Assembly: GCF_000214375.1 (NCBI RefSeq)
Contig: NC_015578.1
Coordinates: 2,604,001 to 2,668,000 of the forward strand
DNA: 64,000 bases
Direction of reading: 5' to 3'
Source of the DNA: Treponema primitia ZAS-2
GTDB lineage: Bacteria > Spirochaetota > Spirochaetia > Treponematales > Breznakiellaceae
Below, one piece after another: positions 1-64,000 of the stretch. The notes beneath the pieces were generated by a model. That model was not told the origin of the DNA, did no database searches, and was given only the letters and a program-made list of their open reading frames with translations. Positions within the stretch are counted from its first letter, which is position 1, and each line of letters starts with the position of its first letter. The position numbers were made by a program, and so were the translations under genes.

Positions 1-2
1 TC

Positions 3-737
3 ATAAACGGAAACTTCTATCAAGCGGAAATAGTCTACGATCAGGCGGGGCTTATCAACACCATCACCCTGGACAACCCTGCAAACCCGGATCCTTGGGA
101 GTTTGAATTCCTCCAGTATGAGCAGGGAGAAGGCGCCCTGGCCCGGATAAACCACAGTGGGACCTGGTACTTCGCTGCCCTGGAATACCTGGACAAACGG
201 GCCAATGAAACCTGGTACGATCCCGAAGGACAGGCCCTGGCCTTCTTTTCCCTGGAATACCGGGAGAAAGCCCTACTCGCCCAGCAAAACCCGCCTGAAA
301 AACGGCTTATCTCCCTGGACAGCCGGGATGAACAAGGCCAGGGTATATGGGTCTACAACTACGATAGTTTCGACCGCGTCAGCGCCTTGGATACCCCGGA
401 CGGAAGCTATTCGGCCCTTTATGCCGCCTCGGAACGCTTTGCTGCAAAAGCCCGATCAAGCTTTCCCCGCTACTGGGAGCGGCCGGAAAGTAACTATACC
501 CTGCAATGGGATGAGCGGGGCCTGTTGGTCCGCCTCACGGAACACGCAAAACCCGGAAGTCCCCCTCCGGTACTTCCGGAATCAGCTTCAGCCGGAGACA
601 TACGCTACGAATACACCCTGGATTCCCGGGGAAACTGGACCGAGCGGCGGGAAATCTCCCTTATCCGCCGCTTCGGGCGGCTGGTACCGGGTTCGGAAGG
701 GGTAATAACCCGTGCCATCAATTATGGAGACGAATAA
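3..737 (+). CDS. YD/RHS-repeat-like protein, 3' end only
   Basis: The reading frame is open from the window edge to a TAA at 735-737, so only the last 244 or so residues are visible. The fragment is rich in Tyr, Asp and Gly with tyrosine-aspartate motifs such as IVYDQAGLI, VYNYDSFDRV and RYEYTLDSRGNW. These are the signature of YD/RHS-type beta-shell repeat proteins, which are usually exported or envelope-associated. The terminal stretch (RGNWTERREI, then ITRAINYGDE) looks like the natural end of such a protein. A small gene starts two bases after the stop, so the two are probably co-transcribed. Family resemblance is by motif only; the N-terminus is missing and specific function is unknown. 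Confidence 0.6.
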   Translation: MNGNFYQAEIVYDQAGLINTITLDNPANPDPWEFEFLQYEQGEGALARINHSGTWYFAALEYLDKRANETWYDPEGQALAFFSLEYREKALLAQQNPPEKRLISLDSRDEQGQGIWVYNYDSFDRVSALDTPDGSYSALYAASERFAAKARSSFPRYWERPESNYTLQWDERGLLVRLTEHAKPGSPPPVLPESASAGDIRYEYTLDSRGNWTERREISLIRRFGRLVPGSEGVITRAINYGDE

Positions 738-738
738 A

Positions 739-1119
739 ATGGCTGAAACTGTAGACTGGCGGGACACTCTATACACCAAGACCTTTGAACAGGAACTCCG
801 GGGCCTCCTGCGGCGCCGGGAAGCCGACCCCTCCTGTACCATCGGAGACATCGAGGGTACACTCAAGCACCTATACGTGATGGACGGGGCTGACTGGCTT
901 GGCCGGGGCGAAGTGGGGGACATCACCATGGCCGCCACCATTGCCGCCTATGAACATATGGTAAGTGAATGGAAAGCTGAAAAAAAAAGTGTGAAAAAAT
1001 GTTACCCTTCGGGGGTACCGTTTGTTTCAGAGTTAGGCAAACGGTTGGCACTGTTTCCTATTCCTCCTTTCCTTTTTATCTGCCCCGGAGAAAGTTTTTC
1101 CCCGGGGCTCTTTTTTTGA
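739..1119 (+). CDS. Small hypothetical protein with a suspicious C-terminal extension
   Basis: The ATG at 739 follows GGAGA by about nine bases and lies directly after the stop of the YD-repeat gene; GTG 712 and ATG 724 are in-frame alternatives. The first 80 or so residues look like an ordinary soluble acidic protein (motifs TFEQELRGLLRR, GDIEGTLKHLYV, GEVGDITMAATI). I do not recognise the family. The last 45 residues are compositionally different (Pro, Phe and Leu rich) and are encoded across a transcription terminator, which is unusual. A run of nine A at 980-988 precedes the change; one A fewer would give a stop within three codons and a protein of about 82 residues. The extension may therefore be a slippage or sequencing artefact. 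Confidence 0.55.
   Translation: MAETVDWRDTLYTKTFEQELRGLLRRREADPSCTIGDIEGTLKHLYVMDGADWLGRGEVGDITMAATIAAYEHMVSEWKAEKKSVKKCYPSGVPFVSELGKRLALFPIPPFLFICPGESFSPGLFF
1082..1117 (+). terminator. Rho-independent terminator
   Basis: GCCCCGG at 1082 pairs with CCGGGGC ending near 1109, extended inward by A/T pairs, and seven T residues follow at 1111-1117. It ends the transcript of the YD-repeat gene and the small gene, overlapping the annotated 3' end of the latter. Confidence 0.8.
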
Positions 1120-1152
1120 CAATTCACAGTTTAATCAAAAGATGGCTCATTC

Positions 1153-1288
1153 ACCGGGAGGGGTGGGGATTAGCCCCGGCCCCTAACCTGTAGAGCCTGC
1201 TTACGGAGCCCGCAACATTCTTTTACGCGGTCTCCTCCAGCAGAGAATTCCAGAGACGGGGCCGGAGCTAATCCCCACCCCTCCCGGT
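1153..1288. repeat. Hairpin element, copy 1
   Basis: Two 31-base arms (1153-1183 and 1258-1288) are inverted complements with one mismatch and enclose 74 bases. The interior begins TAACCTGTAGAG and ends GAATTCCAGAGAC. The same two boundary blocks occur in reverse orientation inside the element at 1616-1740, so the two are members of one family. No open frame of convincing quality lies in it. Confidence 0.75.
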
Positions 1289-1410
1289 ACCATAGGTCAA
1301 CAGTAATAAACAGATATTTCGTGCTGTTAGCAGTAGGTCGAGGCTCATGCATGAGGGAGAACCTCCCACAGGCTGGGGCGCTCACCTACGCAAGCAGCTT
1401 CTCGACGATT

Positions 1411-1625
1411 CCCCAGCACCACCCGGAAACCAAGCCCATTGAAAAAAGGCCCCCCATACCGTATGTACAGCAATCGCTTTACGGTAGGTATATTGGAATA
1501 ACGGCCGGGGCGGGCAAATCCCCAGCACCACCCGGAAACCAAGCCCCCATTGAAAAAAGCCTCCCATACCGTATGTACAGCAATCGCTTTACGGTAGATA
1601 TACTGGAATAACGGCCGGGGTGGGC
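1411..1625. repeat. Tandem duplication, two copies of about 109 bp
   Basis: Copy one runs from 1411 and copy two from 1520. Each starts CCCCAGCACCACCCGG and ends GGAATAACGGCCGGGG, with a period of 109-110 bases and a few substitutions and C-tract length differences. Each copy contains a 7-base dyad, TACCGTA and TACGGTA, about 18 bases apart. The second copy abuts the left arm of the second hairpin element. Small frames crossing it are poor and are not called as genes. Confidence 0.75.
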
Positions 1626-1740
1626 GGGGATTTCCCCCCTCCCCCGTCTCTGGAATTCCCCGCCGTAGCAGACCGCGTAGCGGGCTGACGGAGGCGGACT
1701 CTACAGGTTAGGGGGAGGGGGGAAATCCCCGCCCACCCCG
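1616..1740. repeat. Hairpin element, copy 2 (inverted relative to copy 1)
   Basis: The arms 1616-1645 and 1711-1740 are perfect 30-base inverted complements enclosing 65 bases. Read on the opposite strand, the interior starts TAACCTGTAGAG, contains CGCGGTCT and ends GAATTCCAGAGAC, as in copy 1. The arms differ in sequence from copy 1 yet remain self-complementary. Together with copy 1 and the tandem duplication this accounts for most of the gene-free stretch 1120-1838; the remaining bases show only the promoter at 1813-1821. Confidence 0.75.
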
Positions 1741-1812
1741 ATCACTTACCCCATTACACCTATCACAAACAGCGAATTGCCATCCAGGAGGATAGATGGA
1801 TTTTCATGACTA

Positions 1813-1821
1813 TGTTATAAT
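1813..1821 (+). promoter_or_regulatory. Extended -10 promoter for the chemosensory operon
   Basis: TGTTATAAT is a perfect extended -10 hexamer with no good -35 at the expected distance. It ends 17 bases before the cheW ATG, implying a leader of only about 11 nt that starts close to the ribosome-binding site GAGGTG. Confidence 0.5.
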
Positions 1822-1838
1822 GATCCAGAGGTGTAACC

Positions 1839-2306
1839 ATGCCTGAAACAAACGAGGAAACAGAAGTATTTAACGGGGAAAAATACCTGATATTTACCAT
1901 TTTGGGGAAATTCTATACCTTCCCGTCCCGGATAATAAGCGAAGTTACCGCTTTTGATACGGTTTATCCTCTGCCCCTGCTGCCGGAATATGTGATGGGG
2001 ATCATAAACCGCTATTCCGCACCCTATGCCCTGGTGGATATAGGGCTCCTGATCCAAAAAAACCCCACCCCCCGGGCTAAAGTTGTGGTCCTCAAGGAAA
2101 CCGTGGAAAAAATAGCCTTCCTCATTGATGATGTGGTGGACATTATCGACATAGCCCAGTCGGATTTGCTAAAACTCGAACAGGGTACCGAAGTAAATGA
2201 TGCTACGGATATTATTGAGTCTTCCTTTGAATGGCACGATACCAATGTATTTGTTCTTAATTTCCGGCAGATTATCAGCCGGGTGGTCAGTGAATTCCGT
2301 ATTTAA
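1839..2306 (+). CDS. cheW: CheW-type chemotaxis adaptor
   Basis: This 155-residue protein has the length and pattern of a single CheW domain, the SH3-like adaptor that bridges receptors and CheA. Diagnostic segments are KYLIFTILGKFYTFPSRIIS at the start, LPEYVMGIINRYSAPYALVD in the middle (the usual LPxxVxGIxNxRGxxxPVxD region) and IAFLIDDVVDII. The canonical NLRG motif is altered to INRYS, a position that contacts receptors. It opens an operon whose next members follow with gaps of 14 bases or overlaps, so it almost certainly serves the receptors and CheA encoded downstream. Its RBS is GAGGTG. Confidence 0.88.
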   Translation: MPETNEETEVFNGEKYLIFTILGKFYTFPSRIISEVTAFDTVYPLPLLPEYVMGIINRYSAPYALVDIGLLIQKNPTPRAKVVVLKETVEKIAFLIDDVVDIIDIAQSDLLKLEQGTEVNDATDIIESSFEWHDTNVFVLNFRQIISRVVSEFRI

Positions 2307-2320
2307 AGTAGGGGCGTTTT

Positions 2321-2881
2321 GTGAGGTTCTTTTTATGCGCCTTTGGGGATTTTTCTCTGGGGGTTCCCGTTTATGCAGTTTCCTCTCTCATAACTGTGCC
2401 CTGGGAAGTGACACAGGTGATAGACCGGGACCGGGATGAAAATACCTATTTTTCCCTCCCCCATTTTTTTAAGTCCGAAGACAAGGTCATACGCCACGGC
2501 TTTATCCTTAAGCCCCAGATTCAGAAGGTGCCCCTGCTCGGGGATGGGCTGGAAAATACCGCCCTGACTGCGGATCCCGCCCTGGGAAAAGCGGGCTTCA
2601 CGGAGCGGCGGAATGTGCTGCTGGTAACGGCGGTAGAACGGGAAGAGGATATACCCCAGGAAGAAATCCATTCTCTGCCCGCCGTACTCGGTGTGGGCAA
2701 TATCTATACTTTTTTTTCAGGGATCAACTTTTATCGTTCCATAATGAATGTGTTTATCGATCCGGCAGTGCTTATTCCAAGTATGCTCCTGGCCGGGGGA
2801 AGCAGGGAACCAGAGGTTCCGGAATCAGTTCTTACGGAAACCAATAGGGCTTCGGACAGGGAGGAAAAAACCGGTGATTAA
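2321..2881 (+). CDS. Divergent CheW-like chemosensory protein
   Basis: Begins at a GTG preceded by AGGGGC and ends 8 bases inside cheB. The 186 residues start with FFLCAFGDFSLGVPVYAVSS and end with the hydrophobic segment GVGNIYTFFSGINFYRS. Both recall the first and middle strands of a CheW fold, but conserved CheW motifs are largely absent and the central part (residues 35-115) is not alignable by eye. The C-terminal 30 residues are charged and probably flexible. Context, between cheW and cheB in an overlapping operon, suggests a second specialised adaptor or a cluster-specific regulator. The function is inferred from position; the coding call itself is firm. Confidence 0.65.
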   Translation: MRFFLCAFGDFSLGVPVYAVSSLITVPWEVTQVIDRDRDENTYFSLPHFFKSEDKVIRHGFILKPQIQKVPLLGDGLENTALTADPALGKAGFTERRNVLLVTAVEREEDIPQEEIHSLPAVLGVGNIYTFFSGINFYRSIMNVFIDPAVLIPSMLLAGGSREPEVPESVLTETNRASDREEKTGD

Positions 2882-3884
2882 AACATTGGTGGTTGATGAC
2901 AGCGATTTAGTGCGTTCGATCCTTAAGGATTTTCTGGAAAGCGACGGCGGTTTTATCGTGGTTGGAGAAGCGTCAAACGGCAGGGAGGGCTTTGAAAAAG
3001 CCCGATTGCTTAACCCGGATCTTATCACCATGGATATTGAAATGCCCGTCATGGGGGGACTTGAGGCAATCCAGGAAATCAGAAAGGTCCTGCCCACCCC
3101 GGTGGTGGTGATCAGCACCCATGATACGGCAAAGATGGCCTATGAGGCAACGGTAAAAGGCGCCATGGAATTTTACTCCAAGGATAATTTTACTGCGACT
3201 ATGAATCCCTTCAAGCGGATTCAAATTCTGGAAGCCCTGAAGCAAATTGCCGGAACCCGAAGCCGCCGCGCCGGGCTTGCAAATCTGAACGTAAACGAAG
3301 AGAAAAAAAACATCCTGAACCGGGCCATCCTCGCCGTGGTCATCGCCTCCTCCACCGGGGGGCCCAAGGCCCTGACCAGGCTCTGCGCCGGGCTTCCGGG
3401 AAATTTCCCGGCTCCCATAATTTTGGTGCAGCATAATACCTCGGGTTTCGACAAAGGATTTGTCCAGTGGCTCAACGATTATACCCCCCTGGAGGTGAAG
3501 CTCGCCGAACAGGGTGAGCTTCCCCTTTCGGGAAAACTCTATGTGGCCCCCACGGACAAACATCTTATTATGGATGTCAACGGCTTTGCCTTTGATAACG
3601 GGGAAATGGTAAACAACCAGAAACCTGCGGCGGATTTGCTCTTTAAAAGCGCCGCCAAACTGCTGGGAAAGGGCCTGATATCCGTGGTGCTTACCGGTAT
3701 GGGCGCCGATGGCGCCGAAGGAACCCGGTTTGTAAAAAATGGGGGGGGTATCACCCTTGCCCAGGATGAGGGGACATCCCTGATATACGGCATGCCCAAA
3801 GCCGCCTTTGATACCGGCGCGGTGGATATGGTGCTTCCCTTGGAATCCATAGCCGGCCGGCTTGTTGAATTGACAAAAGTATGA
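2874..3884 (+). CDS. cheB: CheB chemoreceptor glutamate methylesterase / response regulator
   Basis: Start is the GTG at 2874, eight or so bases after GGAGG and overlapping the previous gene by 8 bases; the frame extends upstream but the receiver begins here (IKTLVVDDS). Residues 1-120 are a receiver: Asp8/Asp9, phospho-acceptor Asp54 in TMDIEMPV, and a Lys at about 103. Residues 150-336 are the methylesterase with catalytic Ser160 (IASSTGG), His187 (VQHNTSG) and Asp279 (GMGADGA), so all three catalytic residues are present. Phosphorylated by CheA, it would deamidate or demethylate the receptors encoded downstream. It overlaps cheR by 4 bases (ATGA), indicating translational coupling. Confidence 0.95.
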   Translation: MIKTLVVDDSDLVRSILKDFLESDGGFIVVGEASNGREGFEKARLLNPDLITMDIEMPVMGGLEAIQEIRKVLPTPVVVISTHDTAKMAYEATVKGAMEFYSKDNFTATMNPFKRIQILEALKQIAGTRSRRAGLANLNVNEEKKNILNRAILAVVIASSTGGPKALTRLCAGLPGNFPAPIILVQHNTSGFDKGFVQWLNDYTPLEVKLAEQGELPLSGKLYVAPTDKHLIMDVNGFAFDNGEMVNNQKPAADLLFKSAAKLLGKGLISVVLTGMGADGAEGTRFVKNGGGITLAQDEGTSLIYGMPKAAFDTGAVDMVLPLESIAGRLVELTKV

Positions 3885-5521
3885 GTGATAAAACACCCCT
3901 TACGAGGCAGTTTCCGGATCCTGTCCCGGTGGATCCGGTTTTGGACAAATTGTCCCGGTGGGTGGAAAATGCTCTGGGGATAAAGGCCGGGGAGGACGCC
4001 CTGCAGAAATTACGGGAATACATGGAAAAACAATTCAACCCCAATATTTTTCAATTCCCCGGCGCCTTTGAATGGAGCCTCTCCTCCCGGGAGGAGCGCT
4101 TCAAGATTGCCCGGTTCCTCACGATTAATGAAACCTACTTTTTTCGGGAAGAGCCCCACTTTTACCTGCTGCTTAAGGAACTGCTGCCCCGCTTTGCCCG
4201 ACTGAACCGCCCCCTGCGGGTCTGCTCTGCGGCCTGTTCCGCAGGCTGCGAAGCCTATAGCCTGGCCATGCTGATGGACCACTACAGCCGTACCACCGCT
4301 TTCCTGGACTTCAAAATCGAAGCCTTTGATATAAGTCAGGATATGATAGAAGTCGCCAAACAGGGCCGTTATACCTCCAATACATTTCGGGACGATGGGA
4401 ATCATTGGAAATATATCCTGGACGAATACCTCACAGAAAAAGATGGGGAATATATGGTCAATAACAAATTAAAGGAAAAGATACATTTTTTTCCCCATAA
4501 CATTATGGACGGCCTTGACCAGGCTTCCTTTGACCTTATCCTGTTCAGAAACGCCCTGATCTATTTCTCCGCCGAAAGCCGGGTTAAGCTCCTTGACTCC
4601 CTGACAAAGTCCCTTACCGAAGGCGGGGTTCTGCTTTTCGGGATCGCCGAAACCCCCTCGGTGAGCCATCCCCTGCTGCGGAATAAAAACGCCCAGGGGG
4701 CCTTCTATTTTCAGAAGGATTCCACCCCACCAAGCGAAGAAGACCGGCGGAATTCAGACCGTCAAGCCTCGGATCGCCGAGACCAGGATCGAAGATCCAC
4801 TGACCGGCGGGTATTGAACATGAAGGCTTCGGAGCTGAATTTCCCGGACCGGAGAGTCCAGGATCGAAGGGCCCAGGAACGGCGAACTTTGGACCGACGG
4901 TTCCCGGATATTCGATCCGAGCAGGCTGCGGGGACTGCAGCGCCCAAACCCCAGCCCCCCCCCAATTCCGAGGCCCCCGGCAAGGCAGGGTTAACCGTAA
5001 ACATGAAAACTATCAGCGCCCTTATTGAACAGGGTGAAAGCCTTCAGGCGGCGGAACGCCTGCTCATGGTCCTGAAGGAACCTGCGGCAGGGCCGGCAGA
5101 CTTACCAGCCTCAGGCAGGGCCGCCGTCACAGAGGAAGAGACCATCGCGGCGGTTATCAGCCTGCTCAGCCTGGAAGATTTTGCCGGGGCGAATCTGGTC
5201 CTTTCACTTATGGAAAAGAAACCCAAATCGGCCTTTACTAAATTCCTCCGGGGAGAATATAATTATCATCTGAACAAGGTTAAGGAAGCGGAAGCCGGCT
5301 ATAAGGAAGCTTCGAGTTTAAACAGCGCCTTTTGGCCTGCCTTTTACCGGATGAGCCTTTTAGCCGCCGGAGGAAACCGCACTCGCTATGAGTATAAAAT
5401 AAAAAAAGCTTTGGAAAGTATCGATATGGGCAAGGATATGTATTATGAGTGCCTTATCGGCGGATTTTCGCCGGATTATTACCGGCGTATCCTTGAAAAA
5501 CGTCTATCGGCAGAAGTGTAA
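3881..5521 (+). CDS. cheR: CheR receptor methyltransferase with xxDRR-repeat linker and TPR-like tail
   Basis: The protein has 546 residues, about twice a plain CheR. Residues 1-275 are the methyltransferase: TINETYFFREEPHF, the SAM-binding motif CSAACSAGCEAYSLAML (normally GEEPYS, here GCEAYS) and LFRNALIYFS. Residues 286-345 are two blocks of five pentapeptides of form xxDRR separated by ten residues; this segment is strongly basic and acidic and probably extended. Residues 355-546 look helical and TPR-like (AGYKEASSLNSAFWPAFYRM). TPR tails occur on other CheR proteins, where they mediate protein contacts; the DRR linker is unusual. The substrates are presumably the two receptors encoded next. 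Start ATG overlaps the cheB stop. Confidence 0.92.
   Translation: MSDKTPLTRQFPDPVPVDPVLDKLSRWVENALGIKAGEDALQKLREYMEKQFNPNIFQFPGAFEWSLSSREERFKIARFLTINETYFFREEPHFYLLLKELLPRFARLNRPLRVCSAACSAGCEAYSLAMLMDHYSRTTAFLDFKIEAFDISQDMIEVAKQGRYTSNTFRDDGNHWKYILDEYLTEKDGEYMVNNKLKEKIHFFPHNIMDGLDQASFDLILFRNALIYFSAESRVKLLDSLTKSLTEGGVLLFGIAETPSVSHPLLRNKNAQGAFYFQKDSTPPSEEDRRNSDRQASDRRDQDRRSTDRRVLNMKASELNFPDRRVQDRRAQERRTLDRRFPDIRSEQAAGTAAPKPQPPPNSEAPGKAGLTVNMKTISALIEQGESLQAAERLLMVLKEPAAGPADLPASGRAAVTEEETIAAVISLLSLEDFAGANLVLSLMEKKPKSAFTKFLRGEYNYHLNKVKEAEAGYKEASSLNSAFWPAFYRMSLLAAGGNRTRYEYKIKKALESIDMGKDMYYECLIGGFSPDYYRRILEKRLSAEV
4736..4915 (+). repeat. Coding repeat: ten xxDRR pentapeptides inside CheR
   Basis: Codons for residues 286-345 of CheR encode five pentads, a ten-residue spacer and five more pentads, all in register with a 15-base period. 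The codons for D-R-R vary (GACCGGCGG, GATCGCCGA, GACCGACGG), so the repeat is conserved at protein rather than DNA level. Confidence 0.85.
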
Positions 5522-5533
5522 GAAGGAGCGGAT

Positions 5534-7612
5534 ATGTTTTATAAAAACCTGAAAATTACCACCAAATTGGTTTTTTCAAGCGCCGTATTTATTCTGCCAA
5601 TCGCAGTAATGCTGTTTTTTATAATCTCCAATGCCAATTTGTCCATACAGGCTGCGGACAGCGAGCGGGCGGGGATAGAAAGCCTGCGTCCCATCGCCAG
5701 CCTTTTGCAGACCGTACCCCTGCACCTCAGGATGGTTCTGGATACCGGAACCAATGACATCAGCCGCATTGATCAGGAGATAGACTTTCAACTGAATGAA
5801 CTTGCCAAAAAGCTCCTGGATACTAGCTTCGGAAAGGGGACGGTCCCGGGCCGCCGCTATGTTTCGGGAGAGGAAATTCTGAAAAAATGGGAGGTCCTGC
5901 AGAAACTGAGGGGAGACCCGGATGCCATTCTTGCAGGGTACTATACCTTTATCCGGGACCTCCACGATTTGATTTCCTACATCAGCGATGCTTCCTCCCT
6001 GGTGGTGGACCCTGAATTGGAAAGCTGGTATTTTTCGGAACTCAGCCTTACAACACTGCCCAGAATCCAGGAACGGATCGTACAGATAAGCAACCGGATC
6101 TATGCCGCCCATTCCCGGGGAATATTAACCGAAGAAGACCAGGAGGAATTAGAAGCCTACAGGGTACTCTTCAGCCGTTCGGATAACCCCGGCCTACAGA
6201 CATCACTAAATGCGGCATTAGCCCTGCTGGATGAGCTTCCCGGCCTGGACCCGTCCTTTTCCCAGGAGCTTGTTTCCTGGGGAAAATTTTACCTTGATGC
6301 CGCAGAACAGCTTACAGAAACCCTTGATGTATTCCTAAATAGTGAAAATAGTGAAGACCCAACCATGTTTCCCCAAGAGCTTTATTACAATGAAGTCATA
6401 GGCGCCGCAGTCCAGGCCAATACCGCTGCTTACCGTATGTGGATTGCCTCCCTGAATCAGCTCGACGTTCTCCTGTTACAAAGAATCACCGTGTACCGGA
6501 ACCAACTGCTCCAGTCCCTCATATTCGCAGTTATTCTGACCCTTGCCGCGTTTATCATCGTGATCATCACCACCGCTAACATAACCAAATCCACCGCCGA
6601 GCTCAAGCAGCTCTTTAGGAGCCTGGACGGCAACGATCTTTCCCTAAAGCTGGCAGTCCATTCTAAAGATGAATTCGGCGAACTGATGTCCGCCTTTAAC
6701 CGCTTCCTGGGCAATCTCCGGGCTGTCTTTATTTCCTTTAATCAGGATGCCTCCAGGGTTTCAACCTCTGTGTACGATCTTTCCGCTTCTGCCAGGGAGA
6801 TTACCACCACTGCCAATGAACAATCCGCCAGCGTTTCTGAGATAGTCAGTACCATGGAGACCAGCAAGGATATGTCCAAGCAGGTAGCGACAAAAACTGT
6901 GGAGGTAGCGGAACTGGCCGCCAAAACCCAGGAACTGAGTCAGCGGGGAGCGGAACTGCGGGAAGCGAACCAGGAGATGATGCAGGATATCCGGGACCAG
7001 AACAATAAAATTATCGATGAGATTAAAAACCTTGCGGAAATGCTGGGCCGGATCAGCGAAGCCATAGGCATTATCGACGGCATAGCGGATCAGACTAAGA
7101 CCATCGCCTTTAACGCTTCCCTGGAAGCTTCTTCCTCCGGCGAAGCCGGCGCTCGGTTCGCCGTGGTGGCCAGTGAAATACGGCGTTTCGCCGACAATGT
7201 GGTGGATTCCACCGGGGAGATAAAACAGCGGATCGAGGAAGCCCAGGCCGCCTCCCAGAGCCTCATTGTGGAAGCCAATAATGGCTCCATGCAGATCGAT
7301 GAAGGCTATGAGCGGATGGTTGAACAGAAAGTGGTATTTGAAAATATCGTGGAAAATTCCAGAAATGTGGCGGTCAATTCCCAGCAAATTTCAGAATTAA
7401 GCCAAAAGCAGGAATACGCTTCCACTCAGATATTCACCACCCTGCAAGAAATATCCGCCGGGGTCAAACAGTTTGTGATCGCCATGGCTTCAACTTCAAA
7501 AATAGCGGACAACCTCAATATTATGTCCAATGAACTCCGGGAAACCGTGGGGCTCTACCGCACCGGGGATGATAAACTTGAGAAAACAAGAAAAACAGGA
7601 GATTCTGTATGA
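5534..7612 (+). CDS. Methyl-accepting chemotaxis protein with periplasmic sensor
   Basis: The 692-residue receptor has one N-terminal membrane segment (about 13-33), a large periplasmic region (36-320) with no recognised sensor fold, a second membrane segment (325-348), a HAMP domain and a long helical signalling domain. The kinase-interacting hairpin tip lies around 515-555: ADQTKTIAFNASLEASSSGE followed by FAVVASEIRRFA. The usual EAARAGE is changed to EASSSGE. Several Glu/Gln-rich helical stretches could be methylation sites. There is no C-terminal CheR-tethering pentapeptide. It follows cheR by 12 bases with RBS AAGGAG and overlaps the next receptor by 4 bases. Confidence 0.93.
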   Translation: MFYKNLKITTKLVFSSAVFILPIAVMLFFIISNANLSIQAADSERAGIESLRPIASLLQTVPLHLRMVLDTGTNDISRIDQEIDFQLNELAKKLLDTSFGKGTVPGRRYVSGEEILKKWEVLQKLRGDPDAILAGYYTFIRDLHDLISYISDASSLVVDPELESWYFSELSLTTLPRIQERIVQISNRIYAAHSRGILTEEDQEELEAYRVLFSRSDNPGLQTSLNAALALLDELPGLDPSFSQELVSWGKFYLDAAEQLTETLDVFLNSENSEDPTMFPQELYYNEVIGAAVQANTAAYRMWIASLNQLDVLLLQRITVYRNQLLQSLIFAVILTLAAFIIVIITTANITKSTAELKQLFRSLDGNDLSLKLAVHSKDEFGELMSAFNRFLGNLRAVFISFNQDASRVSTSVYDLSASAREITTTANEQSASVSEIVSTMETSKDMSKQVATKTVEVAELAAKTQELSQRGAELREANQEMMQDIRDQNNKIIDEIKNLAEMLGRISEAIGIIDGIADQTKTIAFNASLEASSSGEAGARFAVVASEIRRFADNVVDSTGEIKQRIEEAQAASQSLIVEANNGSMQIDEGYERMVEQKVVFENIVENSRNVAVNSQQISELSQKQEYASTQIFTTLQEISAGVKQFVIAMASTSKIADNLNIMSNELRETVGLYRTGDDKLEKTRKTGDSV

Positions 7613-9174
7613 CAAGCATGGAAGAACGTATTAACCGGGATGAACGGGACGGAGAAGTACTCATCAATTACTTCCGCGGCGCCCTGGCGCTCATCTGGGT
7701 GTTGGGACTGGTGGTAATTTCCATAGTCAGACATAAAAACGGTTTCGGTTATACCCCCTGGCGGGGCCATTTCGGCACCTCGGAGTATCTGGTTTTTTCA
7801 ATAATACTTTTTTTCTATCTGCGGAGAAAAGAACTGCTATCCCCTTATTTTAAGTATATTTGCGTGGTCTTGGACATGGTTTTTATTTCCACAGCCATCT
7901 TCATCACCGCAACCTACCCTACCCATTCCATGCCCATAGGTTTTCTCTCCATCCAGGCGCTCTTTTATGTACTCCTGGTTGCCCTGGGCGCCTTCCGGTA
8001 CAATGTACGCTGCGCCATTTTTTCCGGGATTTTCGCCGGTATCCTCTATGCCTTTGTGATCATCTATCACCGTAATATCATTGATATTCCCTATACGGCC
8101 CTGTATAAAGGTCAGGTACACGAGATTTCCTTTCCCCTCTACAACGAGGTCTTCAGAATAATGGGGATGATCATGGCCGGAGCGGTCACGGGGATTGCCT
8201 GTAAACGGCACATTGCCCTGTTTCAAAACATGATAAAATCCGAATCCGACGCTGCCGAAGCCGCCTCCCGGACCGTGGTCCAGACCAAGGAGATCGCCGG
8301 TACCATACAGAAGTCCACGGACGAAATCTTTATCTCCTCCAAGGACATCTTTACCACCGCCAATAACCAGGCCGCCAGTGTCCAGGAAATTGAAAGCACT
8401 ATTAATGAGAACGCCCAGATTGCGTCCTATATATCGGAGATGACCGGCAGCGTTGCTACCATCGCCGCAAAAATGGAAGATGACGTTATCCAGGGCTTTT
8501 CAGTGCTTGAAAGCAATGTTAACAAGATGGGAGACATCAAAGAAAAGAACGATGCTATCATTTCCGGTATCATAAACCTAGGCAACAAGATTGCTAAGAT
8601 ACGGGATATTGTCAAAACCATCAACACCATCACGGACCAGACCAAGGTGATAGCCTTTAACGCCGCCCTGGAAGCGGCAAGCGCCGGGGATAAGGGTAAA
8701 CGTTTCGCCGTGGTAGCCAGCGAGGTAAACCGCCTGGCCGACGATATAGCGTCCCTAACCAAACAGATCCGGGATCAGGTGGAGGAAATACAGGATTCCT
8801 CCTCCTCCCTCATTGTTTCCAGCGAGGAGGGTGCGGATAAGATCACCGAAGGCTATAAGCTGATTAAGGACCTGGAGGATGTTTTCAAGGAAATACGGTC
8901 CGGTGCCGAAATAACCTCCAACCAGGCCCAAACTATTACGGTGTCCACCCAGAAACAGCAGAAGTCCTCAGAGCAGATCAATATAGCAATTACGGATATA
9001 TCCAAGGGCTTAAGCAATTTTATTCATTCCACCGAGATCGCCACTGCCTCCGCAGAAGGTCTTACCCAATTGATCAAGGAACTGGAGATTATCCTGGATA
9101 CCAAAAAGACCGGTCCTGCCGGGACCAAATCCGGATCCGCCGATGACAGAGTCATCGATCCTATAAGCGTTTAA
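7609..9174 (+). CDS. Methyl-accepting chemotaxis protein with multi-pass membrane sensor
   Basis: The 521-residue receptor starts at an ATG overlapping the previous stop. Residues 20-205 form about six membrane segments with short loops, so ligand sensing would be within the membrane or of membrane state rather than by a periplasmic domain. No HAMP is apparent; the membrane block runs straight into the cytoplasmic coiled coil. The signalling tip is near canonical: TDQTKVIAFNAALEAASAGD and FAVVASEVNRLADDI. Pairing it with a periplasmic-sensor receptor in the same operon suggests mixed arrays. The last 20 residues are low complexity. Confidence 0.93.
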   Translation: MTSMEERINRDERDGEVLINYFRGALALIWVLGLVVISIVRHKNGFGYTPWRGHFGTSEYLVFSIILFFYLRRKELLSPYFKYICVVLDMVFISTAIFITATYPTHSMPIGFLSIQALFYVLLVALGAFRYNVRCAIFSGIFAGILYAFVIIYHRNIIDIPYTALYKGQVHEISFPLYNEVFRIMGMIMAGAVTGIACKRHIALFQNMIKSESDAAEAASRTVVQTKEIAGTIQKSTDEIFISSKDIFTTANNQAASVQEIESTINENAQIASYISEMTGSVATIAAKMEDDVIQGFSVLESNVNKMGDIKEKNDAIISGIINLGNKIAKIRDIVKTINTITDQTKVIAFNAALEAASAGDKGKRFAVVASEVNRLADDIASLTKQIRDQVEEIQDSSSSLIVSSEEGADKITEGYKLIKDLEDVFKEIRSGAEITSNQAQTITVSTQKQQKSSEQINIAITDISKGLSNFIHSTEIATASAEGLTQLIKELEIILDTKKTGPAGTKSGSADDRVIDPISV

Positions 9175-9182
9175 GGGCTTTT

Positions 9183-11531
9183 ATGGCAATAGATAAGGGA
9201 AAGTACATCGGTAAATTTATCGATGAGGGAATCGAAAACATCAAGGTTGTAGAATCGTTGCTCTTTGAAATAAAGGACGGCGTTTCGGTGGATGATGATC
9301 TGGCAACCCTGCTGCGGGCCCTCCATACCCTGAAAGGTTCCTCCCGGATGCTGGAATTTAAGCGCATCGAAGCCCTGACCCATGCCCTGGAAGGGGTTTT
9401 TGTAGCGGTCCGGGAACAGCGCATCGGCCTGACCGATAATGCCCTGCGGCTTGCCCTTTCAGCCCTGGATACCCTTAAGTCCGGACTTGCCCAGGTGCAG
9501 AAAACCGAAGACGACGCCATTGATATCCTGGCCTTTGAAAAGGAGCTTGCGGCCCTGGCGTCCAATGAGGAATTCCTGGTACCCGTAAGCGCCGATGCCT
9601 CCCATGGCGGGGCGGCCAAGGGCCAGGGCGGCGAGACAGCCCCGGAAAATTCCCCAGGCGCCCCCGAAGAGACTACGGGGGAAACCGTGGGTAAAAAACG
9701 GAAAAAGAAGGGCGGGAACCTGGTAGTCAGCAACCGGGCTCTGGAGGAACTCGGGGAGCGTTCCGTAGAAAAGGCGGAAGCCGGAGAAACCGAAAGCCAA
9801 CTGGCCAAGCGGGAAAAACGGCAGGACGCAAAATCCGAAAGCATACGCATATCCCTTACTAAAATTGATGATATCATTAAAAGTATCGCTTCCCTTCAAT
9901 CTCTGGAGATCGCCTCAAAAACCATTTCCATGGAAACAGAAGCGGTGCATGAGCTTATCAAGGTACTATCCCGGACCATCAAGGTAGACAAAACACTGAA
10001 CCCAGCGATAAAAGCCCAGTTCAGAAAAATTGAACAGCTCAATGGGAAGATAAATTCCCGGCTCAGAAACTATTCCATAGATGTGGGAAACCATACCCGG
10101 AACGCCTACGACAGCGTAATATCCCTGCGTATGCTTCCGCTTTCCACAATCCTGGAAGCCTATCCCCGGTATGTTTTTGAAATGTCCGCAGAACTGGGAA
10201 AAAAAGTACAGCTGATCATTGAGGGAAGCGAAAACGAGATCGATAAAAATATTATCGAAATACTTTCGGATGTTTTCCTCCACATGATCCGCAATTCCCT
10301 GGATCACGGCATTGAAAGCCCGAAAGACCGTATCGCCGCAGGAAAGGATGAGACCGGGCAGCTGGCCATCCGCTGCGCCCGGGAAAGCGGGAACATGAAA
10401 ATAACCATTTCCGATGACGGCAGCGGCATTAACCTTGAGGCAATACGGGCCAAGGCGGTGGAACAGGGATTTGTGACCGCCGATGCCGCCCGTTCCATGG
10501 GAGAGGACGACCTCACGGGCTTTATATTCCAGAGCGGCTTCACCACCTCCCGCTCGATCAACAGCATTTCAGGCCGGGGGGTCGGCATGGATGCGGTACG
10601 GGCCAGTATTGAACAGCTTAAAGGAAGTATCCTGGTAGAAAGCCTTCCCGGCAAGGGCACTGTTTTTACCATCCTGGTCCCCCTTTCCATAGCCTCCCTC
10701 ATGGGTTTCCCCATTGTCTGCGGGGACATGAAATTTATCATCCCCGCAAATTTTGTGGACACCATACTCCTTATAAATCAGGAAGATATTATTACTGTGG
10801 TTGATCGGCCGGGAATCAAATTTGAAAACCGGATAATAAAACTGTATTATCTTAACCAGATCCTGCACCTTAAAAACGAAGGGGATCAAAATACCAAGAA
10901 AGCTATTTTTGTGGTTATCATCCATGCCTATGATGATGTTATTGCCCTGGTTATCGACAGCATCAGCAGTATGCGTTCAGTAATCCTCAAATCAATGCCT
11001 GGCTTTATGGAGAGTATTCCTGTTTTTTCAGGAATGGTGTTAAGCGAAGACTATGAAATGGTGCCCGCACTGCACATACCCACGGTGATACGCATGGCAA
11101 AACACCTCAAAACCATTGATATGAAGAAACGGCACATCGAATATGAAAGGATGCGCAAGTCCGTACTGGTGGTTGACGATTCCCTTCCCACTAGGGAGAT
11201 TGAAGGGGAGATACTCAGGGCCGAAGGCTACAAGGTAGATACCGCCGCAGACGGCGCGGAAGCTTTGGCGGCGGCAAAGAACAGCCAATATGACCTTATC
11301 TGCACGGACCTCAACATGCCCATTATGGACGGCTTTTTGCTTACCGAAAATGTCCGCAAGAACGAGGCCCTGGCAAAGATTCCAATCATTGTTATTTCAT
11401 CACGGGAGAGCGAAGAGGATCAGAAACGGGCGGCCATGCTCGGGGCGAACCGTTATATTATAAAAAATTCTTTCAATAACCACAATCTGCTTACGGCAGT
11501 TAAGGACCTTATCGGAGAGGCAAATGGATAG
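9183..11531 (+). CDS. cheA: CheA histidine kinase with C-terminal receiver
   Basis: The order of domains over 782 residues is: HPt with His48 in ALHTLKGSSRML; a charged low-complexity linker (about 130-220); dimerisation helices; ATPase with N-box HMIRNSLDHGIESP, then DDGSGINL and GRGVGMDAV; a CheW-like domain (about 490-640); and a receiver from residue 659 (KSVLVVDDSLPTRE) with acceptor Asp709 (CTDLNMPIMDG). A separate P2 domain is not evident. A fused receiver is typical of non-flagellar or gliding-type systems, where it acts as a phosphate sink or intramolecular regulator. No free cheY lies in the operon. It overlaps the cyclase gene by 8 bases. Confidence 0.95.
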   Translation: MAIDKGKYIGKFIDEGIENIKVVESLLFEIKDGVSVDDDLATLLRALHTLKGSSRMLEFKRIEALTHALEGVFVAVREQRIGLTDNALRLALSALDTLKSGLAQVQKTEDDAIDILAFEKELAALASNEEFLVPVSADASHGGAAKGQGGETAPENSPGAPEETTGETVGKKRKKKGGNLVVSNRALEELGERSVEKAEAGETESQLAKREKRQDAKSESIRISLTKIDDIIKSIASLQSLEIASKTISMETEAVHELIKVLSRTIKVDKTLNPAIKAQFRKIEQLNGKINSRLRNYSIDVGNHTRNAYDSVISLRMLPLSTILEAYPRYVFEMSAELGKKVQLIIEGSENEIDKNIIEILSDVFLHMIRNSLDHGIESPKDRIAAGKDETGQLAIRCARESGNMKITISDDGSGINLEAIRAKAVEQGFVTADAARSMGEDDLTGFIFQSGFTTSRSINSISGRGVGMDAVRASIEQLKGSILVESLPGKGTVFTILVPLSIASLMGFPIVCGDMKFIIPANFVDTILLINQEDIITVVDRPGIKFENRIIKLYYLNQILHLKNEGDQNTKKAIFVVIIHAYDDVIALVIDSISSMRSVILKSMPGFMESIPVFSGMVLSEDYEMVPALHIPTVIRMAKHLKTIDMKKRHIEYERMRKSVLVVDDSLPTREIEGEILRAEGYKVDTAADGAEALAAAKNSQYDLICTDLNMPIMDGFLLTENVRKNEALAKIPIIVISSRESEEDQKRAAMLGANRYIIKNSFNNHNLLTAVKDLIGEANG

Positions 11532-13413
11532 TACGGTTTTGCAGGAAGAAAAACGTATACTGCTTTTTGAGGATTCGGATATTTTTGCCGACATGGTGCT
11601 GGAATTCCTCACTGCCCTGGGCTATACCACTGCTCGGGCGGTCAACGGATTTGAGGGAATCAAGGCGGTGTTCACCTTTAAGCCCCACCTTATCATCACT
11701 GATGTGGAGATGCCCCTCTTTAAGGGCTACCAGGCTACCAGGCTTTTAAAATCCCGGAAAAGCACAAAAGATATTCCCATTATCATGTTTACAAGCCTCA
11801 ATGAACTTAAGGATAAATTCTGGGGTAACCAGGCGGGGGCAGACTGGTATATAGAAAAATCCCCTGAAAATTTCTCGGAACTCCGGAGCAAAATAACCCA
11901 GCTCCTCTCCGAAGCGACGCCCACTGATTTCGTGGCCCTTGAGCGGGACGGGAAACGTATAGACGACAATGCCCTGATAGAAACGGTAAACAACCTCCTG
12001 GATGCCAAACTGTTCCAGACCACGGTGATAGGAATGCTGGCGGAACTTTCCGCCAAACTCGGCTCCCTGGAAGATATAGCCAAGGGGTTTTTTGACCTCC
12101 TGAACTATATCTGCCAGGCGGAGATAGTATCCCTGATGATAAAGGGCGCGGATAATTCCCTGATGGTGTATACCGCGAATATCGGGGGCTTTAACGCCGT
12201 AATTACCGATGATTTCAATGCCATCAGCATTGCGGATTTTGACAACCTGTTTCCTGACTTTCAGGTTGTCACCAGGGAAGTAAAGGATTTTTACCTCGCC
12301 GGGGAAAAGAAAAAGCGGATTGAATCCTACATCATGGTCCCCCTTTTAGTCGGCGGCGAAAAATTTGCCACCGTGCATATTGGCAATTCCATCAAGGAAT
12401 ATTTTTCCCCCACCATCAGGGAAAACATGGATGTTTTTCTGAATGCCGCCGCTCCGATTATTTCCAACGCCCTTTCCATGCTTGAGATGGAGGAACTGCA
12501 AAAGAAAACCCGGGTAGCCTTTGCCCGGTATGTTCCTGCGGATGTAATAGACGAAATTATCCACAAGTCATCGGAAACCGCAAGCTTAAGCGAAACCAGA
12601 AACCTGGTGGTCTTTTTTCTGGACATCAGGAATTTTACCAAGATTTCCGAAAACTCAAGCGCCCAGGACCTGGTAAATTTTTTGAATAAATTCTTCTCCG
12701 CCATGGGGAACGAAATTATCGCCGAGGGTGGGCATATCGATAAATTTATCGGGGATTCTATCATGGCCATATTCGGCGCCCCCCGGTCTCTGCCCAATGC
12801 CCCGGCCTGCGCAATCCGTGCGGCCATACGAATGATCCGGGCCCTGCAAACCGTGGACACCTCCCACCTCACCCTGCCTGAATCAGGGCTTGCCATAGGG
12901 ATAGGCATTAACTCAGGGGAATGCGTGGTGGGAAATATCGGCTTTCAGGACCGGATGGACTATACGGTAATCGGGGACAATGTAAACCTCGCGTCCCGTC
13001 TTGAAGGGGTTACAAAAATGTACCACCACCCGATCATCGTTTCGGAAAATATGTACGAAGCCGCCCGGGAGCAGTTCATATTCAGAAAGATAGATACAGT
13101 CAGGGTAAAGGGGAAAAATAACCCCGTGGGCTTATACGCAGTGTATATTGCCTTTGCGGGAGAGGAAGGGGCGGCGGATTTTTCGGAAGGAGTCGCCGCA
13201 TCCCTGGTTATTGACCGGGATCTCCTGGACAATTACGAAAAAGGGCTCAGGCTTTTCTATATGAGGGAATGGGAAACCGCAAAAACCTACTTCAACAACG
13301 CCCTGCGGATCAACGGTGAAGATTATTTCTCCACCCTCTATCTGGAACGGATTGAAGAATACAGCCTCATAGGCGAGCCTATGGATGATGCGGTAACCTT
13401 GACTGAGAAATAA
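11524..13413 (+). CDS. Receiver-GAF-adenylate cyclase, probable output of the chemosensory operon
   Basis: Residues 10-125 are a receiver with Glu16/Asp17, acceptor Asp60 (ITDVEMPL), Thr90 and Lys112. Residues 160-320 form a GAF-like domain. Residues 335-560 are a class III nucleotide cyclase: metal-binding Asp367 (FFLDIRNFT) and Asp411 (DKFIGDSIMAIFG), Lys407 and the MDYTVIGD region that favour ATP, and NLASRLEG with the transition-state Asn and Arg. A short helical, TPR-like tail follows. All catalytic positions appear intact, so cAMP is the expected product. The ATG lies inside the last codons of cheA, which makes this cyclase the most likely phosphorylation target of that kinase. Confidence 0.92.
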   Translation: MDSTVLQEEKRILLFEDSDIFADMVLEFLTALGYTTARAVNGFEGIKAVFTFKPHLIITDVEMPLFKGYQATRLLKSRKSTKDIPIIMFTSLNELKDKFWGNQAGADWYIEKSPENFSELRSKITQLLSEATPTDFVALERDGKRIDDNALIETVNNLLDAKLFQTTVIGMLAELSAKLGSLEDIAKGFFDLLNYICQAEIVSLMIKGADNSLMVYTANIGGFNAVITDDFNAISIADFDNLFPDFQVVTREVKDFYLAGEKKKRIESYIMVPLLVGGEKFATVHIGNSIKEYFSPTIRENMDVFLNAAAPIISNALSMLEMEELQKKTRVAFARYVPADVIDEIIHKSSETASLSETRNLVVFFLDIRNFTKISENSSAQDLVNFLNKFFSAMGNEIIAEGGHIDKFIGDSIMAIFGAPRSLPNAPACAIRAAIRMIRALQTVDTSHLTLPESGLAIGIGINSGECVVGNIGFQDRMDYTVIGDNVNLASRLEGVTKMYHHPIIVSENMYEAAREQFIFRKIDTVRVKGKNNPVGLYAVYIAFAGEEGAADFSEGVAASLVIDRDLLDNYEKGLRLFYMREWETAKTYFNNALRINGEDYFSTLYLERIEEYSLIGEPMDDAVTLTEK

Positions 13414-13482
13414 GGCGAAGCACATCGTTTTGTTTGGGAAAAAATTATGCGGCAGCCGCCGTATTAAGGAAGGAGGAACTAT

Positions 13483-13761
13483 ATGGAATGGCGAGCAAGT
13501 CACATTTTGGTTAAAGATCGGTCCTTGGCGGAGGATCTCCTGAGGCGGATCAAGCAGGGCGCCCAGTTTGAGTCCCTGGCCCGGGAATTTTCCACCTGCC
13601 CCTCCAAGTCTTCCGGGGGGGATCTGGGCTGGTTCGGCCCGGGAAAAATGGTGGCCGGCTTTGAATCGGCGATTAAACGTATTTCACCGGGGTCCATAGG
13701 GGATGTCGTACAGACCCAATTCGGGTATCATATAATCAAATGTACCGGCAGAAAAGACTGA
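13483..13761 (+). CDS. Parvulin-type peptidyl-prolyl isomerase
   Basis: The 92-residue protein is a complete single PpiC domain: RASHILVKDR at the start, the GGDLGWFGPGKM loop and FGYHIIKCTG at the end. There is no signal peptide or membrane segment, so it acts in the cytoplasm. A strong RBS (AAGGAGG) lies 8 bases before the ATG. It sits between the cyclase and the HD-GYP gene, separated from the former by 69 bases. Any role in signalling is only suggested by position. Confidence 0.9.
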   Translation: MEWRASHILVKDRSLAEDLLRRIKQGAQFESLAREFSTCPSKSSGGDLGWFGPGKMVAGFESAIKRISPGSIGDVVQTQFGYHIIKCTGRKD

Positions 13762-13783
13762 CAACCCGTTGAGGAGGGATCGG

Positions 13784-15037
13784 ATGATAGCGGATGGGCC
13801 TGATTTTAAATCTATACTTCGTTTAGACTCAGAATTAAATCAGATCCAGGATTTAGATCTCCTGTTGGAACGGATACTCCTGGAAGCCCGGGGGGTGGTT
13901 CATGCCGATGCAGGTTCGATCTACGTTCGGGAGATCGAGGAAACCGACGGGGAACGGCTGGAAAAGCTGGTCATCAAATACGCCCATAACGATACCAAAC
14001 AGAAGGAACTTCCCCCGGGACAGAAACTCATCTACTCCGTTTTTTCTGTGCCCATTAACAGCAGCACCATTTCAGGGTACTGCGCCCTGAACAAAGTACT
14101 GATCAATGTACCGGATGTGTACAACCTGCCCTCTGACGCACCCTATTCCTACAACACCAGTTTTGACCAAATTTCAGGGTATAAGACTGTCTCCACCCTG
14201 GCCATCCCCCTGGTAACCGCAGAAGGCCGCCTGATGGGGGTTATTCAGATGATCAATTCCAAGGATCCCCAGGGTAATACGGTCCCCTTTTCCAAGGACG
14301 ATGAATTCCTCATTACCCACTTTGCCGCCAATGCCACGGTAGCCCTCCAGCGGGCCTATGTAACCCGGGCCATGATACTCAGGATGATCCGCATGTCCGA
14401 ACTCCGGGACCCCAAGGAGACCGGGACCCATGTAAACCGGGTAGCGGGCTATGCGGTGGAGATCTACGATGGATGGGCCCGGAACCACGGCGTCCCCGAT
14501 GTGGAGCGGGAAAAGTACCGTGATACCCTGAAGATAGCCGCTATGCTCCACGATGTGGGGAAGGTAGCCATATCGGATATGATCCTGAAAAAGCCCGGAC
14601 GTTTTACCCCCGAGGAATACCTGGTCATGCAGCACCATACCGTGTACGGGGCGGGGCTCTTTGACGATCTCCAGTCGGAACTGGATTCCATTTCCCGGGA
14701 AATAGCCCTGACCCACCATGAAAACTGGGATGGAACGGGGTATCCGGGCTGGGTAGATCCCCTTACCGGGAATCCCCTTAAAACCGACGATCAGGGAAAA
14801 CCCCTGGGAAGGAAGAAAGAGGAGATACCCCTGACAGGTCGTATCGTGGCCCTGGCGGACGTGTACGATGCCCTCTGTTCACGCCGGGTCTACAAGGACC
14901 CCTGGACCGAGGATCAGGTGCTGGATGAAATCCGGAATGTACGGGGTATCAAATTCGATCCTGAACTTGTGGATGTATTCTTTGAAGTATTGCCCAATAT
15001 AAAGCAGATCCAGGCCCTCTACCCGGAACCGAAGTAG
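13784..15037 (+). CDS. GAF-HD-GYP cyclic-di-GMP phosphodiesterase
   Basis: ATG 13784 is preceded by GAGGAGGGAT and is preferred to the in-frame TTG at 13769, which overlaps that RBS. Residues 15-190 are a GAF domain. The HD-GYP domain follows with His256-Asp257 in MLHDVGKVAIS, a downstream HH pair near residues 285-315, and Gly319-Tyr320-Pro321 in DGTGYPGW. All hallmark metal and GYP residues are present, so c-di-GMP hydrolysis is expected. Within the domain, segments such as KKPGRFTPEEY match the family. It ends six bases from the convergent YaiI-family gene, leaving no room for a separate terminator. Confidence 0.93.
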   Translation: MIADGPDFKSILRLDSELNQIQDLDLLLERILLEARGVVHADAGSIYVREIEETDGERLEKLVIKYAHNDTKQKELPPGQKLIYSVFSVPINSSTISGYCALNKVLINVPDVYNLPSDAPYSYNTSFDQISGYKTVSTLAIPLVTAEGRLMGVIQMINSKDPQGNTVPFSKDDEFLITHFAANATVALQRAYVTRAMILRMIRMSELRDPKETGTHVNRVAGYAVEIYDGWARNHGVPDVEREKYRDTLKIAAMLHDVGKVAISDMILKKPGRFTPEEYLVMQHHTVYGAGLFDDLQSELDSISREIALTHHENWDGTGYPGWVDPLTGNPLKTDDQGKPLGRKKEEIPLTGRIVALADVYDALCSRRVYKDPWTEDQVLDEIRNVRGIKFDPELVDVFFEVLPNIKQIQALYPEPK

Positions 15038-15043
15038 CTTCCC

Positions 15044-15514
15044 CTACCCCTTTAAAAGCTTAGTTAGAATCCGGTCAAACCCGTCGGCAAAGGCTTTGAG
15101 TTCCCGCTTGCCATAAGAGGGGATCCGCTCCATACCCAGACCGCTCTCCGCCAGATCCACCATAAAATCCCGCAAGGAAAGCCGCTCCCGGATATTTTCC
15201 CGGGAATAAGCCTGCCCCCGGTCGTCGATTACCGCTATGGACGCTTCCACCAGCCGGGAAGCCAGGGGTATATCCCGGGTTATCACCAGATCCCCCTCTT
15301 CGGCCAGCTCAACGATACGGTTATCTGCGGAATCTGCCCCGGCCGGGCAAAGCTCCATCCGTGCAAATTCCCCATCGGAGCTTTCAGATCCGCCTATCCC
15401 GGGTATAAGCCGGTTCGCCGCAAAAATCGCCAGTACCCCCCGGCGTTGGGCGGTCCTGAGTATCAGTTCTCGGGCCGGCCTGGGGCAGGAATCGGCGTCC
15501 ACCAGGATTTTCAC
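15044..15514 (-). CDS. YaiI/YqxD family (DUF188) protein
   Basis: The 156-residue protein matches the UPF0178 family, a predicted metal-dependent nuclease-like (PIN-related) fold: KILVDADSCPRPARELIL at the start, ADNRIVELAEEGDLVITRDI in the middle and IDDRGQAYSRENI before a helical end. The conserved acidic residues (Asp6, Asp8 and the ITRDI Asp) are retained. Its ATG overlaps the manA stop by 4 bases, so it is the last gene of the infC operon. Biochemical function of the family is not established. Confidence 0.88.
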   Translation of the reverse strand: MKILVDADSCPRPARELILRTAQRRGVLAIFAANRLIPGIGGSESSDGEFARMELCPAGADSADNRIVELAEEGDLVITRDIPLASRLVEASIAVIDDRGQAYSRENIRERLSLRDFMVDLAESGLGMERIPSYGKRELKAFADGFDRILTKLLKG

Positions 15515-16758
15515 CTGGGCTTTTCCATTGTATCCAGGCCGGTGCCGGCAATAAAAAGGGAATAACTGCCCCTTAAAACCAGCGGGGCCTCCCTTGTAGC
15601 GGCAATAAAGGCGCTTTCCCCCTGTTTCAGGGTCAGCTTTTCCCCATCATCCAGGGTTACTTCCCCTTGGGCGACAATCACTATGGCAGGCCCCTGAACC
15701 GGAAAAGCAAGGGCCTCATCGGTACTTCCGGCACCGGCCTTGGTGCTCAGCTTTTGGAGAGAAAATTCACCGCAAGGGGCGGGATACCGGGTAAGCCCCT
15801 GGGCAGAGGCTTGGGGCTTGAGAATTTCCGGCTTAAAGGGCTCAAAACCCAGTATCCCCTTAAGCTCCTGGAGATCGATATGTTTGGGGGTCAAGCCGCC
15901 CCGGAGTACATTGTCCGAATTGGCCATGAGCTCCACCCCGAATCCGTGGATATAGGCGTGGAGTATCCCCGCAGGGATGAACATAGCCTCCCCCGGGTTC
16001 AGGTGAAGCAGGTTTAGGTAAAGAGGAGCCAGGAGCGCCGGATCGCCGGGGTAAATTTCCGCAAAATGAGCGCAAAGCTTCCATTCTTCGGCGTATTCGG
16101 GAAAGTCCGATTTCCCCCGGGTGCGGGCATAGTCGCTGAGCCCCTGCCGGGTTTCGGCAGGCAGGGCAAATAGGGCGTCCAGAAAGCCCCGGAACCCCCC
16201 GCTAAGCAGGGCCGGCTTGAGGGACCCCAGCAAGGGGGAGCCAAAAGCCTCAAGGCGCCGGATAATCTCCCCGGATTCCCGAAAGCCCGCCATGGCGATC
16301 ATGGGGGTAAGGGCGCAGAGCAGTTCCGGCTTATGGTTAGCATCCCGGTAATTCCGGTTGGGAGCCCTAATGGGTATACCCAGGGCGTTTTCCCGGGCCC
16401 ACCCCGCCTTTGCCTGGGCCAGGTCCGGGTGGGCCTGAATGGAAAGGGGTTTCCCCGCGGCGAGAAGCTTGAATAAAAAGGGCAGCCCCCCATAGGCGCT
16501 GAATGTTTTAGCCCCCAAATAACGGCTCGGGTCCCGCCCTATAAGTTCCGGTAGGCTCCCGGCTTCTTCCCCGCCCTTGGCCAGTAGCGCGGGAAACTTC
16601 GTTGCAAGTAGCGAAGGGCCCTCAGGGTGGACCCCCATCCAGAGTTCAGCCCAGGGTTGGCCATCCTTATTGGGCATATTGAGGAATTGGGGTATCCAGT
16701 CAGGAGAACCCCAGTCGTAGTTTTTTACCGGATTGTCCAGTTTGAAAAGACAGCTCAT
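15511..16758 (-). CDS. manA: Mannose-6-phosphate isomerase, class I
   Basis: The 415-residue protein has the type I phosphomannose isomerase layout with the zinc site spread over KPLSIQAHPD (Gln and His), NHKPELLCAL (Glu) and the HAYIHGFGVELMANSDNVLR segment (His). The conserved GGLTPKHID motif near the catalytic Arg is present. It interconverts mannose-6-phosphate and fructose-6-phosphate, feeding glycolysis or mannosylated glycans. It starts 17 bases after zapA and overlaps the YaiI gene. Confidence 0.93.
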   Translation of the reverse strand: MSCLFKLDNPVKNYDWGSPDWIPQFLNMPNKDGQPWAELWMGVHPEGPSLLATKFPALLAKGGEEAGSLPELIGRDPSRYLGAKTFSAYGGLPFLFKLLAAGKPLSIQAHPDLAQAKAGWARENALGIPIRAPNRNYRDANHKPELLCALTPMIAMAGFRESGEIIRRLEAFGSPLLGSLKPALLSGGFRGFLDALFALPAETRQGLSDYARTRGKSDFPEYAEEWKLCAHFAEIYPGDPALLAPLYLNLLHLNPGEAMFIPAGILHAYIHGFGVELMANSDNVLRGGLTPKHIDLQELKGILGFEPFKPEILKPQASAQGLTRYPAPCGEFSLQKLSTKAGAGSTDEALAFPVQGPAIVIVAQGEVTLDDGEKLTLKQGESAFIAATREAPLVLRGSYSLFIAGTGLDTMEKPR

Positions 16759-16775
16759 GCCTTGATTTTAGCGGC

Positions 16776-17075
16776 TTAGCCGGAAATATCCAATGCCTTA
16801 TCCAAGCGGCTTATCAGTTCCTGGGTAAGCTGCTCAGCCTCCAGGGATTCATGAAGCCGGGGGTTCTGATCCGCCAGTTTCTGCACCTCATCGCAGAGCA
16901 AAAAACCCGCAACAATGGAAAGTTTAAGGGGATCATCCAAACCGGTTATTTTTTTGGTATTTTCAACAACCTGGCGATAACGGTTCAGCAGGGTTTGAAG
17001 GTAAAAGGGATCCTCATCGGCGGTCAGGGAAAAGGATGTTCCTAACATATCGATGCGAAGTTCGCTTTTCGACAT
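16776..17075 (-). CDS. zapA: ZapA cell division protein
   Basis: The 99-residue protein has the ZapA pattern: a short beta-rich N-terminus (LRIDMLGTSFSL), then FYLQTLLNRYRQVVENT, KLSIVAGFLLCDEVQKL and a terminal coiled coil. ZapA crosslinks FtsZ filaments at the division site. It lies 10 bases downstream of a coiled-coil gene that is probably its partner. Confidence 0.82.
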   Translation of the reverse strand: MSKSELRIDMLGTSFSLTADEDPFYLQTLLNRYRQVVENTKKITGLDDPLKLSIVAGFLLCDEVQKLADQNPRLHESLEAEQLTQELISRLDKALDISG

Positions 17076-17085
17076 CCGGAACTCC

Positions 17086-17586
17086 TTAAAAAATATCTAA
17101 CTCACCGGCCCCGGATTCTTCGGAATCATTCCGGGGCTCATCATCATCCTCTTCGTCAAGGGTAAAAATATCCGGTACCCTGGGACCTGTGTCAACAACG
17201 GGGCTCGACTGCGCTTCCGGGGGCTTTGCCAGGGTTTCCGACAGCTTTACCGGGGTATTCACCGGTACTTCCAGGGTCAGCTCCGGGGTTCGCCCGGAAA
17301 ATTCCGAGGGCAGACTCGATGAAACCACCGCTTGAACCGAAGAAAGGCTTTTTCCTATGGCGTCCTCGAACTGGTTGAGCCGATCAAGGGCGGAGATTAT
17401 CCCTTCCTCGATGCGGTTCTGATCGTCCTTAAAACGCTGAACAATACCCTCAAGCTCGGAAACCCGCTTAAGGGCGCCGTCCAGCTTCCCCTGGAGCAGT
17501 TTGTTTTCCCCGGTTACCCGGGTAACGTATTCGATCGCCTTGGCGATCTTTTCTTCCAGCTGTCTGACCTGCTCAAGGGTTACCAT
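17086..17586 (-). CDS. Coiled-coil protein, ZapB-like
   Basis: Of 166 residues the first 85 form a continuous heptad-type helix (LEQVRQLEEKIAKAIEYVT, then ENKLLQGKLDGALKRVSELE). The rest is an acidic, Pro- and Ser-rich tail ending in GAGELDIF. Adjacent ZapA, and the short tail-end motif, suggest a divisome component analogous to ZapB or one binding another partner through its C-terminus. This is inference from context. The start ATG is 11 bases past the rplT stop, with AAGGAAAG as RBS. Confidence 0.7.
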   Translation of the reverse strand: MVTLEQVRQLEEKIAKAIEYVTRVTGENKLLQGKLDGALKRVSELEGIVQRFKDDQNRIEEGIISALDRLNQFEDAIGKSLSSVQAVVSSSLPSEFSGRTPELTLEVPVNTPVKLSETLAKPPEAQSSPVVDTGPRVPDIFTLDEEDDDEPRNDSEESGAGELDIF

Positions 17587-17597
17587 GGTTCTTTCCT

Positions 17598-17966
17598 TTA
17601 GGAAGCCTGGGCGCCCAGGGCAGCCTTAGCCTGGGTAACCACTGCCTTGAAGGCGGCGGAGTCTTCAATCGCCATATTGGCCAGGGCTTTCCGGTTGATG
17701 GTCACCCCGGCTTTAGCCAGGCCGTCCACCAGCCGGGAATAGGAAAGGCCCTCTGCCCGGCAGGCTGCGTTGATACGGATGATCCATATCCGGCGGAAGT
17801 CGCCCTTCCGGTCCCGGCGGTCCCGGTAGGCGTAGAAAAGGCCCTTAGTAACCGCGTCTTTGGCGGTCTTAAAATTGGAATGCCTACGGCCCCAATAGCC
17901 TTTGGCCTGCTTCAGTATTTTTTTTCGGTGGTCCTTCCTGCGGGAACCGTCTACTGCTCTTGACAT
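17598..17966 (-). CDS. rplT: Ribosomal protein L20
   Basis: The 122-residue protein is a full-length bL20: SRAVDGSRRKDHRKKILKQA at the start, GYWGRRHSNFKTAKDAV, then RRDRKGDFRRIWIIRINAAC. L20 binds 23S rRNA early in large-subunit assembly and in many bacteria represses its own operon. It follows rpmI at an 84-base gap that holds a hairpin repeat and a second dyad. Confidence 0.97.
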   Translation of the reverse strand: MSRAVDGSRRKDHRKKILKQAKGYWGRRHSNFKTAKDAVTKGLFYAYRDRRDRKGDFRRIWIIRINAACRAEGLSYSRLVDGLAKAGVTINRKALANMAIEDSAAFKAVVTQAKAALGAQAS

Positions 17967-17994
17967 GGGATACTCCTGTTATCTCGTATTACCC

Positions 17995-18028
17995 GAGCTG
18001 GTTCCAAAATCTGACATTTTGGAATCGC
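17995..18028. repeat. Short palindromic repeat GAGCTGGTTCCAAAA, member 1
   Basis: TTCCAAAAT pairs with ATTTTGGAA across the loop CTGAC, flanked on the left by GAGCTGG. The core from TTCC through CTGACATT reappears on the opposite strand at 23796-23826, and the GCTGGTTCCAAAA flank reappears at 23876-23908. It lies between rpmI and rplT inside a ribosomal operon. Confidence 0.7.
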
Positions 18029-18041
18029 ATCTGTGCCGGGC

Positions 18042-18070
18042 GGGTAGCTCCTACCCGTAAGGGAGGAGCT
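18042..18070 (-). other. Hairpin overlapping the rpmI stop codon
   Basis: AGCTCCT plus CCC at 18046-18056 pairs with GGGAGGAGCT at 18061-18070 across a GTAA loop with one bulged base. On the gene strand no U-tract follows, so it is more likely an mRNA processing or stability structure than a terminator. Confidence 0.45.
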
Positions 18071-18251
18071 TTTTTCTGATTACCGGCACATTGTCGCTGG
18101 ACAGGATGCCGGCATGGCGGAGATTCCGCTTCCGTTTGCTGGACTTCTTGGTAAGGATATGGCGAAGATTCTGTTTCTTATACTTCACCTTACCGGTCCC
18201 GGTAAATGAGTACCGCTTGGCGGCGCTCTTCTTGGTCTTCATCTTAGGCAT
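18051..18251 (-). CDS. rpmI: Ribosomal protein L35
   Basis: The protein reads [20 protein letters not shown] and continues to [14 protein letters not shown], the standard bL35 pattern, 66 residues long. An in-frame ATG three codons upstream (18260) sits directly on the AGAGG ribosome-binding site, so the ATG at 18251, nine bases from it, is chosen. Operon position between infC and rplT is universal. Confidence 0.95.
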
Positions 18252-18268
18252 GATTGCCATCCTCTGGT

Positions 18269-18784
18269 TTATTTTTTCGCTTTAGGGCTCAGTATCATGG
18301 ACATAAACTTACCTTCCATAAGGGGGGGTTTGTCCATCACATATTCCCCTTCAATACGCTTGAGAACGTCCTTAAGGACATCCAATCCGAGTTCAGTGTG
18401 GGCAAGTTCCCGGCCGCGGAAACGAACCGTCACTTTTACCTTGTTACCTTCCGCAAGAAATTCCTGGACGTGTTTGGACTTAAAATCCAGATCATGTTCG
18501 TCAATCTTAGGCTGCATCCGAATTTCTTTTAACTTTAATAACTTCTGCTTCTTTTTCGAGTCCCGGACTTTCTTTTCATTCTCGAACTTATACTTGCCGT
18601 AGTTCATGATTTTGACTACCGGGGGCACCGCCGTAGGGGCGACTTCCACCAGGTCAAGAGCCTGTTCCTTGGCTATTTCGAGGGCTTCGGTGATGGTGAT
18701 AAGCTGCTGTTCCCCATCATCCCGGATGAGACGCACCTCCCGCACCCGAATCTGTTCATTGATCCGCAAATCCTTATCCGCCAA
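18269..18784 (-). CDS. infC: Translation initiation factor IF-3
   Basis: The 171-residue protein begins with [20 protein letters not shown] and contains the linker [16 protein letters not shown] and the C-terminal domain with [18 protein letters not shown]-3 keeps 30S subunits free and checks start-codon pairing. The start codon is TTG, five or so bases after GGTGAGGAGG. Non-AUG initiation is a known autoregulatory feature of infC in other bacteria, so the codon is probably meaningful. It is the first gene of the seven-gene operon down to 15044. Confidence 0.96.
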
Positions 18785-18998
18785 CTGACCTCCTCACCGA
18801 TCCCGTGGATCATTATTCAGATGGAATTATACGAATTAGCATGGGGTTTGTCTAGCCTCTTTTGGGAATGGCCCGCAGACTAAAGCATTTTTCCGCAACT
18901 TGCAACGAAGTTCCCCGCGCATTGCCGCCTATAGTACCGGAAACCGAGGTATTTGCAAAGCAGTTGCCGATCCGCTTTTTTTGTGTTATTTTCTTTCT

Positions 18999-19661
18999 AT
19001 GAGTCTGTTTTGCTTCCTGTGGATGCCCTTGTTCTACCTGTTCTGGCATTCCATAAGCGGGAGGGAGGGGGAGAACTCCGGTGGTATCTGGGCGCTGCTC
19101 CTGGGCAGCGTGGTTGCCATAATCCAGTTTCTTCTGGGTTCCTTCTTAACCCCCGGTGGTTTCGGCCTTTCCCGGTGGGTTAACGCCTGTATTGATATTG
19201 TTACCCTGCCTGCGCTGCTCCCCTTTGGGGCATACATCCTTTTATCCCGTTTACGCCGCCTTCAAAAGATCGGGGCTTCTGAGTACGCCCATTTTGCCCT
19301 ACTCTGGCTCATCCCCGCTTCGGCAATACGGGCAGTAAGTTGGAGCGCCCAAAAGACCCCTTCCCTGCTGGTTTTGACCCCCTTGCTTTGGACGGCTGTG
19401 GCGGTGGGGCTTCCCTTTTTTATCGATCTGCTCCAAAGGATCCGCCTGATCCAAAGAAGGGGATTCTTCCTGCTAAGTATCCCGGTGTTCCTGGGTATGG
19501 CGGCGCTTCCCTTCCTGGCGGCTACGGTCTACTGGGCTTTCTTTGCCCAAAAAACCGGGCTTGGATTCCTGCTTTTTTTCATTACCCTTATCCCCATGGG
19601 GATAAGCCTGGGAAAATCCTTCTACCGCTCTTGCGTAAATCCCCAATTGTTTTATGATTAA
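18999..19661 (+). CDS. Hypothetical integral membrane protein
   Basis: The protein has about 220 residues from ATG 18999 and roughly six hydrophobic helices (LFCFLWMPLFYLFWHSI, LLLGSVVAIIQFLLGSFL and others) joined by short loops. The C-terminus has KTGLGFLLFFITLIPMGIS. No family is recognised. The frame is open upstream to TTG 18900, but those codons look non-coding; there is no clear RBS before 18999, so the start is uncertain. It is divergent from infC and precedes the large outer-membrane protein gene by 68 bases. Confidence 0.6.
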   Translation: MSLFCFLWMPLFYLFWHSISGREGENSGGIWALLLGSVVAIIQFLLGSFLTPGGFGLSRWVNACIDIVTLPALLPFGAYILLSRLRRLQKIGASEYAHFALLWLIPASAIRAVSWSAQKTPSLLVLTPLLWTAVAVGLPFFIDLLQRIRLIQRRGFFLLSIPVFLGMAALPFLAATVYWAFFAQKTGLGFLLFFITLIPMGISLGKSFYRSCVNPQLFYD

Positions 19662-19729
19662 ATATTAGTGAATATATTTCAACACATTCGTCCGTTAATA
19701 GAGAATAAGGAAAATTAAGGAAAATTTTT

Positions 19730-22700
19730 ATGTCTAAAAGAACGCTTTTTTGCCTCGTGATTGCCCTCACTGTCCTGCCCGGTCTCTGGGCGGACCCGGT
19801 GGGCGCCGAAACTTCCCTGGACCTCTCTTCCCCGGAATTAGCCGGGAGAGGCGGGTTTGTCACTTCCCAGGGGGGCGCCCCTGCAAGTATCCTGAACCCT
19901 GCAGCGGGGGGAGATGCCCAGCGTATTGTCTTTGATGCCGGATATATGGCCCTGGTCACCACCAGTACCGGGGGCGGGTTTGGAAATGCAATTAATTTGG
20001 GGACCCTGTTCCCTACAAAATACGCCGTCTTTGGGGGTAACCTTAATTTCCTGCAAAGTCCCGGTTTTAGCGGTAGTTACCCCATAGGGACGACCTTTGG
20101 GGGGAACTTCACCGCTGCTAAGGAACTGTACCCGGGCTTAAATGTTGGCTTGGGTTTTAACTTTGCCTTTGGCGAGGATGACGATGATGATGGGGTCTGG
20201 ACCGCCGCAGGGGATCTGGGTATCCGCCATAATGTGGGCAAAATAGGGCCCCTTCAGAATTTTACCTATGCTTTTGTGTTCCGTGACTTAGGGCACAGTT
20301 ATATGCCCGGCGCCTTTACCCCGGGCTTGGGGATTATCTTTGACTTTGTCCATATTCAGGGACGGGAAGATAAGCCTGATCCCCTGGTTGCAAAATTTGC
20401 TACGGATTTTACCTTTCCCACTTTTCAGAATATGACCGGAAAATTCGGCGTTTCAGCTACCATAGCGGAACTGGTAACCCTGTCCGGAAGCATGGGCTTT
20501 AACATCAAGGATATTGCGGATCATCAAAGCCCCTCCTGGCTCCCTTCCATCGGGCTTACGGTTAACCTGGGGCTCCTTTCCACGGGGAAACGTATAGCCG
20601 GGGGCAGGCTGCCTTCGGATGGGGATGTTGGGGTAAGTATGGGCTTTAAGCCCCTGTATAAGGATGTTATCGCCATAGGACCCGGGGTCAGTTGGTCTGT
20701 GGGGGTGCTGGATAAAAAACCGCCGGTGATTGTGATCGACTACCCTGAAACCCGGTGGATTTCACCCAACAACGATGGTAAATCAGATACCCTTGAGTTC
20801 CCGGTCACCATTACGGATCAGCGCTATGTTGCTGAATGGAAACTCGAGATCTTTGATGAATCGGGTAATCTGGTCCGAACCTATAAGAACAAAGAATTAC
20901 GGGTCGAAACCCAGGGCTTTAAGAATATTATGAACCGGCTTATTGCGGGTAAAAGCGGGATCGAAGTACCTCCCACCTTCAGGTGGGACGGTATCTTTGA
21001 TTCAGGGGACATCGCTGGGGACGGGACCTATACCTTTGTCATAAGCGCTGCGGATGATAATGGAAACGCTGCGTCCAGTCCCCGGTATACCGTGATGGTG
21101 GACAATACCCCCCCGGAAATTGAGATAGCGGAAATCACCGATGCGAATAAAATTTTCTCCCCCGACGGGGACGGTAACAAGGATACCCTCACCATTGACC
21201 AAAGCGGCTCCAGGGAAGAAACCTGGGAAGCGGGGATCTACGACGCCTCGGGAAACAAGGTAAAGAACTTCAACATCAGTGACGGAAAGCCAGAGCCCAT
21301 TACCTGGGACGGCACCGGGGATGACGGCCATATTGTGGCGGACGGGGTCTACAGCTACCGTATCAGCGCCACAGACAAGGGTGAAAATTCGGAAAGCGCA
21401 TCCCTGGAAAATATCATTGTAAGTACCATACAACCCAAGGTCAGCCTGACCTTGAACGATGCCTTCTTCTCCCCCAATGGGGACGGTATAAAGGACACCC
21501 TGATCCTGAGCGCCGCAGTGCCGGTAAAAGAGGGCATCCTGGGCTGGACCTTAAACATCCAGGACAATTCCGGAAGGACCCAGCGGACCATCACCGGGGA
21601 AACCCAGGCGCCGAATCAGGTTATCTTTGACGGCAGGGGCGATACCGGAGGTATACTGAGCGAGGGAACCTACAACGCGGAACTCTCCATCAACTACCGC
21701 AACGGCTATGTTTCCAAAGCCCTGTCTCCGGTCTTTACCCTGGACACTACGGCGCCCCGGGCCTCCATACGGACCGAATACAATGCATTCTCCCCCAATA
21801 ACGACGGAATCCAGGATGAGATGATCCTCAACCAGGAAGGGTCGGCGGAACTTACCTGGGTTGGAGAAGTACGCAGGGCTGGGGCGGCTCCTACAGAGCG
21901 GCCGGTCAGGACCCTGCGCTTTACCGGGGTCCCGGTGGGCCGGATCACCTGGGATGGGCTTACCGATGCAGGGGCCCTGGCCCAGGACGGGAACTATTCC
22001 TACCAGCTTTTCTCCACTGACCCCGCAGGGAATACCGGTGCATCCAATACGGTAAACTTCAGCCTGAGTACCGCGGATACCCCGGTATTGCTCAGCACGG
22101 ATCTCCGGGCATTTTCGCCGAATAATGATCGGAACAAGGATACTATCAATATTATACCCCAGTTACAGGTAACCCAGGGGATAAGCAGTTGGCGTCTTGA
22201 TATTAGCAACAGCGACGGTGTAACGGTCCAGAGCTTTAACGGCCAGAACACCGTGCCCGCTTCCGTTTCCTGGAACGGCAGGGACAGCGCGGGCAATACG
22301 GTTCCCGACGGGAACTATACTGCCCATATCGAAGTGCGCTACGCTGCGGGTAACCAGCCGGTTGCCATTTCCCGGCCCTTTGCGGTGGATACGGTTGCTC
22401 CAAAAGCGCAACTGTCCTCCCCCTACACCCTCTTCTCCCCCAACGGAGACGGGAAAAAGGATAATCTCCCCATCAATGTTACTACCGAGGGGGATGATGA
22501 TACCTGGGAAGCAGTTATCACCGATTCCAAGGGAACGGTAATCCAATCCTGGACCTGGACCGGAAAAGCCCCGTCCTCCCTTTCCTGGGACGGAACGGAC
22601 AGTGCAGGAAATGCCGTACCCGACGGGACCTACCGCTTCAACCTGAGCTCCACCGATGAGGCGGGGAACGATACCAGGATACCCCTGGACAATATTATTG

Positions 22701-23794
22701 TGGACGCCCGGATACCCAGGGCCTTCCTTACCTCTTCAAGCAACGCGGTTGCCCCCAAGGCAGGACCCACCGGGGAAGCCCTGCGCTTTAGCGTGATACT
22801 GACCCCCAGGGACGGCATAGAAAACTGGTCCCTGGAACTTAAGGATGAAAGCGGTACGGTACGGCGGCATTTCCCCGCGCCCGGAACCGCTCAAACAGCC
22901 GCACCCCCGGAACTTATTATCTGGAACGGTTATGATGATTCGGGGATACTCCGGGAAGGCCGGTTCACACCCCAGCTTTCTATTACCTATGCCAAGGGCG
23001 ATGTGGTTTCAATTTCCGCGCCCCCCATTACGGTGGACGTGACCGGGCCGGCCCTGAGCTTTGCCTATGAACCGGAATACTTCAGCCCGGATAATGACGG
23101 GGTGGATGATGAGCTTGCCATGTTCTTAGGGGCCATGGATCTGTCCCCCATTGCAAACTGGAGCCTGGAAATTCACGAACCGGAACCGCCGAATCTGCTG
23201 TTCTACCGCATTGAAGGCCGGGGAAGCCCGGCTGAAAGGACACTCTGGGACGGCCGGAGTTCCAAGGGCGAACTGGTTCAGTCCGCCACTGATTATCCCT
23301 TCATCTTCAGGGCCATTGATTCCCTGGGGAACATCAGTACCCTGGATGGAACCATCGGGGTGGATGTGCTGGTAATCCGGGACGGGGACAACCTGAAGAT
23401 CATGGTGCCCTCCATCGTGTTCCGGGCAAACGAAGCGGACTTCAAGGGCAAGGATCTGGACCCGGTCCAAGGCCTGACCCAGGCCCAGATTGACAACAAC
23501 AACCGGGTCCTGCGGCGTATCGCCCAGATCCTCAACAAGTTCCGGGACTACCGGGTCCAGGTTGAAGGCCACGCCAATCCCACCAGCAAAGTGGTACCCC
23601 CCGCAGAAGCCCAGGGGGATCTGGCCCTGAGCGAACGGCGGTCAAAAGCGGTGGTAGACTTCCTGGTGGGCTTCGGGGTCAACCGGGGCAGACTCAGCGC
23701 CATAGGCCGGGGCAGCACCAGACCGATTATCACCTTTGAGGATCATGATAACTGGTGGAAGAACCGGAGGGTGGAGTTTATATTGATCAAATGA
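19730..23794 (+). CDS. Outer-membrane barrel with Ig-like repeats and OmpA peptidoglycan-binding domain
   Basis: A 1354-residue mosaic. A signal peptide (about 1-21, ending near LWA) precedes residues 22-330. These have alternating short strands and the ASILNPAAGG motif of PorV/FadL-like or treponemal UPF0164 outer-membrane proteins. From about 343 to 1200 come eight beta-sandwich repeats of roughly 110 residues, seven with an acidic loop such as FSPNGDGKKDNL or FSPNNDGIQDEM (FlgD-Ig-like, possibly calcium-binding); one repeat is degenerate (VAPKAGPTGE). Residues 1250-1354 are an OmpA-type domain (VQVEGHAN, LSERRSKAVVDFL, GRGSTRPI). It could tether the outer membrane to peptidoglycan. RBS and start: AAGGAAAATTTTTATG. 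Confidence 0.85.
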   Translation: MSKRTLFCLVIALTVLPGLWADPVGAETSLDLSSPELAGRGGFVTSQGGAPASILNPAAGGDAQRIVFDAGYMALVTTSTGGGFGNAINLGTLFPTKYAVFGGNLNFLQSPGFSGSYPIGTTFGGNFTAAKELYPGLNVGLGFNFAFGEDDDDDGVWTAAGDLGIRHNVGKIGPLQNFTYAFVFRDLGHSYMPGAFTPGLGIIFDFVHIQGREDKPDPLVAKFATDFTFPTFQNMTGKFGVSATIAELVTLSGSMGFNIKDIADHQSPSWLPSIGLTVNLGLLSTGKRIAGGRLPSDGDVGVSMGFKPLYKDVIAIGPGVSWSVGVLDKKPPVIVIDYPETRWISPNNDGKSDTLEFPVTITDQRYVAEWKLEIFDESGNLVRTYKNKELRVETQGFKNIMNRLIAGKSGIEVPPTFRWDGIFDSGDIAGDGTYTFVISAADDNGNAASSPRYTVMVDNTPPEIEIAEITDANKIFSPDGDGNKDTLTIDQSGSREETWEAGIYDASGNKVKNFNISDGKPEPITWDGTGDDGHIVADGVYSYRISATDKGENSESASLENIIVSTIQPKVSLTLNDAFFSPNGDGIKDTLILSAAVPVKEGILGWTLNIQDNSGRTQRTITGETQAPNQVIFDGRGDTGGILSEGTYNAELSINYRNGYVSKALSPVFTLDTTAPRASIRTEYNAFSPNNDGIQDEMILNQEGSAELTWVGEVRRAGAAPTERPVRTLRFTGVPVGRITWDGLTDAGALAQDGNYSYQLFSTDPAGNTGASNTVNFSLSTADTPVLLSTDLRAFSPNNDRNKDTINIIPQLQVTQGISSWRLDISNSDGVTVQSFNGQNTVPASVSWNGRDSAGNTVPDGNYTAHIEVRYAAGNQPVAISRPFAVDTVAPKAQLSSPYTLFSPNGDGKKDNLPINVTTEGDDDTWEAVITDSKGTVIQSWTWTGKAPSSLSWDGTDSAGNAVPDGTYRFNLSSTDEAGNDTRIPLDNIIVDARIPRAFLTSSSNAVAPKAGPTGEALRFSVILTPRDGIENWSLELKDESGTVRRHFPAPGTAQTAAPPELIIWNGYDDSGILREGRFTPQLSITYAKGDVVSISAPPITVDVTGPALSFAYEPEYFSPDNDGVDDELAMFLGAMDLSPIANWSLEIHEPEPPNLLFYRIEGRGSPAERTLWDGRSSKGELVQSATDYPFIFRAIDSLGNISTLDGTIGVDVLVIRDGDNLKIMVPSIVFRANEADFKGKDLDPVQGLTQAQIDNNNRVLRRIAQILNKFRDYRVQVEGHANPTSKVVPPAEAQGDLALSERRSKAVVDFLVGFGVNRGRLSAIGRGSTRPIITFEDHDNWWKNRRVEFILIK

Positions 23795-23795
23795 G

Positions 23796-23826
23796 GCATT
23801 TCCTAAATGTCAGATTTTGGAAATGC
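23796..23826. repeat. Short palindromic repeat, member 2
   Basis: GCATTTCC pairs with GGAAATGC. The internal AATGTCAGATTTTGGAA is the reverse complement of the core at 18002-18018, so it is a second copy in the opposite orientation, one base after the preceding stop codon. Confidence 0.7.
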
Positions 23827-23842
23827 TACCTTGGATTTAGAT

Positions 23843-23870
23843 GGAAAAGCGGGCTTTAAGCCGCTTTTCC
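23843..23870. repeat. Hairpin with 10-bp core stem
   Basis: GGAAAAGCGG pairs with CCGCTTTTCC and the stem extends inward by CTT/AAG with one bulged G. No T-tract follows directly. It is the second of four hairpins between the OmpA-domain gene and the LRR gene. Confidence 0.6.
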
Positions 23871-23875
23871 AAGAA

Positions 23876-23908
23876 CTGGTTCCAAAACCAACCGGGTTTT
23901 GGAACCAG
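23876..23908. repeat. Short palindromic repeat, member 3 (perfect 14-bp stem)
   Basis: CTGGTTCCAAAACC pairs perfectly with GGTTTTGGAACCAG around a five-base loop. It shares the GCTGGTTCCAAAA arm with the repeat at 17995 and is followed by CTC, completing GAGCTGG-type ends on the right side. Confidence 0.75.
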
Positions 23909-23958
23909 CTCAAGTAAATTGCCGATACTATTTGTACTGAAATCGTAAGGTGAAACAG

Positions 23959-23992
23959 GCCTGCGGGGTTTTAATTCCGCAGGCTTTGTTTT
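23959..23992 (+). terminator. Rho-independent terminator
   Basis: GCCTGCGG and CCGCAGGC form an 8-bp stem around a 10-base loop, followed by TTTGTTTT. It most likely ends the 1354-residue protein transcript, and the LRR gene begins 19 bases later, so it could also act as a leader attenuator for that gene. Confidence 0.65.
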
Positions 23993-24011
23993 AATATAAG
24001 GGAGGTTCGTT

Positions 24012-24833
24012 ATGAAAAGAAACCTTTGCTTTCTGGCTTTTTTTGCCCTGGGCATTTCTCTCTTTGCACAATCGGTGGAGGATTTTATCATTTCTATCGA
24101 AAGTGGGGGTATCACCATTATCGATTATATCGGAAGCGAAAAAGAGGTGATCATTCCCGGAGATATCCAAGGCGTGCCGGTCACTGCTATCGGGGAGGAT
24201 GCCTTTGCGGGGCAGCAGCTTGTTGCTGTTACCATACCTAAGGGGGTGGTTTCCATAGGAAAGGGCGCCTTCGCGGTAAACCAGATATCTTTTGCCGCCA
24301 TTCCTGAAACGGTCAGTACCATTGAGAACAGCGCCTTTGCCATGAACCAGTTATGCAGCGTAACCCTTCCGGGTAAGATTGTTGTCATTGAAGATAATGC
24401 ATTCAGTGATAATCACTTAACCAGCATAACAATCCCCAGGGGTGTCAAATCCATCGGACGTATGGCCTTTTACAATAACCGCTTAACCAATGTAGAGCTC
24501 TCCCCGGGTGTCACTGTTATTAATGCAAGCGCCTTTGCCTTTAACCAGATAAACAGCATCAACATCCCCTCCACGGTCGTTACCATCGGGGATGACGCCT
24601 TTGCGGGGAATAAAATTACCAGCATTAGCATTCCGGATGGCATAAACTCCATCGGGATCAGCGCCTTTGCGGACAACCAGTTGACTCGCATTCAAATCCC
24701 GGAAAATGCAAAAATGTCCGATGATGCCTTTGATGATAGCTTCATAAATTTTTACCGCAGGAACGGAAAACGGGCCGGGGCCTATACCCTCAACAGCAAT
24801 ACCTGGGCATTTGCCCGGCGCAGTGTTTATTAA
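24012..24833 (+). CDS. Secreted BspA-like leucine-rich repeat protein
   Basis: The 273-residue protein has a signal peptide (about 1-20, ending LFAQS) and then eight or so LRR_5-type repeats of 23 residues with the pattern IGxxAFAxNQLxxVxIPxxV. Examples are IGEDAFAGQQLVAVTIP and IGDDAFAGNKITSISIP. The C-terminal 35 residues (FYRRNGKRAGAYTL) cap the solenoid, as in other treponemal LRR proteins. Such proteins are exported and often bind host or neighbouring-cell components; the ligand is unknown. RBS GGGAGG precedes the ATG. It is followed convergently by the Rpn-family gene. Confidence 0.9.
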   Translation: MKRNLCFLAFFALGISLFAQSVEDFIISIESGGITIIDYIGSEKEVIIPGDIQGVPVTAIGEDAFAGQQLVAVTIPKGVVSIGKGAFAVNQISFAAIPETVSTIENSAFAMNQLCSVTLPGKIVVIEDNAFSDNHLTSITIPRGVKSIGRMAFYNNRLTNVELSPGVTVINASAFAFNQINSINIPSTVVTIGDDAFAGNKITSISIPDGINSIGISAFADNQLTRIQIPENAKMSDDAFDDSFINFYRRNGKRAGAYTLNSNTWAFARRSVY

Positions 24834-24859
24834 CCAATTTTAGCTTGTTGCGGGTAATT

Positions 24860-25717
24860 TTAAGTATCTATCCCGGCTTCCTGCAGCTTTCGCCTGAGCT
24901 CCTGATTTTCTCGGTCCTTTTCTGCCAGCGCCTGCTGGTTTTCCGCCAGCGCCTGCTGGTTTTCTGCTAGTATGGGCTGGTATTTCGCTTCTGCTTCTTC
25001 CCATACCTCTTCCTGCCAGGCTGCTTTTGCCTCGTCCCAGTCCCATTCACCAAATGCCATATTTAATACCTCCCCGCCATGTTCCTCGAAAAAACGCTCC
25101 AGTATCCGGTTCTTTATGCAATACTGGACCGCCTCGGTCACCGCCTGCTCCAGGGGCATGACCGCCTCGTTTTCCCGCACCTTTGCCACAAACTGCGCGT
25201 ATCCTGATAGGTTCTCGCTTCTTTGGAGCAGTTCCGTGTTCTGCCCATAATTAATATTATACACCGTGACGATCAGATCAAGGGGGACTTTTTCGCCTGG
25301 CTCCAGCCCGATAAAGGCGTCGGAAAGCCGCAATTCCCACTTTTCCGGCGCTTTCTCCGGGCCGTTGTACAGAACGATAAATTCAGGTTTGGGGATCTTT
25401 ACCAGGGTGGTTTTGTATAAGGCTCGGCGCGAAATGATTTTCTCGTAAACCCGGGCAATATACGACAAAATCCGCAGGGGCATGTTCCAGTTGAGGGTTG
25501 ACTGGTGTTCTATCACGAATACCAGTTTGTCCCCCGCTGTAAAGGACAGGTCGTTGATCCGGTCCATGTAGAGGACATCTTCCAAGGTATTTATGGTTAT
25601 GGATATGGACGGATCGTACTCGATACCTTCCAGGGCGGCATACAGTTCCCGGAGCCTGTCTTCGTCATTAAAGAGTTTCGTAAAGACACTATCCTTATAC
25701 TTTGCATTCACGCTCAA
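24860..25717 (-). CDS. Rpn family recombination-promoting nuclease/putative transposase
   Basis: The start is TTG 25717, eight bases after GAGGAGG. The 285 residues match the PD-(D/E)XK nuclease family once called transposase_31: YKDSVFTKLFNDEDRLREL, then VFVIEHQSTLNWNMPLRILSY with the catalytic-type E-x-Q. The tail holds tandem AENQQAL heptads and ends in a charged coil. Rpn proteins stimulate recombination and are multicopy in many genomes. No terminal inverted repeats bound it, so it is not part of a visible insertion sequence. Confidence 0.85.
   Translation of the reverse strand: MSVNAKYKDSVFTKLFNDEDRLRELYAALEGIEYDPSISITINTLEDVLYMDRINDLSFTAGDKLVFVIEHQSTLNWNMPLRILSYIARVYEKIISRRALYKTTLVKIPKPEFIVLYNGPEKAPEKWELRLSDAFIGLEPGEKVPLDLIVTVYNINYGQNTELLQRSENLSGYAQFVAKVRENEAVMPLEQAVTEAVQYCIKNRILERFFEEHGGEVLNMAFGEWDWDEAKAAWQEEVWEEAEAKYQPILAENQQALAENQQALAEKDRENQELRRKLQEAGIDT
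24921..24970. repeat. 21-bp tandem repeat in the Rpn coding region
   Basis: Two near-identical 21-base units (24921-24941 and 24942-24962, one substitution) and a partial third encode AENQQAL heptads. In-frame gain or loss of units would lengthen or shorten the coiled tail without a frameshift. Confidence 0.75.
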
Positions 25718-25821
25718 TTGCTTTTCCTCCTCAAAAAAGTAGGGACTGAATGGTCCCGATTTACCCCTGTTAGGGGGCGGGGAGGAAAAATACTTTAGTG
25801 GCGAGGAGAATTTTGTAATTT

Positions 25822-25900
25822 AAAACAGGTCCCCACCAGGGGGTTCCCCGCTGGGGGTCCGCCTCTGGTGGGTTGCCGTTTACTTATTTTTACCTGTTTT
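25822..25900 (-). repeat. Nested palindrome downstream of the giant lipoprotein gene
   Basis: The outer arms AAAACAGGT (25822-25830) and ACCTGTTTT (25892-25900) enclose a second pair CCCACCAG (25832-25839) and CTGGTGGG (25865-25872), with GC-rich sequence at the centre. On the minus strand it lies eight bases past the stop codon and ends in TTTT, so it could serve as a terminator. The nested arms also resemble a small decayed element. Confidence 0.5.
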
Positions 25901-25907
25901 TTCTCCG

Positions 25908-28900
25908 CTAATTCTTCGGCTTAACATAGTACGCAATCCGGTAGAAGTCGCTGTTGGTGTATCCAATGGCTGCCTTCCAGAACTGGGCTGTGTTATTGCC
26001 GGCCGCGGTATCCCGGGATGGCCAGGTCTCAATGCTGGTACGGTTCTCCTTGATCTTATACAGTGCCGGTACCGCCATGGTTTCCCATCCTTTTTGGGAT
26101 ACGCCGTTACCATCGCTGACATCCTCGGTGAATTGGGTGGGATTATAGTAAGCCATCTTCACCCCGTCGTAGAAGTCTGTCATGGTGATATCCAGGTAGG
26201 ATATCCAAGGCAGCTTGTCCCGGTCCAGGGTAAGATCCACCCAGCGGCCCACGGCGCCCACATCATCCACAATAACGCTGGTACCTGGGGTGTAAGCTGT
26301 GCCGGTCCAGGCTAATTTAAGGTAGATCAGGTCCGTGCTGTTGGACTTGAAGAAGGCCAGATGGGCGGCATTGGTAGTTTGATCGATCTGCATACTGATG
26401 TACTGCCCGGAGAAGCTGTAGTTGGGGTCCGACGTGTTCATGGCGTATTGTACCGTCCATTGGTTCCTTGAGGGGTTCTGGACTGTGGAGGCTATGGCTA
26501 GGCGCACGGTCTGGTTTTCCGCATCGTAATAGGCGATTACCGGCCTGCCATCGCTGAGCAGGTCTATGGCGCTCCATTCCCCGGCCCCCTCCGCCGCACC
26601 TACCCGTGACAGGCCGGTACCGGTGCTGGGTCTAACCCGATCTTCGCCTGAGGTGTCATCGCCATCCGAGCCGCCGTCCAGGTTTATCCATCTTCGGGCC
26701 CGCATTCCTCCCATATTGTTGGTCGTAAGTGTATTGTTTGCGGAGGCGTTATAATTAGTTTCGGTAACATTGGAGCCTGATTTGCCGTACCAGTACTTCA
26801 TGGACTTATCCTTGGTGTCATAATAGCTTACGTGCATATAATCGCCCCGGTAAACCACCCGCGGGTTGGTAAACTGATCGATGATCTTGTTATGGAGCAC
26901 CTGTTCCGGGTCGTAATGGGGATTGCTAGTAGCGGCCCCCGCTTCCCAACTGGAGCTTTGTCCTGCGGGATCGGAGCCTCTGATACCGCCGCTGTTATTT
27001 GTATTAAAGGTACCGGCATAGGAACGGGTAATATTCCAGAAAACCGTGGGATATGCCCGGTTTGTGGTGTTTCCGGTGGTCCGCCTGGTGGCTGACATAT
27101 GGATGTCCGTGTGATCCATGGTACCGCCCCCGTTATAGGCCCAGAGGGTAGTGCGGGCAGCGTTGTTCTTTGCATAGTAGAGCGCCTGGTTGGACAGTTC
27201 CGCCCAAGCGCCCCAGAGGGTTCCGTCAGAGGGGTCCATGGTCATAGAGGGGTCCACAGGCCTGGTGCTGCCGTCGAAATACCCCCGGTTGTCGCCGGTG
27301 TTGGTATCATTGGACTGCCAGATATGCACCGCATGATCGTCGTTCCAGAGTTCGCCCCCGGGCTCCGCGGGGTTATAGCCCCCCCGGTTCCAGCTGTTCT
27401 GATTGTTGTTCCGGTCATTCACCGTTAGTGAGTTGGGAGTCGCGGCGCTGTCGGTTACCCGGATTTGTCCGGTAACCGCCGTGGTAGGCACGGTAAAGAC
27501 GATGGCATGGGCCGATCGAGTGGAAGTAGCAGCAATCACTTCACCGTCCGCAGTGTAGAATCGTATGACACTCTGGATACTTGATGTATTAAGGTTCCAG
27601 CCGTTCATGGTTACTGTTTCCCCTCTGCTGAAGGTAAACCAGCCCTGCTTGGAGCGGATAGTGTGGTACCCTTTGGAACTGTCCCGGGTATAGCCCTGGA
27701 TATAGGGCTGGATGTCCACGCTGATGCGGTTGTACCCTTCGTTTGCCGTTAAGGGGCTGAAGCCATCGTTGTTTCCGCCGATCCCTAAGTTGAGGTGGTT
27801 CCGCTGTAAGTTCTGGTTGCTGGTAACATCCTTGACGATAACTTCGACCTTGATGTCCGAACCAATTATGGTACTAGCCGGTATGGATTCGGTATCCCAG
27901 ATAAAGGCCCACTCCGCCCGATGCCCATCCAGATCAATATCGTTGAACACATAGGGCTTGTTGGACTGGGTATCGTAGGATGCGGGTATACCGCTGGTTA
28001 CGGGTATCAACACCCCCCGGGTCGCGTTAGTACCGGTATAGTTTGTATCCTTCTCAAGTATCTTAAATTCGTTGGAGCCTGTTGATGAAGTAAACTTTAG
28101 CCATACCTCGCCTATGCGCTGTTCGTCAAAGGCGTAGCCCCGCAGTATTACTGAACCGCTGAGGGTGTCCCGGACAAACTTGGTGGGCTGGCCATTTTCG
28201 ATGAAGTAGCTCTTCAGGCTGTCGTTAATCGAGGCGGTGGTATTCCCGCTGCGGGGTTCTATGTGCCCGGAACGCTGGATGTTACTAGCGCTTCCTCTGG
28301 GGTTAAAGAGACCGGGCCTATTCAGGTTCGAACCGATGCCCGTGGGTGTCGCAGTATTTGTACCGTTGGCCGAGCCTCCTGCGGGGTTGAAGTCCCAGAG
28401 CTTAACCTTGGGCTTGACCGTGTCCGCGTTGGCCACATTAAGGCCAATAACCTTTACATCAAAGGGCTGATCCAAATTCGTATAGAGGCCTAAGGGATGG
28501 TACACGTATTCCCCCAATACTTGTTGATAAGGATCGGGGTGATCATCCGACTGCATGGGGATCTTTATGGAGTTGTAGACCTTGAGGATAAATTTGGCCC
28601 CGTTGTTTCCCACGTCGCTGATGGTATTAAAGTCACTTTCCCGATAGGAATCGACGCCGCTGATGATGAAGTCCTGGCTAACTGTGTTATCGAAACGGTC
28701 CAGGGTCAGGTTAAGCTCACTGGCGGTCCCTGAGCCGGCCACTGCGTGGCCTATGGCCATGAAGATGGTTCCGCTGGTGAATCCCGCAGGGGCGCCCACC
28801 GCTTCCCAGCCCGTGTCCCCCAGAGTTTCAATGCGGTAGTATTTCCCCGCAGTTAAAGCTGTCGCTGCGGTTGTGGTAGCCGCATAGCCGCTTACATAGT

Positions 28901-31900
28901 ACAGGCGGTAGTGGTAGGGGGCTCCCTCCCCTTCGATATGGACCTTGAAGCCCAGCCGCTTGTTGCGGACCGTTATGTTGGTGGTTTCGTAGTTCGCCGT
29001 AATGGTGCGGTATTCTCTTGGGTCGCTGAAGTCGGGGTTATTGCCGCTGCCCAGGACATCCGTAGCGATGGTGACGCTGGTTACCTTGGGGGGATTGTTG
29101 GAGAAGAAGATCCGGTATTCATAATAACTGGCATTCCCGGCGCTGTCAAAGACCACAAAGTGTACCTTGCCCAGGCCGTCGTTGAAGGTGGTGGTGTTGA
29201 GATAAGAGTACCACACGTTATGAATCCCGTTGTCCGAAATGCCGTCTATAAACCCGTCCTGGTCATCATCATCGGCGGTTTCCGCCGGGCTATTGATCAC
29301 GATGGCGGAGACATTGTTGCTCCCAGCAGGGACATCCAGTTTTGGAAGCTGGACGTTGTTCAGGCTTCCCTGACTGGGAACGCCCTCCACAACCTGGCGG
29401 CCTTTATACACAGGAATGGTGTCCCCTGCCTGATATATGCCCCCGGCTCTTTCCTTAATGGCTATTGGGACGTCCGCAGTACCGTTGTTACGGCTGAACC
29501 AGACCACCACCTTGTCGATGCCCTGGACGGTGATCCCCGTATCGGAATCCCAGGCTTCACCCACCAGGCGGTAGTTGGTGCCCGCCGCCACGGCGTTCCC
29601 GGTCATGGACCCCCAGGGGTAGTACCGGTCAAGTTTCAGGGGTATGTCCAGTACTGCGGCTGTTCCGATCCCATCCGTTACCCGAAGAGACAGGTTGTAG
29701 GGCTTAGCTACACCAAGGCTGATGAGATCATTCGTGTTCAGGGTGAGGGATATTTCGTACTCCACGTAGTATTTACCCGTGCCAGTGTACAAGTCATTGG
29801 GGTGGATACCGGCGTCGCTGACCGCTTCCACCACCCAGGTGTCGGCGCTGACCGCCGGGGTTCCGGTGAAGTTCGCCTTGAACAGGGTCCCCAGGGTATT
29901 TTTTTCTGCACCGTAGGTCGTGTAATTATAGGACGTACCCTGGTAATAGATAATGTACCAGCGGCCGTTTACCATTTGCTCGGGCCGTTTCAGGTGTTCC
30001 AGTGCGGGAACCGCGTATGTATTCTGGGTTGGATACGTGTTGGGATCGAGGGAATTTGGAGCGACCAGGACATTGGTATACGACGAATCGCTTTCCTTTT
30101 TCCAGGTGATGGTTGACAGCCCCTCATCGTCCCGTACCCGGGCCTTCACGGTGAAGCTCCCGCTCAGATTCGGCGCTGTTCCTCCGGCCGCCGAAGAATA
30201 GGTGGCGCCATCTTTTATAACTCTGTAATCGGTGTAGTATTCCGGCTGCCCGGCCACAAAGACGACCTTGGTAGTCTGGACCAGGCCCTTCTGTTTCCGG
30301 GCCCCGTGGTCGCTGTAGGAAGCGTCCCAGGCCATAACTTCCACAGTAAAGCTGCGCTTATCAACATCCCCCACCGGGCTGAGCGATGCGTCCCGGTTAA
30401 TGCTAAAGGACCATGCGGTAAAGCCCCCGGGGCTTATTGCGGGGGTGAAGCTTCTCCAGCCCACTGCGTTATCCCCGCCGTTGCTTTCATCGTCCAGTTC
30501 CCCCGGGGTAGCGACGATGACTTCGCCATTATCATTATCCTTGACCCGGTACACCATGGAATGGACCCAGTCATTGTCCTGGACCAGGCCGCTTATAGAG
30601 ACTTCGCCACCCACTTCCATTCCGTTGGGATAGTCCTGGTCGTTGGGTGGGGGGAAATTGATGGTCACCACCGGAAGGTCCCCGTTGGGGTTAATCTGGA
30701 GCTTAAAGATATCCACCGCTGTTTTACTCGTGGCTCCGCTTGTGGCGTATACCATGGGCTTGGTGGACTCGTTGCCCGCCTTGTCAATTACCTTAAAGCG
30801 CATGGGAAGTTCGTAGATCTGAGACCCATTATTGTAGGTAACATAATTCGCCAACGCACCGTCGATTTTGGTTATGTCCAGAATGTCCGGGAATTCGAAT
30901 TTCCAGTTGTTCATACTGTTACTGCCGATAAGAATGGTTTTATCGTTGCCGTCCATAGTCCCTGTAATAGATTCGCTGTACTTGTGCCAGACCGTGTTTC
31001 CGCCGGTTTCCGTTTTTCCTAACTGGTAGTACAGATCCGCCACGGCGTTATCGTCGGAGCTTACCCCCTGGACGATGACCCGGGACTCCACCCACTTATC
31101 CTGGTAGGGATCGTTGATCTCCAATACCGGGACTTCGCTGTCAAAGGTGAATTCCCTGGTGATGGTGGTGGTCCGGCCCGCGCCGTCCTTGGCTTCCACA
31201 TAAATGGTGTGGTCTCCGCTGGAAATCTGGGACGCCACGGCGCCGTTGAAGGCTTCCAGGAGTATCCAGTAGTTGACCAGGCTGCCGGTCTGATTCACGG
31301 ACGGAACCACGGGCAGCGAGTTGGCCCAATCAGGCGCCGTGCCGATCACCACAAGGCCAGTGGTAAAGTTATTGTCGTCCAGTTTTCCCTTTACCGACTG
31401 GATTGTGTTTTCATCCGTAGCGGTAAGGTAGAAGGCAACGTAGGTTTTTGAAGCATCGCTGTTTTTCGCTTCCTTTCCGCTGTAGAAAAGGGGAAGCTTG
31501 GTGTATGGCGGCGTCGTGACAGTATCATAGGGATTCCTCAGTCTGAGAACCGGGTTTTTACTGTCGATGAAGAATACGATCTCCGCTTTGCTAAGATCGC
31601 TGTTCGCCACCGGCAAAGCCTGATCTTCCGCTTTGAAAGAAATCCGGTACTGACCGTCGCTTAATCCCAAGCCGCCCGAGTCCGTCCCGAGCTTGATCTC
31701 CCAGTTCGCCAGTTTTGCTCCCACAGAAATGCCCAGATCCTTCCAGATATTGTAGTTAGCCCCGATAGTGTTCCAGTTGTTGGCGCTATAATCCCATTTT
31801 TCCAGCTTGTACTGAGCCAGCTTCAGGCCGCTTTCATCGGAGACATTGCCCTGGATCCGAGGATTGTTCTCGATCAGGGTGGTCGGGTAATCCGGAGGAG

Positions 31901-34900
31901 TGGGAACGGAGCTGGTCGGGTACACCAGGTTGTTCAGTTCAAATTTCGGGGGCGAAGCGTCGATAGTAAAGATACGCTCGTCCTTGCTCACCCAGCCGTT
32001 GCCGTCGGTGGCGGTAACGGTGAAGGTAAAGGTATACACCCCCGGCACATTGCCCGTAAGGGTGGTGAACAGGGCTTTGGTGAATTTTTCTTTGAAGTTT
32101 CCGTTAAGGGGCCCGCCGTCGGTTCCGGGGATGAAAGTAGTACTGTGGTAGAAATCAGTTACCATGCCGGTGATGGTGGCGCTGACATCACTGAGGGTGT
32201 AATCCGAGACTTTCACATCCGCTTCAAAGTAATAGTTTTCGGTAGTATTCCCGTACACAGTATTGTTAAGCAGGGGCACATCAATCGTTACCAGAGGCTC
32301 TGCGCTGTCAATGCGGAAAGCCACCCGCTCGTATTGGAAGAACGTGTTTGCATAGGCTGTACCGTTATAGGTTCCGTTCAGGGTCATGCCGTTAACATTG
32401 TTACCGCTGTCATACACCATGATGTCCACCGTATGGTAGCCCTGGTCCAGGATATCGTCATTTTTCTTTTTCAGGGGCAGCTGCCAGGTCCTGCTTTTCC
32501 CGCTGCCGCCTATCCATGAGGGATCCGAGACCCTCCAGTCGTTAGCCCCGTTCCCTGCACCGGTATCGTCACCTGCTGCGGTGGAAGCCCCTTTCCAGTC
32601 AAAGCGGTAGTAGAACTGTTCTTCCCCGGTTTTGAACACAAAGGAGTATTCATCCGTAAAGGAACCGTTGAGTTTCGGCGCAATCCGATCTGCTATGATG
32701 TCCGCCGTACCGGGAAGATTGCCGTAATATGTCGCCTCGGGATAAACAATCTGTGTATTATCTGCGTCGGTACTCTTAATGATGTAGAGCGCGTCCTCGT
32801 TAATATTGGTAAAGTTGATCTGCGGCCCTGCGGTATCCTTGTAGAAGGTATAGCCCAGGGGGGTAGTTTTTCTGCCGTTATCCTCGGCTACGAACATTAA
32901 GCTATGGGGACCCTGGGCCATGCCGGTCCAACCGGGAACCGTGAAGTTCCAGGCCCTGACCCCTGCTCCGTCCGCTGCCTCAAGCTTGAGTTCCTGATTG
33001 GGCACGTAGGAATATTCTATGCCGCCGTCAACGCTGACCTTAAAGGACGCCAGGTTCGGCTCCTTCAGGGTCCCGGTTATCACAGGCTGGGTACCATAGG
33101 TCTGAGGCGGGGCGTTGGGGGCGGAGATAAAGGCCAGGTCCAGGTTCAGCACCGGGGCCTCGGTATCCACCGCAAAGGTGGTGTAGGCAGTATTATTCGC
33201 CGCAGTTTTGGCGATGGGAGACCCGGCCAAGTCTAAGACCGACTTCCTGGCGGGATCATCCTCCACATAGGCGCTGAAGCTATACACCCCGTCGGCCAGG
33301 GAGCCGAATAAACCCGTCTTGGGAATCTCGTACTCAAAGGTATATTCCCTGGAGGAGCCCGAGGTTACCTGGGCTACAGTTACCGTAGCCGAGCTTACGG
33401 TTGTCCAGGTGCTTCCGTCGGAGGTGTATTTCAAAACTAAGGTATCAGGCTTAATTCCGTCATCATCTGAAATCACCCCGGTAAGTTTGTACCCCTGGTC
33501 TTTGGTATCAATGGTCCTGTAGCTGTTGGGTAGCGGTGCATAGGCGGTGCGACTGTCAAAGCCTGTGAAGAGTATCGTGGGCTTATCCGTGGACTGATCC
33601 ACAGTGAAGATACGGTTATTGGTGGCAATATTGTTGGTGGCAATATTCCCCGCCCGGTCCCTGGCAATCACGCAGAGCTGGTATTGGATATTATCGCCAA
33701 TAGTTGTGGTGTCGATAACGCCCCGGTAGGGGGCGGCGGTCAGGGTGGCGGCGGTTCCGGTCCCCAGAATCGTACCACTAAATCTGACGTCGTCCCAGGT
33801 TGTCGGAGGTATTTCGGATATAGGCAGGAGCACGTACTTCACACCCAGGACCCCGTTATCGTCCGAGGCGTTGATGTTAAAGTAGATGACCCCGTTCACC
33901 CGGTCTGCGTTATCCCCCACCAGGGGGGTAATGTTGGTAACATAGACCTCAGGCGGGGTATGGTCCACCACCAGGGTCCGTTCCAGAACCGCGGTCTTTT
34001 GTACCGCATCGGTAATGGTTACCCGGTAGAGGTAGGTTCCGTCAACCAGTTCCCCTGAGACCCCATTGAAAACCGTCTGGTTTACCGTAACATGGACTTT
34101 GTCGGCGGTGGCAGGCGGGCTGGTGATATAGCTGCTGGGATCCGTCATGATAACTACCGCAGCAGTGGTATCGGATAGGTCCGCACCAACGCTGCCTGCG
34201 AAACGCTCCACCTTTACTGCGGCGCTGCTGGTCCCGCCACTGGGAAGTTTAGGCGACTTAAGCTTATTGGTGTCCCAGGCGTCGAAGCTAAAGCTGAAAT
34301 CAGAGGTGGCGTAGTTAGCCCCCTGGGCCGGGGTAACGTTGGAAGAGAAATAAAGGTCCTCCACATCATCGGAAGCGCCCTTATTGGTTCTGATAAGCGG
34401 CGGGTTCTGATCCAGGTAGAAGTCTACCTTCTTTGGCTCATCGGACCAGTTGCCCCCGTCCCAGGCGACCACCCAGAGCCTGAGCTGGCCTTCGGCTATG
34501 CCGAAATCGCTGAGGTTTACCACGCTGTTCCAGGATGCGCCGGGATGTTCGGTTGCCAGCCAGTAACCGCTCGGGGTTGTGAGTGTATAATCATACTTTT
34601 GCGGGTTGGTTGCAGGAACCAGATTTCGTATAGCCCCAGTGCGGCTGGGGCCTATACCGTCAAGGTCCTTGGTTCCATCGTCGGGGCTACTATCACTGTA
34701 AGTCTCGCCCACCTTTTTTATATAGTAGTAAACCCAGGTTACCGGGTTGGTATCTATGGCTGTACCGCTTATACTAAGCAGTCCCCCCACATTATTACTG
34801 CCCTGTACCGGGGAGCTGATGTTTACCACAGGCCCGGCTTTATCGATATTAATTTTCCGGGTCAGGGCAACGGCGTTCCCCGCCGCATCGTAGAGGGTTA

Positions 34901-37900
34901 TCACGTAGACAAACTGCCCGTCTGAGCTCAAGGGATCCTCGGAGCTTATATTCGTCGGAATTCTGGGCAGCCGATAACCGGGAGACAGGGCCCAGGTGTA
35001 TAACTTGGAATCAACTCCATCCTGAGCCGTGACAAAGTTACCAATATTGGTGAGTGGTACCACCTCGCCGGGTATGCCCCCTGAGGGGATGTACTGTTGG
35101 GTAATGGTCATATACAGAGGATTGTTCAGGAGGTTCGCATCCCTGACGGTGCCGCCCAGTTGGAAGTGGTTGTCCTCCACATACTCCACTTCCTGGCTGT
35201 AATTTTCAGGCTGGGGGGTGATTTTCCCGTCGGGGATAGTAACGGTGAGTTGAGGGGCGGACATATCTATCCCGAAAAGCCGGGTCGCAGGGGCGCTGTA
35301 GTTGCCCGCCTTGTCTTTAGCCACCACATAGAGTTTTCTAACCCCCTCCCCCAGGGCCTGGAGATTGAGGGATCCAGACCAGGGGGCGGTCTCGCCGGCT
35401 TTAGCCCAGCCGCTGGTCAAATTCAGTTGGGTTGCATCGGCCAGTATATTGGCCGGATTTTTCACATCCGGTAGGCTGCTGTCGTCAAACTCACTTTCCC
35501 TGACTAAATAGTACAGTTCAGCTACCCCGGAAGGGGTCTTCGTGCCGGGCGTGGCAGGTTCATAGTCATGGGAACTTCCGTTGATGCCGGCCAGGGCGCC
35601 CTTGAGCCAGGTACTGGCATGGGTAGCATCGTAATTTATCGACACCAGGGGGCTTGCAATGGTAATGCCCCCGCTGACAATGCCGTCCCCATCAAGCTGG
35701 GGAGCATGGGAGTCCAGGTTTACCGTACGGATTAATTCGGTGGTTTTTCCTGCAGCATCGGTAACAATAATAGTGTAGATATAGGTACCGTCTTCCTTGT
35801 CATAATTCACCGGTAACAGGTAGTCTGCCAGGGTTGTGCTGTTCTTACGGGGCAGACTGGGGCCGGAATTGGCAATTGTATCGGGTACAGCCCAGTTTAC
35901 GCTGGTGGCCGTGCCGGCCCATTGGTATACCAGATTGCCCCGCAGGGTAGCATCCAACTGAGCAAGCCCCAGCTTACGCTGGTACACTTCCACTGTTTTT
36001 ACCGCATTGGTATCTGTAGCGGTCCCGCTTAGGGTAAAGCGGTCATTTAACAACTTGGTATCATCGGTATTGATCGCCGTTTCGGTCAGCTCGGGGGGGC
36101 TATCATCCACCCAGAAAAAGACATCCTTAATAAGGCTGTTATGACCAACCCCGTCGTAGGCATAGGCCACCAGGCGTTTTCTGCCTTCAGAGGTGATATC
36201 CTTTCCGGAGTTTGGGAGGCCTATTGAATAGGTTGTGTTCCAGTCTGCGGTACCGTTTGCCAGCTTCCAGCCGGCTTGCACACTACCGCTGCCGTCCAGG
36301 GGCAGGGTAGCCAGGCTGTCGGTGGCGGCCCCTATCCAGGTGTATACCGCAGTCACCGTGCCCGGCGAGGGATCGCTGGCGGTCCCCGTGATATTGACCG
36401 AACTGGTATAGATTGCCTCCGCAGTTGGGTTCTCCGGATTAGCCGGTTTTATGGTCAGGGTAGGCATCTCAGTATCCACCGAAATGATACGGGTGACGGT
36501 GGTTTCTTTTCCCGCCTTATCTTTGAAGGTAATTTTATAGGTATATTTACCGTCCGCCACCAGGGTGGTACCTGCGCTACTGGGGTTTCGGGGCAGGCCG
36601 GTCAGTTCCCACCACCTGGTTCCTGCGGGCCTAAGGCTGGGTATGGAGCTATGGACAGCAGATTCGGTGTACCCTGTCAAAGTGCCGGTATAATCCTCGA
36701 GGGTTACTTCGGGCCCCGTATCCTTGGTTTGGGTTATCTTAACACCAGTTAAGTTATTTATGCCATAGGAGTCGTAGAGCGTACCCCCTAAGTTAAACCC
36801 TGCGGTAACAAATTTATCCGCAGCCTGGGTTAATTCATCCGCTTCCGGCAGGGCCTTATCCACCCCGAAGAGGTACTGAAACGGGATTGTGGGAGTAACC
36901 GAATCGCCCCCAATATTTCCCGCATTATCCAGGGCCACCACTTGAAGCTGGTATTCCCCTTCAACAAGATTACTGATATCAATGGTTAAATTCCACGAAT
37001 CAACTCCCCCGGAAACGGTATGGTTAGCGCGCTGCCAAGGGGAGGCGGTAAGATTGGCTTTTGTGGCATGGGCTGGAATCGGGGTCACCGTCGCGAGATC
37101 TATCCAATAGTAGATATCCGCTATCCCCGACTTATTGGTCCCGGTGTCTACGGCGCTCCCCTTGATGATGGGGTTTCCGTCAAAGTAGGGGAAGGGGGAC
37201 CCGGCCGGGTTTGTGATGAGGTCCGGGCTTACCGTGGGCGGGGTAGTATCTATGATGATATTCTGGATCAGGGTAACATCATTACCCGCAGCATCGTAGG
37301 CGGTGATGGTATACTTAAATTTGCCGTCCAAAGTATACTTGTCCAGAGCATTGGGGGTAAAAATTATGGGAGGATAACCGCTTATACCATAGCTGCTCTT
37401 ATCGCTATCGATTATGCCGTCATTATTGGCATCGGCATTATTGCTACCATGGTTGGCCTTGTATTTTTCCGTACCTACTGGGTCAAAGGCTCCCGTATCA
37501 GCGTTGCTATAAGGCAGGTCGTCAAAACTCCAGTACTGCTGCTGCTTTTTTGAGGTCGAGTATCTGTTCAGAATAAGGGTTACCACAATCGGAGCGGACT
37601 CAGGGAAACTGCCGCTTCCCGTCCATTCCTGTTTCAGGGTTATATGGTCTATGGCATTGGTATCCTGCACAAATCCCTTCAGACTAAACCCGGCGCTCTT
37701 TATGGCATCGGTCGCAGGATTGTGGTCTTCCACAAAGAGGCTGGGCCTACCGTCATCTTTGGAGAAGTACCGTACGCTCACATGATCCGTATTGGTACCG
37801 GGGTCATACACTTCCGGCGTACTAACGTTGCCCAACTGGTCCACCGCGATCACCGCCACCTGGCGTTTGCCCTCCGGCGTACCAGTCAGGGGGATGGTCA

Positions 37901-40900
37901 CATGCCACTGTGTCGTCGCACCGGGCTCCAAGGTTGATCCGCCGCTGTCCACAGCCAGCCAGGTCCCGTCGGGATATACGGGGATCGGCACCGGAGTCGC
38001 GGAACTAGGATAGTTATCGTTTTCCCGCAAATCTGTCCAGTAGAGAACCTGGGTTATCGTCCCGGGAACATCGTCCTTAGCGGTCCCTCGGATGGAGATC
38101 GATCCCTCGGCACTGCGGTCAGGCTCGATTATATGCACTTTTGGAGGGGTACTATCCACGATGATGGTCCGGGTAAGGGAGGCGGGTTTGTCCGCCCCGT
38201 CGATTACGGTTATCGTATAGGTATATTTGCCGTCTACCAGGATGGCTGTCGGGGGATTACCAGCAGCGGACCAGGGAAGGTTAGTGAGGGGTATTTCCAG
38301 GTCTGTACCACTTAAGGCGCTGTCATCCATCAGAATTAGCGAGGCAGGAGGAGCTATTGCCGGCGCAGGGGTGGCGCCTGCCCAGGTCTGGGTAATTTTT
38401 ACGGACTTAAGCTTATAACTGTCGTGCAGTTTTATATTCAGGTCGAAACTTCCGGTCCTGAGGGGGCTTTTGTTACCCGGATCAGGAGAGGGAGGCGTCA
38501 CCGGAGTAGGGGCGTAGGGGACGGTCACCAGGGGGTCGATCAATGTTTCTTCCACCGTAGGCGCGGCCTTATCCACCCTGAAATTATATTTCAGGGGGAG
38601 CTCTGTGGGTTTTACCCCGCCTATATTGCCCGCCTCGTCCGTGGCAAGCACCCAAAGGGTATAGAGCCCTTCAAGAAAGGTATCATCGGAAATATCCAGG
38701 GGCACGCTCCATTGCCCCGAGGCGGTGCGCCAGTATGTCTGAAGGTCTTCAAGGGTAATTTGGGTATCATAAGCAGGCGGGGTACTTCCCTGGGGACCGT
38801 ACCAGTAATAGACTGCGGATACCCCGGAACCGGAATTATTATTCTCGTCTCTATCATCAGCAGTACCCCGGATATTCTGGGTTAGGTCGTACCAGCTATT
38901 ATCAGGCCGGGTAGTGGTAGCCAGGCTTACTGACGGGAGAGTGACATCCACCTCCACCAACCGTGTCAGCTTGGCTTCTCTTCCCACACTGTCTGTAGCA
39001 ATAATAGTATACTCATAAGTACCGCTATCATCGGCGTAGACGCCGGAGTTATTGATGGGCAGGTTCTGACTTACCCAATTGTTTTCTTCACCCCTCAAAG
39101 GGATAGGGAAAGGGATAGGGATAGGAGTAAAATTTTTGTCGGTAGCAGTAAAGGTAATAACGGGGAAATTATCGTCCCAAGTATTACTAATGGTGTCTTG
39201 TTTTCTCTGCTTGATTATAAGGGAGAACAGGCTGTTAGTATCGCCAAACTTTCCGCTAAGATTGAACTTCTGGCCCAGCAGTACTTTTTTATCCGTGCCG
39301 ATTTCTGTTTCCTCTAACTGCGGGGGATTCAGATCCAGGGCATAGGGGAAATCGTAGAGCTGGCTCAAAGGGCTCACAGCAAAGCTGACCAATTCGGTTT
39401 CAGCGTTTGTCTCCTGACCGCTCGGATTGAAGTACGAAAGTTTTTCACTTCTATGATCCAGATCATCAAAGGCGATAATTTTTAGCCGCCGGTCTCCTTC
39501 CGCGGTACCGGCAGGCAGAGAGAGGTTAATACTCCAGGAATTGCCATTAAGGTCCGCAGACTTCCATACTGCCTGTATCGAATTCCCATCTGCATCTTCA
39601 AGCTGATCCATCCGGGGGCTGAGAGTTCCGGGGTATTCTGCTGCCGTACCATCCCAATAGTAAACCCTTTTCACCGTACCGTTGGCCGGATCCTTCGCCT
39701 CGCCGGTCAGCAGGTAGTTCGAAGACAGGCTGTCCGGAGAAAAGTAGACCCGCCCCGTGCCTGAATAGGAAGTCTTCAGTGCCCTTACAGTTACTTCCGG
39801 CCCGGTGGTGTCCACAATGGCTGTGAAGGTTTTTGCCGAGCTTCTGTTATAGTCGGCGGCAACAGAGCCGGTGATATCCTTTACCGTGAGGGTATAGGTA
39901 TAGGTACCGTCTAAACTATGATTACTCCAATCAGGTGAATCAGGGACGGTAGCAGCCGGGTCCGTTTTCCTGGGCAGATTCGGGATATTCAGGAGCGAAG
40001 ACCCCCCAGAGAGGGTTTGGGTATAAACCGTTGTAGTTACCGCCCCGCCGCCGGCTGCGGGTTCAAATTTCTGGGTCAGGGTTATGGAACCCAGTTCGTT
40101 GGTGTCCGTAACGGTCCCACCCAGGGAGAACCCCTTGTCCAGCCGGACCCCCGAGTCCAGGGCTGTCCCGCCGCCTACAGGTATAGGGTAAAAATCAGCG
40201 GTGGAAACATCCGGCGCGGCTTTGTCTACACCGAATACAAAGGGGGTATAACTATATCCCGGAGCAGGCGCCCAGTTGTTGTTCTGGTTTCCCGCAAGGT
40301 CAAAGACCGCCACGTAGAGCTTGTACAGCCCTTCATCAACAGGCGGGGTTATGGATTTACTCCAATCGGACTCACCTTCGGCGGTGATAATTACCTTTGT
40401 CCACCCATTTGCCGGAGTATCAAAATAGGCCCTGGAGGGCGCCGCGGCATAAGTGGTGGAAGGTGCGGCAAGCTCCGCCTTCTGTATCTTATAAAATACC
40501 GCGCTTACCTCACGGGCATCGTAGACCTTCCCCTGGATACCGTTAGCACCGGCGCCAATCCAGATTCTGGAATCCGTCGGGGATATGTTGGGTGCGACCA
40601 GGGAAATATCCGCTTGAGCGGCCCCTGCGCCTATACCCCCCAGTTTCGGGGGGACTCTATCCACCTGGACCGTCCGCTTCAGTATGCTGGTATTGCCCGC
40701 CCGGTCGATTGCGGAAATCTCATAGTAATATTCCCCATCCTGGGTTCCCAAATTGTCAAGCGCCCAATTCTGGAGGCCCGTGTTTGATGGGCTGAAAGGT
40801 ATGGTCCCTATTTCAACTAACCCGGTCCCGGCATCTTTGACCTGCTGTTTTACCACTATCTTACTAAGGCCGTTGTCATCCTTCACGGTTCCGGACAGCG

Positions 40901-43040
40901 AAAAACCCGAACTCTTTACTTTTAGTCCGTCATCCCCCAATACCTCGGTAAGGGTCGGGGCTTTCAAATCCAGGTAGAAGTATATCCGCCCGGTATTGAT
41001 GGTCTCGGTGGCCAGAACACTCTCCAGGGCTTCGGGCCTCAGCTCGTTCTTCTTTCCCCCATGGTCTTTCACTTCCATTTCCAGGGAATACAAGCCATCG
41101 TCAAGGGGCAATTCAACCCAGAAGCTTACCGCCTTTAGGTCCACGGTGTTTTTTTCCACCGACAAAGGATGGGCGGTGGGATCCCCTTCCTTATAGTAGG
41201 AAAAGCTTAGGGAAGCAGGGTCAATTCCGTCATCGTCCTGGACAACCCCCCGGACAAACCGGTCCGCGGTAATGCTATTGGGGCTGGATGAAGCTTCAAG
41301 TTTAGCCTTGGTGTCGGTGGACTGGTCAAAGTTGGAAATCGAAAAAACCGGTTTATCCGTTTCCTGCTCAACCTTTAAGAGCCCGGTCATGGAATTGTAG
41401 TTCCCCGCCTTATCCTTGGCCATGAGTACCAGGTACTGGTCCTTGTTTTTATAGTAATCCGGCGCCTCATCCGCTAATGCGCGGGTATCAATGACGACCG
41501 AAGCGTTGGAGTCCCCATTTTTGTATACCGGCGCTACAGGGGCGTCAAAGTAATCTGCTGTATCGTACAGGGCCTTAATGTCGGCCTGGCTGTCCAGGGC
41601 CGGAAGGGTGTCCGGAATGATAAGGTACCGAAGCTCCCGGCGGCCGGAGGTATCGCTCCCGAAATTATTGGCATCATAGATATTGATATCCACCGCGGTC
41701 AGACCGTTCACGGTATACCCCGTAAGGCCTCCGATGGTAGTGCTCCCAGTCACCGGGATCACCCGGGTAATACCCAGCTCAGGCGGGGTCGTGTCTATGT
41801 AGACCGTTATGGAGTTGTAGGATTCGCTGGTCTGGCTGCTGACAGTGTGGACGATAAATTCATAGGCTCCGTCTTTAAACTGGTAGGAGGTTAAACCTTC
41901 TTCCAGGTCATTTTCCTGAAGATACCTATCCCCTTCGACGTCTTCCGGGTGGTTATAGAGCTTTTTCGGCTCTATCAGGAAGGATTTCAGGACCCGCTCA
42001 AGCCGATCCGACCCCTCCACCTGCTCATTGCCGGAATAGCTTTCCCGGGCCAGGACAGTCGCCTGGGCGTCCCCTTCCCTTCTGACCGAAAGGGTCGATG
42101 CGCCAATCCCCGATGAATGGCTGAGCCGGGCTTCAATTGTAAAGCCCGAATTTCGATAGGGTTCACCCTCGGGAACCGCAGAAAGCACAATATTGGGGTA
42201 TTCATTGGGCTGTATGACTTCCATTTCGTAGTAGGACCCATCCAGAGGGTATACCGCGGAATGGGTGTTTCCGATATCCCAAACCTTTAAGCGGTACCGG
42301 TAGTTGCCCACCGGCAGACCCTGGGGTTTTTCGCTGGGATCTACCGGCGCAGGGTGTTTAATTGCATAGTATTTAAAATTAACGAATTTTTTTCCGTCCG
42401 CAGGGTATTCGGAATCCATGTCCTGCCAGAGGTCATCCAGGGGTTCAGGCCCATTGGCGGACCAAAACTGAATTTTCGGGGAACCCTGACCAATACCCCA
42501 GTCATCATTGGCCACGCCCCCCAAATACCCCCCGGAAATCAGTTTGGGCAGGTCCGTGTCGCTTTCCGATTCTTTTATCGGGGTCTGCACTTCAATCACC
42601 GGGGCGCCGTTCTTGATCTTATAGGGCAGATCGTCGGTGATCACCTGCTTGCCCGATCCGTCCATGACCCGAAGGGATACCTTTAAATCCCCATTTCTGC
42701 CCTTGTAGTACTCTCCAAACACCGTCTCGGTATTCAGGCTTGCTATATAATTGCTGCCGTTGGCGGATGAATAACCCGATGCGGGCAGCTCTATGGGAGC
42801 TTGCGCAGGGTCTTCGCTTTTAAAGGTAATATACACCGCGCTGACAGTCATATCGTCCCAGGCGCTTATTTCAAATTGTACATTCGTTCCCATGATAAAG
42901 GAATCAATCGGGGGAGACTTCAGACTTACCGTAGGCTGATCTATATCAACCTTTCCGCCCAGTCCTGACTGTATAGGATTTTCGCAGGAAATCAGGATCA
43001 AGACGGCCAATATTACGAATGAAATCCGTTTTAACATCAT
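25908..43040 (-). CDS. Giant Ig-like repeat lipoprotein, about 5,710 residues
   Basis: The ATG at 43040 follows GGAAGAGG; TTG 43061 upstream has no RBS. A lipoprotein signal ends at Cys19 (ILISCENP). After Ig-like domains with DTTPPELGI-type junctions come nine doublets of 255-295 residues between about 700 and 3,080. Each doublet has a first domain starting F-x-L-x-G-T-x-x-D-x-N and ending DGxYxYxITxxDxAG, and a second containing GTAxD, VYYW and VxAxDxAGN. More divergent Ig-like domains run to about 5,100. Two phage-tail-like inserts lie at about 4,355-4,403 and 4,727-4,775. An IPT/TIG-like domain follows (about 5,125-5,205), then a propeller-like end with IAYYDAENQ and ISYLDITM blades. The frame is intact over 17.1 kb. 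An adhesive surface fibre is the likeliest role; this is inference. Confidence 0.9.
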   Translation of the reverse strand: MMLKRISFVILAVLILISCENPIQSGLGGKVDIDQPTVSLKSPPIDSFIMGTNVQFEISAWDDMTVSAVYITFKSEDPAQAPIELPASGYSSANGSNYIASLNTETVFGEYYKGRNGDLKVSLRVMDGSGKQVITDDLPYKIKNGAPVIEVQTPIKESESDTDLPKLISGGYLGGVANDDWGIGQGSPKIQFWSANGPEPLDDLWQDMDSEYPADGKKFVNFKYYAIKHPAPVDPSEKPQGLPVGNYRYRLKVWDIGNTHSAVYPLDGSYYEMEVIQPNEYPNIVLSAVPEGEPYRNSGFTIEARLSHSSGIGASTLSVRREGDAQATVLARESYSGNEQVEGSDRLERVLKSFLIEPKKLYNHPEDVEGDRYLQENDLEEGLTSYQFKDGAYEFIVHTVSSQTSESYNSITVYIDTTPPELGITRVIPVTGSTTIGGLTGYTVNGLTAVDINIYDANNFGSDTSGRRELRYLIIPDTLPALDSQADIKALYDTADYFDAPVAPVYKNGDSNASVVIDTRALADEAPDYYKNKDQYLVLMAKDKAGNYNSMTGLLKVEQETDKPVFSISNFDQSTDTKAKLEASSSPNSITADRFVRGVVQDDDGIDPASLSFSYYKEGDPTAHPLSVEKNTVDLKAVSFWVELPLDDGLYSLEMEVKDHGGKKNELRPEALESVLATETINTGRIYFYLDLKAPTLTEVLGDDGLKVKSSGFSLSGTVKDDNGLSKIVVKQQVKDAGTGLVEIGTIPFSPSNTGLQNWALDNLGTQDGEYYYEISAIDRAGNTSILKRTVQVDRVPPKLGGIGAGAAQADISLVAPNISPTDSRIWIGAGANGIQGKVYDAREVSAVFYKIQKAELAAPSTTYAAAPSRAYFDTPANGWTKVIITAEGESDWSKSITPPVDEGLYKLYVAVFDLAGNQNNNWAPAPGYSYTPFVFGVDKAAPDVSTADFYPIPVGGGTALDSGVRLDKGFSLGGTVTDTNELGSITLTQKFEPAAGGGAVTTTVYTQTLSGGSSLLNIPNLPRKTDPAATVPDSPDWSNHSLDGTYTYTLTVKDITGSVAADYNRSSAKTFTAIVDTTGPEVTVRALKTSYSGTGRVYFSPDSLSSNYLLTGEAKDPANGTVKRVYYWDGTAAEYPGTLSPRMDQLEDADGNSIQAVWKSADLNGNSWSINLSLPAGTAEGDRRLKIIAFDDLDHRSEKLSYFNPSGQETNAETELVSFAVSPLSQLYDFPYALDLNPPQLEETEIGTDKKVLLGQKFNLSGKFGDTNSLFSLIIKQRKQDTISNTWDDNFPVITFTATDKNFTPIPIPFPIPLRGEENNWVSQNLPINNSGVYADDSGTYEYTIIATDSVGREAKLTRLVEVDVTLPSVSLATTTRPDNSWYDLTQNIRGTADDRDENNNSGSGVSAVYYWYGPQGSTPPAYDTQITLEDLQTYWRTASGQWSVPLDISDDTFLEGLYTLWVLATDEAGNIGGVKPTELPLKYNFRVDKAAPTVEETLIDPLVTVPYAPTPVTPPSPDPGNKSPLRTGSFDLNIKLHDSYKLKSVKITQTWAGATPAPAIAPPASLILMDDSALSGTDLEIPLTNLPWSAAGNPPTAILVDGKYTYTITVIDGADKPASLTRTIIVDSTPPKVHIIEPDRSAEGSISIRGTAKDDVPGTITQVLYWTDLRENDNYPSSATPVPIPVYPDGTWLAVDSGGSTLEPGATTQWHVTIPLTGTPEGKRQVAVIAVDQLGNVSTPEVYDPGTNTDHVSVRYFSKDDGRPSLFVEDHNPATDAIKSAGFSLKGFVQDTNAIDHITLKQEWTGSGSFPESAPIVVTLILNRYSTSKKQQQYWSFDDLPYSNADTGAFDPVGTEKYKANHGSNNADANNDGIIDSDKSSYGISGYPPIIFTPNALDKYTLDGKFKYTITAYDAAGNDVTLIQNIIIDTTPPTVSPDLITNPAGSPFPYFDGNPIIKGSAVDTGTNKSGIADIYYWIDLATVTPIPAHATKANLTASPWQRANHTVSGGVDSWNLTIDISNLVEGEYQLQVVALDNAGNIGGDSVTPTIPFQYLFGVDKALPEADELTQAADKFVTAGFNLGGTLYDSYGINNLTGVKITQTKDTGPEVTLEDYTGTLTGYTESAVHSSIPSLRPAGTRWWELTGLPRNPSSAGTTLVADGKYTYKITFKDKAGKETTVTRIISVDTEMPTLTIKPANPENPTAEAIYTSSVNITGTASDPSPGTVTAVYTWIGAATDSLATLPLDGSGSVQAGWKLANGTADWNTTYSIGLPNSGKDITSEGRKRLVAYAYDGVGHNSLIKDVFFWVDDSPPELTETAINTDDTKLLNDRFTLSGTATDTNAVKTVEVYQRKLGLAQLDATLRGNLVYQWAGTATSVNWAVPDTIANSGPSLPRKNSTTLADYLLPVNYDKEDGTYIYTIIVTDAAGKTTELIRTVNLDSHAPQLDGDGIVSGGITIASPLVSINYDATHASTWLKGALAGINGSSHDYEPATPGTKTPSGVAELYYLVRESEFDDSSLPDVKNPANILADATQLNLTSGWAKAGETAPWSGSLNLQALGEGVRKLYVVAKDKAGNYSAPATRLFGIDMSAPQLTVTIPDGKITPQPENYSQEVEYVEDNHFQLGGTVRDANLLNNPLYMTITQQYIPSGGIPGEVVPLTNIGNFVTAQDGVDSKLYTWALSPGYRLPRIPTNISSEDPLSSDGQFVYVITLYDAAGNAVALTRKINIDKAGPVVNISSPVQGSNNVGGLLSISGTAIDTNPVTWVYYYIKKVGETYSDSSPDDGTKDLDGIGPSRTGAIRNLVPATNPQKYDYTLTTPSGYWLATEHPGASWNSVVNLSDFGIAEGQLRLWVVAWDGGNWSDEPKKVDFYLDQNPPLIRTNKGASDDVEDLYFSSNVTPAQGANYATSDFSFSFDAWDTNKLKSPKLPSGGTSSAAVKVERFAGSVGADLSDTTAAVVIMTDPSSYITSPPATADKVHVTVNQTVFNGVSGELVDGTYLYRVTITDAVQKTAVLERTLVVDHTPPEVYVTNITPLVGDNADRVNGVIYFNINASDDNGVLGVKYVLLPISEIPPTTWDDVRFSGTILGTGTAATLTAAPYRGVIDTTTIGDNIQYQLCVIARDRAGNIATNNIATNNRIFTVDQSTDKPTILFTGFDSRTAYAPLPNSYRTIDTKDQGYKLTGVISDDDGIKPDTLVLKYTSDGSTWTTVSSATVTVAQVTSGSSREYTFEYEIPKTGLFGSLADGVYSFSAYVEDDPARKSVLDLAGSPIAKTAANNTAYTTFAVDTEAPVLNLDLAFISAPNAPPQTYGTQPVITGTLKEPNLASFKVSVDGGIEYSYVPNQELKLEAADGAGVRAWNFTVPGWTGMAQGPHSLMFVAEDNGRKTTPLGYTFYKDTAGPQINFTNINEDALYIIKSTDADNTQIVYPEATYYGNLPGTADIIADRIAPKLNGSFTDEYSFVFKTGEEQFYYRFDWKGASTAAGDDTGAGNGANDWRVSDPSWIGGSGKSRTWQLPLKKKNDDILDQGYHTVDIMVYDSGNNVNGMTLNGTYNGTAYANTFFQYERVAFRIDSAEPLVTIDVPLLNNTVYGNTTENYYFEADVKVSDYTLSDVSATITGMVTDFYHSTTFIPGTDGGPLNGNFKEKFTKALFTTLTGNVPGVYTFTFTVTATDGNGWVSKDERIFTIDASPPKFELNNLVYPTSSVPTPPDYPTTLIENNPRIQGNVSDESGLKLAQYKLEKWDYSANNWNTIGANYNIWKDLGISVGAKLANWEIKLGTDSGGLGLSDGQYRISFKAEDQALPVANSDLSKAEIVFFIDSKNPVLRLRNPYDTVTTPPYTKLPLFYSGKEAKNSDASKTYVAFYLTATDENTIQSVKGKLDDNNFTTGLVVIGTAPDWANSLPVVPSVNQTGSLVNYWILLEAFNGAVASQISSGDHTIYVEAKDGAGRTTTITREFTFDSEVPVLEINDPYQDKWVESRVIVQGVSSDDNAVADLYYQLGKTETGGNTVWHKYSESITGTMDGNDKTILIGSNSMNNWKFEFPDILDITKIDGALANYVTYNNGSQIYELPMRFKVIDKAGNESTKPMVYATSGATSKTAVDIFKLQINPNGDLPVVTINFPPPNDQDYPNGMEVGGEVSISGLVQDNDWVHSMVYRVKDNDNGEVIVATPGELDDESNGGDNAVGWRSFTPAISPGGFTAWSFSINRDASLSPVGDVDKRSFTVEVMAWDASYSDHGARKQKGLVQTTKVVFVAGQPEYYTDYRVIKDGATYSSAAGGTAPNLSGSFTVKARVRDDEGLSTITWKKESDSSYTNVLVAPNSLDPNTYPTQNTYAVPALEHLKRPEQMVNGRWYIIYYQGTSYNYTTYGAEKNTLGTLFKANFTGTPAVSADTWVVEAVSDAGIHPNDLYTGTGKYYVEYEISLTLNTNDLISLGVAKPYNLSLRVTDGIGTAAVLDIPLKLDRYYPWGSMTGNAVAAGTNYRLVGEAWDSDTGITVQGIDKVVVWFSRNNGTADVPIAIKERAGGIYQAGDTIPVYKGRQVVEGVPSQGSLNNVQLPKLDVPAGSNNVSAIVINSPAETADDDDQDGFIDGISDNGIHNVWYSYLNTTTFNDGLGKVHFVVFDSAGNASYYEYRIFFSNNPPKVTSVTIATDVLGSGNNPDFSDPREYRTITANYETTNITVRNKRLGFKVHIEGEGAPYHYRLYYVSGYAATTTAATALTAGKYYRIETLGDTGWEAVGAPAGFTSGTIFMAIGHAVAGSGTASELNLTLDRFDNTVSQDFIISGVDSYRESDFNTISDVGNNGAKFILKVYNSIKIPMQSDDHPDPYQQVLGEYVYHPLGLYTNLDQPFDVKVIGLNVANADTVKPKVKLWDFNPAGGSANGTNTATPTGIGSNLNRPGLFNPRGSASNIQRSGHIEPRSGNTTASINDSLKSYFIENGQPTKFVRDTLSGSVILRGYAFDEQRIGEVWLKFTSSTGSNEFKILEKDTNYTGTNATRGVLIPVTSGIPASYDTQSNKPYVFNDIDLDGHRAEWAFIWDTESIPASTIIGSDIKVEVIVKDVTSNQNLQRNHLNLGIGGNNDGFSPLTANEGYNRISVDIQPYIQGYTRDSSKGYHTIRSKQGWFTFSRGETVTMNGWNLNTSSIQSVIRFYTADGEVIAATSTRSAHAIVFTVPTTAVTGQIRVTDSAATPNSLTVNDRNNNQNSWNRGGYNPAEPGGELWNDDHAVHIWQSNDTNTGDNRGYFDGSTRPVDPSMTMDPSDGTLWGAWAELSNQALYYAKNNAARTTLWAYNGGGTMDHTDIHMSATRRTTGNTTNRAYPTVFWNITRSYAGTFNTNNSGGIRGSDPAGQSSSWEAGAATSNPHYDPEQVLHNKIIDQFTNPRVVYRGDYMHVSYYDTKDKSMKYWYGKSGSNVTETNYNASANNTLTTNNMGGMRARRWINLDGGSDGDDTSGEDRVRPSTGTGLSRVGAAEGAGEWSAIDLLSDGRPVIAYYDAENQTVRLAIASTVQNPSRNQWTVQYAMNTSDPNYSFSGQYISMQIDQTTNAAHLAFFKSNSTDLIYLKLAWTGTAYTPGTSVIVDDVGAVGRWVDLTLDRDKLPWISYLDITMTDFYDGVKMAYYNPTQFTEDVSDGNGVSQKGWETMAVPALYKIKENRTSIETWPSRDTAAGNNTAQFWKAAIGYTNSDFYRIAYYVKPKN

Positions 43041-43082
43041 AAACCTCTTCCTTAAAGCCAATTCGAAAAATCTTCCGTCCTA

Positions 43083-43088
43083 ATTATA
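43083..43088 (-). promoter_or_regulatory. -10 element for the giant lipoprotein gene
   Basis: On the minus strand TATAAT matches the -10 consensus perfectly, about 42 bases before the ATG at 43040. No good -35 stands 17 bases upstream; the surrounding DNA is strongly AT-rich. Confidence 0.4.
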
Positions 43089-43112
43089 AATTAAATTTAA
43101 AATAAAAACTCC

Positions 43113-43146
43113 TTTTTCATAAAAAATTGTGTTTTTTTATGAAAAA
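43113..43146. other. AT-rich palindrome between divergent genes
   Basis: TTTTTCATAAAAAA and TTTTTTATGAAAAA are perfect 14-base inverted repeats around a six-base loop. It lies in a 234-base AT-rich spacer between the giant lipoprotein gene and leuC. It may be an operator, a bidirectional terminator or a bent-DNA site. Confidence 0.55.
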
Positions 43147-43274
43147 AACGTATATAAATCATACCTAAACGCTTTTTTGTATACTGAGCCTCCGCAGGGC
43201 AGGGCTGGTAGAAAATTACGATTTAATGTATACTATATGTCGGTAATTAAGACCCGGAACAAAAGGAGAGAAGT

Positions 43275-44567
43275 ATGGGACAAACCCTGGCGGAAAAGAT
43301 CTTCGAGACCCATGTGGCGGACCGGCCTTTTGGGGATACCTGGGTGCTCAGGTTGGACCGGGTATTCTGCCACGAAATTACCACCCCCATCGCCATTAAC
43401 GATCTGGTTTCCAAGGGCATGGACCGGGTGTTTGACCCTTCAAAGATCAAGGTTGTGATCGACCATGTAAGCCCTGCCAAGGACTCCAAAACCGCGGATC
43501 AGGGGAAAACCCTGCGGGACTGGGCGAGGCGCCAAAAAATCAAAGATTTTTTTGACATAGGGAGCAACGGGGTCTGCCACGCCATTTTCCCCGAAAAGGG
43601 CTTTGTCCGTCCCGGCTACACCATCATCATGGGGGACAGCCATACCTGCACCCACGGGGCCTTCGGGGCCTTTGCCGCCGGGGTGGGTACCACGGACCTG
43701 GAAGTGGGGATCCTCAAGGGGGTCTGCGCCTTCCGGAAACCGGAAACCCTCAGGATAAACCTCAAAGGAAAACTCCGCCCCGGAGTATACCCCAAGGACC
43801 TGATCCTGGCGGTAATAGCGAAGATAGGCGTTGCCGGTGCCACCGACAAGGTGGTGGAATTCCGGGGGCCCGTGATCGACGCCATGAGCATGGAGGGCCG
43901 CATGACCCTGTGCAACATGGCCGTGGAAGCCGGGGGCACCAGCGGGGTCTGTATGCCCGATCAGGTGACCCTCGACTACCTCTGGCCCTTCATCGGGCCC
44001 CAGGGAGATAAGAGCTATGCCACCAAGGAAGAGGCTCTGAAAGATTTTGTCAAATGGCAGAGCGATGCTGATGCAAGCTACAGCAGTATTGTTGAGCTGG
44101 ACTGTTCAAGCCTGGAACCCCTGGCGACGGTGGAGTACAAACCGGACCAGGTGAAGACCATACGGGAACTTAAGGGGCAGAAGGTGGATCAGGTCTATAT
44201 TGGTTCCTGTACCAACGGCCGCATTGAAGACCTTCGGGAAGCCGCCAGGATCATCAAGGGGAAAAAGATAGCCCCCTCGATCCGGGCAATAGTTTCCCCG
44301 GCCACCACGGAAGTTTTTTCCCAGGCATTGACCGAGGGGCTCATCCGGGTCTTTATGGACGCGGGGTTCTGCGTTACCAACCCCACCTGCGGGGCCTGCC
44401 TGGGCATGTCCAACGGGGTACTTGCGGCGGGGGAAGTCTGCGCTTCCACCACGAACCGCAACTTTTTTGGCCGCATGGGCAAAGGCGGCATGGTTCACCT
44501 CATGAGCCCTGTTTCAGCCGCCGCTACGGCTATTGCAGGGCATATTGCCAGCCCGGAAGACCTGTAG
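43275..44567 (+). CDS. leuC: 3-isopropylmalate dehydratase large subunit (or homoaconitase-type)
   Basis: The 430-residue protein has the LeuC/homoaconitase layout of the short bacterial-archaeal class. GDSHTCTHGAFGAFAAGVG, GSCTNGRIEDL and the 4Fe-4S cysteines in NPTCGACLG are all present, followed by TTNRNFFGRMG. With the small subunit it isomerises 2- and 3-isopropylmalate in leucine synthesis. No leuA or leuB is visible, so a related 2-hydroxyacid substrate such as homocitrate or citramalate-derived acid cannot be excluded. RBS AAAGGAG. Confidence 0.92.
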   Translation: MGQTLAEKIFETHVADRPFGDTWVLRLDRVFCHEITTPIAINDLVSKGMDRVFDPSKIKVVIDHVSPAKDSKTADQGKTLRDWARRQKIKDFFDIGSNGVCHAIFPEKGFVRPGYTIIMGDSHTCTHGAFGAFAAGVGTTDLEVGILKGVCAFRKPETLRINLKGKLRPGVYPKDLILAVIAKIGVAGATDKVVEFRGPVIDAMSMEGRMTLCNMAVEAGGTSGVCMPDQVTLDYLWPFIGPQGDKSYATKEEALKDFVKWQSDADASYSSIVELDCSSLEPLATVEYKPDQVKTIRELKGQKVDQVYIGSCTNGRIEDLREAARIIKGKKIAPSIRAIVSPATTEVFSQALTEGLIRVFMDAGFCVTNPTCGACLGMSNGVLAAGEVCASTTNRNFFGRMGKGGMVHLMSPVSAAATAIAGHIASPEDL

Positions 44568-44609
44568 AACCCTTGGGTTCCCAGTACTTATAATTTTACG
44601 GAGGGTACC

Positions 44610-45134
44610 ATGAAAACATTTGGCGGCAAGGTCCTTTTCCTGGATCGCAGAGATATTAACACCGATGAAATTATTCCAGCCAAGTACTTAAATGAAAGTA
44701 CCAAGGAAGACCTCAAGTCCAACCTACTGGAAGACCTCAGGCTTACGGGCTTTGATCCCCGGAAAGACATAAGCGGCAAAGGCGCGGTCATCACCCGGGC
44801 CAACTTCGGCTGCGGCAGTTCCCGGGAACACGCGCCCTGGGCCCTGGAAGTAAACGGCATCAATATTGTGATCGCCGAAAGCTTCGCCCGGATATTCCGG
44901 CAGAACATGTACAACTGCGGCATGATCGCCGCGGAGATCCCCGCAGGGGTGCTGGATGAAATTTTCCGGGACTTCGCGGGGAAAGAAACCAGCCTGAAGG
45001 TAGATACAGAAAAGGGTCTACTCAGTTTTACCGCGGGCGGGAAAGAGAAGAGCTACCCCTTCGTTCTCAAGGATTTTGAAAAAGCCCTGGTCGATGATGG
45101 GGGCTGGGTTGAATATGCGGCGAAACACTATTAG
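44610..45134 (+). CDS. leuD: 3-isopropylmalate dehydratase small subunit
   Basis: The 174-residue swivel domain shows DRRDINTDEIIPAKYL, the substrate-recognition loop and GCGSSREHAPWALEVNG, then FARIFRQNMYNCGM. It pairs with leuC 42 bases upstream. The stop codon overlaps the stop of the convergent AbiE toxin gene by 4 bases. Confidence 0.93.
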   Translation: MKTFGGKVLFLDRRDINTDEIIPAKYLNESTKEDLKSNLLEDLRLTGFDPRKDISGKGAVITRANFGCGSSREHAPWALEVNGINIVIAESFARIFRQNMYNCGMIAAEIPAGVLDEIFRDFAGKETSLKVDTEKGLLSFTAGGKEKSYPFVLKDFEKALVDDGGWVEYAAKHY

Positions 45135-46039
45135 TGTTTAAAGGAGCCCAGGGGATTTTTTTCATCTGATTCGATACAATTTTTATGAAACTCATCAATG
45201 GTTGTTAAAAAAGTAGTTCTGTCCCACCTGTTTACATCGTCTGCGGCTTGCAGGTTGATGAACTTTAAAACATCTGTTTTTGCGCTATTAATGTCAATAT
45301 GGTTTATTTTTTCCCGTAAAGCATCTTCTAACCACGATCGATTTGCTTTGATATGCCGCCCTGCAAATGGGCCGGTCTGATTGAGGGCATTAGATAAGTA
45401 TTTGTAATTGGGTTCAACGTTTTGTTTGCTATACCAAAGAAAATCATACCAATCCCGCCCTTTAGTATATTCCCGGCATAATAGCGCGTGGCATTTACCG
45501 GCAAAAAGAGAAGGCAAGTCTTGGGTTTTAATGCTATAAGGAAAAGGATAATTAAGATTTTTTATCATTATTGTGCTTCCCAACGGAGGATTACTGTCGA
45601 TTTCTAATTTTATCCTTATTTTTTGAGGGTTGCTGCTCCGCATTGCCCAAGAAAAATTGAGAATTTGACCGATAGAAGTATCTTTTATAAAGGCCTTCTT
45701 TATCGCATCATCTGCATTAGAACGATCCTGGACTTCCAAATTACAACCATATTGGGCCATATTCTCTTTTATTTGCTGCAGGTAAGGACGCCATTGGAAT
45801 TGTTGATCCGGCTTAATCAGTGAAAAATCCAAGTCTTCTGAATATCTATTTATCCCAAAGAGGATACGCAAAGAAGTACCGCCCTGAAATAAGCCTTGCT
45901 CAAAAAAGGATGTTTTAGCCAATGAATAGAGGACCAGCTCTTGGGTTATTTCATGGGTGGCCCGCAATTCATCCTCCTGCATAGTAATCGAATAGTCTTT
46001 CAGCCGTTTTAACAGAATATCATTTAATTCATTATTCAT
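45131..46039 (-). CDS. abiEii: AbiEii-type nucleotidyltransferase toxin
   Basis: The 302-residue protein has the AbiEii/MNT-fold signature: FQGGTSLRILFGINRYSEDL with the GG(S/T) and D-x-D motifs, and a later KGRDWYDFLW motif. These are the nucleotide- and metal-binding positions of type IV toxins. Its ATG overlaps the antitoxin stop by 4 bases. The gene is markedly more AT-rich than its neighbours, consistent with horizontal gain. Such pairs protect against phage or stabilise mobile DNA. Confidence 0.9.
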   Translation of the reverse strand: MNNELNDILLKRLKDYSITMQEDELRATHEITQELVLYSLAKTSFFEQGLFQGGTSLRILFGINRYSEDLDFSLIKPDQQFQWRPYLQQIKENMAQYGCNLEVQDRSNADDAIKKAFIKDTSIGQILNFSWAMRSSNPQKIRIKLEIDSNPPLGSTIMIKNLNYPFPYSIKTQDLPSLFAGKCHALLCREYTKGRDWYDFLWYSKQNVEPNYKYLSNALNQTGPFAGRHIKANRSWLEDALREKINHIDINSAKTDVLKFINLQAADDVNRWDRTTFLTTIDEFHKNCIESDEKNPLGSFKH

Positions 46040-46668
46040 ACTTGCAATTCTTTTCTGATTCCGGATAAGAAATTTTCAACACAAGCTGCTTCATAATTAC
46101 CTTCCAGTTCATTAAAATCCTCTGCAGAAAGGGTTTCCAAATCGTCAATTTCAATCCGCAATGATTTTACCAGCGGGTCCAAAGAATTCCACGGATGCTT
46201 GGAAACATACAGATAATCCGCTAAGGCTTTAAGAGGTTTTGCCTCCCAATGATATGCAAGCCCATGGGTAAATTTTTCAACCCCGGCAAACAAGTTTTTT
46301 TGTGGGATTCGGGTATACGAAAACCGGGCAAATTCGGTCGAAATAACGCATGACTGCCGGGAACTTACGCTGGCAATTTCAAAGACAAACTCAGGGATCC
46401 AGCCGGCGTCACGCAGGGCTGTTTCAAAACTAATATAGCTATCCGGGATAAATTGATGGGCCAACAAATGCCCATTAATCAATTCTTTGCGAAAAATTCT
46501 GTTAAGGGCATAAAACCCCCGCCTAAGCCGGATAATATCGCCCAGGGCAAGCGCCCTCCGCATTTGGCAATACCGGGCATTATCCTCCGGTTCAAGGCGT
46601 TTAAGATCCGCCATAGTGAAAACCGTGGGAAGATTCTGCTCCAGGATAGCATGGGTTAATCTATTCAT
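46036..46668 (-). CDS. abiEi: AbiEi-type antitoxin
   Basis: A winged-helix N-terminus (VFTMADLKRLEP, then LGDIIRLRRGFYAL) and the body ISFETALRDAGWIPE with SSRQSCV match AbiEi-family antitoxins, which bind DNA and repress the pair. ATG 46668 is chosen because a promoter covers the upstream in-frame ATG at 46713; ATG 46677 is an equal alternative. It is followed by the toxin gene with a 4-base overlap, the usual order. Confidence 0.85.
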   Translation of the reverse strand: MNRLTHAILEQNLPTVFTMADLKRLEPEDNARYCQMRRALALGDIIRLRRGFYALNRIFRKELINGHLLAHQFIPDSYISFETALRDAGWIPEFVFEIASVSSRQSCVISTEFARFSYTRIPQKNLFAGVEKFTHGLAYHWEAKPLKALADYLYVSKHPWNSLDPLVKSLRIEIDDLETLSAEDFNELEGNYEAACVENFLSGIRKELQV

Positions 46669-46692
46669 ACCTGTCATATTCCGACAGTTTCT

Positions 46693-46721
46693 ATTGTATC
46701 CCATTCCAGCCATAAAGGCAA
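46693..46721 (-). promoter_or_regulatory. Promoter of the AbiE pair
   Basis: On the minus strand TTGCCT (46721-46716), a 17-base spacer and TACAAT (46698-46693) give a good sigma-70 promoter. Transcription would start near 46686, just upstream of the ATGs at 46677 and 46668. Confidence 0.6.
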
Positions 46722-46724
46722 TAC

Positions 46725-48692
46725 CTACGGGAGGCTTGCTACAAGCTCCCGGTAAAGGACATTCTTAACCTCAATTATATCAATAGGCTTTGAAACATGG
46801 CCATTCATGCCCGCCTCCCGGCTGGCATCCCGGTCTTCCTGCATGGCATTGGCGGTCATGGCAATGATAGGCACCGTACGGGCGTCATGCTTGGAGCTTG
46901 CGCGGATCTGCCGGGTGGATTCAAAGCCGTCCATCACGGGCATGCGTATATCCATAAAGATAAGCGAATAATCCTTCCGCAGAAAAGCCCGGAGCCCCGC
47001 TTCGCCATTTTCCGCAGTATCCACAGTTGCCCCCAGTTCCGAAAGGATCGCCACGGCGATTTCCTGATTGATGGCATTGTCCTCCACCAGGAGGAAGCTC
47101 TTGCCATCGTAGCGCTGGCTGTCCGCCGCCGACTCGATCCCGGCGGACTCCTCCTGTTCATCCCCGGCGCTTCCCAGTTCCACAAAAAACGCAAAGACGC
47201 TGCCTTTCCCCGGTTCGCTGCTCACGGTAATGGCGCCGCCCATCAGTTCCGCCATGGCCTTGCTGATGGAAAGCCCCAGGCCGGTGCCGCCGAATTTGCG
47301 GGCTGTGGACGAATCCGCCTGGGAGAAGGGCTTAAAAAGCGCCTCCTGCTGGTCCGCGCTCATGCCTATGCCGGTGTCCTTTACCGCGCAGTCAAGCCGC
47401 AGCCTGCCTGCGGGCAGGGGCCGGGCTCTAATCTCCAGGCGGATGGTGCCCTGGAGGGTGAATTTTGCCGCATTGCCCAGGAGGTTGAGCAGAATCTGGG
47501 AAAGCCGCAGATTGTCCCCCACCGCCCTGGCAGGGACCGAATCATCCACAGAGATGATGAACTCAAGACCCTTTTCGCTGATCCGGGGTTGAATGATTTC
47601 ATGGATATTGTCGGTCATTTCGGTCAGGCTGAAGGGATGGCTTTCCAGCTCCATCTTCCCCGCCTCGATTTTGGAAAAATCCAGAATATCGTTGATAATG
47701 CCCAAAAGCAGGGAAGCTGAGGACTGTATCTTTTTAAGGTATTCGAAGCGCTGTTCAGGGGAATTCGCCTGCATGGCAAGACGGGTCATGCCCAGCACCC
47801 CGTTCATGGGGGTGCGGATCTCGTGGCTCATCCGGGCCAGGAAATCCCTCTGGGCGTCATTGGCAGCCTCCGCCAGTACCAGGGCCTGGTGCTCCGCAGT
47901 GGCTTTGACCACATCCGCAGCCATGGTGTTTATGCTCTCCGCCACTTCGCCCAATTCCCCGCCGGCCCGCTTAATTTTTTTGGTAAGATCGAAGCGCAGT
48001 TCCCGCACCCCGGTAACGATATTGTTTATATCCCTGACCATGTTCCGGGAAAAGAGGACCACCAGGAGGATGGAAACCACATAGGTAAGCCCCAGGATCA
48101 GGAATATCCTGCGGGTAGTATCCTTGAACTGGGTTTCGATATCCGTGGTAAGCTCGTTGGCCCAAATATACCCTATAACCCTGCCGCCCCGTTCAATGGG
48201 ACTCATGGCATTCATGATCTTACCCCGTACCATGGTCCCGGAAGCCACCTCCGCCCGATTGGAAGCCATCACCCGCCTGCCCGGATGCTCCGGGGGTATG
48301 GGACCTCCCACCGACCGGCCGTAGGAGGCCGAGGGCCCGTAGGTCAGGATGGCGTCCAGGTCCCGGGAATAATAGCCCACCCCAAGCCCCGGGTAAGCGG
48401 AAGCCATCTCGTCGGTACTATCCCGCAGTTCCCGGTTCAGGACCGCAATTTTTGCCTCCCGGGAAGCCGCAGAGGCCCCGTTTCGCTCTAAAATAGCATC
48501 ATAGGAATCAGCGCCCAGGCGGCTGTTAAGGATTTCCGTGAGCCCCAGCAACTTACTGCCCTTTTCGTTCAGCACTAAGGTCTGAGTAACATACCGGACC
48601 ATGTACCAGGTGGTAAGAAAGGTAATGGTCATGATAAAGAGGAGGATAAAGATAATCTTTCCCTGTATTGAATAAAAGAAAGATCTTTTCAT
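46725..48692 (-). CDS. Membrane hybrid histidine kinase with C-terminal receiver
   Basis: From ATG 48692 the protein has 655 residues. It has a membrane segment (11-31), a periplasmic Cache/CitA-like sensor (about 40-190), a second membrane segment (196-214), HAMP, and HisKA with His290 ([14 protein letters not shown]). An ATPase domain ([28 protein letters not shown]) and a receiver with Asp581 ([12 protein letters not shown]) and Lys635 follow. The frame is open to 48965, but that would overlap the divergent thioesterase gene. No strong RBS was found at either candidate. No separate HPt or output gene is adjacent, so its partner is elsewhere. Confidence 0.9.
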
Positions 48693-48720
48693 TGATATAT
48701 AGTAAAGGGTAATCGCGGTA

Positions 48721-48749
48721 TTGTCCATCGGCATTCTTTGCTTTATACT
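48721..48749 (+). promoter_or_regulatory. Probable promoter of the thioesterase gene
   Basis: TTGTCC, a 17-base spacer and TATACT at 48744-48749 fit sigma-70. The start codon is only 18 bases beyond, so the RBS AAGGAG would lie at the very 5' end of the message. Confidence 0.45.
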
Positions 48750-48767
48750 GTAAAAGGAGTTTTTAGT

Positions 48768-49199
48768 ATGTTTACAATAACCATAACACCCCGGTTCGGG
48801 GAAGCGGACGGGCTGGGCCACATCAACAACACTCATTTTTCGGAATGGTTTGAGCTGGCCAGAAATCCCCTGTTTAAGATATTCTCCCCGGAAATGAGCA
48901 CCGCCGGGGGGGAGTTTCCCCTCATTCTGGCCTATGCGGATTATAATTTTTTGAAGGAAGTCCATTTCCCCAAGGAGGTAGAGATCCGCAGCTTTATCAG
49001 CCGTATAGGAACCAAGTCATTTACGTCTTACCATGAGGCCTGGCAGGACGGAAATCTCTGCGTCTCAGGCAGCGCCGTGGCGGTTTATTTTGACTTTATC
49101 AAGCATATCAGTATGCCCATCCCTGATGATATAAAAAAGATCCTGACCCAGCACCTGAAACCGGAAGGGTCTACACAAAGCGCATATCCATCAAGGTAA
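48768..49199 (+). CDS. 4HBT (YbgC/FcbC-type) acyl-CoA thioesterase
   Basis: ATG 48768 follows AAGGAG. The 143 residues have the hotdog-fold pattern: [20 protein letters not shown] carries the conserved Asp, Gly-His and Asn-Asn of 4-hydroxybenzoyl-CoA-type thioesterases, and [16 protein letters not shown] follows. The catalytic-type Asp is present as EADGLGH. Probable role: hydrolysis of short or medium acyl-CoAs in the cytoplasm. The last 29 bases overlap the end of the convergent phosphatase gene. Confidence 0.85.
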
Positions 49200-50346
49200 T
49201 ATCATCGGTCAGGGGCGCCTCGCCCAGCCATTCATTGATCTCTTTGTCCATAAGCGCAGGAATACTGTTCTGATCCAGAGTATGGATCGTTTTGAGCAGA
49301 TTAAAAGCCTGCTTTTCCCCGTACTTTTCCCCGGAAAAGCCGGTCATGTTGGGCAGGCCGTTGGTGTGGGTGGCTATACGCAGACCCTTCTTGATAGAGA
49401 CAATCTGCCCCTTATCTACATCCAGTTCCTCATGCTGGCCCAGGGGGGGCATATTCGGTTCCAGGGATTTGTAGGAAAGCTGTTTGTTGTCGGCGCTAAC
49501 AAAAATGTGGATCCGGGAAAAGCCGCAGCTGTGGATCTTTACGGTCATGGTAGAAAAGTCGATATAAAAAAGCACCGCCCCCACATGGAGCCCCTTGGGG
49601 TTCACGTCCCGGACCAGGGTATTGATAAACTCGGTCATACGTTCCGCATACCCGTCAAAGTCCGAGAGCACCAGGGTTTCAAAACAGGCACCCAGGGCCA
49701 TGGCGGTGATGGAACCTGAAATGTTCTGGGCAGCCACGTCGAAGCAGCCCACCATGTACTGACCCTTCCAGCTCTGGAAGACCTGGTAAAAATCTCCGCC
49801 TATTTCATTGGCCATCTTGTTGTAGAACAGGAGCTTGATCCGTTTGTCGTCGATCACCGCCTTTTCCAGAAGGTTTTTCTGAATTTCCCGGGCCTGGGCT
49901 AGATCCTGGGCCCGAAGGCTGTTGGTGTGCTTGAGCATATTCCGCAGACTTACTATCCCCAGGTATTGGTGTTTGTATTCCAGGATGAACCAGGCCGCGT
50001 TCTTGCCACCCTCCCCTTCAAAGAACCCATCCATCAGGGTGCTGATAAAGGTGGTAGCCGCCACGGTGGCCCGGGCGGGGATGACAAAGAGGTGGAGTTC
50101 CCGCTGCCAGGCCCGCATCCGGGCGGAAACCCCGTCAAAGGTTGCCAGCATATCCCGGGCGGGGATAACCCCGATGATCTTCCCCTCTTTTATAACCGGC
50201 ATAGCCTCCAGGTTCGGGTCTGCCCGGAATATCGTTAGGGCGGCCTCATTGGTTTCCCCTATATCTATCGGGGCAGGGCAGTTAACCAGATACCCTATCT
50301 GCAGAGGCGTAAAGCTGATTTCAGGTTTTTCTAAAGTCTCTGCCAC
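49171..50346 (-). CDS. CBS-like plus SpoIIE-type phosphatase, Asp-to-Asn variant
   Basis: GTG start with GGGAG upstream. Residues 20-140 resemble a CBS pair (PVIKEGKIIGVIPARDML). Residues 165-391 are a PP2C/SpoIIE domain: EIGGDFYQVF, CFDVAAQNISG and [11 protein letters not shown] retain metal Asp residues. The usual TDG or SDG motif, however, reads THTNGL, with Asn in place of Asp. The paralogue upstream keeps Asp. Activity may therefore be reduced or lost, and the protein could act as a partner or competitor. It starts 12 bases after that paralogue's stop. Confidence 0.88.
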   Translation of the reverse strand: MAETLEKPEISFTPLQIGYLVNCPAPIDIGETNEAALTIFRADPNLEAMPVIKEGKIIGVIPARDMLATFDGVSARMRAWQRELHLFVIPARATVAATTFISTLMDGFFEGEGGKNAAWFILEYKHQYLGIVSLRNMLKHTNSLRAQDLAQAREIQKNLLEKAVIDDKRIKLLFYNKMANEIGGDFYQVFQSWKGQYMVGCFDVAAQNISGSITAMALGACFETLVLSDFDGYAERMTEFINTLVRDVNPKGLHVGAVLFYIDFSTMTVKIHSCGFSRIHIFVSADNKQLSYKSLEPNMPPLGQHEELDVDKGQIVSIKKGLRIATHTNGLPNMTGFSGEKYGEKQAFNLLKTIHTLDQNSIPALMDKEINEWLGEAPLTDDITLMDMRFV

Positions 50347-50358
50347 AGCCTTTTCTCC

Positions 50359-51531
50359 CTATATAAACCGTATATCCACCAGGGTAACATCGTCAGCTAA
50401 GGACGCTTCCCCTATCCAGGAACCGATTTCCCTGTCTATCAGTTTCCGCAGATTATTTTGAGGCACTATATGAAATTTTTTCAAGAGGGTAAAGGTCTTA
50501 TCCTCCCCATACCGTTCCCCGTGTATATCCGTCATGTCCGTAAGGCCGTCAGAATAGGCGGTGATCCGCAGCCCCGGACCTAAGGGAACGATCTGGCCGG
50601 TGTCAACGTCCAGTTCCTCCTGAATGCCCAGAGGGGGCAGGCTGGGCTGTATGGCCTTAAAGGTGATCCGGTTGTCCGCCTGGGGCACAAAGATCAGCAC
50701 CGGGGAAAAGCCGCAGTTGTGGATCTTCACGGTCATGGTGGTAAAGTCAACGTAAAACAGCACCGCAGTGACAAAAATTCCCGGAGGATTCACGTCCCGG
50801 ACCAGGGAATTGATAAACTGGGTGGTTTTTTCGGCGCCGCCTTCGAATTTGAACAGTTCCAGGGCGGAAAAACAGGCCCCCAGGGCCATGGTTGCCAGGG
50901 CGCCTGAAATATTCTTCCCCGCCACATCAAAGCAGCCGATGAGGTAACGGTCCTTGCCGCCCCTGAACACCCGGTAAAAATCTCCCCCCAGTTCGTGGGC
51001 CATCTTATTGTACAAAAGAACTTCCAGCCGCTTATCAGCCACCTGGGACTTGTCCAGGAGGTTTTGCTGTATCTCCCCCGCCCGGATCAGGTCCCGGACC
51101 TGGATGGCATTGGTATACTCGATGATTTTTCGCAGCCCCACCACCCCAAGGTAGCGATCCCGGTGGCGTACCACGAACCAGGAAGCGTCATCCCCCTGGC
51201 TGCTCTTGAGAAACTGCTCCATTACCGCATCAATATAGGCGGATGCCTCCACCGTACCCAGGACGGGAATCAAAAGACCTTCCAGATTAAGGTCCGGCGA
51301 AGGATTTTCCCCGGGATGAACCAGCTTTTCCAGGGTTTGGCGGAAAACTACCCCTAAAACAGCACCGTCCTTCTCAACAGGAACAACTATTTTATCCGGT
51401 TTGCCCTCTAAGGCAGAGATAACTTCTGCTACACCGGTCCCTATATCTACAGGATCAATAGCCTCCGCTATGGATCCTATCTGAAGGGGCGAAAAAGAAT
51501 GTTCCGCTTTTCCGGTGTTCTTATCTTCCAT
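50359..51531 (-). CDS. CBS-like plus SpoIIE-type serine phosphatase
   Basis: The 390-residue paralogue of the next gene. A CBS-like region (about 15-135; VPVEKDGAVLGVVFR) precedes a helix starting VRDLIRAGEIQQNLL and the SpoIIE domain. All four metal-binding Asp motifs are present: ELGGDFYRVF, CFDVAGKNISG, AYSDGLTDM and DDVTLVDIRFI. Such enzymes dephosphorylate anti-anti-sigma (STAS) proteins, though none is encoded nearby. Tandem arrangement and about 45% apparent identity with the neighbour indicate local duplication. Confidence 0.9.
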   Translation of the reverse strand: MEDKNTGKAEHSFSPLQIGSIAEAIDPVDIGTGVAEVISALEGKPDKIVVPVEKDGAVLGVVFRQTLEKLVHPGENPSPDLNLEGLLIPVLGTVEASAYIDAVMEQFLKSSQGDDASWFVVRHRDRYLGVVGLRKIIEYTNAIQVRDLIRAGEIQQNLLDKSQVADKRLEVLLYNKMAHELGGDFYRVFRGGKDRYLIGCFDVAGKNISGALATMALGACFSALELFKFEGGAEKTTQFINSLVRDVNPPGIFVTAVLFYVDFTTMTVKIHNCGFSPVLIFVPQADNRITFKAIQPSLPPLGIQEELDVDTGQIVPLGPGLRITAYSDGLTDMTDIHGERYGEDKTFTLLKKFHIVPQNNLRKLIDREIGSWIGEASLADDVTLVDIRFI

Positions 51532-51544
51532 ATATTACAACTCC

Positions 51545-51572
51545 ATAGTAAAAAGTTGGACAAGCCCGGCAA
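51545..51572 (-). promoter_or_regulatory. Promoter of the SpoIIE pair
   Basis: Minus-strand TTGCCG (51572-51567), a 16-base spacer and TACTAT (51550-51545) stand 13 bases before the ATG. It is interleaved with a plus-strand promoter in the same spacer. Confidence 0.45.
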
Positions 51573-51585
51573 AATATTGTATCAT
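51557..51585 (+). promoter_or_regulatory. Probable promoter of the M20-like/GpgS operon
   Basis: TGGACA, a 17-base spacer and TATCAT at 51580-51585 fit sigma-70. The minus-strand promoter's -35 lies in its spacer, so the two promoters probably exclude each other. Confidence 0.45.
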
Positions 51586-51600
51586 GTGAAAGGGCTCTTA

Positions 51601-52890
51601 GTGAATATACTAGTACAGATTACCAATAAATTCATCCGTAAGATAAATATCCTTTCCGGGAAAGCATCTGAGGCCATACACCGCTTCCGCTGGTCACCTT
51701 CCCCCATGGCAGATAGGCTGCTGGCGGACGCCCTCAGGCTGGCGGAGATACCCTCCCCCACCCATCAGGAGGAACAGCGTACCGCCTTTGTGCTGGAACG
51801 GCTTGGCAGCTTGGGCATACAGCCCCAGATGGATGAATACGGCAATATCCTGGTCAAAATCCCCACCCAGTCGCCTCAGGACGGCGCGCCGCTGCTCCTC
51901 TTTTCAGACATTGGCTCCACCCGCTGGCACCCCCTGGAAAGCCTCTCCCGGCTGGACTCTGTCTACGCCCGGGGGGCCGGCCTGGCGGATATCCTGGGCT
52001 GCGCGGCCCTGCTTTCAGCTGCGGAAAGCTTAACCGGGGGGCAGCTCAAATGCGACCGGGATGTACTCCTCCTCTTTACCGCCCATGCCCTGGATGATCC
52101 TGAAGGCAAGGCTTTTTTCCCCATTACCGAAAATCACCGCTACTACCCCTGCGCCGCCATAGGACTCCGGGGCCTGAGCCTGGGCACGGTGATAGCCCAC
52201 ACCCAGGGCATTTACCGCATCCGGATAAACGTTTCCCGGGAGCGGCCGGAAAAAGATCCCGGCAAAGAAGAGGCCGACAGCCCCGCCGAAGCTTCCGCCG
52301 GAAGCACCGCCGAGACTGCCAACCAGGTAGTAAACTCCCTCATCGCCACGGCCCGCAAACTTTCGTCAATAACCTGGGATTCCCAGGGGATCACCCGCTT
52401 TTATATACGCCGCATTGAAGCAGGCAGCGGATTTGACCGAACCCCTGGGGAGGGGGTTCTGGAGATAGAGCTGGAATCCTCTGACGGCGCCCAACTGGAC
52501 ATGGCCATGAACACCCTCAAGGCCACTGCGGAGCACACCCCGGCAGCCCAGGGATCGCTGCCTGGAACGAAGTCTCCTTTACAAAAGGGCAATCCCGGGG
52601 AAATAAAGACCGAAGTGACCATCACCTCCTTCATCCCCGTGGGGGAGCAGAATGTCAATGGAGAACTGCTCAAAACCCTGCGGAGCATCATGAAGGATCT
52701 CCGCATCCGGTGCCGGGAAGAAAACGGCGCCGACCCTTCGGCCATACTTTCAAACCGGGGCATCCCCTCCTTTTCCTTAGGTATTGCCCAGGGCTGGGAA
52801 GGGCTCAATTCTGACACCATTGATATTGCTTCTATAGAGAGGGGCCGCCAGCTCATCGAAGCGATAATCACAAGGATACACAATGAATGA
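51601..52890 (+). CDS. M20-family-like protein lacking metal ligands
   Basis: GTG 51601 has AAGGG six bases upstream; ATG 51706, where similarity begins (ADRLLADALRLAEIPSP), lacks an RBS. The fold order follows M20 peptidases: a first catalytic half, an inserted dimerisation domain (about 210-310), and a final half. Yet the expected HxD reads FSDIGST, the EE motif reads ALDDPEG, and the C-terminal His motif reads GWEGLNSDTI. Only the AGLADILGCAALL Asp is retained. It is probably a pseudoenzyme or has a different activity. It overlaps the GpgS-like gene by 8 bases. Confidence 0.75.
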   Translation: MNILVQITNKFIRKINILSGKASEAIHRFRWSPSPMADRLLADALRLAEIPSPTHQEEQRTAFVLERLGSLGIQPQMDEYGNILVKIPTQSPQDGAPLLLFSDIGSTRWHPLESLSRLDSVYARGAGLADILGCAALLSAAESLTGGQLKCDRDVLLLFTAHALDDPEGKAFFPITENHRYYPCAAIGLRGLSLGTVIAHTQGIYRIRINVSRERPEKDPGKEEADSPAEASAGSTAETANQVVNSLIATARKLSSITWDSQGITRFYIRRIEAGSGFDRTPGEGVLEIELESSDGAQLDMAMNTLKATAEHTPAAQGSLPGTKSPLQKGNPGEIKTEVTITSFIPVGEQNVNGELLKTLRSIMKDLRIRCREENGADPSAILSNRGIPSFSLGIAQGWEGLNSDTIDIASIERGRQLIEAIITRIHNE

Positions 52891-53866
52891 AGATGCGCTG
52901 CTTGAAAAAACCTGGCACCATTCCCGCTTTTCCGACATAGGCCGCTTAGTTTCTCTGAAAGAACAGAAGGGCCTCAAAATTTCCCTGGCCTTCCCCACTC
53001 TGAACGAAGAAGCCACCATCGGCAAGGAAATCCTGGTAATGCGCACCGAGCTCATGGACCGCTACCCCCTGCTGGACGAAATCGCGGTGATCGATTCCTC
53101 CTCCACGGACAACACCCGCAAGGTTGCGGAGCGTTTCGGGGCCAAGGTCTTCGAGTCCAAGGGCATACTCCCCAACTACGGGACCTTCCGGGGCAAGGGT
53201 GAAAACCTCTGGAAAAGCCTCTACGTGCTGGAAGGGGACATCATCGTCTGGGTGGACGCGGACATTTCCAACATCGCCCCGAAATTTGTCTACGGCCTCA
53301 TCGGCCCCCTGCTGGAGGACGACGAAACCGGTTACGTCAAAGCCTTCTACGAACGGCCCATCCGCTCCTCCGGGGGCATCTCCTCCACCGGCGGCGGCAG
53401 GGTCACAGAAATACTGGTGCGCCCCCTCTTTTCCCTCTTCTACCCCGAACTGGCCCGGCTCATCCAGCCCCTGTCCGGTGAATACTCAGGCCGCCGCAGC
53501 CTCCTGGAACAGCTTTCCTTCTCCGTAGGCTACGGGGTAGAGCTGGGCCACCTGATCGACATCCTGGAAATTGCCGGCATCAACGCCCTGGCCCAGGTAG
53601 ACCTGGACCTCCGGATCCACCGTAATCAAACTACCGCCGCCCTGGGCAAAATGGCCTACGGCATCATCAACACCTTCCTGGCCCGGACAAAAAAATACGG
53701 CGCCGCAGAAATTATGCAAAAACTGGGAGACCGGCATATTGCCCTGGAGATGGACGATGCCGGGGGCCCCTCAGGGCACCGGGTTTTAAAGAGCGAAATC
53801 CCCTCGGTGGAACGACCGCCGATTATCGAGATACCCGAGTACCGGGAGAAGTTTAAGAAGGTGTAG
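52883..53866 (+). CDS. gpgS: Glucosyl-3-phosphoglycerate synthase-like glycosyltransferase
   Basis: The 327-residue GT81-type enzyme contains ISLAFPTLNEEATIGKEI, the nucleotide-sugar Asp in AVIDSSSTDNT, the metal motif WVDADISN and YVKAFYERPI, plus GVELGHLIDILEI. GpgS transfers glucose from NDP-glucose to 3-phosphoglycerate, first step to the solute glucosylglycerate. The adjacent second-step phosphatase is not apparent. It overlaps the M20-like gene, so the two are translated together. Confidence 0.85.
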   Translation: MNEDALLEKTWHHSRFSDIGRLVSLKEQKGLKISLAFPTLNEEATIGKEILVMRTELMDRYPLLDEIAVIDSSSTDNTRKVAERFGAKVFESKGILPNYGTFRGKGENLWKSLYVLEGDIIVWVDADISNIAPKFVYGLIGPLLEDDETGYVKAFYERPIRSSGGISSTGGGRVTEILVRPLFSLFYPELARLIQPLSGEYSGRRSLLEQLSFSVGYGVELGHLIDILEIAGINALAQVDLDLRIHRNQTTAALGKMAYGIINTFLARTKKYGAAEIMQKLGDRHIALEMDDAGGPSGHRVLKSEIPSVERPPIIEIPEYREKFKKV

Positions 53867-53886
53867 GAGCCTTGCATTCCAAACCC

Positions 53887-53915
53887 TTGCCTTTTTCCCG
53901 GTTTTTCCCTACAGT
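53887..53915 (+). promoter_or_regulatory. Promoter of cysS, placed for a leaderless message
   Basis: TTGCCT, a 17-base spacer and TACAGT at 53910-53915 end five bases before the cysS ATG. No ribosome-binding sequence precedes that ATG, so the transcript may begin at or next to the start codon. Confidence 0.4.
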
Positions 53916-53920
53916 AAGTC

Positions 53921-55354
53921 ATGGCGCTAACCCTCTACAATACCCTGGGACGGAAACTACAGGTTTTCGAGCCTATTAAAGAGAACGAAGTCGGCTTTTA
54001 CGGCTGCGGCCCTACGGTTTATAACTATGCCCATATCGGGAACCTGCGGGCTTATTTGACCCACGATGTACTGGCCCGGACCCTGCGGCGCCGGGGCTAT
54101 AAGGTAACCCATGTGATGAATATCACCGATGTAGGGCACCTCACCGGGGATGACGACAGCGGGGACGACAAGATGGTAAAGAGCGCCGAAGAACGGGGAA
54201 AATCGGTGCTGGAAGTCGCGGATTTCTATACCAAGGCGTTTTTTAACGACACTGAACGGATGAATATCCTGCGCCCCACGGTGGTCTGCAAGGCCACTGA
54301 GCATGTGGGAGAAATGATAGAGCTGATCAAGCGCATTGAGGCCAGGGGGTTCACCTACCAGGCCGGGGGGAACCTTTACTTTGACATCACCAAATTTCCT
54401 AGCTATGGGGATTTGGCCCTGATCAAAGCAGAAGAACTCAAGGCCGGGGCCCGGGTCGAGGTAGACGAAAACAAGCGGAACCCCCATGATTTTGTGCTCT
54501 GGTTTACCCGGAGCAAATTTGAAAACCAGGCCCTGGTCTGGGACAGCCCCTGGGGCCGGGGCTATCCGGGCTGGCACATCGAGTGTTCCGCCATGAGCAT
54601 CAAGTACCTGGGGGAGCAGTTCGATATCCACGCCGGGGGCATCGACCACATCACCATCCACCATACCAATGAAATTGCCCAGAGCGAGGCAGCCACGGCA
54701 AAACACCCTTGGGTGAATTACTGGGTCCACAATGAATTTCTCATCCTGGATAAGGGCAAAATGTCCAAGTCCGCCGGGACCTTTCTCACCCTCCCAACCC
54801 TGGTTGATGAGGGCTATGATCCCCTGGATTACCGGTACTTCCTCCTGGGGGGGCACTACCGCAGCCAGATCCAGTTTTCCTATCCCGCAATGGACGGGGC
54901 CCGGAATGCCCGGAAATCCCTGCGGGACCGGGTACGGCTTTTGGCTGAGAAAGCCGGCGCCTTGCCGGAAACAGGCGGGGCCACGACACTTGGGGACAGG
55001 GCCGCCGCCTATCTTGGAGCCTTTGACAAGGCCCTGGACGACGATCTGAACACCCCCCGTGCCCTGGCGGAGCTTTGGGGGCTGCTCCGGGATACTGCTC
55101 TGGAACCGGCCGAGGCCTTGGCGGCGGCCCTTGAGATGGACCAAATCCTGGGACTGAAAATAGCAGAGGCAGCCTCTGATGCCGGCGGGGGAAACCCGGA
55201 AGAGGACGCAGAAATTGAAGCGCTCATAGCAGAACGGGCTGCAGCAAAAAAAGCCAAGGACTTTGCCGCCGCAGACCGGATACGGAACACCCTGAAGGAA
55301 CGGGGAATAGCCCTGGAAGACGGCCCGGCAGGGGTCAAGTGGCGTCATATCTAA
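53921..55354 (+). CDS. cysS: Cysteinyl-tRNA synthetase
   Basis: The 477-residue class I synthetase shows [19 protein letters not shown] with the zinc Cys and HIGN signature, WHIECSAMS with a further zinc Cys, and [12 protein letters not shown]. Zinc His residues follow in the [13 protein letters not shown] region. It charges tRNA-Cys in the cytoplasm. It stands 54 bases after the gpgS-like gene. The ATG lacks an evident Shine-Dalgarno sequence. Confidence 0.97.
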
Positions 55355-55391
55355 ATAGATAGTGTAATTATGTAACGATTGAGGGGAAAAA

Positions 55392-55946
55392 TTGTTTTCA
55401 GGATTAGATGGCACTGGGTCCATGGCGGAATTTCGCCGGCTCTACGATACAATATTCCCGGTTATATACCGGGTTGCGTATCGTATAACCACCAACGAAG
55501 AAGCTGCGGAGGATCTGTGCCAGGAGGCTTTTTTTCGTTTATACGAAAAAAAAATGGTTTTCCCCAGCCCCGATGAGGCCAAATATTGGCTTATCAGGGT
55601 GGTAAAAAATGCTTCCCTGAATTACGCTAAACGTAAGGACCGGGAGCGGAAGGCGTATCAGCGGGCATTCCGGGAGGATACCAGGAGTCCTGAAACAGGG
55701 GAAAGCGCCCTCCTAAAAAAGGAATCAAAGTCAGAAGTTCAGGAAGCATTGCAAAAATTACCGGAAAATTTAAGAATAGTGTTAATACTAAAAGAATATG
55801 GCGAATTGAATTATAAGGAAATTGGTCGGGCCCTCGGTATAAGCGAAGGCAATGTCAAAGTCCGTGTATTCCGGGCCCGGGAACATCTGACCGGGCTTTT
55901 AAAAGCGGAAGATTCCTTCCGCAAGGATGGTTTATATGTGCCCTGA
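55392..55946 (+). CDS. ECF-type RNA polymerase sigma factor
   Basis: TTG 55392 has GAGGGG six bases upstream and is preferred to ATG 55422. The 184 residues contain region 2 (FRRLYDTIFPVIYRVAYRI, EEAAEDLCQEAFFRLYE) and region 4 (VLILKEYGELNYKEIGRALG, ISEGNVKVRVFRAREHL). It overlaps the next gene, a zinc-finger anti-sigma factor. Together with the secreted and lipoprotein genes downstream this suggests an envelope-responsive regulon. Confidence 0.93.
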   Translation: MFSGLDGTGSMAEFRRLYDTIFPVIYRVAYRITTNEEAAEDLCQEAFFRLYEKKMVFPSPDEAKYWLIRVVKNASLNYAKRKDRERKAYQRAFREDTRSPETGESALLKKESKSEVQEALQKLPENLRIVLILKEYGELNYKEIGRALGISEGNVKVRVFRAREHLTGLLKAEDSFRKDGLYVP

Positions 55947-56514
55947 TCCTCAGATGCTTTCTCTTTACTTTGATGGAGAACTTCCCTCTCCCTGGAAGGA
56001 AAAAATGGAAGCCCATCTTGGGGAATGTCCGGTCTGTGAAAAAAGCCTAACCCGGTACCGAGATATGTCCAAGGTTCTCAGAGACGGGCCCCTCCAAAGT
56101 GAGGAGACTGAAACAGGCGCCTCGCTTGCCGAAGTTTCCCACATTAAGGAACGGGTCTGGCTGCGCCTGAATACGCCGGGCCTTACAGAACGGATTCCTT
56201 TGCATACCTGGAACCGTTCGGTTTCGGTGCCCCTGCCCCTGATTATCACCGCTGCCGCAGCCCTCATCATGGCCTTCGGCTTTTTCTTTGTCAGCAGCGC
56301 TCCCCGGGGAACGCCCCCGGATCAGGCGGTGGCGGCAGTGGATATGACAACCATTGTACCCATATCGGATCTGAGCGGGGTCTTAAAGCTCCTGGGGGAT
56401 GAATCCCCGGATATTGTGATTATCCGTCTGCCGGAAAGCAGGAGTTTTATGAGTTCCGGACAGCCGGCCATTATCAGGGCGGCGGACTATAGCGGGAGCA
56501 AGAGGCCTAGATGA
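55936..56514 (+). CDS. Zinc-finger (ZAS) anti-sigma factor with one membrane segment
   Basis: ATG 55936, ten or so bases after AAGGA, is chosen; an in-frame ATG lies at 55927. The N-terminus carries HLGECPVCEKSL, the H-x3-C-x2-C pattern of ZAS domains that hold ECF sigma factors. One membrane helix lies at about residues 90-110 (LPLIITAAAALIMAFGFFF). The remaining 80 residues would be periplasmic and may be a sensor or protease target. It overlaps the next gene by 4 bases. Confidence 0.88.
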   Translation: MCPDPQMLSLYFDGELPSPWKEKMEAHLGECPVCEKSLTRYRDMSKVLRDGPLQSEETETGASLAEVSHIKERVWLRLNTPGLTERIPLHTWNRSVSVPLPLIITAAAALIMAFGFFFVSSAPRGTPPDQAVAAVDMTTIVPISDLSGVLKLLGDESPDIVIIRLPESRSFMSSGQPAIIRAADYSGSKRPR

Positions 56515-57059
56515 ACCGCCACCCCTCCATACAGCGCTTGACCCTTCTTGGGGGCATTTTATTCCTGACCGCAAATGCGGTCAGCTCCCAGGAATTTTCC
56601 CCGGAAAACCTTATCCCGGGCCTTAAAGAACGGGCGGTGGTGCTAAATATCGTAGCCCGGATTGTGGAACAAGACCAGGAAGAGATCTGGAATTCCATCA
56701 ATTCCAAGGTAACCATACCCGGAAGGCCGGTAAGCCTTAAATTGATCGGGGAAAATATCGTAGTTTACGCCCAATTCACCCCGTATCAGCAGGTAAATGG
56801 CAGGAGCATCCTGGTTGCCCAGGGACAGATATGGATAAATATCCCCAATCAGGGGGTTCACTACCAGACAACCATGCAGACCATTCCCATGGAATACGGG
56901 GAACAGATCTACTTCTTCCCCCTGGGTAAGGTCAGTTCCGGTAATGAAGCCCAAATAGAGATACAGCTGGAAATGCAGCCCTATGCGGAAAGCGCCGGGG
57001 CCCCGGCGGATACGGCAACAGAGGATCCAATCCTGAAGGGGAACGAAATTCCCCAATGA
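56511..57059 (+). CDS. Secreted hypothetical protein of the ECF operon
   Basis: The 182-residue protein has a signal peptide (about 1-26, ending AVSSQ) and a beta-rich body (VSLKLIGENIVVYAQFTPYQ, VAQGQIWINIPNQG). I recognise no family. Overlaps of 4 bases on both sides (anti-sigma upstream, lipoprotein downstream) show that it belongs to the operon. It may sense or report envelope state together with its neighbours. Confidence 0.8.
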   Translation: MNRHPSIQRLTLLGGILFLTANAVSSQEFSPENLIPGLKERAVVLNIVARIVEQDQEEIWNSINSKVTIPGRPVSLKLIGENIVVYAQFTPYQQVNGRSILVAQGQIWINIPNQGVHYQTTMQTIPMEYGEQIYFFPLGKVSSGNEAQIEIQLEMQPYAESAGAPADTATEDPILKGNEIPQ

Positions 57060-58690
57060 GAATGTCCCGGGTCCAGCTTTTTCTCTTACTTCCATGGATA
57101 GCCTTTTTTTTCTCCTGTACCGAGAGTAATCCCCTGATCAGTTCCATTAATCCCCGTATCGGCCTGATGGGGGAGATCCTCACCATCCTGGGGGAACACT
57201 TCGGGGATGAACGGGATGAATCCTACGTCACTATCGCGGGGATTTCCCCCACCAGCTCTTCTTATATCGAATGGACCGATACCCGTATCCTGGTACGGAT
57301 CCCCGAATTCGGCGATTCCGGACTGGTCTATGTGTACCGGGACAATATAAAGAGTAATGCCGCCCTTTTTTCCAACCGGGCGACCATGCCCCAGACCATC
57401 CAGGGGGAACACATCACCATAGGCCCCAATATAAGCTCAGTGGACCCCCAATCCGGAGCGGTGGGCGCCTCGGTGATCATCCAGGGAAGCGGCTTCGGTA
57501 CTTCCCGGGAAGGGGGCGGGGTATTTTTCGCCTGGGACGCCGAATCTTCCTCCTCGACACCGGCAGAGGTAAGCGGTCCGGAGTCGGTGGAGGTGGCGGA
57601 AACCGAATTTGGGTACGAACTCTGGACCGAGCGGGAGATACGGGTCCGTATACCCGATGGGGCTATCAGCGGGAACCTGTCGGTGCATACCCCCCGGGGC
57701 AACGCCCGGCCGGTGTTTTTCGACATCACCGGTAAGCCCGGGTCCACGACATACAAGGACAAACGAAGCTACGCCATCTCCTATTCGGTGGATATACAAG
57801 TTCATGAAGCATCGGAACCGAACAGTCTCTACCTTTGGTTACCCCGGCCTGTGAGCTCCGCTTCCCAACGGAACGTCCAGTCCTTCTCCCGTACCATGGA
57901 ACCTTTTGTGGAAAATTACCGGGGCGCCAGCCTTTTTCAGATGCAGAATGTCCAAGCCGGGGCCAATACCGGGATTACCCTGTCCTACCTGGTAGAGGTG
58001 TATGGGGTGGAAACCGATGTCCGGCCCCAGTCTATCCGGCTAAGCGGAACCGGAAGTTCCCCGGTACATGCAGCTTATACAGTACCCACCCCCCTGATAC
58101 CTTCGGATGATCCCCAGATAAAGGAAAAAAGCGCCACCCTCACGGGCCGGGAACAGAACCCCTATATACGGGCCCAGCGTATCTACCGATACCTCCTGGA
58201 CGAAGGGGGCATACAGTGGGATATGCTGGAAGGAGGCGCCCTGGAAGCCCTGGAAACCAAACAGGCGGATCCCTACATGACGGCCCTGCTCTTCTGCGCC
58301 CTGGCCCGTGCATCGGGGATCCCCGCCATCCCCGTGGCTGGTGTGCTTTTGGACCGGAGCCGCCAATTCAGCCGCCACTTTTGGGCGGAATTCTGGGTTG
58401 AAGGCTTTGGCTGGGTTCCGGTTGATCCCGTCCTGGGCTCCGGGGCGGCGCCGGATAGCTTCATACTCCGGGCGGATCGGGCTAACTATTACTTCGGCAA
58501 CCTGGACAACCAGCGGATCATCTTTTCCCGGGGCTTTACCACCCTTTCCCAGATGGACCCCCGGGGCCGGGTAGCCATACGGAACCGGGACTACGCCCTG
58601 CAAAACCTTTGGGAAGAAGCGGTGGGCGGCCTTGAGTCCTATTCATCCCTCTGGAGTGATGTTACAATTAACGGTGTTTATTTTCAGTAA
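57056..58690 (+). CDS. Lipoprotein with IPT/TIG repeats and transglutaminase-like core
   Basis: The signal ends at a lipobox FFFSC (Cys about 21). Residues 28-230 include two IPT/TIG-like folds (ISSINPRIGLMGEILTILG and SSVDPQSGAVGASVIIQG). Residues 380-500 form a transglutaminase-like core: LLFCALARASGIPA carries the Cys, RHFWAEFWVEGFGWVPVDP the His and Asp. The catalytic triad thus appears intact. The enzyme could cross-link or cleave peptides at the cell surface, and is the likely effector of the sigma/anti-sigma pair upstream. Confidence 0.88.
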   Translation: MRMSRVQLFLLLPWIAFFFSCTESNPLISSINPRIGLMGEILTILGEHFGDERDESYVTIAGISPTSSSYIEWTDTRILVRIPEFGDSGLVYVYRDNIKSNAALFSNRATMPQTIQGEHITIGPNISSVDPQSGAVGASVIIQGSGFGTSREGGGVFFAWDAESSSSTPAEVSGPESVEVAETEFGYELWTEREIRVRIPDGAISGNLSVHTPRGNARPVFFDITGKPGSTTYKDKRSYAISYSVDIQVHEASEPNSLYLWLPRPVSSASQRNVQSFSRTMEPFVENYRGASLFQMQNVQAGANTGITLSYLVEVYGVETDVRPQSIRLSGTGSSPVHAAYTVPTPLIPSDDPQIKEKSATLTGREQNPYIRAQRIYRYLLDEGGIQWDMLEGGALEALETKQADPYMTALLFCALARASGIPAIPVAGVLLDRSRQFSRHFWAEFWVEGFGWVPVDPVLGSGAAPDSFILRADRANYYFGNLDNQRIIFSRGFTTLSQMDPRGRVAIRNRDYALQNLWEEAVGGLESYSSLWSDVTINGVYFQ

Positions 58691-58713
58691 GAAAAAACGA
58701 TGAGGAGCTTACT

Positions 58714-59397
58714 ATGGTAACGGTCATTTCTTTAGGCGGTTCTATTGTCGCCCCCGAGGGCGTAGACCAGGCTTTTTTGAAGGACTTTGTTTCCCTCATC
58801 CGGGAACTCCTGGAAAAAGAAGCGGACCGGCGCTTTATCTTCGTGGTCGGCGGCGGCGGCCCCGCCCGGATCTGGCAAAGGGCCTACCGGGAAATCAGCG
58901 GCGGGGGAACCGACGGCGAAGCGGACTGGATCGGGGTTATGGCCACCAGGCTCAACGCCCAGCTGATCCGGGCCCTCATGGGACAATGGTGTTCCCAGGA
59001 TGTGGTTACCGACCCCACCAAGGCGGAGGCCATGACCGGCAAAGTCCTGGTAGCCGCAGGCTGGAAGCCCGGCTTTTCCTCGGATTACGATGCGGTACTC
59101 CTAGCGGAACGCTTCCACGCGGACAGTGTGCTCAACCTTTCCAATATTGAACAAGTTTACACCGATGATCCCAAGAAAAACCCCCAGGCCAAGCCCATAA
59201 ACACCATCTCCTGGCCGGATTTCCGGGCTCTGGTAGGGGAAGAGTGGGTCCCGGGCAAAAACGTACCCTTTGACCCCATAGCAAGCCGGGAAGCCGCCAA
59301 AATCGGCCTCAAGGTAATCTGCGCCGCCGGGCGGGACCTGGAAAACCTGAAAAAAATCCTCCGGGGTGAGGCGTTTCTGGGAACTACCATAGGGTAG
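58714..59397 (+). CDS. pyrH: UMP kinase, archaeal-type
   Basis: The 227-residue amino-acid-kinase fold protein begins VTVISLGGSIVAPEGVD, then VVGGGGPARIWQRAYREI, SSDYDAVLLAERFHADSV, and LSNIEQVYTDDPKKNPQAKP. This is the archaeal-type PyrH, which phosphorylates UMP with ATP. RBS GAGGAG lies seven bases before the ATG. It starts 23 bases after the lipoprotein gene, with no terminator between, so it is probably read from the same message. Confidence 0.88.
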   Translation: MVTVISLGGSIVAPEGVDQAFLKDFVSLIRELLEKEADRRFIFVVGGGGPARIWQRAYREISGGGTDGEADWIGVMATRLNAQLIRALMGQWCSQDVVTDPTKAEAMTGKVLVAAGWKPGFSSDYDAVLLAERFHADSVLNLSNIEQVYTDDPKKNPQAKPINTISWPDFRALVGEEWVPGKNVPFDPIASREAAKIGLKVICAAGRDLENLKKILRGEAFLGTTIG

Positions 59398-59406
59398 GTA
59401 GTAAGC

Positions 59407-59435
59407 TTGCTATAAACTCTCTTTTTTGATATAAT
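59407..59435 (+). promoter_or_regulatory. Promoter of the PPi-phosphofructokinase gene
   Basis: TTGCTA, a 17-base spacer and a perfect TATAAT at 59430-59435 lie 39 bases before the ATG, a standard sigma-70 arrangement with a leader of about 33 nt and RBS AAGGAG. Confidence 0.7.
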
Positions 59436-59474
59436 ATTTAATGTTTCTGTTTCTCAATTCCCAAGGAGTTTTTC

Positions 59475-61130
59475 ATGGATATATCCGCCTTACAGAAGGC
59501 CCGTTACAGCTACAAGCCAAAACTTCCCGCAAGTTTATCCCTGCCGGTGAATGAAATTGCCGTCAAATTAGGGGAGCCCACAGAAGCCATCGCCGACGGG
59601 GATGCCCTGAAAGCCTTTTTTAACAGAACCTACGGGAAACCCATTGCTACCTTTGTAAAAGGCGCCAACGATAGCATAACCCGAAAGCTCACCGTGGGGG
59701 TTATCCTCTCAGGCGGACAGGCCCCGGGCGGCCATAATGTGATTGCCGGGCTCTACGATGGCCTGAAAAAAGGCAATGCCGCTTCCCGGCTATTAGGCTT
59801 ACTGGGAGGCCCCAGCGGCCTTATTGATAACAAGTCCGTAGAAATTACCGGCCCCATGATGGACATCTACCGGAATACCGGGGGCTTCGACATGATCGGC
59901 TCCGGGCGCACTAAAATTGAGACCCCGGAGCAATTCGCCGCATCCCTGGAAAACGCCAAAAAACTGGGCCTTGATGCGGTGGTGATCATAGGGGGGGACG
60001 ATTCAAACACCAATGCTGCGCTCCTGGCGGAGTACTTCCTGGACCGGGGCTCGGGAATCCAGGTCATTGGCTGTCCCAAAACTATCGATGGGGACCTTAA
60101 AAACGAACATATCGAAATCTCCTTTGGATTTGATACTGCAGTAAAGACCTACAGCGAGCTTATCGGAAATATTGAGCGGGACGCAAACAGCGCAAAAAAG
60201 TACTGGCACTTTATCAAACTCATGGGCCGCTCGGCCAGCCATATCGCCCTGGAGTGCGCCCTCCAGACCCAGCCCAATATCACCCTGGTCTCTGAAGAAG
60301 TGGAGGCAAAGAAACTTTCCCTGGGCCAGGTAGTAGATCAGATCTGCGATGCCGTGGTGAAACGGGCGGACAACAAGGAAAATTTCGGGGTAGTGCTTGT
60401 CCCGGAAGGATTGGTTGAATTTATTCCCGAAATGAAAAAGCTGATAGAAGAACTGAACGACATCATGGCAGAAAATGAAAAGGATTTTTCAGGGCTGAAA
60501 AATTTCAGCGAACAAAGCGACTGGCTCGTGACCCAACTTTCCGACCCTTCAGCCTATCTTTTCAGAAGCCTTCCCGAAGAAATTGCCAAGGAACTCCTCA
60601 TGGACCGGGACCCCCACGGCAATGTCCAGGTATCCCGGATTGAAACAGAAAAACTGCTCATGAACATGGCGGAAAGCAAACTGGAGGATCTGAAAAAAGA
60701 AGGAAAATACAAGGGCACATTCAGTACCCAGGACCACTTCTTCGGCTACGAAGGCCGCTGCGCCTTCCCCTCCAACTTCGACGCCGACTACTGTTACAGC
60801 CTGGGGTTCAGCGCCTTTGTGCTCATCGCCTCGGGCCTTACAGGCTACATTTCCAGCATAAAAAACCTGGTAGCCCCGGCTGATAAATGGATCGCCGGCG
60901 GGGTCCCCCTGACCATGATGATGAACATGGAACACCGCCATGGCGCCCAGAAACCGGTGATCAAAAAAGCCCTGGTAGAACTGGACAGCAAACCCTTCAA
61001 AGCCTTCGCGGCGGAACGGGACACCTGGGCAGTAAAGACCAGCTTCGTTTTTCCCGGGGCGGTCCAGTACTACGGGCCTCCTGAGGTCTGCGATCAGCCT
61101 ACTATTACGCTGAAACTGGAGAAGAGTTAA
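59475..61130 (+). CDS. pfp: PPi-dependent phosphofructokinase
   Basis: The 551-residue enzyme has the long PPi-type layout: [15 protein letters not shown], then [20 protein letters not shown]. The Asp in GGDD replaces the Gly that favours ATP, and [14 protein letters not shown] supplies the catalytic Asp. [15 protein letters not shown] is the fructose-6-phosphate site. It catalyses fructose-6-phosphate plus PPi to fructose-1,6-bisphosphate reversibly and is the usual glycolytic enzyme in spirochaetes. It has its own promoter. Confidence 0.95.
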
Positions 61131-61133
61131 GCT

Positions 61134-61206
61134 CACAGAGGAATTACGCAGAGGACACGGAGAACTCATTCCGCTTTCTTCCTCTGCGTTCTCTGTGCTC
61201 TCTGTG
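61134..61206. repeat. CACAGAG-type dyad between convergent genes
   Basis: CACAGAG (61134-61140) and ACGCAGAGGA (61146-61155) are mirrored by TCCTCTGCGT (61180-61189) and CTCTGTG (61200-61206). The element fills the gap between pfp and recQ and could act as a bidirectional terminator. Similar CACAGAG dyads are, to my recollection, scattered in unrelated bacterial genomes. Confidence 0.6.
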
Positions 61207-61214
61207 GTTTATCT

Positions 61215-63143
61215 TCAATCTCGTTCCCTATCAGCAAGATACTCCCGAATTAAAGCCGTAAACACATCCCCGTACTTTTTCTGCTTCACCTCCCCTACCC
61301 CGGACACGGCCAGAAAGGCGTCCCTGTTTTCAGGCAGCTTGACGCACATATCCCGAAGTGCAGCGTCTGAAAAGACCACGTAGGAAGGCACCCCCCCTTT
61401 CCGGGCCAAGTCCCGGCGCAGGGCCTTCAGTTTTTCTAACAGATCTTCATCCACAGGCCGGGCATCCTGAGCTTCGATAATTTTTGTAACAGAAAAAGCA
61501 CCCCCCTGTCCGTCGGCGCTGCCCAGCCCAATGGGCAAACCCGCCCCTGATCCGGAACGTGCCGAAACTTTCTCAGGCTTCTCCGCCTGGGGACGGGGCA
61601 GCTTTACCACAAAGGACTTTTTCTCCGTGAGTATTTCCCCGGATCGGGGCGCCAGGTGGACCACGGGATATTCCCCCTCATCCATCACTAGATACCCCTG
61701 ATCGAGCAGCCGATCCAGGATGGCCCTGATGCGCTGGGCTGTGGTATCCGCCATGATCCCCCAGGTACTCAGGGTGTCAAAGCCCTGGGATCGGATCTTT
61801 TCACTTTTACTGCCCCGCAGTATATCTATGATCATGGTTTTGCCGAAAGCCCGGTTCCGTTCCTTCAGCCGGTATACGCATGAAAGTATCTTCCGGGCCT
61901 CCACTGTGGCGTCGATTTCTTCGTAGAGGGTATTGCAGGCGGAACAGTTGCCGCAGTAATGAGGCGAGGACTCTCCAAAATAAGCCAGGAGTCGGGAGCG
62001 CAGACATTCGGAGCCTGTGGCATAGAAGGTCATCTGTTTCAGGAGTTCCAGGTTATGCTGAACCAGCTCATCGTCCCGTTCCTCAGCATCCGCACCGTTG
62101 GTGATAAGAAAGGTGTTGATCCGCACATCCTGGCCTGAATAGTAGAGTATGCACTCCGCTTTTTCCCCATCCCGGCCTGCCCTGCCCGCCTCCTGATAGT
62201 AGCTTTCGATATTCTTAGGCATATTGTAGTGGATCACAAAGGAAACATTGGACTTATCAATACCCATGCCAAAGGCGTTGGTGGCGACCATGATAGTTTT
62301 TCTGTCATAGATAAAATCATCCTGGTTCCCATGGCGTTCCCGGTCTTCCAAGCCCGCATGGTACCGGGCAGCGGCAAAGCCATGGCTGCACAAAAGTTCC
62401 GCCACTTCCTCCACCCGCTTCCGGGTGGAACAGTAAACGATGCCACTTTGCCCCCGGTGCTTTGCCAGGTATTCCAGAAGGGCTTCGGATTTATGGCTGG
62501 GCCGCTCCACCCCAAAGTAGAGGTTCTGCCGATCAAAGCCTGTGGTCAGGGAAAGGGGCTCTTTCAGATCAAGAAGCCTGAGTATGTCCTCCTTTACCTT
62601 TGTGGTGGCGGTGGCGGTACAGGCCGCCACCCGGGGGCGGTCGTGGAGGCTCCGGATAAAGGCGGCGATCTGGAGATAGCTTGGGCGGAAATCGTGACCC
62701 CACTGGGAAACGCAGTGAGCCTCGTCCACCACCACCAGGGGTATGGGAATATCCCCAATCTGGGCCAAAAGGTCGTCCCGCAAAAGCCGCTCCGGGGCAA
62801 TATAGAGGAGCCGATACTGCCCCTGGGCCAGGCCGCGCAGTGTTTCTGCGTAAGCGGCACCGTCCAGGGAACTGTTCAGGTACGCCGCCTCTATCCCCGC
62901 TTCCACCAGGGCGTTCACCTGATCCTTCATCAGGGAAATCAGGGGGGATATCACCACGGTAATCCCCTCCATAAGCACTGCGGGGATTTGGTAGCACAGG
63001 GACTTCCCCGCTCCGGTGGGCATCACCGCCATCACGTCCCGGCCCTCAAGGATGGCGTCGATAAGCTCCTCCTGCCCGGGCCGGAAAGCCGTAAATCCGA
63101 AGTATTCCTTGAGTACCCTCTTTGCATCCTGCTCTCTGTTCAT
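61215..63143 (-). CDS. recQ: ATP-dependent DNA helicase RecQ
   Basis: The protein has 642 residues from ATG 63143, with GAGGGAAGG just before it; ATG 63167 is also in frame but would lie upstream of the transcription start predicted from the -10 at 63171-63176. Motifs in order are FRPGQEELI, Walker A MPTGAGKSLCYQ, VVDEAHCVSQWGHDFRPSY, ATNAFGMGID and QEAGRAGRDG. A four-Cys zinc site (from CLRSRL to NCSACNTL) and a C-terminal HRDC domain follow. It is a 3'-5' helicase in recombination and repair. Confidence 0.95.
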   Translation of the reverse strand: MNREQDAKRVLKEYFGFTAFRPGQEELIDAILEGRDVMAVMPTGAGKSLCYQIPAVLMEGITVVISPLISLMKDQVNALVEAGIEAAYLNSSLDGAAYAETLRGLAQGQYRLLYIAPERLLRDDLLAQIGDIPIPLVVVDEAHCVSQWGHDFRPSYLQIAAFIRSLHDRPRVAACTATATTKVKEDILRLLDLKEPLSLTTGFDRQNLYFGVERPSHKSEALLEYLAKHRGQSGIVYCSTRKRVEEVAELLCSHGFAAARYHAGLEDRERHGNQDDFIYDRKTIMVATNAFGMGIDKSNVSFVIHYNMPKNIESYYQEAGRAGRDGEKAECILYYSGQDVRINTFLITNGADAEERDDELVQHNLELLKQMTFYATGSECLRSRLLAYFGESSPHYCGNCSACNTLYEEIDATVEARKILSCVYRLKERNRAFGKTMIIDILRGSKSEKIRSQGFDTLSTWGIMADTTAQRIRAILDRLLDQGYLVMDEGEYPVVHLAPRSGEILTEKKSFVVKLPRPQAEKPEKVSARSGSGAGLPIGLGSADGQGGAFSVTKIIEAQDARPVDEDLLEKLKALRRDLARKGGVPSYVVFSDAALRDMCVKLPENRDAFLAVSGVGEVKQKKYGDVFTALIREYLADRERD

Positions 63144-63169
63144 CCTTCCCTCATCCACGCCGTTCATGC

Positions 63170-63176
63170 TAGTATA
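63170..63176. promoter_or_regulatory. Overlapping divergent -10 elements of recQ and rdgB
   Basis: The seven bases TAGTATA read as TAGTAT on the plus strand and TATACT on the minus strand. Both suit -10 hexamers; neither has a clear -35. Distances predict an rdgB start at or beside its ATG 63182 and a recQ start downstream of the in-frame ATG at 63167. Confidence 0.4.
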
Positions 63177-63181
63177 CCCCT

Positions 63182-63775
63182 ATGACGATTTGGTTTGCCA
63201 CTGGTAATGCCCATAAAAAGGGAGAACTTTCCGCCATACTCCCCGGCCATACCATACGTATTCCCGCCGATCTGGGTATCCCCTTCGACCCCGACGAAAC
63301 CGGCAGCACCTTCGCAGAAAACGCCCTGATCAAGGCTACTGCGCTCTACACCCTGGTTTCCGCCCGTTTCCCCGGCGAACCGGTGTTAGCCGACGACTCG
63401 GGCCTCTGCGTAGATGCCCTGGACGGCCGCCCGGGCATCTATTCGGCACGATATGGCAGCACCGGCGATAAAAAACTCGAAGCCCACGAGCGTAACGCCC
63501 TGCTTTTACAAGAACTGGGGGATAATCCCCGACGGACCGCCCGCTTTGTCTGCTCCATGGCCCTGATATTGGGTCCGGACCGCTTCTTCATCGCCCAGGA
63601 AACCCTGGAAGGAGAGCTCATCCGCGAAGGCCGGGGCTCCGCAGGCTTCGGCTACGACCCCATCCTCTATATCCCCAGCTATTCCCGTACCGTGGCAGAA
63701 CTCTCCGAGGAGGAGAAGAACCTCATCAGCCACCGGGGAAAGGCAGGAAGGGCCATCGCAAAATTCCTCAATTAG
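63182..63775 (+). CDS. rdgB: RdgB/HAM1 family non-canonical purine NTP pyrophosphatase
   Basis: The 197-residue protein shows IWFATGNAHKKGELSAIL, ETGSTFAENALIKATA, LADDSGLCVDALDGRPGIYS, GFGYDPIL and a final SHRGKAGRAIAKFL. It removes dITP, dXTP and ITP from nucleotide pools. No ribosome-binding sequence precedes ATG 63182, 15 bases from the nearest recQ ATG (63167). Confidence 0.95.
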   Translation: MTIWFATGNAHKKGELSAILPGHTIRIPADLGIPFDPDETGSTFAENALIKATALYTLVSARFPGEPVLADDSGLCVDALDGRPGIYSARYGSTGDKKLEAHERNALLLQELGDNPRRTARFVCSMALILGPDRFFIAQETLEGELIREGRGSAGFGYDPILYIPSYSRTVAELSEEEKNLISHRGKAGRAIAKFLN

Positions 63776-63845
63776 CCGCTATACTTAGGGGCCCACCCCA
63801 ACAAAACACTTTAATATATCCCGATTTTTTGCTAAACTATTCCCA

Positions 63846-64000
63846 ATGAACACCCCGGGCATACTCCTCTGGACTGCACTATTCTCCTTCCTCCCCATTT
63901 CCGAACTTCGCGGGGGCATCCCCTTTGCCATCCAAAACGGCATCCCCTGGTATTGGGCCTATCTGTATTGTGCGGGCCTCAATGCCCTGGTAGCCCCGGC
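63846..64000 (+). CDS. Small multidrug export family protein, 5' end only
   Basis: ATG 63846 opens a frame to the window edge. The first 50 residues are hydrophobic and include ISELRGGIPFAIQNGIPW, the SELRGGIP motif of the Sm_multidrug_ex (COG2426) membrane family. There is no clear RBS (CTATTCCCA before the ATG). Function in the family is poorly defined despite the name. Confidence 0.75.
   Translation, partial: MNTPGILLWTALFSFLPISELRGGIPFAIQNGIPWYWAYLYCAGLNALVAP

Follow-up and report, generated by a model that had tools for sequence, protein, structure and literature searches.

The closest described system in design is Wsp of Pseudomonas (wspABCDEFR), which combines a receptor, two CheW homologues, CheR, CheB, a CheA-receiver hybrid and a terminal receiver-cyclase, and in which CheA phosphorylates the terminal protein to yield a second messenger (PMC8552884). 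In P. aeruginosa, intracellular cAMP is under the control of another chemosensory system, Pil-Chp (PMC3019171 and its reference 29). A survey of cheR-TPR clusters from 2012 placed a receiver-'mononucleotidyl cyclase' among the ACF response regulators, as a category only; its main text names no spirochaete, and it has no description of the operon reported below, of the operon's residues or of how the operon evolved (PMC3447774).

We analysed a window of 64,000 nucleotides (positions 2,604,001 to 2,668,000 of contig NC_015578.1) from Treponema primitia ZAS-2, whose genome is a single contig of 4,059,867 bases. Within it lies one operon that holds the whole Wsp inventory: receptor, two CheW-fold proteins, CheR, CheB, CheA-receiver hybrid and receiver-cyclase. 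Its messenger enzyme is a predicted class III adenylate cyclase (PF00211; no GGDEF domain) in place of the GGDEF diguanylate cyclase of Wsp, the gene order differs, there are two receptors, and the operon is found here in Spirochaetota. Judged from these sequences, it operates in the manner of Wsp without being a Wsp system, cAMP replacing c-di-GMP. Pil-Chp resembles it in the chemosensory control of cAMP, and P. aeruginosa CyaB is the nearest solved structure to the operon cyclase (Z 22.7 over 187 residues, 36% identity). CyaB, however, is anchored in the membrane, lacks a receiver and has its gene away from those of Chp, and Chp also drives type IV pili; the operon cyclase has a receiver and is the product of the last operon gene.

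Results

An eight-gene chemosensory operon ending in a predicted adenylate cyclase

The operon runs from 1839 to 13413 of the window in the order cheW, divergent CheW, cheB, cheR, two receptors, hybrid CheA with a C-terminal receiver, and receiver-GAF-adenylate cyclase, all eight genes being on the + strand:

1839..2306, + strand: cheW, coupling protein, 155 aa (PF01584, E 1e-12)
2321..2881, + strand: second CheW-fold protein (predicted fold), strongly diverged, 186 aa, GTG start
2874..3884, + strand: cheB, receiver and methylesterase, GTG start, 8-base overlap (PF01339, E 4e-58; PF00072, E 6e-23)
3881..5521, + strand: cheR, methyltransferase with a long C-terminal extension (PF01739, E 1.2e-39)
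5534..7612, + strand: chemoreceptor 1, with HAMP (PF00015, PF00672)
7609..9174, + strand: chemoreceptor 2, no HAMP found (PF00015)
9183..11531, + strand: hybrid cheA with Hpt, ATPase, CheW domain and C-terminal receiver (PF01627, PF02518, PF01584, PF00072)
11524..13413, + strand: receiver-GAF-class III adenylate cyclase (predicted) with a TPR-like tail, 629 aa (PF00072, PF00211)

No gap exceeds 14 bases, the widest being that at the cheW/CheW-like junction (2307-2320). A preliminary description of this DNA, made from the sequence alone, had already given this gene order, strand, extent and spacing, with which the ORF coordinates agreed, and its domain identities were reproduced by Pfam matches. 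It had counted five overlapping junctions; there are four among the seven (2874/2881, 3881/3884, 7609/7612 and 11524/11531), the last of which places the cyclase ATG (11524) inside cheA, as it had noted. Pfam matches of the operon genes also confirmed that cheY, cheX, cheD and flagellar genes are absent from the operon. Promoter and terminator scans around the operon gave no more matches than shuffles, and an Rfam search at the operon gave no match. Upstream are two GC-rich inverted repeats, 1153-1288 and 1616-1740 (31 nt, 97% and 30 nt, 100% complementary, respectively), which are REP-like and related to each other as a larger inverted pair. Two genes follow the operon directly:

13483-13761, + strand: PpiC-type isomerase, 92 aa, directly downstream of the operon
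13769-15037, + strand: GAF-HD-GYP protein, after the isomerase

The HD-GYP protein could link cAMP and c-di-GMP control. Elsewhere in the window we noted a single ORF of 5717 codons (25908-43061, minus strand), a 1354-aa protein (19730-23794) with FlgD-type Ig, CHU_C (type IX sorting) and OmpA domain matches, here in a spirochaete, and an AbiEii-like nucleotidyltransferase, a hybrid histidine kinase and a CBS-SpoIIE phosphatase near one another (45131-50346, minus strand).

By Pfam, the operon encodes the core of a chemosensory system: MCP, CheW and a CheA with Hpt, ATPase and CheW domains. In this CheA, H48, the N- and G-boxes and receiver residues D665, D666, D709 and K761 are conserved; the C-terminal receiver (residues 661-773, PF00072, E 1.3e-24) had been missed by the preliminary description, and no P2 domain was recognised by Pfam. 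The receiver pocket of CheB is intact (D8, D9, D54, T82 and K103), and the long C-terminal extension of CheR gave no TPR match by Pfam at E 0.01. The CheW-like protein encoded at 2321..2881 had no Pfam match itself; three of 20 positional homologues matched Pfam CheW (best E 0.0013), and an hhalign comparison of its family with the operon CheW was weak (probability 18%). Its AlphaFold model (pLDDT 78.8) had only CheW or CheA-P5 among its best 18 PDB matches, and we regard the predicted CheW fold of this protein as settled by that fold comparison.

The cyclase protein

The last gene product matched PF00211 (E 8e-28) and carries the residues of a class III adenylate cyclase: D367 and D411 (metals), K407 and D485 (adenine), N488 and R492. 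These six are invariant or nearly so across the cyclase family and, nearly without exception in the Spirochaetota loci, predict an adenylate cyclase. The receiver pocket is complete, with E16, D17, D60, T90 and K112 as in a response regulator, and Asp60, the position singled out earlier as the phospho-site, therefore stands in an intact pocket. The GAF domain of the preliminary description had no Pfam match in the window cyclase itself, even at E 1; it was recovered through relatives, 6 of 24 of which matched GAF_2 (best 8e-5), and through the predicted model (pLDDT 83), whose secondary structure has GAF topology between the receiver and the catalytic domain. Structural matches to this model consisted of the receiver and catalytic domains and hardly covered the GAF part. 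The C-terminus forms a TPR-like tail that had gone unmentioned.

The genome encodes eight class III cyclases, seven besides that of the operon. Three receiver-cyclases without GAF lie at C1:2179536, 3050773 and 3058238, two of them nearly identical neighbours, and no CheW-domain gene is near any of the three. Candidate cAMP receivers are two ORFs whose phosphate-binding cassette is of the cAMP type, FGEM-x-LE-x-P-R-(S/T)A.

The operon is an auxiliary system

A flagellar-type che set is located at C1:1.202-1.206 Mb, 1.4 Mb from the operon, and comprises a CheA that has P2 but no receiver, a fusion of CheW with CheR, and cheX. In all, the genome has 15 receptors and two CheB genes. Both operon receptors share the tip DQTKxIAFNAxLEAxSxG; the main (flagellar) receptor tip type is QTNLLSMNAAIEAAHAG, and the indel pattern of the operon receptors is absent from it. 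Because tip and indel pattern differ from the main type, comparison of the receptors suggests that the two kinds form separate arrays. In gene content the operon is that of an ACF system, since the cluster includes a multidomain response regulator and lacks genes for flagella or pili, and it is auxiliary and separate from the flagellar system. A receptor of flagellar tip type was also seen just left of the window (C1:2602642-2603088), ~2.8 kb upstream of the operon.

The cyclase is linked to one clade of CheA

We searched 393 Spirochaetota genomes for relatives of the cyclase and inspected their gene neighbourhoods. Full-length relatives sit directly behind a CheA; catalytic-domain-only matches turned out to be ordinary class III cyclases and were left out of the family. 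In every single-cyclase locus in which both genes were located (50/50), cheA and the cyclase share a strand, with a spacing between -11 and +15 bases in 49, and a junction that recurs in this way is, judged by gene order, more than chance. The synteny search across other spirochaetes that the preliminary description had suggested, for cheA followed by a receiver-GAF-cyclase, thus found the junction throughout the set. Loci with a cyclase unlinked to cheA, which it had named as evidence against its own reading, did not occur among full-length homologues; one CheA of the cyclase-linked clade (at locus L187) has no cyclase adjoining.

Phylogenetic analysis of the CheA core placed the cyclase-linked CheAs in a single clade of 34 (SH-aLRT 99), to which eight other CheA-receiver systems from the phylum do not belong. 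CheA and cyclase distances were correlated over 29 loci (Mantel r 0.82 with the catalytic part of the cyclase and 0.79 with its N-terminal part, p 0.0005). The earlier proposal that cAMP is the output of the receptor array is well supported by this phylum-wide linkage of the cyclase to one CheA clade, by the conserved adenylate residues and by the correlated distances.

In a scan of genome contigs, the full-length relatives among the best 80 of 578 confirmed candidates were all from Spirochaetota, and the closest operons among those 80 include termite-gut Treponema and Spirochaetaceae assemblies, the termite origin being read from isolate names. RpoB identity to the window genome falls from 90% in G303 and 88% in G365 to 58% in both G008 and G210, with CheA identities to the window CheA of 68, 64, 61 and 65%, respectively. 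Because CheA identity holds while RpoB identity drops, the operon has probably moved between distant spirochaetes. Misbinning is possible for the far-flung operon of G210, a fragmentary assembly (5-kb contigs, 72% complete), and less likely for that of G008, which is on an 86-kb contig.

Two further spirochaetal loci, L188 and L191, likewise combine a CheA-receiver, CheB and a receiver-adenylate/guanylate cyclase in one cluster, but their CheA belongs to another clade, the order is cheR-cheW-mcp-cheA-cheB-cyclase, and the cyclase has ~400 aa and no GAF. We believe these probably represent a separate recruitment of the same kind of output, cAMP/cGMP. The receiver-cyclases concerned (L188:9807-11078 and L191:10803-12005, after cheB) have an HNOBA-like linker, and a third locus, L186, has a receiver-PAS-GGDEF protein in their place.

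Receiver decay and loss of the CheA kinase in relatives

Within the window clade, the cyclase receiver pocket is complete in all 9 members except one, which reads E-N-D-S-K. Over 16 pocket-bearing loci (the window clade and L063-L069), mean identity was 53% for the receiver and 56% for the catalytic domain. The corresponding values over the 13 decayed-pocket loci analysed, nearly all Treponema relatives, were 22% and 60%. Decay took place at least twice on the tree, and the pocket is also lost in the tandem-cyclase loci described below.

The CheA itself is reduced in 13 loci from 13 Treponema-related genomes (L213-L225). It measures ~490-560 aa and has no ATPase domain; E, S, T, C or R stands in place of the phospho-histidine, and only the CheW domain and an intact-looking receiver are retained. 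The accompanying cyclases keep all six catalytic residues, and most of the CheBs keep their receiver pocket. These loci form one clade (SH-aLRT 100) nested in the decayed-receiver group; as read from the tree, the cyclase receiver would have decayed before the kinase was lost. We considered and rejected assembly errors and gene splitting, as the 13 loci share one deletion and form one clade, and no second CheA piece was found in the surrounding sequence. In seven genomes with a kinase-less CheA, a complete CheA of the cyclase-linked clade was not found; a flagellar-CheA query detected a single flagellar CheA in each genome, plus one more CheA-like match in G319.

A published survey found the four core domains, kinase included, in all CheAs, by a method that needs the kinase domain to recognise a CheA (PMC10782961). 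A CheA without a working kinase domain also occurs in the CheA3/CheA4 pair of Rhodobacter sphaeroides (PMC10782961). There, however, the Hpt histidine is kept and the kinase comes from a partner CheA, whereas the spirochaetal proteins have neither ATPase domain nor histidine, and no partner was found in the operon.

Since the operon persists in relatives whose cyclase receiver is not phosphorylatable or whose CheA has no kinase domain, phosphotransfer is not, by this comparison, what selection keeps in common across the family. The preliminary description had CheA phosphorylating Asp60 of the cyclase. For the window organism and its clade this is plausible because the whole pocket (E16, D17, D60, T90 and K112) is intact; as a general coupling it does not hold, the pocket being lost in Treponema relatives and tandem loci and the kinase in 13 loci.

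Tandem cyclases with split active-site residues

Beyond the single-cyclase set, seven loci have two cyclases in tandem behind a cheA of the operon's kind:

L192:5867-9239, tandem cyclases
L193:3841-7268, tandem cyclases
L052:8315-11736, tandem cyclases
L129:5521-8603, tandem cyclases
L210:9261-12088, tandem cyclases
L211:7774-11306, tandem cyclases
L212:8891-12209, tandem cyclases

In all seven, the proximal cyclase keeps both metal Asp residues and has lost the Asn/Arg pair; in the distal cyclase, Asn and Arg are retained and the first metal Asp is replaced by His. Proximal copies form one clade (SH-aLRT 99) and distal copies another (SH-aLRT 97). Because one complete active site could form only in a heterodimer, these residues predict an obligate C1/C2-type heterodimer, like the halves of the animal enzymes. 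According to a review, bacterial class III enzymes homodimerise and the split active-site state is described for eukaryotes only (PMC9552081); we found no natural bacterial heterodimeric cyclase pair in the literature searched, which was covered in part. The tandem loci would be a natural bacterial case of split-active-site cyclases.

Discussion

The account we favour, and hold to be likely though well short of certain, is that an auxiliary, non-flagellar array controls its own adenylate cyclase, so that array activity is written out as cAMP, with both phosphotransfer and docking taking part. The operon would probably turn receptor signals into cAMP instead of steering. Beside the observed gene content, residues and linkage, the steps of signal flow that we infer (phosphotransfer, the sign of regulation, the stimulus and the cAMP effector) would run as follows. 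Two dedicated receptors and two CheW-fold couplers would set the activity of CheA, which would autophosphorylate on H48 and pass the phosphate to the cyclase receiver at Asp60, with CheB and the receiver of CheA itself as competing acceptors. Passed on through the GAF/coiled-coil linker, the change would activate the cyclase homodimer, CheR and CheB would adapt the receptors, and cAMP could act on CRP-like proteins such as the two ORFs with a cAMP-type cassette. A physical attachment of the cyclase to the array is probable as well, because linkage outlasts receiver decay and even kinase loss in relatives; the N-terminal domain of the cyclase may dock through the P5/receiver part of CheA, with phosphorylation as one optional setting of activity. 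Against this account, the other class III cyclases of the genome give cAMP further sources, the operon is retained in relatives despite a decayed cyclase receiver or a lost kinase, and the L187 CheA has no adjoining cyclase.

That array contact (via CheW, CheA-P5 or the CheA receiver), and not Asp60 phosphorylation, regulates the cyclase even in the window organism draws its strength from the 13 loci whose CheA has lost ATPase domain and phospho-histidine. Linkage and catalytic residues are kept there, the loci are nested in a group with an already decayed cyclase receiver, and searches of seven of the genomes found no complete CheA of the clade, only a flagellar CheA or one of another kind. 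We nevertheless think this unlikely for the window organism, since a complete pocket in its clade, in a receiver nearly as conserved as the catalytic domain, would be odd if unused.

It is improbable that the cyclase is merely co-transcribed, served by another kinase or a GAF ligand, with CheA's own receiver as the array output. The residues of that receiver are invariant in 20/20 CheAs of our set A2 and are kept in the kinase-less forms, and something else must serve the orphan receiver-cyclases of the genome; yet co-transcription sits poorly with the same neighbour in 50/50 loci, a single CheA clade and correlated distances. Spirochaetes are motile and hybrid CheAs serve chemotaxis in Campylobacterota (PMC10782961), but that the operon steers flagella, as an accessory chemotaxis system feeding flagellar CheY, is very improbable for an operon without cheY, cheX or flagellar genes, with a CheA without P2 and with receptors of another tip type.

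The passage from array to second messenger is a logic already known, and the unexpected part is the kinase-less and heterodimer relatives. Taking these together, we tentatively offer a bolder possibility: the cyclase may be intrinsic to the array and controlled by contact, phosphotransfer being ancestral and later discarded, so that a Treponema clade became kinase-free and another branch evolved a C1/C2 heterodimer. If so, receptors would drive cAMP without an operon kinase, and the heterodimer would be a bacterial parallel to the animal two-domain adenylate cyclases. The kinase-less relatives pose the question whether a chemoreceptor array can regulate an enzyme without CheA kinase activity. 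With the favoured account, the logic of Wsp would be extended to another messenger; the role of cAMP in spirochaetes is little known, and the operon offers a candidate upstream input.
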